Source: Candidatus Thermoplasmatota archaeon (GTDB lineage Archaea; Thermoplasmatota; Thermoplasmata; RBG-16-68-12; JAGMCJ01). From it: a DNA stretch of 33,749 nucleotides. The notes beneath the pieces are model-generated. The model saw only the letters and a program-made list of their open reading frames with translations, was not told the origin of the DNA and ran no database searches. Shown one piece after another: positions 1-33,749 of this stretch. Location: assembly GCA_022848865.1 (NCBI GenBank), contig JAJISE010000020.1:1-33749 (forward strand), read 5' to 3'. The translations under genes were made by a program, and so were the position numbers. Position 1 is the first letter of the stretch. Every line of letters starts with the position of its first letter.

Positions 1-121
1 ATGGGCGCGTTCTACCTCTTCGCCTCGTAGCGGACGCGCTCATCGAGGCTAGGAATCCAGTTGGGGCGCTCCTCCTATTGAGGACTTGGCAAGAGATACG
101 CACAGCCTCGTGAATCTTGCG

Positions 122-370
122 TCAGAAGTCCTTTCCCGAGATGTACTGACAGAAGCCGTAGCCGATGGGGCCTTCCTTGGTCGTCTCGCACGGGAACTCG
201 GGGCACTCGAAGCAGAGGTCGATTCCCTTGTTGTGTGCGCAAGTGCTGATCTTGCAGAAGGGATTCTCCTTTGGCACGCAGCCGTCCTCCCCGTTCGGAC
301 ACTTCCCGCTCACCCTCCTCGGGCACTTCTCGCACGCGACCCCGCAGATGCCTATCTTCACGCTAGCCAC
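122..370 (-). CDS. Cys-rich DUF3795-like small protein
   Basis: An 82-residue protein with 11 cysteines in a pattern typical of DUF3795-like proteins: an N-terminal CGVACEKCP block, then paired CxxC-type cysteines (CFEC, FPCE) to the end. The spacing suggests binding of zinc or an iron-sulfur cluster, probably in the cytoplasm, since there is no signal peptide or membrane segment. The start is GTG at 370, with AAGGTG a few bases upstream on the same strand; no in-frame ATG fits as well. The reaction is unknown for this family. The gene runs away from the NUDIX gene, and the 11-bp repeat array lies between the two, upstream of both. Confidence rests on the cysteine pattern and plausible start; the family name is from recognition, not a search. 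Confidence 0.72.
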   Translation of the reverse strand: MASVKIGICGVACEKCPRRVSGKCPNGEDGCVPKENPFCKISTCAHNKGIDLCFECPEFPCETTKEGPIGYGFCQYISGKDF

Positions 371-418
371 CTTGCACCTTGAAGACAGGGCGACTACAAG
401 AAATCATCCTCCCTCTCG

Positions 419-589
419 TCCTGCTGGTTCCTTGCAGCTCCTCCGCAGGTTTCTTGCGACATCCTAGGGACTTACCAGGGACATACTTGCTACATCCTTG
501 CTCCTCCCTTGCTTGATCCTTGCAGGTTTCTTGCTTGATCCTTGCTCCTTCCTTGCAGGATCCTTGCTGAAACCTTGCTCCTCCCTTGC
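419..589. repeat. 11-bp tandem array, consensus CCTTGC plus 5 variable bases
   Basis: A CCTTGC-like hexamer recurs every 11 bases without a slip: at 419, 430, 441, 452, 463, 474, 485, 496, 507, 518, 529, 540, 551, 562, 573 and 584. The copies from 485 onward are CCTTGC or differ by one base, while those at 441, 463 and 474 are degenerate. The array fades into imperfect CTCCCTGCT repeats up to about 615. Because 11 is not a multiple of three, all frames carry the same 33-base pattern, and long open frames on both strands here are a by-product. It lies between two divergent genes (starts 370 minus and 751 plus). Its role is unknown; a helically phased protein-binding array is one possibility. 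Confidence 0.88.
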
Positions 590-750
590 TCCTCGCTGCT
601 CCTCCCTGCTCCTCGAAGCGGATCCTCCGTGGAAAGCTCAGATAGGGCATGAACGCACTGCGGCCCGCCAAAATGCCTGGAGGACTCCACTATCTTGATG
701 GGAAATCGTAATGTGCGGGCAGGACTATCCCTTTCCCGCGGAGAACGGAT

Positions 751-1248
751 ATGGTAGGGAACGAAGGCGAGGCCGCAACCGAACCTGCAAGACAGCCCGT
801 GCAAGTGCTTGTGCATCCCCTGAGGCTTGTCGGCTGGGACTGGGAGTTCCTGTTGCTCAGGCGCCTGCCCAGCCGAGGCGGCTTCTGGCAGGGAGTCACC
901 GGAGGAGTGGAGGGACAGGAGAGTCTCGCGGATGCCGCACGGCGCGAGCTGATCGAGGAGACCCGTCTCCAACCCATCGTGCTCCAGAGCATCGACCACT
1001 CCTGTTCGTACCCCATGGACGAAGGGCTGCGGCAGTCGCATCCCGAGGTCAATGAAATCGAGGAGCATGTCTTCTTCGCACAGGTGGATGGCGGGTCTGA
1101 TCCGCTCATCGATCCCGAGGAGCATGACAGATTCATCTGGTGCCGCTTGGAGGAGGCAATCGAGCTGCTCCACTGGCCAGAGAACAAGGACGCGCTCACT
1201 CGTGTGGAAGAGCATTTGAGGCGACACAGAGCGCGGCATGAGAGGTGA
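751..1248 (+). CDS. NUDIX hydrolase
   Basis: A 165-residue NUDIX-fold pyrophosphohydrolase that would cleave a nucleoside diphosphate linked to another moiety. The NUDIX box is visible around residues 51-72: a Gly-x5-Glu start (GGVEGQE), seven residues, then RELIEET. The usual Gly near the end of the box is Arg here. The Arg-Glu and Glu-Glu metal-binding positions are intact, so activity is likely. The fold resembles dihydroneopterin-triphosphate pyrophosphatase-type NUDIX proteins, but the substrate cannot be told. The ATG at 751 has GGAG about eight bases upstream. The stop TGA (1246-1248) lies inside the ribosome binding site of the next gene, so the two are probably translationally coupled. 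Confidence 0.88.
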   Translation: MVGNEGEAATEPARQPVQVLVHPLRLVGWDWEFLLLRRLPSRGGFWQGVTGGVEGQESLADAARRELIEETRLQPIVLQSIDHSCSYPMDEGLRQSHPEVNEIEEHVFFAQVDGGSDPLIDPEEHDRFIWCRLEEAIELLHWPENKDALTRVEEHLRRHRARHER

Positions 1249-1253
1249 CGTTC

Positions 1254-2024
1254 ATGGAGATCGTTGACCTGGACAAGGAACTGGAAGCGAGGTTCCTGGA
1301 GCACGTGCGGGGCAACCCGCTCGAATACTACTTCTACATACTCGATTGGCAGTTCAACCGCGAGGACTCGAAGTTCCTGATCGCACGGGAGGGCGAGGAC
1401 ATCCGCGGGATCATGCTCACCTATAAGACCTTCGTCGCCCAGTTCAGGGGCAGCCGTGAGGCAGTGGAGGCTCTCTTCCCGCATCTCGAGCTCCGCAAGA
1501 CGGACATCATCGTCCCGCTCGGCATGGAGGACATCCCGCTAAGGACATACGAGCCGACCGAGCAGCACGAGCTTGTCCTGATGCACCTCGGTAAGGGGAA
1601 CGAGAAGCTGGTGAGGACCCGCGAGACGGTCCAGCCTTCCGCTGATGACGCAGAGGCCATCGCAAGACTGATGAGAGACACCCTACCCGAGTTCTGGGGA
1701 GAGGAGACCGGAGAGAAGATCAGGGAATCCATGGAGAAGGCCTTCTGGCTCGTCGCCAAGGATGGTGACAAGATCGTCTCAGTGGGCAACACCTTCTTCG
1801 CCGACTTCGGCAGCAACATCGGAGTCGTCACCACGCACGAGGCCTACAGGAACAAGGGCTACGCGACTTCCATCGTCTCTTCATTGGCCGAGGAGATATT
1901 CCAGCGAAATGACAAGGCACTCATTCACGTCTTCGCGGACAACCATTCAGCGATGCATACGTACCGAAAGGTCGGGTTCAGGCCCTTCAACTCGTACGTG
2001 CTCATCAAGGGCCAGAGGAGGTAG
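1254..2024 (+). CDS. GNAT family N-acetyltransferase
   Basis: A 256-residue protein with a C-terminal GNAT domain. The acetyl-CoA-binding motif A is visible as VVTTHEAYRNKGYAT (R/Q-x-x-G-x-G/A form, here RNKGYA), followed by a helix and the motif B segment ending in YRKVGFRPF. The N-terminal half (about 120 residues) is less conserved and may be a second, degenerate GNAT lobe. The start is taken as ATG 1254 because a strong GAGGTGA lies at 1242-1248 with a five-base spacer; a GTG at 1245 would overlap that site. It follows the NUDIX gene in an apparent two-gene operon. The acceptor substrate is unknown. Confidence 0.85.
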   Translation: MEIVDLDKELEARFLEHVRGNPLEYYFYILDWQFNREDSKFLIAREGEDIRGIMLTYKTFVAQFRGSREAVEALFPHLELRKTDIIVPLGMEDIPLRTYEPTEQHELVLMHLGKGNEKLVRTRETVQPSADDAEAIARLMRDTLPEFWGEETGEKIRESMEKAFWLVAKDGDKIVSVGNTFFADFGSNIGVVTTHEAYRNKGYATSIVSSLAEEIFQRNDKALIHVFADNHSAMHTYRKVGFRPFNSYVLIKGQRR

Positions 2025-2037
2025 CCCGGCGGTCGCG

Positions 2038-2892
2038 CTAGATGTCCCTTTTCCTGAAGGAGAAGTACGCCAGGATCACGGCTAGCTCGATCCACAGAAT
2101 CTGCACCATGACCGCGAACGTCGTGGTCATGAAGAACGGGATGTCGAAGCTGAAGCCGAAGACCTGCTCAATCCCGAAAGCCGACATGACGGCGAGCTGG
2201 TACAGATCGGTGGGGCTGATGACGATAGATGCGTATAGCCAATCCGGAAATGGTACCGCGCCCGTCATCAAGCCCTGAATGTCCCCGCCGGTGGCCATGT
2301 AGACGCCGAAGATGATCATCCCGTATATCATCGACCAGAAGACCAGGACCACGCCCATGCCAAGGGCTCTGGCGCGGCTTTTCGCGATCGTCGAGAAGAG
2401 CACGGCCATGCTCAGATAGAGAAAGCCGGACAGCATGGTAAGCCCGATGAAGCTCAGGTAGGCGACTCCCGACTCCGCTCCGACCGTAGCAGCGATCAGA
2501 ATGCCGGCGGCGCCGAAACCGACCACTGTTGAGACGATGATCACGGACCCGAGGCCGATCAGTTTGCCGACCAGGACTTCTCCCCTTCTGATCGGGTAGG
2601 AGAGCAATACGCCCATCGAGCCATTCTCGCATTCGCCAGCGATGGACGCGTAGCCCAACATCACTGCTATCAGAGGAATGAAGATGGCGGCAATGCTCAG
2701 GAGACTCATGACGGTCTCCTCCATTCCCCCGAGGACGGACCCGCCACCGGTCTGCGCTCCCGCCACATATGAAGCCAGAAGCGTCAATATCGCGAAGATG
2801 ACAGTGAGAGCGACTATCCATCTGTTCCTGACGTTGTCCGCGAACTCCTTCTTCGCGACCGAGTATATGGCCTTCAGACTGATGCCCGTCAT
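2038..2892 (-). CDS. ABC-2 type transporter permease (NosY-like)
   Basis: A 284-residue integral membrane protein with about six hydrophobic segments, the first at about residues 24-42 after a cytoplasmic start, and a long second block around FIPLIAVMLGYASIAGE. The GECENGSMGVLLSYPIRRGE segment, after the second membrane helix, is typical of ABC-2 permeases and is thought to contact the ATPase. The preferred start is ATG 2892, five bases after a full GGAGGTGA; a GTG at 2901 would lie inside that site. The ATPase gene ends at 2894, so the two are translationally coupled and should form one exporter. The substrate is unknown. It converges on the GNAT gene with 13 bases between the stops. Confidence 0.9.
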   Translation of the reverse strand: MTGISLKAIYSVAKKEFADNVRNRWIVALTVIFAILTLLASYVAGAQTGGGSVLGGMEETVMSLLSIAAIFIPLIAVMLGYASIAGECENGSMGVLLSYPIRRGEVLVGKLIGLGSVIIVSTVVGFGAAGILIAATVGAESGVAYLSFIGLTMLSGFLYLSMAVLFSTIAKSRARALGMGVVLVFWSMIYGMIIFGVYMATGGDIQGLMTGAVPFPDWLYASIVISPTDLYQLAVMSAFGIEQVFGFSFDIPFFMTTTFAVMVQILWIELAVILAYFSFRKRDI

Positions 2893-2893
2893 T

Positions 2894-3841
2894 TCAGTCA
2901 CCTCCGCCCGAGATCATCTTCACGAAGGCATCCTCGAGCGCTGGCTCTATCGTCCTGAAATCGCGTATCTCGACTCCCGCCTCCTTGAGCGCGATTATCA
3001 CGTCCATGCGGGCATCGGTGTCGCACGTGACCAGGAGCTTGTCTCCCTCGGCGTCAGCGGTCTCCACGCCCGGTACGTTGAACACGGCTTCCGGGATCCT
3101 CCCGCCCAAGCCGGGAACCGTGATTTCTAGCTGAGGCATGATATGGAGGCGCTTGCTCAGATTCGGGACCGTGTCCACGGCTAGGAGCTTGCCCTCGTCT
3201 ATTATCGCGACCCTGTTGCAGAGGGCCTGGACCTCGCTCAGTATGTGCGAGGAGAACAACACCGTCGCGCCCTGCTTGTTCAGGTTCCTGATCTTCTCCC
3301 TCGTGACCTTCACCCATCGTGCGTCCAACCCCCCCATGGGCTCGTCGAAGATGTAGACGGAAGGGTTCCCTATCATCGCCTGAGCTATTCCCAGCAGCTG
3401 GATCATGCCCTTGGAGTAGGTCCCCACCTTCCTGTGAATCGCATCAGTGAGCCCGACCTCCTCGATGAGGGGCACGACGATGGACTTGTCCACGTCCTTC
3501 AGTTCGCAGAAGAAGTTGAGCGTCTGCACGGGCGTCAGGTTGCGGTAGAAGGCGACCTGCTCGGGCAGGTAACCCGTCTTCCTTCTGTGCTCGACATTGA
3601 ATCCGTCATCGATCCTGGTACCGTTGAGAAAGATGTTCCCCCGAGTGGGTCTGACGAGTCCCATGATCATCTTGATCGTCGTCGTCTTCCCTGCCCCGTT
3701 CGGACCCAGGAAGCCATAGATCTCTCCCCTCTTCACGCTCATGTAGAGGCTGTCAACTGCCTGGACGTCCTTGAAGCTCTTCGAGAGGTTCCGCGTCTCG
3801 ATGGCGATCTCAGAATCGTAGTAGTCGCTCGTGGGTATCAC
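2894..3841 (-). CDS. ABC transporter ATP-binding protein
   Basis: A 315-residue ABC ATPase. The Walker A motif is GPNGAGKTT, the Q-loop region is in GYLPEQ, the signature is YSKGM (a common variant of LSGGQ in ABC-2 exporters), Walker B is VYIFDEP followed by the D-loop GGLDA, and the switch His is in SSH. The C-terminal 90 residues form the extension typical of ABC-2 ATPases. The start is GTG 3841. It drives the permease encoded directly downstream, giving a two-component exporter at the membrane. The exported substrate cannot be told; drug, lipid and polysaccharide export families all share this layout. Confidence 0.93.
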   Translation of the reverse strand: MIPTSDYYDSEIAIETRNLSKSFKDVQAVDSLYMSVKRGEIYGFLGPNGAGKTTTIKMIMGLVRPTRGNIFLNGTRIDDGFNVEHRRKTGYLPEQVAFYRNLTPVQTLNFFCELKDVDKSIVVPLIEEVGLTDAIHRKVGTYSKGMIQLLGIAQAMIGNPSVYIFDEPMGGLDARWVKVTREKIRNLNKQGATVLFSSHILSEVQALCNRVAIIDEGKLLAVDTVPNLSKRLHIMPQLEITVPGLGGRIPEAVFNVPGVETADAEGDKLLVTCDTDARMDVIIALKEAGVEIRDFRTIEPALEDAFVKMISGGGD

Positions 3842-3914
3842 CGTATGTGCCAGGTATTATGGTGCTACCCGATATGGAAACGAGTATTTCATTTGTCCCA
3901 TGCTCGGGCGAGGA

Positions 3915-3921
3915 CTTATAT
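3915..3921 (+). promoter_or_regulatory. TATA box for the small membrane protein gene
   Basis: The motif CTTATAT lies 52 bases upstream of the ATG at 3973. A transcript starting about 26 bases downstream would have a leader of roughly 28 bases containing the GGAGG at 3961-3965. This fits an archaeal promoter with a leadered transcript. Confidence 0.45.
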
Positions 3922-3972
3922 CGCTCCGAGACATTCTGAGGTCCGAGGATACGGTTACTTGGAGGGTACCAG

Positions 3973-4362
3973 ATGAGTTCTGGAACGGAACCAGGAGTTC
4001 CCCCTGAGGAGACTTCTGTCGGGGAGGATGCGGAGGGCGAGGGAGCGGAGACGCAGCGTAACGGTCCAGAAGCCATCCCAAGGATTCTAATCATCACAGG
4101 ACTGATCATCATAATGGGCAGCTACATTGGTTTGAATCACTTGGTGGTGAACTTGTGGGATGCGGAACCCCTGCAGATGGAGATCGCGATCGACGTTCTG
4201 CTGATTGGGGCCCTCCTCGTCGCCGTCGGGTTCGTGATAGGCGCTATGGATGTCAGAATCAACCGACTTGTGCGAGTGGGAATGGTCATAGGCATCGCGG
4301 TCTTGGTCTCTCTTCTCGTATACGAAGCCCTGGTGCTCTTCGGCTCCTCTCAGATTCCGTAG
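3973..4362 (+). CDS. Small three-TM membrane protein
   Basis: A 129-residue protein of unknown function. The first 35 residues are acidic and rich in Gly, Glu and Pro, so probably disordered. They are followed by three hydrophobic helices, at about residues 37-58, 70-92 and 100-124, separated by short charged loops (GAMDVRINRLVR). The ATG at 3973 has GGAGG about eight bases upstream. It is divergent from the ABC exporter and convergent with the next gene, so it is probably transcribed alone. No catalytic motif is visible. It could be a lineage-specific membrane protein. Confidence 0.7.
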   Translation: MSSGTEPGVPPEETSVGEDAEGEGAETQRNGPEAIPRILIITGLIIIMGSYIGLNHLVVNLWDAEPLQMEIAIDVLLIGALLVAVGFVIGAMDVRINRLVRVGMVIGIAVLVSLLVYEALVLFGSSQIP

Positions 4363-4370
4363 GGCTGACA

Positions 4371-5276
4371 CTAAGGACTCTCGCAAGTGAAGGAAACGCT
4401 TGCCATCTCTTGGTCATGGAAGAAAACCTCAAACGAATAGTCCCCTTCGTCCTCGACTTCCACATAGACCTTGTCACCAGTACTAAGGTACCCGTCTCTA
4501 TCCATGTCCCAGAATTCCATGAGTATTGTGGTCTTTCCATGCTCGGGTGGCATCATCCAATCCCAACCGAAGCCGTATTTCCTGAGAACGAACTCGTAGT
4601 GCATCAGTTTGCAGTTGTTGTCGCAACCGGAGACAACAATGCCCCACTTCTTTGGTGAGACCTGGGTTATGTTCAGTTCCACCTGCGGCTCCATGACCGG
4701 TGCATCTTCCTCAGCAGGCGTCCACTCAACGGAGGCCCAAGAGATTCCACCCATACTGGATTCGCGAATCTCACCTCTCAGCGTGATCCAATCCCCCAAA
4801 CCGTAAGAGCACAAGCTAGCGTTGACCAGGTTCACCGTTATTTGACCATGGTAGGAGTCCCTCCACTTCTTGCCGTGGTAGGAGAACGTCAGATGCCACC
4901 ATTCAAATGTATAGCTCTCGTTCACAACGAATGAGCCGAAGCTTGCCCCAACGATTATGTCTCTAACGATCACGGTGTCCCCATCTGCGTAGGGGAAGTA
5001 GTCGTCAGGAAGGCCGTCACCGTTCGTGTCCTTCGCCTTCTCGACAAATTCGGTCATGGTCAAGTGCGATTCTTCGAGAGGATAGAAGAAGACGAAGTAG
5101 AAGAGCGTGGACAGAACCAAGATCACGACGACCGTCATAGAGGCAGCCACTCTCCTCATATCCGTTGCCGACACGTCGGTTTGTTCCTTGTCCGAACCTT
5201 GGTCGATGCTATCTGACCGAATTCCCAGATGACCCACTCCACACTGTATGTTCTTCTGATAGTCCCCAGCAGACAT
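4371..5276 (-). CDS. Membrane-anchored protein with Ca-loop-like motifs
   Basis: A 301-residue protein not recognised as any named family. After about 45 mostly polar residues there is one membrane helix (VVVILVLSTLFYFVFFYP), so the bulk is predicted to lie outside the cell. Just after the helix is a calcium-loop-like DTNGDGLPDDY, and near the C-terminus a second, DMDRDGYLSTGD; both have the spaced Asp/Asn pattern of EF-hand or dockerin loops. The middle is rich in aromatic residues and beta-strand-like. Three cysteines near residues 218-222 and the end could form disulfides. It lies 70 bases downstream of the geranylgeranyl reductase gene on the same strand; a functional link is not evident. 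Confidence 0.72.
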   Translation of the reverse strand: MSAGDYQKNIQCGVGHLGIRSDSIDQGSDKEQTDVSATDMRRVAASMTVVVILVLSTLFYFVFFYPLEESHLTMTEFVEKAKDTNGDGLPDDYFPYADGDTVIVRDIIVGASFGSFVVNESYTFEWWHLTFSYHGKKWRDSYHGQITVNLVNASLCSYGLGDWITLRGEIRESSMGGISWASVEWTPAEEDAPVMEPQVELNITQVSPKKWGIVVSGCDNNCKLMHYEFVLRKYGFGWDWMMPPEHGKTTILMEFWDMDRDGYLSTGDKVYVEVEDEGDYSFEVFFHDQEMASVSFTCESP

Positions 5277-5346
5277 AAGTGTTTTGCCGATGCCGCACTG
5301 ATTATCGGCAGTGACCGGAGACTCGTGGTTCGTGAACTCTCTGCGG

Positions 5347-6426
5347 TCAGAAGAGCCGCTGACAACGCAGTACCCGACCGATTCCCTTCGTCCCGAGGAC
5401 CCGCATCGCCATGGCCGTCAGCGAGTCGCTCCAGAAGACCTTGTCCGCGAGGCCCTTGATTCCCACACCGGTTCTCAGGCGTTCCCAGACGATTCTCCTG
5501 CTTGCGGCTTCGTACTCCGCCAGCGGGGCGCTGGTGGAAAGATGAGCGCTAATCGCCTTCGCCGCTTCGCGGGCACATATCATGGCCGTCTGCATCCCGC
5601 CCCCCGTCGTGGGGATGACGTGGCCCGCCGCGTCGCCGACTATGAGAACGTTCCCTCTCTGCGTCGGGGAGACGGGCCCTGTGGCGGGAACGAGCTTCCC
5701 GCGGATCGTCTGCCACGTCAGTCCCATTCCTCGCAACCAGGACTTCAGAAGACCGGACAGGCTTCCATCGAACCTCTCCCAGACACCGAGACCAGCGTTT
5801 GCGGTGCCGTTCTTCGGAAATATCCACGCGTACGCGCCAGGGCTGAGACGTCCGAAGTAGAGAGCAGCATCATCGGGGATGCGACCCTCCACGAACGTCG
5901 TGACCGCCCGGTACAGTTGCGCGGGACGGGGGAGGCCGACCCCTCGGGCGATGCGCGATGACGGACCGTCCGCGCCCACGACGATCCTCCCGCGAACGGT
6001 GCCCTTCGATGTGACGACCTCCTCTCCGCTCGCCGACCTTGCGTGGGTGTCCAGAAGGATCTCTGCGCCCTTCCTCTCTGCAGCGGCCGCCAGATTCCTC
6101 TCGAACTGGGTTCTGTCAATAGTCATCCCCTTGAAAGGAACGATGTACGTCCTCCCCTTCGGACTGTGGACCGAGAAGGTGTCGAACTTCCGCCTCACAC
6201 AGCCCTCCACGCTTCCATGGAGCTCTTCGAGTCCATAGGCTCGCGGGAACATCTCCAGTACCTCCTCGTTGGAGGCGAGATACTCCCCGCATCTGACCAC
6301 AGAGCCTACGGATTTCTTCTTCTCGAGCACCACGACATCCAGACCATAGGCCGCGCAATACCTCGCCACGGTCAAACCGGCCGGACCGGCCCCGACAATG
6401 ATGACATCGCGCTTGGGCACGCTCAC
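5347..6426 (-). CDS. Geranylgeranyl reductase family FAD-dependent oxidoreductase
   Basis: A 359-residue flavoprotein of the geranylgeranyl reductase family, which saturates the double bonds of isoprenoid chains on archaeal ether lipids or quinones. The N-terminal FAD-binding motif is VGAGPAG, with the acidic ribose-binding residue in VVLEKK. A Cys-containing RCGEYL segment follows, matching the cysteine loop of archaeal digeranylgeranylglycerophospholipid reductases. The substrate-site motif YAWIFP and the second FAD motif GDAAGHVIPTTGGG are present. The start is GTG 6426, with GGTGAT just upstream; a GTG at 6420 is an alternative. It sits 32 bases downstream of the GGPP synthase gene, so the two probably form one operon. 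Confidence 0.92.
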   Translation of the reverse strand: MSVPKRDVIIVGAGPAGLTVARYCAAYGLDVVVLEKKKSVGSVVRCGEYLASNEEVLEMFPRAYGLEELHGSVEGCVRRKFDTFSVHSPKGRTYIVPFKGMTIDRTQFERNLAAAAERKGAEILLDTHARSASGEEVVTSKGTVRGRIVVGADGPSSRIARGVGLPRPAQLYRAVTTFVEGRIPDDAALYFGRLSPGAYAWIFPKNGTANAGLGVWERFDGSLSGLLKSWLRGMGLTWQTIRGKLVPATGPVSPTQRGNVLIVGDAAGHVIPTTGGGMQTAMICAREAAKAISAHLSTSAPLAEYEAASRRIVWERLRTGVGIKGLADKVFWSDSLTAMAMRVLGTKGIGRVLRCQRLF

Positions 6427-6458
6427 CGAATCACCGTGCCGAACAAAAACCTTCCCGC

Positions 6459-7427
6459 CTAGTAGCTGCGCTCAAGAACGAAATCTGCGAGCTTGACGAG
6501 CTCTTCCTTGAACTCCTCGATGAGCGGAACGGACAGATGCTTCTTCGCGGTCCTGGAATACTCGCCCGCCGCTTCCCTGGCCTGCTCAACGGCTCCCGAT
6601 TCCTTGAGCAGCCGCAGAGCCTCCGCGACATCCGACTCGGTCTTCTCCTCCTTGCGCAGGATGGCTCTCAGCGCATCCGCCTCTTCTGAGCCATTTCTCA
6701 GCGCGAAGATCGGGATCAGCGTCAGGTTTCCCTCTCGGATGTCCGTTCCCACCGGCTTGCCCAGGACGGCCTCCGTCCCGATCACGTCGAGTATGTCGTC
6801 GACGATCTGGAAACATATCCCGAGGTTGAGCCCGTAGTCTGCGAGGGCCTCCACCTGCGCGTCGGTGCCCCTGCCTAGGATGGCGCCTACCTTGGCACCG
6901 CTGCTCATGGGCATCGCCGTCTTCATAGTCACTGTGTCGATGTACTCCTCTGCACGCAGGTCGACGTTCCGCAGGTTCCTCATCTGCCTTATCTCGCCCT
7001 CCGCCAGGTTCACGCACGCCCGCGCGGTCACTCCGACGACCTTATCAGAGAACCTCCCGCCGATCTCGAACCCCCGCGCGAAAAGGTAGTCTCCTGCGAC
7101 CAAGGACGTGCCCACGCCGAACTTCTCGTATGCCGATTCCATCCCCCGCCTGAGGGTACCTCCGTCGTTGATGTCATCGTGGACGAGAGTTGCGTTGTGG
7201 ATGAGCTCGATCGCGGACGCCATCTCTATCGCTTCTGACGGCTCCTCGCCGCCTGCGGCATAGAATGCGATGAGGGTGATAATAGGCCGAATCCTCTTCC
7301 CGCCGGAGCGGACGACGTAGGAGGCGATTTCCGTGAGAAGGTCCTCATTCGATTTCAGGCATTCAGCAATCCTTTGCTCAACCCGCTCAAGCTCTTTTGA
7401 TATTCCGAAGTCCAGAGCCAAGGGCAT
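6459..7427 (-). CDS. Polyprenyl (geranylgeranyl) diphosphate synthase
   Basis: A 322-residue class I trans-prenyltransferase. It condenses isopentenyl diphosphate with an allylic diphosphate to make the C20 or similar precursor for archaeal lipids and quinone tails. The first Asp-rich motif is DDIND in LVHDDIND and the second is DDILD in QIVDDILD; GGKRIRP near residue 42 binds isopentenyl diphosphate. Length is normal for the family. Chain length cannot be read reliably, though GGPP would suit the archaeal setting. The ATG at 7427 lies about 26 bases downstream of a TATA box on the same strand, suggesting a leaderless transcript that also carries the reductase gene. Confidence 0.93.
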   Translation of the reverse strand: MPLALDFGISKELERVEQRIAECLKSNEDLLTEIASYVVRSGGKRIRPIITLIAFYAAGGEEPSEAIEMASAIELIHNATLVHDDINDGGTLRRGMESAYEKFGVGTSLVAGDYLFARGFEIGGRFSDKVVGVTARACVNLAEGEIRQMRNLRNVDLRAEEYIDTVTMKTAMPMSSGAKVGAILGRGTDAQVEALADYGLNLGICFQIVDDILDVIGTEAVLGKPVGTDIREGNLTLIPIFALRNGSEEADALRAILRKEEKTESDVAEALRLLKESGAVEQAREAAGEYSRTAKKHLSVPLIEEFKEELVKLADFVLERSY

Positions 7428-7448
7428 ACGTCTGTAGGATGACCTCTT

Positions 7449-7457
7449 GATATATAA
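7449..7457 (-). promoter_or_regulatory. TATA box for the GGPP synthase operon
   Basis: The stretch reads TTATATATC on the minus strand. Its centre lies about 26 bases upstream of the ATG at 7427, the classic distance for a leaderless archaeal transcript. Confidence 0.65.
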
Positions 7458-7497
7458 CGCTTCGTTCCTGGGGGTCTTGGCTGGGTGCCCCCGTTAG

Positions 7498-7505
7498 CCT
7501 TAAAT
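7498..7505 (+). promoter_or_regulatory. TATA-like box for the prenyltransferase gene
   Basis: The stretch CCTTAAAT lies about 34 bases upstream of the preferred ATG at 7536, consistent with a very short leader. Together with the opposing TATA at 7449-7457 it makes a compact divergent promoter pair. Confidence 0.45.
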
Positions 7506-7535
7506 CCTGCCCCAGTCTACCGAGTCAGTGAGTGC

Positions 7536-8546
7536 ATGTCCAAGATTAAGTTCTGGCTTGAGGAGCTGAGGCTGCCGTTCTTTACGGCCACCATCCCGCC
7601 CGCGATCCTCGGCAGTTTCGTGGCGTGGAAGATGACGGGCGAGATAGACCTCTTTCTCCTCGCATTGACGGCACTAGCGCTCTTTCTCGTGCACGCTGGG
7701 ACGAACGTCGTGAACGACTACTTCGACCACGTCAGCGGATGCGATGCGATGAACGTGAGGTTCGTGAGGCCCTTCGGCGGTGGAAGCAGGCTCATCCAGA
7801 AGGGTCTTCTCTCTCCCAAGGAGGTCTACTTCGGCGCTCTGTTCTTCTTCGTGTGTGCGACCGCGGTCGGCGTGTATCTGGCCTACGTGAGTGGGTGGGG
7901 GCTTCTCCTTATCGGCGCCATCGGCGCCATTTCCGGATACTTCTATGTGGAGCCCCACCTGAACCTGGCGTCGAGAGGCATAGGCGAGTTCCTGGTGGGT
8001 CTGAACTGCGGTGTGCTGATCGTTCTCGGAGGCTTCTTCGTTCAAACGGGTTCGATCGCCCTCGAGCCCATCGTTGTGGGGCTTCCGCTGGCGATACTGA
8101 TAGCCGCGGTCCTCTGGATTAATGAGTTCCAGGACATGGAGGCGGACGCGGCGGTGGGGAAGAGACACCTCGTTTCCAGGCTCGGGCGCAGGCGGGCGGT
8201 GGTGTTCTATCCCTATCTTCTCGCATTCGCCTATGCTTCCGTCCTTGGCGGGATCGCGTTCGGTCTGTTGCCCATCGAGTCCTTGGTGGTTTTCGTCACC
8301 ATCCCGATCGCCGTCAGGGCCGGCACGGTCGCAATGAGGCATTACGACGACACGCTGCCGCTCGCCCCGGCGAACGCCGGTACGATAATGATCCACCTCG
8401 TCTTCGTCATCGTCTTCATCTTCGCGTACGCGGTGGAAGTCTCCGACGTCTTCCTTCTCACGGTCGTCTCTATGATCCTTGCGCTTCTCTTAACGGTGAA
8501 GTTCATGTCCACGAGGCCGGAGCCGCCCGTGGCTCAACCGACCTGA
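7536..8546 (+). CDS. UbiA-family prenyltransferase (MenA-like)
   Basis: A 336-residue integral membrane prenyltransferase with about nine hydrophobic segments. The first Asp-rich motif is NDYFDHVSGCD and the second is NEFQDMEADAAVGK, followed by a LGRRRA stretch. The form of both motifs is closest to MenA (1,4-dihydroxy-2-naphthoate polyprenyltransferase) rather than the shorter archaeal lipid enzyme DGGGP synthase, so menaquinone synthesis is the best guess. The start ATG 7536 (MSKIKFW) is preferred over an upstream GTG at 7485 because the added residues do not look like the family and the TATA box overlaps them. It is divergent from the GGPP synthase gene, which could supply its prenyl donor. 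Confidence 0.88.
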   Translation: MSKIKFWLEELRLPFFTATIPPAILGSFVAWKMTGEIDLFLLALTALALFLVHAGTNVVNDYFDHVSGCDAMNVRFVRPFGGGSRLIQKGLLSPKEVYFGALFFFVCATAVGVYLAYVSGWGLLLIGAIGAISGYFYVEPHLNLASRGIGEFLVGLNCGVLIVLGGFFVQTGSIALEPIVVGLPLAILIAAVLWINEFQDMEADAAVGKRHLVSRLGRRRAVVFYPYLLAFAYASVLGGIAFGLLPIESLVVFVTIPIAVRAGTVAMRHYDDTLPLAPANAGTIMIHLVFVIVFIFAYAVEVSDVFLLTVVSMILALLLTVKFMSTRPEPPVAQPT

Positions 8547-8615
8547 CCGTTCAGCCATCGGCAAAAAGATAATTAGTATGACCTGTCTATCACCCCCCAA
8601 GTCTTTGGTGAATGG

Positions 8616-8915
8616 ATGGTCACAGAAGAAGAGGTCCTGAAGGCCCTTGAAGAGTGCTATGACCCGGAGATCCCTGTGAACATAGTGGATCTGGGACTTG
8701 TGTACGGCGTTGAGGTAAGCGGCAGCAAGGTGCTCGTGAAGATGACGCTGACCGATCCCGGCTGCCCCATGCACAGCATGATCTCAGATGACGCGAAGAA
8801 CGCGGTCGAGCGGATCGAGGGCGTCGAGATGGCTGAAGTCGAGATTGTCTGGGAGCCTCTGTGGACCCCAGAAAGGATGTCACCAGAGGCAAAGAAAAAG
8901 CTCGGGATGTCATAG
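8616..8915 (+). CDS. MIP18/DUF59 family iron-sulfur assembly protein
   Basis: A 99-residue protein that is almost entirely a DUF59 domain. The hallmark DPEIPVNIVDLGLVY occurs at residues 16-30, and the DPGCPMHSM segment holds the conserved cysteine, around residue 50. Members (SufT, PaaD, MIP18) act in Fe-S cluster maturation or transfer. The ATG at 8616 follows GGTGA by four bases. It ends 34 bases before the MMPL gene on the same strand and could be co-transcribed with it. An IscU scaffold gene lies about 3 kb away on the opposite strand, consistent with a shared role in Fe-S metabolism. Confidence 0.93.
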   Translation: MVTEEEVLKALEECYDPEIPVNIVDLGLVYGVEVSGSKVLVKMTLTDPGCPMHSMISDDAKNAVERIEGVEMAEVEIVWEPLWTPERMSPEAKKKLGMS

Positions 8916-8949
8916 CTTCTGAATCGCTTGAGAACGAGATGGTGATTCA

Positions 8950-11883
8950 TTGTTTAAGGAACTAGCGAACTTCGTGGTGAAGCGCCACAAGGTAATCATC
9001 ATCTTCTGGCTGATTCTGCTGGTCATCTCTCTTCCGGCCACGCAACTCGTCTCCGACGTCGTTGTCTATGAGGAGACAAGTATGGCACCGGAGGATATCG
9101 AATCTGCCAGGGCGGCCGAGCTCATCTCCGATCAGTTTCCCACGGGCATCGCAAACAGCACCGCCTTGATCGTCGTGCAATCGGTTGATGTGTTCTCCTC
9201 GCGAATCAGGGACTTCAACCTCCAACTCGAAGACAAGGTTCGAAACGGCGACATTGACTATCTTGACAACTTCACATCGATCTACTCGATATCAAGGGAC
9301 TATCTTCTTGGAACGGTCCCATTGATCTACCCGCTCGTAAGCGAGACGGAGGGCCAGGTGAACCTGACTGCCTCCTTGATCTTCGGAGGTCCCGTCTTCT
9401 ATGCGTCCTCTTGGGGGAACAATCCTGTGAACGACTCGGTCTTCGCAATGAGTTGGGACGGATACTCGATGTTTGTGCCAAACTCATCATTCCTTCCCCT
9501 CCTCTACAACTACTCCTACGCCTTCTGGCAGACATGGAATGAGACTTTCGATCCTGGCAATGTGTCGGCCTACCTCGACCCCCTTCTCTACGACGAGTTT
9601 CAAAGGGCAGATGAAGTGATCAACCTCGTCGCCCTCCCATCGCTGGGCCTCTTTCCTCCCGAGGATGAGATGGACTTGTTCATGACCGGTGTTTGGGCAA
9701 GCTTCGATATTCTCACGTGGAATGATGCGGTGGCGATTCACAACTACTCCGTCGGTCTTGCAGGCTCCTATCTAGGTGTCCAGAACATCACTTTCCTGCG
9801 GGAGGTCCTCGACCTTGGGCCATCCCCAGCTGGCCAAACCGTCTACACCTTCGTGCAACAGGTCATCTCCTCAGCGACCCTTGACGCCTATCCCGTTGCG
9901 GTTCCAGAGACGGTGAAGTCGAACCTCTTGAATGAGGAAACGGGGATAATGATCATCACCGTAGGGTTCACCAGGGTGTCCAGCTTCAGGGAGTCCGATG
10001 GGTCCCAGCCAATCCTGGAGAACGTCAGAACAATAGGGGATTCGATAGACGAACTGAGGGTGTCTCTTTCTCTCGACCAGGAGACGATACTCGTTACAGG
10101 CGATTCTGCTCTGGAGGCGAACCTCGAGGAGAAGGCCTGGGAGGATGTCGAGAGAATCGATATCGTCACCATCGCCCTCGTTTTCATTCTCATCGGGATC
10201 TTCTTCCTCTCAATCGTCGCTCCCATGGTGCCTGTCGGTGGCATAGGCATCGCGGTGGTCATCAGCCAGGGCATGATCTTTCTGATCGGGAGCTATGTTG
10301 GAAACGTCCATTTCAGCGTACTTACGTTGACCCTCACGGCGATGCTTGGTGCAGGAACGGATTATGCGATATTCCTGATGGCAAGATACCGGGAAGAGAG
10401 ACTGAGGGGTAAATCGAAGGAGGACAGTGTGAGGGAGTCCGTCACGTGGGCGGGGGAGAGCGTCGCGACGAGCGGAGTCGCGGTGATGATAAGCTTCGGG
10501 GTTCTTTCTCTCGGGAGCTTCTCTTTCGTCAGGACGATGGGTCTCAGCATAATGATGGGAATCGGACTCGCCCTGATCGTTGCGATCACTTTGATTCCCT
10601 CCCTCCTTATGCTTCTGGGAGATAGAGTATTCTGGCCTGCTGGAAAGAAATGGAACAAGAACCCCGGGAAGGAGAAGAAGGGACCTGGGTATTTCAGAAG
10701 AGCCTCGTCCTTTTCCGTGAAACACCCAAGGGCGATCGTTCTTGCCGCTCTTCTGGTCTCTGTTCCTGCGGTCTACGGCGTCCTCACCCTGGAAACGAGC
10801 TTTGACTTCATCGCGGCCATGCCGGAGACGGAGGCGACGAGGGGATTGGATCTCCTCGGAGAAGGCTTCGGGAAGGGAAAGATTCTTCCGACCTACGTCG
10901 TCATCCAGTTCGACTCCCCTTTCTACGATAACGGAACCTTCGACGGTTCGGTTCTCAACAGCCTCGAGAACCTCTCGCAAAGTTTTGAGGGCTTGGACAA
11001 TACCGTGACTGTGATCGGGCCAACCAGGCCGCAAGGACAGACCGTCGACTACGGCAACCTTAGCCAGATGAGTCCAATGCAGGCCTCGGCCGTGATGGTG
11101 ATGATGCTCCAAAGCGTCGGAGAAGACAACAGGACCGCACTCCTCACGATAGAACTGGAGGAGGAGCCCTTCTCAAAGACCTCGGTGCAGAGCGTCTCCG
11201 AGATCCATGATGCCATTTCGGACTCGAAAAGGAGCGACCCCAACATGGAGGGGGCTGAAACCCTCGTGGGCGGCGCGACGGCGAGCATCCGAGACACGAG
11301 CATCATTTTCAATGAAGACTTCCAATTCATGGCCGTTGTCGTAGTGATAGGTATCTTCCTTCTCCTTCTCTTCGTGCTGGGCTCCGTTCTCCTCCCGCTC
11401 AGGCTGATACTCACCATATTGCTGAGCATAACATGGACGCTGGCCGTGACCATGGTCCTCTTTCAGGTTCTGATCGGAATCCCGGTCCTCTGGATGATGC
11501 CTTTGATTCTCTTCGTCATCGCCATGGGCCTAGGTATGGACTACGACATCTTCCTGACGACGCGTATCCGAGAGGAGGTTGCCAAGGGCAAGACCGACAA
11601 AGAAGCGATCGTCGAGGCTGTCGATAAGACGGGAGGCATCATCACTGCGGCGGGCGCCGTCATGGCGGGAGCATTCGGCTCCATGATGCTTTCCAGTCTG
11701 GGCATGCTCCAGGAATTCGGTTTCGCACTCTTCTTCGTCATCATAATCGACGCGATGATCGTTCGGATCTACCTCGTCCCCGCCATAATGGTTCTCCTCG
11801 AGAAGTGGAACTGGTGGGCCCCCGGGAGAATCCAGAGGGTCAGGCGGGAAGAGAAGATGAAGAGGAAGTCGGAGAAGAAGTAG
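8950..11883 (+). CDS. MMPL/RND superfamily transporter
   Basis: A 977-residue membrane protein with the duplicated RND layout. An N-terminal helix (VIIIFWLILLVISLPA) is followed by an external domain of about 370 residues and a block of five or six helices, and this arrangement is then repeated. Each half carries the conserved Asp-Tyr signature in a helix: GAGTDYAIFLMARYREE and GMDYDIFLTTRIREE. Such proteins use ion gradients to move lipids or other hydrophobic compounds; the substrate is unknown. The start is TTG 8950: GGTGAT lies four bases before it and no later ATG preserves the first helix. The external loops have many Asn-x-Ser/Thr sites. Confidence 0.93.
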   Translation: MFKELANFVVKRHKVIIIFWLILLVISLPATQLVSDVVVYEETSMAPEDIESARAAELISDQFPTGIANSTALIVVQSVDVFSSRIRDFNLQLEDKVRNGDIDYLDNFTSIYSISRDYLLGTVPLIYPLVSETEGQVNLTASLIFGGPVFYASSWGNNPVNDSVFAMSWDGYSMFVPNSSFLPLLYNYSYAFWQTWNETFDPGNVSAYLDPLLYDEFQRADEVINLVALPSLGLFPPEDEMDLFMTGVWASFDILTWNDAVAIHNYSVGLAGSYLGVQNITFLREVLDLGPSPAGQTVYTFVQQVISSATLDAYPVAVPETVKSNLLNEETGIMIITVGFTRVSSFRESDGSQPILENVRTIGDSIDELRVSLSLDQETILVTGDSALEANLEEKAWEDVERIDIVTIALVFILIGIFFLSIVAPMVPVGGIGIAVVISQGMIFLIGSYVGNVHFSVLTLTLTAMLGAGTDYAIFLMARYREERLRGKSKEDSVRESVTWAGESVATSGVAVMISFGVLSLGSFSFVRTMGLSIMMGIGLALIVAITLIPSLLMLLGDRVFWPAGKKWNKNPGKEKKGPGYFRRASSFSVKHPRAIVLAALLVSVPAVYGVLTLETSFDFIAAMPETEATRGLDLLGEGFGKGKILPTYVVIQFDSPFYDNGTFDGSVLNSLENLSQSFEGLDNTVTVIGPTRPQGQTVDYGNLSQMSPMQASAVMVMMLQSVGEDNRTALLTIELEEEPFSKTSVQSVSEIHDAISDSKRSDPNMEGAETLVGGATASIRDTSIIFNEDFQFMAVVVVIGIFLLLLFVLGSVLLPLRLILTILLSITWTLAVTMVLFQVLIGIPVLWMMPLILFVIAMGLGMDYDIFLTTRIREEVAKGKTDKEAIVEAVDKTGGIITAAGAVMAGAFGSMMLSSLGMLQEFGFALFFVIIIDAMIVRIYLVPAIMVLLEKWNWWAPGRIQRVRREEKMKRKSEKK

Positions 11884-11886
11884 CGG

Positions 11887-12267
11887 CTAGACGTCGACGT
11901 CAGGGTGCTCTTTCAAGTACTCATCTATGGCGGCGTGCAGGCCGTCCGCCGCCAGGTTGCTGCAGTGCATCTTGATGGGCGGTAGCCCGTCCAGGGCGTC
12001 GGCGACGTCCTTGCGGGTGATCTTCAAGGCCTCCTTCAGGGTCCTCCCCTTCGCGAGCTCCGTGATCATGGATGAGGTGGCAATGGCGGCCGCGCAGCCC
12101 ATGGTCTTCCATCCGATGTCGGTGATGATGCCGTCCTCGACCTTGATGTAGATGTTCATTACGTCCCCGCAGACCGGGTTCCCGACCTCGCCCACCGCGT
12201 CAGCGTCCTCCAGCGCCCCCGCGTTCCTGGGGTTCTGGAAGTGGTCAATCACTTTCTTCGAATACAT
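11887..12267 (-). CDS. iscU: IscU/NifU-like Fe-S cluster scaffold
   Basis: A 126-residue scaffold protein on which [2Fe-2S] clusters are built. The three ligand cysteines are in GNPVCGD (with the nearby conserved Asp), GCAAAIATSS and HCSNLA. Length is normal for IscU. The ATG at 12267 is preceded by a G-rich Shine-Dalgarno stretch. No cysteine desulfurase gene is next to it, unlike typical isc operons, so sulfur must come from an enzyme encoded elsewhere. It converges on the MMPL gene with only three bases between the stops. Confidence 0.94.
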   Translation of the reverse strand: MYSKKVIDHFQNPRNAGALEDADAVGEVGNPVCGDVMNIYIKVEDGIITDIGWKTMGCAAAIATSSMITELAKGRTLKEALKITRKDVADALDGLPPIKMHCSNLAADGLHAAIDEYLKEHPDVDV

Positions 12268-12310
12268 GCTCTGTCCCCCCTCATCCGCATCTGGACATAT
12301 GAGAGCTGCG

Positions 12311-12682
12311 TTAGAACCTGACGATCGAGGACACGGGGATGACGGGTATGTGGAACTTGGAGAGCTGCCTCTCCAGACCCGCGATGAACTGCGTTGCCAT
12401 GACCGTGTTGCCGTGACCCCAGTCCTTCGCCTTCCTCGCCAGGAAGATGATGTCGGGCTCGCAGTCCTCCACGATGTCGATGATGTTCATCGGGGTTATG
12501 TGCTCCAGGATGTCCACGCTGTCGATGACTCCCTTTTTGACGGCGGTTGGATTGTCCCGGTAGTCCGCCACAACGAACGAGATCCCAGGGTTCTTGCGCA
12601 GCTGCTTTATCACCCTTATGCCGAGGTCTCCAGCTCCCACCACCAGTGCCTTCACAGCTCCACTCTCGCTAATCTCTTCCAT
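12311..12682 (-). CDS. Small Rossmann-fold (TrkA-N-like) protein
   Basis: A 123-residue protein consisting of one nucleotide-binding Rossmann unit. The motif VVGAGDLGIRV binds the dinucleotide near residues 14-24, and VADYRD carries an acidic residue at the end of strand two, typical of NAD preference. It resembles the TrkA-N/RCK fold but has no transmembrane or RCK-C domain. The C-terminus ends in VIPVSSIVRF. It sits 43 bases upstream of the IscU gene and downstream of the citryl-CoA lyase-like gene. AATATT about 27 bases upstream of its ATG could be a TATA box. Function is unknown; it may be a ligand-sensing subunit. Confidence 0.7.
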   Translation of the reverse strand: MEEISESGAVKALVVGAGDLGIRVIKQLRKNPGISFVVADYRDNPTAVKKGVIDSVDILEHITPMNIIDIVEDCEPDIIFLARKAKDWGHGNTVMATQFIAGLERQLSKFHIPVIPVSSIVRF

Positions 12683-12711
12683 ATCGTCATATACTATGCC
12701 CTACGAGAATA

Positions 12712-13491
12712 TTATCGTTTCTGTCCCGAGTCGAGCTCCCTCTCAGGCGGGCCATCATACTCCACCTCGGAGGGGAGTAGGCTCGTGAGCGGGGGTTCCC
12801 TGGTCATCTCCTCATAGACCTGAGCGATGAGTCCCGCGGACCTCCCGAGGAGGAAGAAGCCCTTCCCCAGCCGGTGGTCGAAGTTCATGTCGCACGCTAT
12901 GGCCGCGATGGCCCCGTCCAGGTTGATGGGCAGCTTCTTGCCCGCCTCCCGGAAGTAGTACTGCAGCGCTCTGATTATGACCGTATGAGTGCCGGAAATC
13001 CCTAGCTCTCTGGACAGCTCGAAGAGCCTCGTCACCCGCGGGTCCTCCGTGTGGAGGTAGTGCCCTAGCCCGGGCATCTTCGCTTTTCTGGACATCAGGG
13101 TGCGCATATGTTCCTCAGCGACGTCCTTCGGTCCTTTGTCCTGTTCCTTCGCCCGCTTCGATATGGCATACAGGGTCCTCATGCAGGCCTCTATGGCGCC
13201 TCCGTGGAAGTCGCCCACGGCCAAGAGCCCGCCCGCGACCGCTGTCGGAAGAGGGACTCCGGCAGATGCTATGGATCGGGCCACCAGACCCGTTGGGATG
13301 TTGATCCCGTGATCGATGCAGGAGACGAGTATCGCATCGAGCATCCTTCGCTCGTTCTCGCCAGGAAGCTCCCACTTGAGCAGAAGGAACAGGGCATCCG
13401 TGAAGGTCACGTTGCCTATGAGGTCGTCCTGCTTGTAGCCACGCGTTACGATCTTGTTCTTCTCAACTAGACTTATCGACGTCTTTCTCAT
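12712..13491 (-). CDS. Citrate synthase-fold citryl-CoA lyase-like enzyme
   Basis: A 259-residue short-form member of the citrate synthase superfamily, much shorter than true citrate synthase (about 370-430 residues). This length fits citryl-CoA lyases that cleave citryl-CoA to oxaloacetate and acetyl-CoA. The first catalytic His is in SCIDHGINIPT, the second in PGLGHYLHTEDPR, and the catalytic Asp is probably that of NLDGAIAAI. The Arg that follows the second His in citrate synthase (GHR) is Tyr here. The start ATG 13491 follows GGAG; a longer open frame upstream has no family-like sequence. It lies 50 bases downstream of a carboxylate transporter gene on the same strand. Confidence 0.82.
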   Translation of the reverse strand: MRKTSISLVEKNKIVTRGYKQDDLIGNVTFTDALFLLLKWELPGENERRMLDAILVSCIDHGINIPTGLVARSIASAGVPLPTAVAGGLLAVGDFHGGAIEACMRTLYAISKRAKEQDKGPKDVAEEHMRTLMSRKAKMPGLGHYLHTEDPRVTRLFELSRELGISGTHTVIIRALQYYFREAGKKLPINLDGAIAAIACDMNFDHRLGKGFFLLGRSAGLIAQVYEEMTREPPLTSLLPSEVEYDGPPERELDSGQKR

Positions 13492-13540
13492 TGTATCCAC
13501 TCCTGTTATCAGCGTTCCAAGTCGTGTGTGGCGCTGTCGG

Positions 13541-15148
13541 TCAAACGAAACCGTAGACCGCCATGAGGAAGCTGAATAGGACCGTAATGACAATGGCGGG
13601 GATGGAGATCAGTAGGCCGCTCTTCGCCAGCTCTCTTTTTGACACCATGCCCGTGCCGTACACGAGCGTGGACGAAGTACTCGCGACCGGAGTCGCGAAC
13701 GAGAGGACCATGGAGAACGCGATTGGAAGGACGAAGACCTTGACGCTGATCCCGGCGAACTCCGGAAGCTTTGCCATGCTTATCATTATCGGGATTAGGA
13801 TGGCTGCCGTTGCGGTGGCGTTTATGAAATTGCTGAGCGCCACAGCTACGAAGGAGATTACGAGAAGAAGCACCATCAGGTAGAGGGGGTCACCGAGGAC
13901 TTTCAAGAAGCTTGTCGCAGAAAAGAGGCCGCCCCCTAGCCAGTCCGCGGTCCCGGAGAGTATCATCGCATGACCCAAAGAGAGCCCCGCACCGACGATG
14001 AGGAAGAGCCCCCAAGGTATGAGCTTCGCGTCCTCCCAGTCAAGGGCTCTGGTCATGAACAGAAGAACGGCGGCCAACGCCGCAACCACGGCCGGGGCGT
14101 TGAAGCCGACCAGGTACGGCAGGGGAATGAGCAGGAACTCGGCCGCGCGTTCCCCGAATATCCAGAAGGCCACCGCTCCCGCGAAGATGATGAGGACCTT
14201 CTTCTCATCGTTGGATATTGGACCCAGTTCCTTTCTCTCCTCCTCCACCCAGCTCAGGTCGACGGTGTCCACGCCCACGGGGTAGAACTTCAGGAGAATC
14301 GCCCAAGAGACGATCAGAATGAGCATGGAGAGCGGGAACCCGATGATCATCCAATCCACGAAGTCCCAACCGACATTCTCCTTGACGAGGAAACCGGACG
14401 CGACGGCGTTCGGGGAGGAGCCTATTATCGTGGCCATCCCGCCGATGATCGTTGAGGCCGCCACGGCGAGCAGGAGGACGACCGCGATTCGATGCTCCTT
14501 CTCCTTCTCCTGCGTGACCCTGTGCGCGATTCCGATCGTGACGGGAATCAGAAGAGCCGCCGTCGCCGTGTTGGATATCCACATGGAGAGGAGAGCGGCT
14601 CCGAGCATGATCGCGAGAAGAAGCCACTTGAACTCCCCCTTCGACTTGGAGATCAGATAGAGGGTGAGGCGCTTGTCGATCCCGTTCCTCCTGAAAGCCT
14701 CCGCGATAATCAGCCCGCCCATGATGACGTAGACAACCGGATCCGAGAACGGGGCGAAGGCCTGTTCTGCGGGGGAGGGGAGATTCTCGCCCGTTGGAAA
14801 TATGTTATACAGGACCAGAAGAGCGGGTACAAGGAGCGAAGTGATGGGCAGGGGAAGCGACTCGAAAGCCCACATCAGGGCCACGCAGAGGAATATCCCC
14901 AGCATATACTGGATGGTCGTGTCGATACCCAGCGGGACGAAGGTGAAGAATAGAAGGACGCTGAAAGGGATGAGGAGCTTGATGGCCTTCCTCGTCCACG
15001 CTCCCAGCCTGCCGAAGAACTTGAAGAACGAGGGCTTGAGCCCGACGATGTGCCTTTCCGCCTCGACGAGTGCGTGAACGACCTTCTTCGAGACGCGCTT
15101 TGGCTTCTCAGCTTTCTTGTCTTGCCTCTCGTCAGGGGAGCCCTTCAT
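13541..15148 (-). CDS. DASS/SLC13-family carboxylate transporter
   Basis: A 535-residue membrane protein with about 11-12 helices. The family carries dicarboxylates, citrate, sulfate or phosphate, usually with sodium. The two SNT-type sodium and substrate motifs are visible: MWISNTATAALLIP in the first half and ALSNFINATATAAILIP in the second, where the Thr is shifted. About 40 basic cytoplasmic residues precede the first helix. The start is ATG 15148; GTG 15166 is an alternative six codons upstream. The adjacent citryl-CoA lyase-like gene suggests a citrate-like substrate, which is an inference from context. Confidence 0.88.
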   Translation of the reverse strand: MKGSPDERQDKKAEKPKRVSKKVVHALVEAERHIVGLKPSFFKFFGRLGAWTRKAIKLLIPFSVLLFFTFVPLGIDTTIQYMLGIFLCVALMWAFESLPLPITSLLVPALLVLYNIFPTGENLPSPAEQAFAPFSDPVVYVIMGGLIIAEAFRRNGIDKRLTLYLISKSKGEFKWLLLAIMLGAALLSMWISNTATAALLIPVTIGIAHRVTQEKEKEHRIAVVLLLAVAASTIIGGMATIIGSSPNAVASGFLVKENVGWDFVDWMIIGFPLSMLILIVSWAILLKFYPVGVDTVDLSWVEEERKELGPISNDEKKVLIIFAGAVAFWIFGERAAEFLLIPLPYLVGFNAPAVVAALAAVLLFMTRALDWEDAKLIPWGLFLIVGAGLSLGHAMILSGTADWLGGGLFSATSFLKVLGDPLYLMVLLLVISFVAVALSNFINATATAAILIPIMISMAKLPEFAGISVKVFVLPIAFSMVLSFATPVASTSSTLVYGTGMVSKRELAKSGLLISIPAIVITVLFSFLMAVYGFV

Positions 15149-15225
15149 TACGATGCCCAATTGCACCGTTCCTAAAAAACCTATTTCAAGCGGGCGGGCA
15201 TGTTCTCCGAACCCCTCCGCTTAAC

Positions 15226-15233
15226 CTTATATA
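15226..15233 (+). promoter_or_regulatory. TATA box for the M29-like gene
   Basis: The stretch CTTATATA lies about 40 bases upstream of the preferred start at 15270. Transcription 26 bases downstream would begin near 15255, just before the GGAGGAG ribosome binding site. Confidence 0.6.
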
Positions 15234-15269
15234 CGCGGATTTACTGAGACAGATTTGGAGGAGATTGAA

Positions 15270-16358
15270 TTGTCATACAAGAAGATGGCAGACACCATCG
15301 TGAACAAGTGCCTGAAAGTGAGCAAGAAAGACGTCGTGATCGTGAGCACCTACCAGCACACACTCGACCTGGCCGAAGAGATAGCCAACACATGCTTTGA
15401 TCGGAAAGCGGACGTTCTCATGACATTGGACACGGACCGCGTATTCTATCACCACCTGCACGTACTCCCGGAATCCAATCTGAGGGAGACATCGGCTCAT
15501 TGCATGGGTCTCTCAAGGTACAGCACGGTGAACATATTCATCGGCGGTCCAGAGGACCCCAAGCCCATGAGCAAGGTCCCGCCTGGGAAGTACGCGGCTC
15601 TCTTCGAGGGCGAGCAGCCGCATGGTGACTACATGCGCAAGCAGAAGATCAGGACGGGCTACCTCGGCATCGGCGCCGTCACGCCACAGAGAGCCGAAGT
15701 GTACGGATTCGACTACGAGAAATGGAAGAGGGTGGTCACCGCAGCCTCTGCAGTCGACCCCGCCGAAATGCAGGAGTTCGGAAACAAACTCAAGAGGATA
15801 CTGGACAGGGGAAAGCACATGCGTATCACGACGAAGGCAGGCACCGACCTGAGTTGCGACCTCGGCAGTCGGAAGGGCTTCGTCTTCACGCCTACGCTGA
15901 CAAAGGCCAACATGGAGAAGGGCTTGTTCGGCGTGTCGGTTCCCGCGGGAGATGTCTCCATCGCCCCCATTGAGAAGAGCGTCAAGGGCAAGGCGTTCTT
16001 CGATGTGCCGCAGCCCTCGGTCGGGAAGCTCGTTGAAGGGATGAGGTGGACGTTCAAGGACGGACGTGTGAAGTCGTTCACCGCCAAGAAGAACGTGAAG
16101 GCGATCAAGGGGATGTGGGACAAGGGTCACGGCGACAAGGACAGGCTGGCATGGGTGTCTTTCGGCATCAACCCGAAGGGAAAGCTCGGGTTCCTGGAGA
16201 ACTACCTGGCGATGGGCGCAGTCACACTGGGCCTGGGCGGCAACGACGAGCTTGGCGGGAAGAACAAGAGCGACTCTGGCGCCTCGGCTTCTATGTCCCG
16301 CGCTACCGTCGAGGTCGACGGCAGGGTGATACTCAAGAACGGCAAGTACACGATCTAG
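15270..16358 (+). CDS. M29 aminopeptidase-like protein, metal ligands not evident
   Basis: A 362-residue protein with the overall sequence of the M29 (thermophilic aminopeptidase) family: an N-terminal nucleotide-fold-like domain and a C-terminal domain with the strand VPAGDVSIAP, where active members have PAGE. Active members then have a Glu, a His in HxAxG and a HxDfM segment binding two metal ions. Here the matching region reads LGLGGNDELGGKNKSDSG with no His, so the dinuclear site appears lost. It may be a non-peptidase homologue (the fold also includes ring-cleaving dioxygenases). The TTG start at 15270 lies six bases after GGAGGAG; TTG 15255 is an alternative. Its TAG stop overlaps the thioredoxin stop. 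Confidence 0.78.
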   Translation: MSYKKMADTIVNKCLKVSKKDVVIVSTYQHTLDLAEEIANTCFDRKADVLMTLDTDRVFYHHLHVLPESNLRETSAHCMGLSRYSTVNIFIGGPEDPKPMSKVPPGKYAALFEGEQPHGDYMRKQKIRTGYLGIGAVTPQRAEVYGFDYEKWKRVVTAASAVDPAEMQEFGNKLKRILDRGKHMRITTKAGTDLSCDLGSRKGFVFTPTLTKANMEKGLFGVSVPAGDVSIAPIEKSVKGKAFFDVPQPSVGKLVEGMRWTFKDGRVKSFTAKKNVKAIKGMWDKGHGDKDRLAWVSFGINPKGKLGFLENYLAMGAVTLGLGGNDELGGKNKSDSGASASMSRATVEVDGRVILKNGKYTI

Positions 16359-16756
16359 CTGACGTACTTGTCGATGGTCGGCGTGAGCAAGGGAGCGGGC
16401 ATCGCCCCCTGCAGCTGGTCGACTAGCTTGCCGTTCTGGAACACGAGCAGCGTGGGGATGGCCATGATCCCGTACTTCGTCGGGGTCGCGGGATTCTGGT
16501 CCACGTTCATCTTTCCAAAGACGACCTTGCCTTTGTACGTCTGCGCTAGCTCCTTGAGTATGGGCTCCATCATCTTACAGGGACCGCACCAGTCGGCCCA
16601 GAAATCCACAACAACGACAGGGTACTTGTTGACCGTGTCATCGAAATCGGCATCTGTCACAACCACCGGCGCTCCGGGCATATCTTGACTCATATCTTTC
16701 ATCAACTCCTGTAGTTTCTTCTCTCTGATGGCTTCCAGCTCCTCGTCCTCAGTCAA
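16355..16756 (-). CDS. trxA: Thioredoxin
   Basis: A 133-residue thioredoxin with the active-site motif WCGPCK and the cis-proline segment AIPTLLVF. It reduces protein disulfides in the cytoplasm. The first 30 residues are an acidic and Met-rich extension beyond the usual fold. The start is uncertain. TTG 16756 overlaps the end of the regulator gene and follows GGAGGGG by four bases; an internal ATG at 16702 with AGGAG close by would give a normal-length protein of 115 residues. It lies directly downstream of the TrmB-type regulator and is probably co-transcribed with it. It is convergent with the M29-like gene, the two TAG stops sharing one CTAG. Confidence 0.92.
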   Translation of the reverse strand: MTEDEELEAIREKKLQELMKDMSQDMPGAPVVVTDADFDDTVNKYPVVVVDFWADWCGPCKMMEPILKELAQTYKGKVVFGKMNVDQNPATPTKYGIMAIPTLLVFQNGKLVDQLQGAMPAPLLTPTIDKYVS

Positions 16757-17123
16757 GGGACCCCTCCATCTCCTCCTCGAATCTGCTCAGCGAGTCGAGC
16801 AGGGACTCGTGCCAGTCCTCAATGCACCGCGCGAGCTCCCTCTTCACCTGAGCGGGAGGGACCGCCTCGTATGCGTAGTAGTAGCCTCCGTCCTTGATGG
16901 TCTCCGTCTGCCTCTTTGTGAGCCCGGCGGACATCAGATTCTTGAGCACCCTCTGGATCGAGGACCTGTCCCTTCCGACCTGCTTTGCCACGTCCGAGAC
17001 CCTCTGTCCCTCGGAGGACAGGAGCAGACGATAGACTCTCAACTCAGTCTCGCTCAGATTGAGCATGTTCCTGAGCATCTCGGAACAGCTTTCCGGCGGG
17101 TCCATTGCGGTGAGGCGCTGCAT
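16749..17123 (-). CDS. TrmB-type winged-helix transcriptional regulator
   Basis: A 124-residue DNA-binding protein. Residues about 20-80 form a TrmB-like winged helix: LNLSETELRVYRLLL, then the recognition region SDVAKQVGRDRSSIQRVLKNLMSAGL, followed by the wing around KDGGYYYAYE. The C-terminal 40 residues are helical and likely to mediate dimerisation; the sugar-binding domain of long TrmB proteins is absent. The ATG at 17123 is chosen because a TATA box lies about 27 bases upstream, as expected for a leaderless transcript. An ATG at 17105 is possible. Its operon with thioredoxin suggests a redox-linked role, which is an inference. Confidence 0.87.
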   Translation of the reverse strand: MQRLTAMDPPESCSEMLRNMLNLSETELRVYRLLLSSEGQRVSDVAKQVGRDRSSIQRVLKNLMSAGLTKRQTETIKDGGYYYAYEAVPPAQVKRELARCIEDWHESLLDSLSRFEEEMEGSLD

Positions 17124-17145
17124 CCGCCTCTGATAGACAGGACGC

Positions 17146-17153
17146 ATATATAA
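17146..17153 (-). promoter_or_regulatory. TATA box for the regulator-thioredoxin operon
   Basis: The minus strand reads CTTATATATGCG here, centred about 27 bases upstream of the ATG at 17123. Spacing and sequence fit an archaeal TATA box with a leaderless transcript. Confidence 0.65.
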
Positions 17154-17230
17154 GGGTGTGTATGAATAATGCACAACCGTTTAGTACGGTGTGAGGAATC
17201 GTTATGTTTATCATATTTTCACAGACCAAC

Positions 17231-17240
17231 AAATATTTAT
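17231..17240 (+). promoter_or_regulatory. TATA box for the integrase gene
   Basis: The AT-rich stretch AAATATTTAT is centred about 29 bases upstream of the ATG at 17265, consistent with a leaderless integrase transcript. A second AT-rich stretch at 17242-17250 is closer than usual to the start. Confidence 0.5.
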
Positions 17241-17264
17241 GCTTATATTACTTACCGTTCTTTG

Positions 17265-18458
17265 ATGCACGACGTTGAGAAGGCGATTGACACAAGGATC
17301 GTTTCCCTGGGACTGGAAGAGCAGAGGGAAGTAGCAAAACGGTACAATGACGAGGCAATAGCTCAGGACAAGAAACCACGAACACGATTAGCGCGCATCT
17401 ACGCTTTGAAGAAGCTAGCCGTGTTCACCGAGAAGCCCTTCGAGGACGTGTCCAAGGACGACCTCATAGCCTTCTCCAAGCGCCTTAGCGAGAAGTACAG
17501 CAAGAACACGAAGTTCACTATCGAGGCGCAGGTGAAACACTTCTACAAGTGGCTGGAGGGCGATGACGAAGAGTATCCGAAGAAGGTTCGGTGGATGAAG
17601 GTCAAGAAGGATGGCAATCACCTGACACATGAGGACATATTGACACATCAGGAGATCCGCGATCTAGTGAAGGCTTGTGACCATCTGCGAGACAGGGCTA
17701 TGCTGATGGTTCTGTGGGAATCGGGAGCGAGGGCAAGTGAACTCCTCCGAATGAAGGTCGGAAGCGTTCACAGGGATAAGTTTGGAACGTTCGTCACGCT
17801 GAAGGGCAAGACCGGAATCAGAGAGGTTCGGCTGATCAAGAGCGAACCTTATCTCAAACTGTGGCTAAACCACCATCCTTTTCCTGATGACAAGAACTCT
17901 CCGTTGTGGATATGGAGGAAACCACGGCACGACCAATATGAAGGAATCGGAGCAGGCAGGTTGCGGGTGGTCATCTATTCGGCTAGGAAGGGAGCGAAGT
18001 TGCAGAAGAAGGTCTGGCCACATCTCTTTAGACATACAAGATTGACAGAGCTAGCGAAGAGGTACACGGAAGCCGAACTCAGGCTTATCGCAGGATGGGA
18101 AACGGATTCAAAGATGCCTGGGGTCTATGTCCACTTAAGCGGAAGGGATATCAAGGACCGTATGGCAGTTCGGGAAGGATTGAAGGAAGAAGAGGCGGAG
18201 GAGGAAGTGTCACCATTGGAACCGTGGATCTGCACTCTCTGTAATTCCGAGAATCCAGCTACCCACATCATCTGTCGGCATTGTGGTGAGACGCCGGACC
18301 AGAGCGATCTACTCATAAGCAGTCTGAAAGAGAAGCTGGACAAAGAAGTTGATGAAAGGACGCTTCAGAATGTGGTCAAGGTCATGGATATGTTGAGGGA
18401 GAAGGGGTATCTGGATGGACTGAAAGAGATTGCCAAGGATGAAGGGCATGATAGATAA
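17265..18458 (+). CDS. Tyrosine recombinase/integrase with C-terminal zinc ribbon
   Basis: A 397-residue tyrosine recombinase. Residues about 1-110 form a SAM-like DNA-binding domain. The catalytic set is visible: Arg156 in WESGARASELL, a candidate Lys in LKGKTG near 180, His253 and Arg256 in HLFRHTRLTEL, Trp288 in AGWETDSKM (replacing the second His) and the nucleophile Tyr298 in VYVHLS. After the catalytic domain a zinc ribbon is formed by Cys323, Cys326, Cys337 and Cys340, followed by a helical tail. The start ATG 17265 fits the promoter spacing; an upstream in-frame ATG at 17169 adds sequence unlike the family. It probably integrated the element that follows. No tRNA gene lies at its side. 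Confidence 0.9.
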   Translation: MHDVEKAIDTRIVSLGLEEQREVAKRYNDEAIAQDKKPRTRLARIYALKKLAVFTEKPFEDVSKDDLIAFSKRLSEKYSKNTKFTIEAQVKHFYKWLEGDDEEYPKKVRWMKVKKDGNHLTHEDILTHQEIRDLVKACDHLRDRAMLMVLWESGARASELLRMKVGSVHRDKFGTFVTLKGKTGIREVRLIKSEPYLKLWLNHHPFPDDKNSPLWIWRKPRHDQYEGIGAGRLRVVIYSARKGAKLQKKVWPHLFRHTRLTELAKRYTEAELRLIAGWETDSKMPGVYVHLSGRDIKDRMAVREGLKEEEAEEEVSPLEPWICTLCNSENPATHIICRHCGETPDQSDLLISSLKEKLDKEVDERTLQNVVKVMDMLREKGYLDGLKEIAKDEGHDR

Positions 18459-18541
18459 GAAATCGGAATGGCTACACTCAAAGAAGGGGGCTACCTGGAC
18501 CGACACCTTCCCCTCCGTTCCCAATAGAGAAGAAGCACATT

Positions 18542-18568
18542 CTTTGAAAGATTTTGTTTTGTTCAAAG
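18542..18568. repeat. Perfect 7-bp inverted repeat in AT-rich spacer
   Basis: CTTTGAA at 18542-18548 and TTCAAAG at 18562-18568 are exact inverted copies around a T-rich 13-base spacer. The site is 84 bases after the integrase stop and about 72 bases before the TATA box of the next operon. It could be an operator, a weak terminator hairpin or part of an origin; nothing in the sequence decides between these. Confidence 0.55.
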
Positions 18569-18640
18569 TTGAAAACATCTACCCATTTCTATATTGGCAG
18601 GGCAATAATAATATTTCGGAATTGAAAGCACAAACAAATG

Positions 18641-18648
18641 TATATATA
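18641..18648 (+). promoter_or_regulatory. TATA box for the Ku-PCNA-MCM operon
   Basis: The stretch TATATATA lies about 45 bases upstream of the Ku-like start at 18689. A transcript starting near 18670 would carry a short leader with the AGGTGA at 18679-18684. The preceding 180 bases are notably AT-rich compared with the flanking genes. Confidence 0.6.
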
Positions 18649-18688
18649 CTGGGCAACGCATGACGGTGTTGACCTATTAGGTGAAGGG

Positions 18689-19021
18689 ATGAAAGCACTA
18701 AGGAAGATTCCCATTTCCATTGGGTTCGTTCAGATTCCTTTGGAGCTATTCCATGCCAAGACCACGGACAAGCTCGATCTAAAGAGCCTGTGCAGTTGTG
18801 GATCGAGACCCAAGATGAGGATCGCCTGCCCCGACTGTCAGGAGGAATACACATCGTGGCAGAAAGTCCCCAATAGAGGCTATCCGATCTCCAAGAGCGA
18901 GTTCATCATCTTCTCGCAGGAGGAGTTGGAGAGCGTCCGCAACAACGCTCGGAAGTACGAGGCCAACGCCACGGAGAAGGCAGACGAACACCACGATGTG
19001 ATCCTGTGGTTCAACTGGTGA
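18689..19021 (+). CDS. Mini-Ku: protein matching only the N-terminal part of Ku
   Basis: A 110-residue protein whose first 85 residues read like the start of prokaryotic Ku, the ring-shaped protein that holds broken DNA ends in non-homologous end joining. The family opening ISFGLVNIPVKLY is matched by ISIGFVQIPLELF (residues 9-21). The cysteine block follows as CSCGSR (35-40) and CPDC (47-50), a likely zinc ribbon, then GYPISKSEFIIFSQEELE (64-81), matching the GYE...YVVLTDEELE of Ku. Normal Ku is about 250-300 residues; the ring-closing core and C-terminus are absent and the last 25 residues are charged and unrelated. ATG 18689 follows AGGTGA by four bases. No LigD is in the window. Confidence 0.72.
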   Translation: MKALRKIPISIGFVQIPLELFHAKTTDKLDLKSLCSCGSRPKMRIACPDCQEEYTSWQKVPNRGYPISKSEFIIFSQEELESVRNNARKYEANATEKADEHHDVILWFNW

Positions 19022-19057
19022 TGATAGAATGAGGAATCTAGCCTTGGAGAAAACACG

Positions 19058-19423
19058 ATGAGCCGACAACTCCATTCTGAGGATGAACCTACACCCATGC
19101 AGAAACAGGGGTGTCATAAAGCCACAAGACGACAACAGCACCAACATCAAGAAGCCACAGGGAGCGGGGGAGAAGGTAAGGGTGAAACTGCTCCCGCAGG
19201 AATCGAATCGAGACACCATAGACCTTCTCCCGATACCCTGAGTTCATACTGTCCCAGATGTGGAAGGTCGCCACTCAGGTCGGACAGGTCGAGAAGGGCA
19301 GGGTATTGTGGTATGTGCCTTCGAGATGATCCGACACTCCCGAGAAGTGGGTATGTCCCGCCTGAAGTCAGAGTTGAGGGTTATTGGCGGAACTACCTTG
19401 CGAGGATAGGTGAGCCTGGATGA
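19058..19423 (+). CDS. Zinc-finger protein with disordered N-terminus
   Basis: A 121-residue protein. The first 60 residues are rich in Gln, His, Gly and Ser and probably disordered. They are followed by a four-cysteine zinc finger, Cys65-x2-Cys68 (YCPRCG) and Cys84-x2-Cys87 (YCGMC), with an Arg-rich loop that could contact nucleic acid. A short conserved-looking tail (VEGYWRNYLARIGEPG) ends the protein. ATG 19058 has GGAG eight bases upstream. It is the second gene of the element operon, and its stop overlaps the next start as ATGA. Function is unknown; the setting suggests DNA binding. Confidence 0.65.
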   Translation: MSRQLHSEDEPTPMQKQGCHKATRRQQHQHQEATGSGGEGKGETAPAGIESRHHRPSPDTLSSYCPRCGRSPLRSDRSRRAGYCGMCLRDDPTLPRSGYVPPEVRVEGYWRNYLARIGEPG

Positions 19424-19521
19424 GTTTGGACAGCTTTGTTCAGATTCAGAAGAAGCCGAAGCGCGAGCCAGAGCCGAAGCCCAAGAAGAAACCCGAGGCT
19501 ACCCATGAGATTCGAGCTTGA
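19420..19521 (+). CDS. 33-residue Lys/Pro/Glu-rich peptide
   Basis: A tiny open frame that starts with ATG overlapping the preceding stop (ATGA) and has AGGTGA six bases upstream, so the initiation signals are good. The product begins MSLDSFVQIQKK and continues with a Lys-Pro-Glu run like a disordered linker. The N-terminal QxxL-like hydrophobic part could be a short interaction motif, but this is a guess. It ends at TGA 19519-19521, overlapping the next small frame. Confidence 0.45.
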   Translation: MSLDSFVQIQKKPKREPEPKPKKKPEATHEIRA

Positions 19522-19570
19522 AGGTCGATTGGAGTGCGTGAGAGAGGAAATCGAGGAGATGGTAAAATGA
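19505..19570 (+). CDS. 21-residue helical peptide
   Basis: A 21-codon frame beginning at ATG 19505 inside the preceding peptide and ending at TGA 19568-19570, which overlaps the start of the next gene as ATGA. The product is amphipathic and acidic (MRFELEGRLECVREE and so on), compatible with one helix. Its main support is the exact ATGA overlap; it may serve only to couple translation. Confidence 0.3.
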   Translation: MRFELEGRLECVREEIEEMVK

Positions 19571-19818
19571 ATGTCTGGATCGTGGTAGAGGTCTATCAGG
19601 GCGTGGTCAACGAGGTAAGAGCCTACGAGACCGAAGAGCTTGCGGAAGGTGTGGCAGGAACGTCTTTTGAGGAGCATCTTTCGGGTCATCAAGCCAACGA
19701 GAATGACCGTTGGATTCTCCAAGAGGATGATGCGAAAGAACCCTACGGAAGTTGTCCATGCGGGGAGTATGACATTCTCGTTTTCGAGTCGCCCGTTCAC
19801 GGAAAAGTCGTTAGGTGA
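19567..19818 (+). CDS. 83-residue protein of unknown function
   Basis: A small protein starting MNVWIVVEVYQGVVNEVRAY. Alternating hydrophobic residues in the first 20 positions suggest a beta hairpin, a helix follows, and a SCPCGEYD segment near residue 62 holds two cysteines. The start is ATG 19567, overlapping the preceding stop, with GAGGAG about ten bases upstream; a GTG at 19534 adds an unlike, Gly/Arg-rich N-terminus. Its own TGA is embedded in the AGGTGA ribosome binding site of the PCNA gene, so the two are translationally coupled. No family is recognised. Confidence 0.6.
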   Translation: MNVWIVVEVYQGVVNEVRAYETEELAEGVAGTSFEEHLSGHQANENDRWILQEDDAKEPYGSCPCGEYDILVFESPVHGKVVR

Positions 19819-19823
19819 TAGAA

Positions 19824-20597
19824 ATGGAAATCGTAATGGAAACGAACGTGCTGAAGGAGTTCGTGGGTGTGCTTGGCGTTCTTGTGGATGAGGCCAAGCT
19901 GGTATTCGAGAAGGACGGGGTAAAGACCTCATGCGTTGATCCATCCCACGTCGCCATGGTAGAGGCTTCCCTGAACATGGACGCCTTCGACCGCTATTCC
20001 GTAGAACCCATCGAGATGGGCGTGGACTTGGGCAAGATTCAGGAGTTTCTCGGAATAGGGAGAACCGACAGGGTGACGATTCGGCATGACGAGAAGAAGA
20101 ATCGCCTCGTCTTTGAGATGGGATACGTCACTCGCTCCGTGGGGCTTGTGGACGCGGCGGGATTCCCCGACCCCACGATTCCGAATCTGAATCTTCCCAA
20201 CACCGCGAAGGTCGGGGTCAAGTACCTGCGAGGGGGCGTAAAGGCATCTGGGCAACTGAGCGACCACATCGCTGTCCTGCTGAAACCAGAGGGATTCGAG
20301 ATGATCGCAGAGGGAGACACGGACGAGTCGGAGATGGTTCTCCCAAAGGATCTCCTCGATGAGATAAACGCCGAGCAGACTGCCAGGAGCTTGTTCCCGC
20401 TTGACTATTTCGCCAACATGGTGAAGGCGATCAAGAGCAAGACCGTGGAAATCCTTCTCGGAACCGATTACCCAGTCAAGATGAGATGGGATTTTGAAAG
20501 GAAGATTCCTGAATCCAGAGACGGCAAGGAGACGGTCAAGACGGTGATTGTCGGAAGCGGACTGTTCCTTCTCGCACCGAGGATCGAGAGCGAATAG
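19824..20597 (+). CDS. pcn: PCNA-type DNA sliding clamp
   Basis: A 257-residue sliding clamp, the normal length of archaeal PCNA. The DPSHVAMV segment (residues about 38-45) matches the conserved DPxHVAMV of the first domain. The central loop is present, and near the C-terminus are LDYFANMVKAI, GTDYPVKMRW and the terminal FLLAPRIESE, all in their expected order. The clamp encircles DNA and tethers polymerase, helicase-associated factors and nucleases. The start is ATG 19824, five bases after AGGTGA; an upstream GTG at 19815 overlaps that site. It sits in the element's operon just before an MCM-like helicase, so it is probably the element's own clamp rather than the host copy. Confidence 0.9.
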   Translation: MEIVMETNVLKEFVGVLGVLVDEAKLVFEKDGVKTSCVDPSHVAMVEASLNMDAFDRYSVEPIEMGVDLGKIQEFLGIGRTDRVTIRHDEKKNRLVFEMGYVTRSVGLVDAAGFPDPTIPNLNLPNTAKVGVKYLRGGVKASGQLSDHIAVLLKPEGFEMIAEGDTDESEMVLPKDLLDEINAEQTARSLFPLDYFANMVKAIKSKTVEILLGTDYPVKMRWDFERKIPESRDGKETVKTVIVGSGLFLLAPRIESE

Positions 20598-20621
20598 TCC
20601 ATCCATCCAGAAGGGATTGAA

Positions 20622-20774
20622 ATGGAGCAGACGAAACTGCGGAAGTGGATCGGAAGAGAGGTCATCGAGCAATCCGATGGACTCAGGAGAAGGAAGGGGC
20701 TGAGGAATCAGGCATACCTGGACAAGTGGTCGAATGAAGCTGAATCAGACGCTGAGCGAGAAGGTCATAACTAA
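20622..20774 (+). CDS. 50-residue basic protein
   Basis: A 50-codon frame between the clamp and the helicase, starting at ATG 20622 with a weak AAGGGA upstream and overlapping the first 41 bases of the helicase gene. The product is rich in Lys and Arg (MEQTKLRKWIGREVIEQSDG, then LRRRKGLRNQ), with a predicted helix, and could bind DNA or the clamp. It has no recognised family. Support comes from filling the gap in an otherwise gapless operon. Confidence 0.42.
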   Translation: MEQTKLRKWIGREVIEQSDGLRRRKGLRNQAYLDKWSNEAESDAEREGHN

Positions 20775-22311
20775 GTGGGTTCACGGCTTTGCGGAGCAAT
20801 TCCCAGATACGGATGTAGACCAACTCCTGGGTCAGGTTCTCGATGATTACAGCCACCAGGACTTCGACAGCCCATCGGACTTCATGGAGAACATCGTGAA
20901 GGACAGGTTTCCTGACCTCTTCGATTGGTGGTCTCGGAAGGACCAGAAGGACTATCAGCTTAGGGCTGAAGAGGAACACTATGAGGAGATAGAGAGGCAG
21001 GAGAGGTCTCACGGATTGAGCAAGCTGATCGATTCAAAGCCAGAGGTCGAAGAGAGCATAGCCGATGGAGTGGTTCGGGTGTGCGAGAAGAACGTCCTCT
21101 ACTTCGACCTGCTGAGCGAGGTCGCGGATCGCGAGGATGCCGTCCTTGAGAAGTTCGGCGGATTCCACGAAGAGGGCTTTCCCGCAAGACCCTTCGGATG
21201 GGAGGTCAAGGACATCGAGGGACTACAGCCCGGTCACGTCTCCTATCTCATTAAGATAGGGATCGTCGCCGACCCAGAGGTAAAGGGATACAAGAGCAAC
21301 AGGTATCGCCACTATCAGCTTGAGAGCCTGGACGAGACGAGGGAAGGGCTGAAGAGGTTCGCGGAGATTCAGAAGGAAAAGGAAGCTCAGGACAAGCTGT
21401 GGAGCAAGGGTGGATTCCTCCAAGGCATCGAGGTAACGGAGGAGGACGTCGAGAGGTTCAAGACGATCCTTCAGGAGAACGACGCCATCGAGTATTGGCA
21501 TCCGGCCATCGCTCCCAAGATAGTGGGAATGAGGGAGCAGAAGATCGCGATTCTCATATCCTGCGGTTCAACCGAGGACAAGTACGAGAACAAGAACAGG
21601 GTTCATACTCTGCTGTACGGCAAGCCCGAGACGGGGAAGAGCAAGGTGGACAACGTCATCGTCAAGCTCGGCGGCGGAAAGGCGTCCCTCAGAAGTTCCC
21701 AGGTCGGATTGACTGCCGATTGCTCCGGCTCCGACATGACCCTGGGAACGCTTCCGAGAAATCATAAGGGTGCCTGTTTCATAGACGAGCTTGACAAGTT
21801 CTCTGGACAGGATCAATCTGGCTGTCTGGACGCCATGGAGGAGGGAGAGATACCCATCGCCGTTGGGAAGATCCAGACGATCCTTCCAGCACAGACGATA
21901 GTGGTGGCAACTGCGAATGATGTAGAGAAGATAAAGCCAGAGCTTCTGAGCAGGTTCGATTTCGTCGTCAAATGCGACCTGCCATCCATGAGAGAGGCTC
22001 AGGAGATCAGCGATGACATGTGGGAATACTGGAATCTCCCGAAGGGCGTTGAGACGCTTGAACTGGCTAAGTTCCTCAAGTGGGTAAGGACGAGAGACCC
22101 CGAGCTTCCCAACGCTGTCAGGCAGAAGGCGAAGGACATCTCAAGGCAGTACATAATGTATTCGAGGGAGACGAGGCCGAGAAGGCTTGAGAGGATCATA
22201 AGGATAGCGTTGGCGATTGCTCGACTTAATTACAGGGATTGCTCGATTCAAGATGTCAATAGGGCTTTGGAGTTCATCAATGAAATCAAGCCGCAGGTAT
22301 CTGAGACCTGA
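20734..22311 (+). CDS. MCM-like AAA+ replicative helicase with non-standard N-terminus
   Basis: A 525-residue AAA+ protein whose C-terminal half is MCM-like. The lead-in HPAIAPKIVGMREQKIAIL is followed by Walker A GKPETGKS (296-303), GLTADC (325-330), Walker B with ACFIDELDK (347-355), the helix-2 insert DAMEEGEIPIAVGKIQTILPAQ, sensor 1 ATAND with Asn395, and the arginine finger LLSRFDF (404-410). These match MCM motifs in order. The 250 N-terminal residues lack the OB-fold and zinc-binding ring of normal MCM and instead look helical, with a possible winged helix near 160-205. It would unwind DNA at the element's origin. ATG 20734 lacks a strong ribosome binding site, so the start is less certain. 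Confidence 0.85.
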   Translation: MKLNQTLSEKVITKWVHGFAEQFPDTDVDQLLGQVLDDYSHQDFDSPSDFMENIVKDRFPDLFDWWSRKDQKDYQLRAEEEHYEEIERQERSHGLSKLIDSKPEVEESIADGVVRVCEKNVLYFDLLSEVADREDAVLEKFGGFHEEGFPARPFGWEVKDIEGLQPGHVSYLIKIGIVADPEVKGYKSNRYRHYQLESLDETREGLKRFAEIQKEKEAQDKLWSKGGFLQGIEVTEEDVERFKTILQENDAIEYWHPAIAPKIVGMREQKIAILISCGSTEDKYENKNRVHTLLYGKPETGKSKVDNVIVKLGGGKASLRSSQVGLTADCSGSDMTLGTLPRNHKGACFIDELDKFSGQDQSGCLDAMEEGEIPIAVGKIQTILPAQTIVVATANDVEKIKPELLSRFDFVVKCDLPSMREAQEISDDMWEYWNLPKGVETLELAKFLKWVRTRDPELPNAVRQKAKDISRQYIMYSRETRPRRLERIIRIALAIARLNYRDCSIQDVNRALEFINEIKPQVSET

Positions 22312-22529
22312 TAGCGTGGGTCTGCTGGGCGAGAGATTCCTTCACGGTCATCCACATTGAAAAAAGGACAATCACAATCGTTCCAAAACCTTGCCCCAAA
22401 TGCAACCTGATAACAAAGCCACAGGTAGGCTCTCCATTTGTGCAGTCCGATTCTCAACGCTGAGTAGGTCGAGTTCTCACTTATGTTGAATCAGTCTTCA
22501 GGCGACAATGGAAGGAGAACATGGGTATT
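22312..22529. other. Spacer after the helicase gene, no convincing gene
   Basis: This 218-base stretch between the helicase stop and the HEPN remnant is moderately AT-rich. A plus-strand frame crossing it could encode a short peptide with a PKPCPKCN motif around 22388-22411 but has no start codon. This may be a decayed zinc-finger gene. I found no tRNA, no hairpin of note and no match by eye to the sequence upstream of the integrase, so no att site is called. Confidence 0.4.
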
Positions 22530-22850
22530 TCAGGTGCTGGCTGCTTGACGGCCTTTCTTCTTCATGTCTTGGACGACATCAGTGATGGTTGCGGCCACTT
22601 GGAGGAATAGGCTTTCCGCTTCCCTCTTTGAGAAGATTCTGTCTGGATGCTCGACCATGTTTCTGTTCTCCCGTACGAAGTCCAGGTGCCCCATCAAAGT
22701 TCTTTTCACCCTGTACTTCAGCTTTCCTGGTTCTCGCTCAGTCAGGAGCTCGTCGATAATCGACTTCCATCCCTTCCTGGAGGGTTTCTTCCTTGTCTTG
22801 CGCTGGTAGTACCCCCTCAAGACTTCCTCCGTAGCCCGAAGCGCGGTCAT
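22530..22850 (-). pseudogene. HEPN-domain gene, 5'-truncated
   Basis: A 106-residue frame matching the C-terminal half of HEPN-domain proteins seen near toxin and defence genes. It starts with ALRATEEVLRGYYQRKT, which in complete relatives lies in the middle of the protein, after a region ending in a similar MRATEE segment. It contains the HEPN-type R-x4-H signature as ENRNMVEHPDRIFS and a following helix. The upstream half is missing; its place is taken by the antisense of the CARDB-type gene. The nominal ATG at 22850 is therefore probably accidental. HEPN proteins are often RNases or their inactive relatives. I treat this as a remnant, though a shortened active product cannot be excluded. 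Confidence 0.6.
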
Positions 22851-22869
22851 CGCCGATGCGGTCGGCCTG

Positions 22870-24177
22870 GTGAACCGGCTGTACGCGCGTGTGCGAAATA
22901 TGGGGGATGCGACGGCGACTGATGTTCAAGTCCACTTCGAGGTCACGGACCCATTGGGCGTAGGGATTGGGGGTTCCAACGGCTTCGTGCTGCTGGGAAG
23001 TACGTCCGTCCCGGTCATCGACGCCGGAGATTATGCGGACGTATACATCGAGTGGACGCCGGACGTGGTTCTGAGCCCGGACCAGATCGAGGAAGGGTTG
23101 TTCCAATTCCATTCATGCGTACGGGTGATTCTTGACCCCGTAGTGGGCGAAACCGTGTTCGGGAATCAAGACGGAGTCGAAGAGCAGGAGAACATCGACC
23201 TCTTCCAGGCCCCGGAGGCCCCGAGTCCAGGAGAGGCGTTCGATGAGGTGCTCACCCTCCGGAACGACGAAACGAATCGCCCAAAGGACTTCCACCTCAC
23301 ATACGCAGGCGATGTGCCTGCGGGCTGGTCAGTCGACATCAATGGCGGGAACCTCTTGGTCCAACTCGGTCCGGGCGAAGTCCGTGACATCCCGATCCGC
23401 ATCGAGCCGGTAAGTGGTTCGCCGCTGGGCAGTTCCTTCAAGGTCGAAGTGACGGCCTCCAGCTTCCGCGCCCTCGTCAGCGACCTCAACATCTCGGACG
23501 TACACTTCGAGTTCACGCCACTGGGCGGCGTGACCGTAGAGGCCCGCGTAGTACGGAAGCCGATGATCGTGGCGACGGCGGTCCTCACACCGAACGGCAT
23601 CCTCGTCCGGGGCCGTCTCGACGTCGCAGACTTTTCGACTTTCTATGACCCGAACAACCCATTCCGTGTGATGATCGTGGGGTCGGATGCGAACAAGACG
23701 TTCCTCCCGCCTACCGGTGTCGTCCTGACCGTCAAACCCGACGGGAGCTTCGAGGGACTCCTACCCCTGCCCATACCCGAGCTCACGGAGCTCGTCTGCC
23801 TGTTCTCGGGCACGATGCTTCTGTCCAGTGCGTCCTGCGGCTTCATCCCGCTCTTCCCGGAAGAGGTCAACGCGACCCTGAAGCTCACGCCGCGGACGCT
23901 GAATCTGAAATCGAACGGGCGTTGGGTGACCGCCAGGCTGACCCTCAGCACGGACGTAGCTTGGATGGTCGATCCCTCGTCTCTGGAGCTCGAAGGAATC
24001 GCCGCACATAGGGTGAAGGTCCTCGACGACCGAACCCTTCAGGTGAAGTTCTCCCGCGAGGCCCTCATGGCACTGCTTTCACCGGGCGATGTGACGGTCT
24101 GTGTAAGTGGCTCGCTGACGGACGGACAGACGTTCAGCGCGTGTGACACGATTCGCGTGATTCAATCTGGAAGATGA
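22870..24177 (+). CDS. CARDB-type exported protein fragment, 5'-truncated
   Basis: A 435-residue frame built of beta-rich extracellular domains. It opens with NRLYARVRNMGDATATDVQVHF, characteristic of the inside of a CARDB/Ig-like domain, followed by a second Ig-like domain (residues about 120-215, with AGWSVDIN and LGPGEVRDIPI) and a third region ending near residue 435. There is no signal peptide, although such domains normally sit at the C-terminal end of large exported peptidases or adhesins. The frame is open back to 22810 without a better start, so GTG 22870 is nominal. The sequence is more GC-rich than its neighbours. It is best read as the 3' part of a larger gene cut off at about 22,855. 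Confidence 0.68.
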   Translation: MNRLYARVRNMGDATATDVQVHFEVTDPLGVGIGGSNGFVLLGSTSVPVIDAGDYADVYIEWTPDVVLSPDQIEEGLFQFHSCVRVILDPVVGETVFGNQDGVEEQENIDLFQAPEAPSPGEAFDEVLTLRNDETNRPKDFHLTYAGDVPAGWSVDINGGNLLVQLGPGEVRDIPIRIEPVSGSPLGSSFKVEVTASSFRALVSDLNISDVHFEFTPLGGVTVEARVVRKPMIVATAVLTPNGILVRGRLDVADFSTFYDPNNPFRVMIVGSDANKTFLPPTGVVLTVKPDGSFEGLLPLPIPELTELVCLFSGTMLLSSASCGFIPLFPEEVNATLKLTPRTLNLKSNGRWVTARLTLSTDVAWMVDPSSLELEGIAAHRVKVLDDRTLQVKFSREALMALLSPGDVTVCVSGSLTDGQTFSACDTIRVIQSGR

Positions 24178-24270
24178 GAGGTCGACCCTGAGACAATCAA
24201 CAGGGAGGTATGTCCGCACAGCTGATAGGAAGGCAATCACTGAAATGGGCCACGGAAATGGGGCTCCTCC

Positions 24271-24624
24271 TCAGTAGACGGGAACGGACTGTGATACTTG
24301 CATGGCGGGAACGTCTTCGAAGGAATTGACGTTCTCCTGTGGTCGAAGGCGTTCCGCGACCTCTTTGCAGAGCTGGGACATCCTCTCGTGACCCGCCAAC
24401 GCATAAATGGTGGCCTTCAGCCTCCAAACGGATGGGTAGTTCGTTCTTCTCTTAGTGACCTGGTTGAGGCAGTAGAGGGCCTGCTTGTATTTCTTCAGCC
24501 CTGCAAGAATAACACCTTTCGAGAACCAAGCATCTACATCCTCAATATCGCTCTCCAGTCTCTTCTGACACGTCTGTAGGAGTCTGATGATTATCTCCAG
24601 GCGGGCATGCTTGTTGCTCATCAT
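24271..24624 (-). CDS. TPR-repeat protein, second of a tandem pair
   Basis: A 117-residue helical protein with about two TPR units: DAWFSKGVILAGLKKYKQALYCL and a second spanning PSVWRLKATIYALAGHERMSQL. TPRs mediate protein contacts; no catalytic site is visible. It aligns by eye with the gene just upstream (24682-24975): D-[VL]-DA-x-F-x-K, then the shared T-K-R, Y-P and LKA-x-IY positions. The last 25 residues are low-complexity and not shared. The ATG is at 24624 or 24621, without a clear ribosome binding site. Confidence 0.68.
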   Translation of the reverse strand: MMSNKHARLEIIIRLLQTCQKRLESDIEDVDAWFSKGVILAGLKKYKQALYCLNQVTKRRTNYPSVWRLKATIYALAGHERMSQLCKEVAERLRPQENVNSFEDVPAMQVSQSVPVY

Positions 24625-24681
24625 CCAGTAATCATTCTCGGAAACGATATTCCTTTTCTTACAGAAATCAAAAGTGATAGG

Positions 24682-24975
24682 CTATCTGGATTCCTCCTCA
24701 GCCCTTTCCAGACAGAGTCTAGCCATCTTCTCATTCCCCAGCTGTCTATATATCTTGGCCTTGAGCATCCAGATCCCTGGATAGAAGGGATCTCTCTTTG
24801 TGATTGTCTCCAGGGTTTCGATGCACTTCTCGTATTCCTCGGATGTCGCCAGCCAAGCGGCCTTGGCGAACAGAGCGTCCAAGTCGTGAGGATTCTCCTG
24901 CAGCCTCCTTCGGCACTGCCGCTGCCAGTACACGGGGTGGTCCCAATCCCTCTGTCCAGTGCCGTTTTCGGACAT
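24682..24975 (-). CDS. TPR-repeat protein, first of a tandem pair
   Basis: A 97-residue protein with two TPR-like helix pairs (DALFAKAAWLATSEEYEKCIETLE and PGIWMLKAKIYRQLGNEKMARLCLERAEEE). The start is taken as ATG 24975; a GTG at 24987 is possible. It is the upstream member of a two-gene same-strand pair with a related TPR protein 57 bases downstream. The pair is divergent from the KAP-macro gene and may share a control region with it, so a partner role to that protein is possible but unproven. Confidence 0.68.
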   Translation of the reverse strand: MSENGTGQRDWDHPVYWQRQCRRRLQENPHDLDALFAKAAWLATSEEYEKCIETLETITKRDPFYPGIWMLKAKIYRQLGNEKMARLCLERAEEESR

Positions 24976-24987
24976 TGTCGCTCTCAC

Positions 24988-25374
24988 TCGCCCAGCTTGA
25001 GGAGCTGAGGATGTCTTTCGAAAGAGCCTATATCTTTCTTATCGAGCTGTTATCAAACGCGATAACGGGATTGCCGGAAAGAACCTACGTCGTCCAATTC
25101 CACGGTTCCCAGGAACTCAAAGTAACTCCAACGCCAACAGCGGAAACGTCTCACTTCTTCTCGAAGAACGACACTCTTGTGAAGTGGTCAGTTAGCGAGG
25201 GGCCACTCGCTCGGACGATGGATGCAGCTTCATCGCAGCAACCATCGATATGTATAAATCGGAGAGTCGTTCTTTGGCTCCTTGACGAGATCTCAGCTGC
25301 GGAGGGAGGTTTCGATCGCATAGACTCTTGCGCCGTTGGAGAACCTGAGGATTCGTACACGTGGGGGGATATCT
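24988..25374. promoter_or_regulatory. Divergent control region of the TPR pair and the KAP gene
   Basis: About 390 bases separate the divergent starts. On the plus strand a TATA-like TATAAAT lies at 25253-25259, giving a KAP leader of roughly 90 bases. At 25049-25066 there is a perfect inverted repeat, GTTATC and GATAAC around six bases (AAACGC), which could be an operator. Open frames cross the stretch on both strands but none looks like a protein family. Confidence 0.4.
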
Positions 25375-28314
25375 GTGGAGGAGCGCGTCCAGGCGGATTG
25401 GGAGAAGGTCGAACGTGTCAGAAGAGAAGCCGAAGCGGATCTGCTGAAACTGCCAGGCGTAACAGGCGTGCACATAGGCTACAAGACCGTCAATGGGAAG
25501 AGAACTGACGAGCTAGCAATCGTCATTTCCGTCAAGGAAAAGAAACCAGTGACGGAGCTTCCCAAGGAGGATATCCTTCCCAGAGTGATTCAGGGGATTC
25601 CAACCGATGTCATTGCGGACGAGTATGTACCGCATTTGAGACCTCTAGTGCAATACAACCTCATCTCAGAGAACGAGAGTTCTATTTGCATTGGCAGCAC
25701 CGACGCTCCGTGGGCTATGGATGTAGATGCTTTGGTTGTTCCTTTCGACATTTCGGGATTCGGCTCGCTAGGACCGGCCATAATCAAGCACTTGGAGGCC
25801 ATTGACCCCTCTTTGGCGTCCGACTTCGAATTGGCGTTCGATGAACCCTCGGTCAGGGAGGCTGTCAAGCCTGATAGACCTCGCCTTGTATCGTTTCCGT
25901 TTAACCCGGATCTGGAGCTGCCTTCAGGCTTCCCGCAGGTTCTCATCGCCGCGACAGCCCACCACGAAGGAAAGTGGTCCATCTACAACTCCCGGAAAGC
26001 CGCCACGGCAATCGTCAGGATGGCTGCAGACATGAATCTCGACAGCATTGCCATCCCACTATTAGGGAGCGGGGTGGGCCCCCTTCCTCGCGCGGAGGTG
26101 GCCATGGCGATAGTTGATGGGGCGCTCAAAGCTCTGACAACTTCGCAGGTTCCAGAAATCAACATAGTTACACTGGACCCGAAGGTAGTCGCAGTCGCGA
26201 GGGAGACCTTCGCGAAACGCCCAGGGATGTATGGTCAGGCACTCAATAATGACGATGCTACAGGAGAGGACTTACTGGACATCTCAACTGAAGTGCATGC
26301 AATGGCCGACGCAGTTATGTTGCAGGACCTCAGTCCCCCCTTCGTCGTTGGCATACTCGGTGGATGGGGGAGTGGGAAATCTTTCGTCATGCATTTGCTA
26401 CGGCAGAGGATGAGGCAGATTCGGGCAATGAGACTGAAAGAGGAGGAGACCTGGAACGATGACCCTGAGAAGCGCTCTTTATACGTCGGGCATGTCTACT
26501 TCGTCCGCTTCGACGCCTGGACTTACGCGAAATCCAATCTCTGGGCCAGTCTGATGGACAGGATCTTCTCCGACTTGAACGACCAGCTAACCTTGGAGGA
26601 GAAGCAGATTGAGGGAGTGGATGCCGAAGTCAAGCACCCGACTGAGCCTTTGTGGTCTCATCTCCAACGGCTGACAAGGACAGAGCGCGAAGATCTTGAA
26701 CAGAAGGTTATAGGGCTGGCATTGAAGCAAGACGCTCTGGTGTCGACCGAGACGGGTTTTCTCAGATCGGCTTTCAGCGAAATAGTGAGCCTGCCAAAGA
26801 AGTGGTCAATGGCCAAGCCAGCTGAGTCGGCAGGATTTGCAGCTCTGTCAGCAGTCTCGACCCTCCTCCCTCTTGTGGAGGGCTCCCTGGCTTATTTCAA
26901 AATCCACGGCCTAACGGCATCTATTCTCTTGGCACTCCTGGGTTTTGCTCGAGCAAGGGTCAACTGGGCTCGGCGACGAGGACGAATCGCACTGACAGAC
27001 AAGGATTTGTCAGACGGGGGTCGGGCTCGGCTTGCCAATCTCAAGTCCCAATTGCCAGAATTGAACCCCGACCAACTCCAGCTGGTGTTCAAGAGGAGTG
27101 AGGCCAAGAGAAGAGCCGAGAAACACCAGGCAGACCTATGCGAATTAGAGGAGTTGGAAACCGAAGTTGAGAGCCGGAGGCAGAGGATTGGCATGACCGC
27201 CGAGTTCGCCTCTCTAAGGGAATTGATAGATGCAAGAAAGGACGAAAATGTGTATGAGAAGCGGTTGGGGCTGATGCACCAAGTCCAAAAGGATTTTTCC
27301 GATCTGAGTCGTAGCCTGGTTGTCAGCAAAACTGACCCCAGAGACGAGGTGGAAGAGAAGCGGAAACTCTTCCCCCGAGGACCCGCGCGCGTAGTCCTAT
27401 TCATTGACGACTTGGACCGTTGCCCACCGAAGAGGGTGGTTGAGGTTTTGGAGGCGGCTCAGCTGCTCGTAAAGACGGAGCTCTTCGTGGTCGTCTTAGC
27501 GATGGATGTTCGGTACATTACACGGGCTTTGGAGAAGGAATACAAAGAGATTCTCGTCAGGGGAGGAGATCCCTCGGGCCTTGACTACGTTGGGAAGATT
27601 GTCCAGTTGCCATATCGCCTGCGACCCATTGACGAAGACGCCCTGGATTTGTACCTGAGGAGGCAAGTTGACGTGGAAGAAGTGATTCGTGAAACCAGAC
27701 CACCTCGAGACCAGGTCCCAAATCAGGAAGAAGGAGGTCAGGGGACACCCACGGAGCCATCTGTCAGAATAGAAGGCCCCCCTCGAGAGGATCTTACCCG
27801 GGACGTTCTTAGATTCTCATCCTCGGAGTTTGACTTGTTGAAGAGGTGCTGCAAAGAGCTGAGCCTGAGCCCCCGCGCCGCGAAACGACTCACCAACATC
27901 TACAAGCTGCTCAAGATCATCTGGACCAGGACCCTTAGACCAGGATACGATGACGAGCAAGTCGCCATCTACCTGCTGGCGATGTCCGCCCGCTTCCCTG
28001 AGATCATGCGAGGAGCTTTTGATGCGCTCGAGAGGAAGCTGAAATCTCCGACCATTGAGAATTTGGCTAGTTTCCTCAAGACTCTTGCGGTCACGGACCC
28101 TAGTGCCGGCTCACCTCAGGACTGGCAGCATCTGCTTGAGATACTGAAGGACTCAGATGGACTGGCCAAGTGGTTGACAGTTAGTGCGATCAGTCCCGAA
28201 TCCTTCAGGCTCGTTCGATCCTTCTCTTTCGTGGGGGACATCGGATTCGAACCGGGTGATCGAACAGGCAAGCGCCCGCTGATCCCTGCAGAAGAGACGG
28301 GCCCAGGGCCCTAG
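25375..28314 (+). CDS. Macro domain-KAP NTPase fusion protein
   Basis: A 979-residue multidomain protein. Residues about 5-75 form a module (LPGVTGVHIGYKTVNGKRTD, then the IPTDVI motif) otherwise typical in front of trypsin-like proteases. Residues about 100-290 look like a macro domain, with DALVVPFDISGFGSLGPAI and IAIPLLGSGVGPLPRAEVA, which would bind ADP-ribose-type ligands. A KAP P-loop NTPase follows: Walker A LGGWGSGKS near 327, VRFDAWTYAKSNLWASL, two membrane segments near 485-530 as usual in KAP proteins, a coiled coil, and Walker B VVLFIDDLDRC near 673. GTG 25375 follows GGGGGGAT; TTG 25336 is an alternative. It probably acts at the inner face of the membrane as a ligand-sensing NTPase. 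Confidence 0.85.
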   Translation: MEERVQADWEKVERVRREAEADLLKLPGVTGVHIGYKTVNGKRTDELAIVISVKEKKPVTELPKEDILPRVIQGIPTDVIADEYVPHLRPLVQYNLISENESSICIGSTDAPWAMDVDALVVPFDISGFGSLGPAIIKHLEAIDPSLASDFELAFDEPSVREAVKPDRPRLVSFPFNPDLELPSGFPQVLIAATAHHEGKWSIYNSRKAATAIVRMAADMNLDSIAIPLLGSGVGPLPRAEVAMAIVDGALKALTTSQVPEINIVTLDPKVVAVARETFAKRPGMYGQALNNDDATGEDLLDISTEVHAMADAVMLQDLSPPFVVGILGGWGSGKSFVMHLLRQRMRQIRAMRLKEEETWNDDPEKRSLYVGHVYFVRFDAWTYAKSNLWASLMDRIFSDLNDQLTLEEKQIEGVDAEVKHPTEPLWSHLQRLTRTEREDLEQKVIGLALKQDALVSTETGFLRSAFSEIVSLPKKWSMAKPAESAGFAALSAVSTLLPLVEGSLAYFKIHGLTASILLALLGFARARVNWARRRGRIALTDKDLSDGGRARLANLKSQLPELNPDQLQLVFKRSEAKRRAEKHQADLCELEELETEVESRRQRIGMTAEFASLRELIDARKDENVYEKRLGLMHQVQKDFSDLSRSLVVSKTDPRDEVEEKRKLFPRGPARVVLFIDDLDRCPPKRVVEVLEAAQLLVKTELFVVVLAMDVRYITRALEKEYKEILVRGGDPSGLDYVGKIVQLPYRLRPIDEDALDLYLRRQVDVEEVIRETRPPRDQVPNQEEGGQGTPTEPSVRIEGPPREDLTRDVLRFSSSEFDLLKRCCKELSLSPRAAKRLTNIYKLLKIIWTRTLRPGYDDEQVAIYLLAMSARFPEIMRGAFDALERKLKSPTIENLASFLKTLAVTDPSAGSPQDWQHLLEILKDSDGLAKWLTVSAISPESFRLVRSFSFVGDIGFEPGDRTGKRPLIPAEETGPGP

Positions 28315-28512
28315 GTCTGGCTTGGGAGTGTGCGCAGCCACGCAGGCGGGTCCGCCGAGTACTTCAGCTTCTGGTTCGTCGGCAGGAACTACGGCTTCTT
28401 CGGCTACACCCAGCCGCCGATGGGCTCGCCCATCGACATCGTCGTGGACCTCGGAACGCCGGAGAGCTTCGACTCGTGGACCATCCAGATCAAGCTGAAT
28501 GCGAGAGGGTGA
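28315..28512 (+). pseudogene. 3' remnant of an exported-protein gene
   Basis: Directly after the KAP stop, an open frame without a proper start (from about 28315, nominal GTG 28330) encodes about 65 residues rich in aromatic and Gly residues: AEYFSFWFVGRNYGFFGYT, then IDIVVDLGTPESFDSW and a WTIQIKLNARG end with a natural stop at 28512. It is GC-rich and beta-strand-like, resembling the C-terminus of an exported protein. A short oligo-T terminator follows. It is unlike the KAP protein and is best read as the tail of a gene whose front was removed by rearrangement. Confidence 0.55.
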
Positions 28513-28551
28513 AGGGAACTGAATGAACGGCCCTGCGGGCAGCTCTGTCAG

Positions 28552-28558
28552 TTTTTTT
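28552..28558 (+). terminator. Oligo-T terminator
   Basis: A run of seven T lies 40 bases after the remnant stop, preceded by a small GCCC/GGGC hairpin at about 28530-28540. Archaeal RNA polymerase terminates at such T-runs, so this probably ends the KAP transcript. Confidence 0.5.
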
Positions 28559-28829
28559 GGTTGCACTCCCCTTTTCTGTGAGGGTGCTGGACGCCAAAGT
28601 GTATCAATAGAATGATATTGACCACCATGGTGGGGGCCGGCTTTCTCTTGACAATGGGAATGACTCAATCGAATGCAAGACAGCAGGGGCCCTGGAATCA
28701 TCACAACATGTCGTACTCCTCATTGAAGAACGCCATTTGTTCTCTGGGTGTCTATTGCTCATGTATTTCTCCCCCGAACTCTCGCGAAGCGTGTTAATAA
28801 GTCCAGCTTCTCTGAAAGAATCAAGAGAG

Positions 28830-28835
28830 TATAAG
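28830..28835 (+). promoter_or_regulatory. TATA box for the two-TM protein gene
   Basis: TATAAG is centred about 28 bases upstream of ATG 28860, fitting a leaderless transcript and helping to fix that start over the longer open frame. Confidence 0.6.
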
Positions 28836-28859
28836 TTGGTGAACGATGATGACTGTCGG

Positions 28860-29582
28860 ATGTCTGACGCTAACGCTGGATTGGACAGATTGCTCGACGA
28901 GGCCCAGAAGCTAGCTAACGACTATGAAGAAGCTCTTGAGCGATATGTTCAAGGAGCCGAGTCAAAAAGACTTCTTGCTGGTTTGGTAGTAGACCATTTC
29001 GAAATCCCAGAGAAACTTAGCAGTTCTGGGCTGAAGCTCTTCCTTCAACGATGGGAGGCAACGCCAGAGAGCAAAGCATTGCGCGCACGCTTTCATAGTA
29101 CATATGACCGGGTCAAGCAGTACCTAGGGACAGTATCGACAAGAACAAAGGCCGTTCGTTGGCCAGGGAACAGCGGTAGGCTATTGGAAAAACTCAAGCC
29201 TGTGAATGACGCGGTTAGGACAGACACAAAGATTCGCAGGCTTGTCAGTGCTTTGGAGAACATTGATCTACTGGACCTCACATTCAATGATGATTTGCCC
29301 CGCAGAAGACCAAGGCAACGGTCAGGGACAAAGTCTCCGGCACCTCACCAAGATTCCTTGACTGCGCTGAAAAGCTCAGTGGCAGAACAACGGGCATGGA
29401 GCCTTGTGGCCATATTCGTCACAGTAGTGGTCACTGTAACTGTAGGACTAGGTGTCTCAACTTCCTTTGGATGGTTTTGGGCATTCAGTATGGCCTTCCT
29501 TCTGGGCATAGTAATCACTGTAGCGGTCGCTCTCACGAGGCCATTATGGATTCGTGCTCTCGGACGACCGCGACGCAAGTGA
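28860..29582 (+). CDS. Cytoplasmic helical protein with C-terminal two-TM anchor
   Basis: A 240-residue protein of no recognised family. Residues 1-130 are strongly helical and charged (LDRLLDEAQKLANDYEEALE and on), followed by a basic Arg/Pro-rich linker near 150 (RRRPRQRSG) and two membrane helices at about 176-198 and 202-225, ending in a basic tail. The layout, a soluble sensor followed by a two-helix hairpin, is common in membrane-acting effectors of conflict systems, but that role is inferred only from shape and neighbourhood. The start at 28860 is supported by a TATA box about 28 bases upstream; the longer frame from 28737 contains no plausible extra domain. Confidence 0.65.
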   Translation: MSDANAGLDRLLDEAQKLANDYEEALERYVQGAESKRLLAGLVVDHFEIPEKLSSSGLKLFLQRWEATPESKALRARFHSTYDRVKQYLGTVSTRTKAVRWPGNSGRLLEKLKPVNDAVRTDTKIRRLVSALENIDLLDLTFNDDLPRRRPRQRSGTKSPAPHQDSLTALKSSVAEQRAWSLVAIFVTVVVTVTVGLGVSTSFGWFWAFSMAFLLGIVITVAVALTRPLWIRALGRPRRK

Positions 29583-29819
29583 CATGACCGAGAGAGCTGA
29601 GATAGAAGTTGAAGAAAGTCTCAAGAAATTCCGTACTTCAACATGGAGGACGACAACTACCATCACGATGGTATCGGGTTGCCAATCTTCGGCGGTATCC
29701 TCCCACAAGAGCGCGAGATTGATGCACCAAGGCAGAGAACCTCCATCGCTGGCTGACGGTGGCCTTTGGCATGGAGTCCGGCTTGGATTGAGAGGCTTCG
29801 TGTTAAGTGAGTTCTTTGT
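29583..29819. other. Spacer between convergent genes, possible gene debris
   Basis: Two short plus-strand frames cross this 237-base gap. One starts at ATG 29584 (80 codons, acidic helix then low-complexity Thr). The other, open from about 29625 to 29756, reads PYFNMEDDNYHHDGIGLP, followed by an FGGILPQE segment, and looks more protein-like but has no leader signals. They may be remains of a decayed gene. Neither is supported well enough to call. Confidence 0.35.
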
Positions 29820-30800
29820 CTAAGCTATGGAAAGATGCCTCGTATGTTTGTCAAGGGCACCTATGAATAGCTGTTCGGAGAACCCCGCCACGACGCCAGT
29901 GCTCATGAGAACGAAAGCGTTGTCGTGTAGAAGTTGCGAGATATCTTGACCAGCGACCAAACCAGACCCTGCAATCAGGAAGTATACAAGAGCACCGGCT
30001 GCCCCGAGCAAGATACGCGTGAGTGTTAGGACATTGATCAGACCAGCAGAGGTCTCCTTCTCGATGAACTCACGTGTCAGCAACTGAGTGCTCAGAACTC
30101 CGCCAAGGAGACCCATCAAGGAAATGGTGAAAAACGGGAGATACCACCACGGGTCCGTAGGACGAATGACGGTGTGATACAGCCACTCGGCTAGGATAAT
30201 CGATGCGACCAAGATTGTCAGAAGCCTGGCGTTGAAGGCGCTCCAAAGGCAGAATCTTAGTGTCGTGTTGCTGTTGATGTCATACCAGAATCTGGCGCGC
30301 TGGGACTGCAGTTCGTACGCTGACTGCACCAATAGCTCATCCGGATTGGATTCCTTGGTCTTTTCGCGTCCCTCTCTCTCCTGTATCATACAGTCCACTC
30401 TTTTCCCAGTCTTCCCGAGTTCATCTCTGGCTTTCTCGTCCAGTTCTTCGAGCCTCTTGTCCCAGAAGGCCATTCGATACAGAGACCTTGGAATATCTGC
30501 ATCATCGACAATCAGCGGCAGTATCTTGTCGGCTGAGTTGACGTAGTTCCAGGCGCGACCGGGGTTTCGTTCCTCTTTCGCAAGGTCCAGATAGCCTCGT
30601 ACAGCCGCATATCTGTGCTCCTTCTTCAGGAACTCAACATCTTCATAGCGGTCCACCTCGTGACGACAGATGAACACTTCTCTCGAAACTATCGCCAGTC
30701 TGACGCGATTCGTAAAACCCTGGACAGTACACCAGTCATGATATATCTCAGGGATGGGAAGTCTCCAGAAAGGGTAGCTCAATCTCCGGTACGTTCGCAC
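29820..30800 (-). CDS. Multi-TM membrane protein, start region disrupted
   Basis: A 326-residue frame with a soluble N-terminal part of about 190 residues and a C-terminal membrane domain of four or five helices (near residues 191-208, 219-240, 258-280 and 295-310), ending in a GFSEQLFIGALDKH segment. Such an endpiece recurs in uncharacterised prokaryotic membrane proteins. No catalytic motif is seen. The nominal start is GTG 30800, but coding-like sequence continues upstream in the same frame for about 40 codons (RDDRLIGQIEIRLDRLIEEK) with no usable start, then apparently in a shifted frame. The real gene therefore probably began further upstream and is broken. Confidence 0.6.
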   Translation of the reverse strand: MRTYRRLSYPFWRLPIPEIYHDWCTVQGFTNRVRLAIVSREVFICRHEVDRYEDVEFLKKEHRYAAVRGYLDLAKEERNPGRAWNYVNSADKILPLIVDDADIPRSLYRMAFWDKRLEELDEKARDELGKTGKRVDCMIQEREGREKTKESNPDELLVQSAYELQSQRARFWYDINSNTTLRFCLWSAFNARLLTILVASIILAEWLYHTVIRPTDPWWYLPFFTISLMGLLGGVLSTQLLTREFIEKETSAGLINVLTLTRILLGAAGALVYFLIAGSGLVAGQDISQLLHDNAFVLMSTGVVAGFSEQLFIGALDKHTRHLSIA

Positions 30801-31021
30801 AAGTAAGCCATCATCCTGCCTGAGCTCCTTTTTCTTCTCTTCAATCAGGCGGTCGAGTCGAATCTCTATCTGCCCTATGAGTCGATCATCTCGTTCAGAT
30901 TTGATCGTATTCCCCCTGACGTGTCGTCAACGACCTCGACCACAAGTGAACCGAAAAGCTGGAAGTGTCGGAGATTGTCGGCAACGTGGAAAGCGAATCC
31001 ATGCCTGACAACCTCAAATGG
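30801..31021 (-). pseudogene. Frameshifted 5' end of the membrane-protein gene
   Basis: Two overlapping frames look coding here. The first runs from directly after the nuclease stop to TAG at 30875-30877 and reads EVVRHGFAFHVADNLRHFQ, then SLVVEVVDDTSGGIRSNLNE and MIDS. The second, shifted by one base, reads DRLIGQIEIRLDRLIEEKKK and leads in frame into the downstream membrane protein. Joining them at about 30880-30890 gives a continuous amphipathic helix (NLNEMID then RLIGQIEIRL). Neither has an ATG, GTG or TTG in a sensible place. This suggests a frameshift plus a lost start, or a sequencing error. Confidence 0.5.
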
Positions 31022-31984
31022 TCACCATGGAACCCTGAAATTGCCACGGATTGGGGCATGGTCCGACCCCGGAAACTTCAGGTCAGTCGCAAATGCCAGG
31101 CTCTCGTCGTGGAGTGTCTCATTGTATATCTCCGTGTCGATCCAGTACGGGATGAGCGCCTGCGACACGACCAAGTGGTCCAGCATGTTGCCCTTCCCAT
31201 GATGAATGAGCGAGTAGCGCTTATCTCGCGGAACGTTGAGCTCACAGGGGATAAGCACTCCGGTGCGGAGGGCCTCGTTCTGGGTGTCTTCCACGCTCCC
31301 CACGATCGCCTTGAACGGAACGGAACCGACCTCGGCGTTGAAGTCTCCCCCCACGACAATCAGAGCATCGTCGCCATCCTCGTCGAAGATCTGGTCTATC
31401 AGAATGCGCGTCTCCAGCGCCTGCCCAACACGCTTCACGTCCGAGATGTAGTATCCTTCTGCCCAACCCTGGTGGGAGAGCCAGAGCCAATATTTGTCCT
31501 CGTGCCTTTGACCCTTCACATAGGTCGGGTTCATCGATTTAAGATGAAGGTTGATCACGTGCAGAGTGTGGTCCCCGCTCAGCCGCACCTTGGAGTGCAG
31601 AATCGGACGCTCCCAGCTAAGTCGCTTCGCCTCATCCTCTTCAGGGAGGCTGGTGATCTTTCTCCATTCTGGCGGGTCGGCCAGGTCGTTCCTGTACTGT
31701 TTCGTCTCCACGATGGTTTTCTCACTGAGAATCACGAGGTTCCGATACCTGTACGGCTTTCCCGATGATGGGCTGACCGTATGTGCACGATTATACCGCT
31801 CATAGCTCGTCCCCTTGAGCAGGTCGTCCAGGGCTGTCAGGCTGTGGACCTCCTGCAAGAGAAGGACGTGAGCCCCAATCTTTTCCAGCATCCGCCCAAG
31901 CACCTTCTTGCGCACGGTCCACAGATTGGAGTCCGTGTCCTCCAGATTCTCCACGTTGAACGTGGCAACCACCAAGTCTTTCAT
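31022..31984 (-). CDS. Endonuclease/exonuclease/phosphatase family enzyme
   Basis: A 320-residue EEP-fold, Mg-dependent phosphoesterase. The catalytic residues are all in place: Asn10 in TFNVENL, Glu45 in LLLQEV, His147 in NLHLKS, Asp204 and Asn206 in GGDFNA, an Asp-His pair in MLDHLVVS, and Asp308-His309 in SDHAPI. It has no signal peptide, so it acts inside the cell, on nucleic acid or a small phosphoester. ATG 31984 is chosen because the conserved core starts at once; the frame extends upstream to 32080 without family-like sequence. It lies 65 bases downstream of the papain-like protease gene on the same strand and is probably co-transcribed with it. Confidence 0.88.
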   Translation of the reverse strand: MKDLVVATFNVENLEDTDSNLWTVRKKVLGRMLEKIGAHVLLLQEVHSLTALDDLLKGTSYERYNRAHTVSPSSGKPYRYRNLVILSEKTIVETKQYRNDLADPPEWRKITSLPEEDEAKRLSWERPILHSKVRLSGDHTLHVINLHLKSMNPTYVKGQRHEDKYWLWLSHQGWAEGYYISDVKRVGQALETRILIDQIFDEDGDDALIVVGGDFNAEVGSVPFKAIVGSVEDTQNEALRTGVLIPCELNVPRDKRYSLIHHGKGNMLDHLVVSQALIPYWIDTEIYNETLHDESLAFATDLKFPGSDHAPIRGNFRVPW

Positions 31985-32049
31985 CTTATCACATCCAATT
32001 CCTATGCCATATCCTTCCAGCGAAGCGGGTCCTTTGCATACAAGTCTCC

Positions 32050-33051
32050 CTAGATGCCAAACTTCTTCGTGTCCACCCATTCCATGCTCAATAAGGACCA
32101 GAAATCCAATGCCAGCTTGTCAATGACGAAGTCGTATGGTATCCATCCGTATCCGTTGTCTCCCCAGGCCTTTCCCCAGGAGTTGCGTATCAAAAACGCG
32201 CCTTTGGTCTTTTTGGTACACTCGTCGTTCTCGATCTTCTTGTTGTCGTCGTAACCCACTGCGACTACTGCATGTCCCCACAGGGCATGATCACGTGGGC
32301 AAGGATAGGGAATCTCGCCATCGTTGTAGGGCATAACATAGGTGTTTCCCTCGTAATGCCCGTACTCAAATCCGTAGAATCCGAACATTGAGGGTATGCC
32401 CATTGCGAGATAGAGCTTCACAAGAAAAAGCACCAGGGAGGTGGGTCTGGACGCAGCCTGGGGATCATGGCAGAAGTACTTGAGGGCCTCGTAGTTGTCG
32501 GCCACCGCATAGACAAAGGAGGGCGGTTCCTCATCGAATTCTGGGTCGCTGTCCGTATACGGCCAGTACCTCTCCGGTGCACATCCACAAAGCACCAATG
32601 CCCCCATCGTGTTTCGGATCCAGGCACCTGTGTCTCCCGTAACACCCATCAAGTTTCTGGTCGTTTTGTAGACAAAGAGACGGGAACCATCGATATGCCT
32701 CTTGAAGCCTCGTCTCTCGAAGTACTCGACTATCCCCACGGCTGCCTGTGCAGTGCATGAACCCAAGCCTCCCTGGTTCTCAATCGGCGAGCAGTGTTTC
32801 CTCAAGTCCTTCTTGGGCGGTAGAAAAAACGGGTTCCCCATGTATAGCTTGACATGTTTCTTTGGCGGCGAGGAAGCCAGTTTCTTCACCACCGTGGCAA
32901 TCTTTGGAGAGTAGCCCACCTTCTTTGCCATCTTGGCGATCTCCGGATGATCTATTGTGTAGTCGCGCAGATCTGGCAACGGAGGGATCCATCCCGTACC
33001 GACGGTATCCCTCGCTCCAGGTCTCTCCACATGTTTATAAGCGGAATACAT
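32050..33051 (-). CDS. Cytoplasmic papain-like (C1) cysteine protease
   Basis: A 333-residue C1-family protease. The oxyanion-hole Gln93 and nucleophile Cys99 are in IENQGGLGSCTAQA, the catalytic His260 in LWGHAVVAVGYDD, and Asn290 in FLIRNSWGKAWGDNGYGW, so all catalytic residues are present. The SCTAxA form is typical of the prokaryotic branch. About 85 residues precede the core, perhaps a short pro-like segment, but there is no signal peptide, so it is predicted to be intracellular. ATG 33051 follows GGAGGTG by four bases. It heads a pair with the EEP enzyme. Its substrate is unknown; intracellular papain-like proteases also occur as effectors in conflict systems. Confidence 0.9.
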   Translation of the reverse strand: MYSAYKHVERPGARDTVGTGWIPPLPDLRDYTIDHPEIAKMAKKVGYSPKIATVVKKLASSPPKKHVKLYMGNPFFLPPKKDLRKHCSPIENQGGLGSCTAQAAVGIVEYFERRGFKRHIDGSRLFVYKTTRNLMGVTGDTGAWIRNTMGALVLCGCAPERYWPYTDSDPEFDEEPPSFVYAVADNYEALKYFCHDPQAASRPTSLVLFLVKLYLAMGIPSMFGFYGFEYGHYEGNTYVMPYNDGEIPYPCPRDHALWGHAVVAVGYDDNKKIENDECTKKTKGAFLIRNSWGKAWGDNGYGWIPYDFVIDKLALDFWSLLSMEWVDTKKFGI

Positions 33052-33189
33052 CACACACCTCCGGTACAGTTCTCTGCGACTCGGTACTTAAGCCTTCATT
33101 TTTCTCCTGAGGAGAATACTGCACGCTTGAATTGGCCGACTGAGAATGGCCCTCCAAATGGCCAAGACCCTCTCTTCCCCAGCTCCCTC

Positions 33190-33732
33190 TCAAGCTTCTT
33201 GCTCTCCCCCTCGATCCAATAAGCGTCGGCGCTCAGGCCGAGACTCCACTTCCTTTTCGACCTTCTCCAGGAGCCACTGTGGAATACTCGGCTGGTTCGT
33301 GGCAACCTCATTCCATTTATCGGCAAGCTCCTTCAAGGAATCCTCAAGCTCCTTCCGCGAGCTGGGGGGATTGGCCAACTTTATTTCTGCCAATCGCTTG
33401 ACGCCCCCGAACAGGATGCCCATTTGACGGTGGCGCTCTGCCCTCCTAGGGTAATCAAGGTAGTTCTGCAGAGCAGCTGAAACCACAGCGACGAAGGTGA
33501 GGAATCCCGCTAGCACCTGCAACCAGTAGATGGGGGATGATGTCAAGTTTGCAAACACTGAAGTTCCAGCAACTGCCGTCACAGAAACTGAAACTACACC
33601 CAAAGCAAACCCATGCCTCTTGAACTACTCGGCAGTCTCCCAGTGCGCTCTGTTCACAACCCTAAGCTTCTTGAACCAAACCAAGACCTCCTCCGTTGCA
33701 TACTTCTGAAACTCTTTCGTACTTACAGCCAT
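33190..33732 (-). pseudogene. SLATT-domain two-TM protein gene with in-frame TAG
   Basis: Reading from ATG 33732 (preceded by GTGGTG) gives a full-length SLATT protein of 180 codons except for TAG at codon 36 (33625-33627). Before it: KEFQKYATEEVLVWFKKLR and HWETAE; after it: FKRHGFALGV, two membrane helices (about 45-65 and 70-92), then YPRRAERHRQMGILFGGV, the hallmark segment of SLATT domains, and a SIPQWLLEKV tail. SLATT proteins are two-helix membrane effectors linked to nucleotide-signalling defence systems. The stop falls inside a conserved stretch, so this looks like a complete gene with one nonsense change. A shorter product from TTG 33603 is possible but would lack the N-terminal segment. 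Confidence 0.68.
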
Positions 33733-33749
33733 ACCACCACTTTTCTCTC

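Follow-up and report, generated by a model that had tools for sequence, protein, structure and literature searches.

Between two divergently oriented genes of a Thermoplasmatota archaeon, CCTTGC-like hexamers recur every 11 bases. This raises the question whether the row is a platform for a cooperatively binding protein, an element that bends DNA, a decayed gene, or a product of repeat copying. The row lies within a stretch of 33,749 nucleotides that was analyzed as a whole and is referred to here as the window.

The array and its flanks

The sixteen consecutive hexamers described in the original prediction are present, and they fit the motif to varying degrees. In the register 419+11n, from 419 to 584, exact CCTTGC occupies nine of the 16 in-phase positions (430, 496, 507, 518, 540, 551, 562, 573 and 584), TCTTGC or ACTTGC occupies three (452, 485 and 529), and the remaining four harbor weaker hexamers (TCCTGC at 419, CTCCGC at 441, CCTAGG at 463 and ACCAGG at 474). 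All units within 419-594 are 11 bp long and the array runs without interruption. TRF detected a period of 10 at 576-614, which corresponds to a tail of 10-bp steps beyond 589, and higher-order units of 22, 33 and 44 bp in the array. The core listed in Table 1 was found little altered at many other array loci. The divergent starts at 370 and 751 were also correctly predicted.

Table 1. Features of the window array, its flanking genes and the contigs carrying related arrays in the same genome (G000)
Feature	Coordinates	Strand	Description
11-bp-phased array	419..594	+	16 units; the pyrimidine-rich strand is the plus strand
Unit consensus of the array			YCTTGC followed by a 5-bp linker
Linker set of the array			TCCTC, TTGAT, AGGTT, TCCTT, AGGAT, TGAAA, TACAT (small, recurring)
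Core CCTAGGGACTTACCAGGGACATACTTGCTACAT	463..495	+	three in-phase units without CCTTGC or with varied CCTTGC
3' extension of the array	595..616	+	steps of about 10 bp (GCTGCTCCTC CCTGCTCCTC)
DUF3795 (PF12675) gene	122..370	-	flank of the array, context
NUDIX hydrolase (PF00293) gene	751..1248	+	flank of the array, context
Array contigs of G000			C1 (two), C2, C4, C7, C16, C18, C20, C27, C30, C32, C44, C45, C53, C56, C57, C63

The regularity is far above chance. For the spacer 371-750 the identity at lag 11 was 0.415; 2000 dinucleotide shuffles averaged 0.260 with an sd of 0.024 and reached at most 0.352. Of the 13 TTGC words in this spacer, 12 fall into a single phase, where the maximum in 2000 shuffles was 4. 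In the lag scan of the window, lag 11 showed the maximum (0.70), lags 22 and 33 reached 0.68 each, and among lags 4 to 32 none exceeded 0.50 apart from 11 and its multiples. The window array is thus confirmed as real.

A family of arrays in the genus

The same hexamer at 11-bp spacing recurs at other sites of the genome and in each of the four relatives from the genus. In the 2.03-Mb genome, strictly 11-bp-phased arrays occupy at least 17 intergenic loci, and all five genomes of the genus (G000 to G004) contain such arrays. The observation is therefore larger than first seen, the window array being one of many rows across the genus. The search with a three-unit pattern located CCTTGC-type arrays on six further contigs of G000; raw matches to YCTTGC x3 numbered 36, 54, 19, 27 and 40 in G000 to G004, respectively, versus 2 to 4 for the reversed control. 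The wider family was revealed by BLAST (two arrays), by a lag scan of 434 kb of G000 and by a degenerate pattern of eight YCY at 11-bp spacing. The lag scan recovered two arrays at lag 11 (the window array and L101) and none at lags 7, 8, 10, 13, 14, 16 and 17. The remaining TRF periods in the same 434-kb sample were multiples of 3, a single period of 20 with two copies and the 10/21 tail of the window array.

The words of the arrays vary (CCTTGC, CCTATA, CCATAG, CTCCGAGAT, CTCCRCTT, CTCCTAAC, CTGTA, CTGTAC, CCTAAGG, CTTCGCT), and the period is 11 whichever word is present, with rare 10-bp steps among otherwise exact 11-bp periods. Several blocks often follow in succession. Arrays of different letters have in common a pyrimidine run that ends in a pyrimidine-purine (Y-R) step once per 11 bp, a layout that could also be explained by common descent. 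One composite element on contig C27 of G000 (L059:3875-4627) and those at L081, L082, L085 and L095 consist of up to four phased blocks; their order is fixed (CCTTGC, CTCCRC, CTCCTAAC/CTCCGT, CTGTAC) and blocks are missing in some copies. The array of L066 (about 3800-4150) is flanked on both sides by the 21-bp GAAACGATTTCATATGGGCGG in direct orientation, variants of which lie close to L073 and L080. A ribbon-helix-helix antitoxin/RelE-like toxin pair, as judged from its resemblance by eye, is located near the arrays at L062:2320-2800 and L074:4696-5173.

Within the order, the three-unit pattern with at most one mismatch matched in 6 of 37 genomes, which are the five of the genus and G018 with a single, control-like match. 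Eight YCY at 11-bp spacing matched all five genomes of the genus and four of the 145 other genomes of the class; in G040 and G046 the matches are poly-C or CT stretches, and G005 and G141 have a single match each. With the spacing set to 13 bp as a control, the pattern gave 0 of 5 and 4 of 145. In samples of G006, which belongs to another family of the order, three lag-11 matches were obtained at a threshold of 0.48 versus 0 to 1 at other lags; one of the three is low-complexity pyrimidine sequence and one contains a run of about five units. The other samples yielded one lag-11 match in G007 and none in G005 and G009. An order-wide distribution of the arrays is thus weakly hinted at. Short 11-bp-phased runs of about 5 to 7 units are seen in G006 at L129:5965-6096 and L351:11858-12002, where lag 11 is again the top lag.

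Four CTTGC at 11-bp spacing are present in 110 IMG/VR stretches, which among the matches listed are mostly short near-exact repeats of 4 to 6 units on unrelated contigs. The 4-6 near-exact 11-bp direct repeats with CTTGC on these contigs (L175-L284) may be iterons, or repeats with a regulatory role, in several phage groups. The viral contigs L287 (1226-1375) and L288 (3557-3705) harbor degenerate CCTATA-type 11-bp arrays with a layout resembling that of the archaeal ones. A phage or plasmid origin of the arrays was considered and rejected, as blastn gave no match to phages or plasmids.

Turnover of units and blocks

It had been proposed that variation in copy number would point to repeat slippage, and orthologues do differ by whole units. 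Counted from the TACAT unit onwards, the NUDIX locus has 10 units in the window, 10 in L076 and 8 in L078, and the orders of the units differ. The arrays of 39 orthologous pairs show 56 net indels, of which 32 are exact multiples of 11; of the remainder, 11 measure 10, 12 or 21, nine are single bases and four are of other size. In the flanks of the same pairs only 2 of 22 indels are multiples of 11. As the pairs share history, these events are not independent. The count leaves aside the L062 pairs, the comparisons of L163, L164, L167 and L170, the serS comparison of L082 and the pairs L090/L091 and L059/L085. L059 and L085 are loci of one genome that share a duplicated block, a 269-bp stretch with 99% identity. 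Blocks also differ between species at a single locus (L063, L081 and L095, beside the same gene, whose identity was partly judged by eye). The indel sizes together with the near-identical and the differing blocks indicate that units are gained or lost whole and that blocks move or are exchanged between loci.

The reading that we favor, and to which we give about an even chance, is that the window array is a member of a genus-specific intergenic 11-bp satellite family shaped by whole-unit copying. Units would be copied within arrays by slippage or unequal exchange and blocks would be copied or exchanged between loci, and such copying would lead to local homogenisation of the arrays. The regularity of CCTTGC would then mainly reflect the recent copying of units derived from an ancestral 11-bp satellite and not a protein requiring the hexamer. 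The differing words would share a common origin, and the arrays would presumably lack a function; cellular use of their helical phasing, if any, would be secondary. Two observations on the arrays themselves stand against this reading. Differing words keep exactly 11 bp over 100-260 bp, though the units have diverged far beyond the species, and some loci retain an array in several species.

The arrays have two of the properties by which minisatellites or VNTRs are recognized, namely head-to-tail units of 11 bp and copy numbers that differ by whole units among relatives. With them they share tandem units of at least about 10 bp, whole-unit change between relatives, higher-order units (22, 33, 44 bp) and local homogenisation. 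They differ in occupying at least 17 dispersed loci with different words and one invariant period in one genus, and in their composite blocks of fixed order. No published description of dispersed arrays locked to 11 bp with varying words was found in the open-access literature searched. If neutral, the family would show how dispersed satellites that change in turn-sized steps can exist in a prokaryotic genome.

Since 33 bp encode exactly 11 residues, the array had also been regarded as a possible decayed gene encoding a protein with repeats of 11 residues. Of the 87 array segments, 50 have one or more stop-free frames, but a stop-free 11-mer repeat opens all frames anyway. The whole-turn indels, which measure 10, 11 and 22 bp, throw the sequence out of frame, and at the NUDIX locus no frame is open in common in all three orthologues. 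Coding sequence makes up 78% of the loci, and only 859 of 14640 array bases lie inside called genes; the calls were made with a simple codon-usage caller designed for this analysis, which does not pick the window array as a gene. The coding reading, whether as a decayed or a live gene, was rejected as next to impossible. The disruption of the frame by an 11-bp step accounts for the near absence of arrays from coding sequence.

Constraint on the repeated positions was assessed in four orthologous array sets without gain or loss of units, after gapped columns (7 to 21 per set) had been dropped. Columns conserved across units were variable in 15 of 188 cases and the others in 29 of 344 (Fisher p=1), a comparison that excludes only effects of about two-fold or larger. 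Substitutions per bp amounted to 0.091 in arrays and 0.083 in the neighbouring spacer. At the available power, protection of the repeated word from substitution is thus not seen. Isolated substitutions numbered 13 of 441 versus 46 of 1111, which are small numbers. Two comparisons run against a satellite. Over all aligned array columns, conserved-phase positions differ in 4.1% as compared to 10.2% and 14.9%, a difference that can be produced by unit turnover, which changes mainly the linkers. Indels other than whole turns are somewhat rarer in arrays, with 1.3 per 100 substitutions versus 2.3 in the spacer, based on only 9 and 15 events.

Helical phase, protein binding and genomic setting

Relaxed B-DNA has 10.5 bp per turn. 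With a strict 11-bp spacing each unit lies about 17 degrees ahead of the previous one, which adds up to about 8 bp, or three quarters of a turn, over sixteen steps. Due to this drift the hexamers are not all on one face unless the DNA is underwound or wrapped. The view that all of them face the same side of the helix therefore does not hold for relaxed B-DNA.

Phasing of dinucleotide steps was compared with a column-permuted null, in which the eleven columns of the same array are shuffled, for the 80 of 87 segments that are 99 bp or longer, and roll, wedge and flexibility tables were applied to the same segments. Y-R steps reached a mean percentile of 0.864 in the 80 segments and 0.82 in 13 representatives; in the representatives the mean was 0.81 for YY, 0.76 for RR and only 0.56 for RY. 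These percentiles are not independent, as the arrays are related. The phasing of Y-R, YY and RR above permuted arrays is a further point against the satellite family. It fits an architectural element in which a pyrimidine run and a flexible Y-R step per 11 bp would aid bending into a superhelix or wrapping round a putative nucleoid protein, as do the percentile of Olson roll (0.74), the layout common to different words and the indels of whole turns. However, neither the phasing of AA/AT/TT (0.44) nor the flexibility scale (0.47) was above the null, Bolshoy roll reached only 0.64, no constraint on substitution was seen (see above), and about 17 loci in 2 Mb are too sparse for general chromatin. 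The curvature element suggested originally is partly supported by the phased Y-R steps. Phased bending or wrapping is the main rival of the satellite family, though on balance we consider it rather unlikely.

A repeat of 11 instead of 10.5 bp would suit underwound or negatively supercoiled DNA. A passage of PMC3372288 cites Herzel and co-workers for a tie between 11-bp periodicity and negative supercoiling. The arrays share with phased A-tract curved DNA and with the 10-11 bp periodicity of genomes a sequence signal that recurs once per turn, and in both the arrays and the genome periodicity the 11-bp value can be linked to negative supercoiling (same passage). Unlike A-tract DNA, the arrays have no phased A/T steps, their phased element is a pyrimidine run followed by a Y-R step, and their period is exactly 11 with rare 10-bp steps instead of about 10.5 bp. 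Genome periodicity is a weak genome-wide signal, whereas the arrays are discrete and long.

The proteins of the genus are also in line with an architectural role. Searches of 21 genomes, among them all five of the genus, detected neither archaeal histone (PF00808) nor HU (PF00216), and positive-control genomes gave matches. According to PMC7613761, Diaforarchaea lost histones and Alba at their root, and the Thermoplasmatota lineage has seen turnover of its nucleoid proteins. The absence of histone and HU agrees with this published loss, and the genus would belong to Diaforarchaea judging from its Thermoplasmata relatives. The likeness to the histone/HTa chromatin of Thermoplasmatota thus concerns a lineage with histone and Alba loss and turnover of nucleoid proteins (PMC7613761), and the difference is that no histone or HU was found in this genus. 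A more specific version would be a helical-phase wrapping code, in which selection keeps a pyrimidine run and a Y-R step per 11 bp at chosen intergenic sites while the letters are free to change, so that a candidate nucleoid protein or supercoiling forms a stable superhelix; we regard this as improbable. If the cell uses them, the arrays would be a natural setting in which to test phased bending in a histone-less lineage.

A cooperative array for a sequence-specific protein, comparable to ParR on parC and serving in silencing, chromosome segregation or as another platform, comes next after bending and must be considered highly doubtful. The analogy draws on passages stating that the parC centromere of plasmid R1 (ParMRC) consists of tandem direct 11-bp repeats, which are bound by ParR (PMC9426499), and that ParR wraps parC DNA (PMC5016525). 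The arrays are likewise direct repeats of about 11 bp in tandem, and a conserved core, CCTAGGGACTTACCAGGGACATACYTGCTACAT, is present in many copies. They differ from parC in being dispersed over the chromosome with many words, and the variety of words within one genome speaks against this reading. The words show no visible constraint on substitution, strict 11-bp spacing departs from one face of relaxed B-DNA, and no parM or parR lies next to the window array, whose neighbours are DUF3795, NUDIX, GNAT and ABC transporter genes (at other array loci, genes were read by eye only). A ParR/parC-like platform is conceivable but lacks support.

The orientation of the spacers bears on binding as well. 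Arrays occur in spacers of all three kinds, divergent, tandem and convergent; in G000, those of L059, L061 and L086 are convergent and many are tandem. Sixty sampled reference spacers of at least 250 bp comprised 14 divergent, 34 tandem and 12 convergent ones. An array for a promoter-bound regulator was rejected, as no excess of divergent spacers was apparent from the list, judged without a statistical test. Thus, of the cooperative platform initially envisaged, the phased recurrence of the hexamer elsewhere is borne out, and the lack of promoter bias and of visible protection and the change of copy number by whole units tell against it. Copies upstream of other genes had been named as support for a binding array; copies were found, but they occupy spacers of any orientation and show no visible protection at the repeated positions.

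It is very improbable that the arrays are transcribed, with the pyrimidine-rich strand as a non-coding RNA or leader. Of 81 segments (those near contig ends were dropped from the 87), 24 have a TATA-like word close by on the 5' side and 15 on the 3' side, and no such word is consistently present. The two strands of the window array have folding z-scores of -2.4 and -2.1. However, the window array has no TATA-like word on either side, folding is about equal for both strands, and unit turnover scrambles structure. A known RNA family was rejected for the array, as none matched in Rfam at E values up to 1.

A clean empty site was considered at L087 and rejected. The relative in G004 (L295, contig C28) lacks the array and runs into an apparent tRNA gene, recognized by eye, which indicates rearrangement rather than simple insertion. 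Besides this pair, arrays near changes in synteny, sometimes near tRNA genes, were noticed at L079, L061, L091 and L174, as if the arrays mediated or marked rearrangements.

Follow-up and report, generated by a model that had tools for sequence, protein, structure and literature searches.

What might explain why, in one archaeal gene, a module that usually heads trypsin-like proteases stands in front of a macro domain and a KAP NTPase? The window, the whole stretch of DNA that was analysed, is the complete contig 20 (33,749 bases) of a draft genome of 2.03 Mb in 136 contigs that is 96% complete. Its MCM and PCNA genes point to an archaeal host. The gene encodes a protein of 979 amino acids in a single frame that stays open across both domain junctions, starting at a GTG preceded by GGGGGGA at 25363-25369, with an upstream TTG at 25336 as a possible alternative start. 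This frame, its coordinates and the order NAL1_N-like module, macro domain and KAP NTPase had been predicted from the DNA alone, and all were borne out by reading of the open frames and by domain scans (Table 1). The best reading is that the protein is a new architecture among known KAP conflict switches. The novelty first ascribed to the fusion as a whole belongs to the NAL1_N cap, seen nowhere else, but not to the macro-KAP core, which is shared with seven bacterial homologues; all three parts together are known from this contig alone.

Table 1. Features of the fusion gene and its surroundings (positions are those of the window unless another locus is named)
Feature	Position	Strand	Basis
DNA not shared with same-genus genomes, mobile-element-like island	17213-33749		synteny breaks at 17212, GC drop
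Tyrosine integrase, probable start 17266	17266-18458	+	Pfam Phage_integrase 3.5e-13; PHROG integrase 2.6e-23
PCNA paralogue	19815-20597	+	Pfam/PHROG
Divergent second MCM helicase	20734-22311	+	Pfam/PHROG
NAL1_N-macro-KAP fusion protein, 979 aa, whole gene	25375-28314	+	single intact frame, GGGGGGA 5' of GTG
NAL1_N-like module, residues 1-90	25375-25644	+	blastp, PHROG; Pfam below cut-off
Macro-fold domain, degenerate pocket, residues ~92-285	25648-26229	+	profile, AF2 and Foldseek; alignment for pocket
Walker A, GGWGSGKS, residues 329-336	26359-26382	+	alignment of 23 sequences
Predicted TM hairpin in KAP insertion, residues ~483-529	26821-26961	+	hydropathy; AF2 helices
Walker B region, VVLFIDDLDRC, residues 673-683	27391-27423	+	alignment of 23 sequences
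Protein with helical N-terminus and two strong TM segments, no known family, 3' of the fusion gene, likely start ATG 28851	28851-29582	+	Pfam, hydropathy
Protein with about 3-4 TM segments, no known family	29820-30800	-	Pfam, hydropathy
Endonuclease/exonuclease/phosphatase-family protein	31022-32080	-	overlaps papain-family protease gene
Papain-family (C1) cysteine protease	32050-33054	-	Pfam PF00112 1.3e-11
SLATT-like 2TM protein, in-frame TAG at 33625-33627	33190-33732	-	sub-threshold SLATT_4
GH25 lysozyme domain before divergent macro segment and KAP	L059, 7251-11054

The N-terminal module

In blastp, the first 90 residues align with the N-terminal ends of trypsin-like proteases from archaea of the same order, with E-values down to 2e-15, and the PHROG 'protease' profile matches residues 23-101 at 1e-14. 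The Pfam NAL1_N match (E 0.0014, 18.8 bits) lies below the cut-off of 27, and AF2 confidence is poor across this part in the models of residues 1-300 and of the full-length protein. In the archaeal blastp relatives the module is followed by the protease motifs SNNH and GDSGS, and all 23 other NAL1_N copies examined (18 archaeal and five from plasmids, the latter each followed by protease-type sequence) sit on trypsin-like proteases, as had been foreseen for the module. Two of the plasmid proteases, from Gemmatirosa and Paraburkholderia, have long C-terminal extensions. The 979-residue protein has the N-terminal module in common with the NAL1-type trypsin-like proteases (Pfam PF25608 and PF25819), but Pfam detects no trypsin-like catalytic domain behind it, and macro-KAP takes its place. 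The module is typical of the same archaeal order, and its position before macro-KAP is unique to this protein among the NAL1_N copies and macro-KAP homologues examined. A sequence search of the PDB found no NAL1_N structure. A search of the 96%-complete host genome found no second NAL1_N copy that could act as homotypic partner, as the logic of EAD-type systems would require.

A macro fold with a degenerate pocket

With the single sequence as query, the Pfam Macro match reaches 17.7 bits, below the cut-off of 22. A profile of eight homologues retrieved a PDB list whose top is filled by macro domains, with macroH2A1.1 (4e-10) and PARP14 between 4e-10 and 8e-10. In the AF2 model of residues 1-300 the pLDDT of the macro part is mostly 80-96, and Foldseek matched the model to macro structures at 7e-10, with a TM-score of 0.75 normalised to macroH2A1.1, a match repeated by the full-length model. 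As judged from profile and predicted structure, the macro fold is secure.

In macro domains the Asp of GD(I/L)T, the Asn of NPAN, the GGG loop (GGGVAGAI) and the GSG phosphate loop hold adenine, ribose and phosphate. Alignment with canonical archaeal macro domains from the same phylum (L030, L032-L035 and L156-L161) indicates that the first three are lost in the 979-residue protein and in the other macro-KAP proteins, that is, in the whole family, whereas the canonical domains keep them. The phosphate loop (GSGVGPLP) is kept in the 979-residue protein and degraded in some macro-KAP relatives. The protein therefore has the fold and the phosphate loop in common with macroH2A1.1, PARP14 and MacroD, but has lost their ADP-ribose specificity and catalytic residues, and because of these losses a role as an ADP-ribose reader or hydrolase is unlikely, though the domain may bind another ligand. 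The first interpretation of this gene was that of a sensor for ADP-ribose-type signals; in that reading the macro domain would be a working ADP-ribose binder or hydrolase through which the protein answers NAD-derived signals. The macro fold, the retained phosphate loop and the plasmid KAP relatives that adjoin SIR2 and DarT-macro genes are in keeping with it, but the family-wide loss of residues that canonical archaeal domains keep makes such a sensor quite improbable.

The KAP unit

The KAP NTPase assignment is beyond doubt: the Pfam KAP_NTPase match (1e-31) scores 110.8 bits against a cut-off of 20, and both Walker motifs are intact, with G329, W331, G332, G334, K335 and S336 and then D678, D679, L680, D681, R682 and C683 invariant among the 23 aligned sequences. 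Kyte-Doolittle peaks of about 1.5 at 488-506 and 505-523 denote modest hydrophobicity, and AF2 places helices of low confidence at 483-502 and 511-558; the weakly hydrophobic hairpin in this region may anchor the KAP unit in the membrane. The KAP P-loop NTPase family (Pfam PF07693) includes PifA, Tmn, QatA and Kidins220, and the protein shares with it the Walker motifs and a KAP domain above cut-off; the predicted hairpin may correspond to the TM segments inserted in the NTPase unit of the family. To our knowledge, none of these four is joined to a macro or NAL1_N domain. No KAP structure was found in the PDB by sequence search. The KAP-type PADLOC models QatA, PDC-S20 and PifA match the protein (best 1.4e-14), but unlike in Qat systems, a PADLOC scan of nine further proteins of the window found no Qat partner. 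Phages are blocked by Tmn, which is a KAP protein that has two TM domains and whose mechanism is unexplored (PMC11846954).

Relatives and their distribution

Genome contigs were scanned with a KAP alignment as query and the best 80 loci were retained. A macro-like segment precedes KAP in seven of these, all bacterial (Chloroflexota, Cyanobacteria, Myxococcota and Actinomycetota): L038 from Chloroflexi, L039 from Nostoc, L040 from Calothrix, L059 from Anaerolineae, L069 from Myxococcales, L081 from Nocardia and L085 from Amycolatopsis. Scans of genome contigs and viral contigs with the single sequence returned nothing, although the alignment query did find relatives. The macro segment is very divergent in L059 and L069, and the N-termini vary, with EAD7 in L038 (2.2e-23), GH25 in L059 (4.3e-34) and no recognised domain in L039, L040, L069, L081 and L085. 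L038 is the closest homologue among the best 80 loci (35% over 109-962), with the architecture EAD7-macro-KAP. No phage relative was found; a KAP match on a viral contig, which covers 296-861 only and is without the macro part, was rejected.

A quick KAP tree places the window protein in a group of 19 rows (SH-aLRT 100) with rows from Chloroflexota, Gemmatimonadota, Myxococcota and Cyanobacteriota. Since L081 and L085 fall into a separate actinobacterial group, the macro-KAP fusion may be older than both groups, or may go back to several origins or transfers. Full-length profile matches are confined to one of 390 genomes of the window's phylum, the host genome itself, and to one of 292 in the Cyanobacteria sample and one of 350 in the Chloroflexota sample, both of them query genomes; four genomes of the same genus have no match to the whole protein. 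A literature search outside subscription sources found no publication that names a pairing of KAP NTPase and macro domain.

Conflict systems and housekeeping neighbours

The Chloroflexi genome that encodes L038 contains 28 EAD7 matches, and of those examined several lie on nSTAND, NACHT-FGE and TPR proteins and others on proteins with no further assigned domain. In the passages of Kaur et al. on EAD-coupled NTPase systems (PMC7159879, PMC8195603), a swappable N-terminal module sits on an NTPase core, as in macro-KAP, and a KAP ATPase can replace STAND (PMC8195603). The closest homologue carries a described adaptor of this kind, in a genome with further copies of it. In contrast to these systems, the adaptor of the 979-residue protein is NAL1_N and not a described EAD, its genome holds no second copy, and it is found on an archaeal element; macro-KAP is not named in those passages. 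The same macro type occurs without KAP in two cyanobacterial genomes. One has a locus with VMAP-C (7e-38), a MoxR-like AAA protein and a protein in which macro is joined to GUN4 repeats and a C-terminal vWA; the other encodes macro-GUN4-DO-GTPase2. VMAP, MoxR and vWA are the components of the ternary systems described by Kaur et al. (PMC7159879). Among the plasmid relatives, L027 from Sinorhizobium is a TIR-KAP gene adjoining DarT, macro and SIR2 genes, L024 is a KAP protein beside SIR2 and a nucleoside deoxyribosyltransferase, and L025 is WD40-KAP. At L069, the macro-KAP frame shares a few bases with a gene whose match to ORC-CDC6 is below cut-off (E 0.0019), and a pairing of Orc/CDC6 with KAP has been described (PMC10853773).

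The neighbourhoods tell less of conflict. Among genes up to about 8 kb away from the seven bacterial macro-KAP genes, a descriptive survey saw no defence-island enrichment. The 78 neighbouring proteins belong mainly to transport and metabolism families, and the strong PADLOC matches among them come from very few proteins; a protein kinase or TnpB-like gene might also draw the same PADLOC names. Because these neighbours are mostly housekeeping, operon-level defence association of macro-KAP is weak. The conflict or stress-signalling logic of the original prediction is supported by the architectures of relatives (EAD7-macro-KAP, TIR-KAP and the macro type of the VMAP-MoxR-vWA locus) but not by their neighbours: the enrichment next to defence genes for which it proposed a test was not seen, and neighbours that are only housekeeping genes, which it held would tell against it, were found in part.

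Those housekeeping neighbours, the degenerate macro pocket and the lack of a partner NAL1_N protease in the host genome would also suit a non-immune signalling or envelope-stress NTPase that was moved horizontally by chance, with macro and NAL1_N as structural or scaffold domains. We regard this as rather unlikely, as the very patchy distribution of the full-length protein and the ties to EAD7, TIR and VMAP systems fit conflict genes better.

The island

Two genomes of the same genus are colinear with the window, with 93% and 89% DNA identity beside the break, and synteny with both stops at the same base, 17212/17213 (TGTTTATC). Beyond it one genome (G002) continues with unrelated genes and the contig of the other (G001) ends exactly there. 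This position is likely to be an integration site. GC falls from about 0.58 to 0.50-0.56 in the island, with one segment near 0.60; repeats marking the island ends were looked for and not found. A stronger MCM match (1.1e-90) is present on contig 5 of the same genome, and with its PCNA paralogue and second MCM the element seems to supply replication proteins of its own. Small open frames follow the integrase gene, one of which (18638-19021) has a weak Ku beta-barrel match (3.7e-4, below cut-off). From the synteny break, the integrase, MCM and PCNA genes, the fall in GC and the absence of a same-genus match, it is probable that the fusion gene is carried as cargo by an integrated element, which on the right extends past the end of the contig.

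Could the NAL1_N cap or the whole island be a misassembly of the draft genome? The NAL1_N-macro junction is on a single contig and replicated nowhere else, and the break coincides with the G001 contig end. Nevertheless, one 979-codon frame spans both junctions, macro-KAP adjacency recurs in seven genomes, NAL1_N belongs to the repertoire of the same archaeal order and the break is closely followed by an integrase gene, all of which make an artefact very improbable.

The context also invites a comparison with PifA, in which the KAP protein would be an exclusion or maintenance factor that shields the integrated element from competing elements or from viruses and not a part of host immunity. The gene follows an integrase and lies with the element's own MCM and PCNA beyond the synteny break, the PifA profile matches at 3.4e-12, and several KAP relatives are on plasmids. 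However, the best match to PifA is limited to the P-loop region that both share, no element context of this kind was seen in those parts of the bacterial chromosomal loci that were searched for it, and the contig does not reach the island's right end; we consider this explanation fairly unlikely.

Downstream of the fusion gene, the adjacent protein with two TM segments is a possible partner of the fusion protein, and no plasmid relative of it was found. The papain-like protease that had been noted nearby is confirmed by Pfam. The SLATT neighbour noted with it is present as a SLATT-like 2TM frame, but the SLATT_4 match is sub-threshold (0.015 as an open frame, 0.005 when read through the TAG), and the interruption may reflect a decayed gene, a sequencing error or read-through.

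A proposed membrane conflict switch

We favour, at about even probability and in a broad sense, a membrane-anchored conflict switch, anti-invader or stress-related, on an integrated archaeal element; any specific output is less probable than that. The KAP ATPase would be kept off at the membrane, with the macro domain as a built-in regulatory ligand or contact domain whose phosphate loop is retained and whose ADP-ribose specificity residues are not. The N-terminal slot, which in bacterial relatives holds EAD7, GH25 or no recognised domain, would be filled here by NAL1_N, which might sense a cue or bind a partner, perhaps as it does ahead of NAL1-type proteases. On a trigger, the KAP unit would hydrolyse ATP and rearrange at the membrane, perhaps together with the neighbouring 2TM protein, and the membrane would be harmed or the cell arrested, so that the invader is blocked. 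We infer trigger, ligand and output, as well as regulation by macro and NAL1_N and an effect on membrane or dormancy, from domain content and relatives.

The conflict switch is preferred because Walker A and B are intact, because the closest homologue is EAD7-macro-KAP in a genome rich in EAD7 and the same macro type occurs in the VMAP-C/MoxR/macro-GUN4-vWA locus, and because there are TIR-KAP and WD40-KAP relatives and plasmid copies beside SIR2, nucleoside deoxyribosyltransferase, DarT and macro genes. The gene also lies on genus-foreign DNA beside an integrase, KAP-type PADLOC models match it, a KAP ATPase is named as a replacement for STAND in EAD systems (PMC8195603), and Tmn blocks phages (PMC11846954). 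Counted against it are the housekeeping neighbours, the single NAL1_N, the lost ADP-ribose pocket, the modest hydrophobicity of the TM hairpin and the restriction to one contig.

Macro-KAP proteins thus form a small family of scattered occurrence, in which the macro pocket is degenerate and the N-termini are exchangeable. One member is on an archaeal integrated element, and the family is linked to conflict systems of the EAD and VMAP types. A further idea, speculative and unlikely as it stands, gives NAL1_N the part of a hitherto unnoticed adaptor that links trypsin-like proteases to a membrane switch of the macro-KAP type. The archaeal and bacterial proteases of the NAL1 type would then be members of a larger conflict network, and the macro domain would have been adapted to bind something other than ADP-ribose. 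NAL1 proteases shape rice plant architecture and maize flowering, and their first domain is little understood. If NAL1_N does act as an adaptor, the archaeal fusion would provide a testable idea for what that first domain does.
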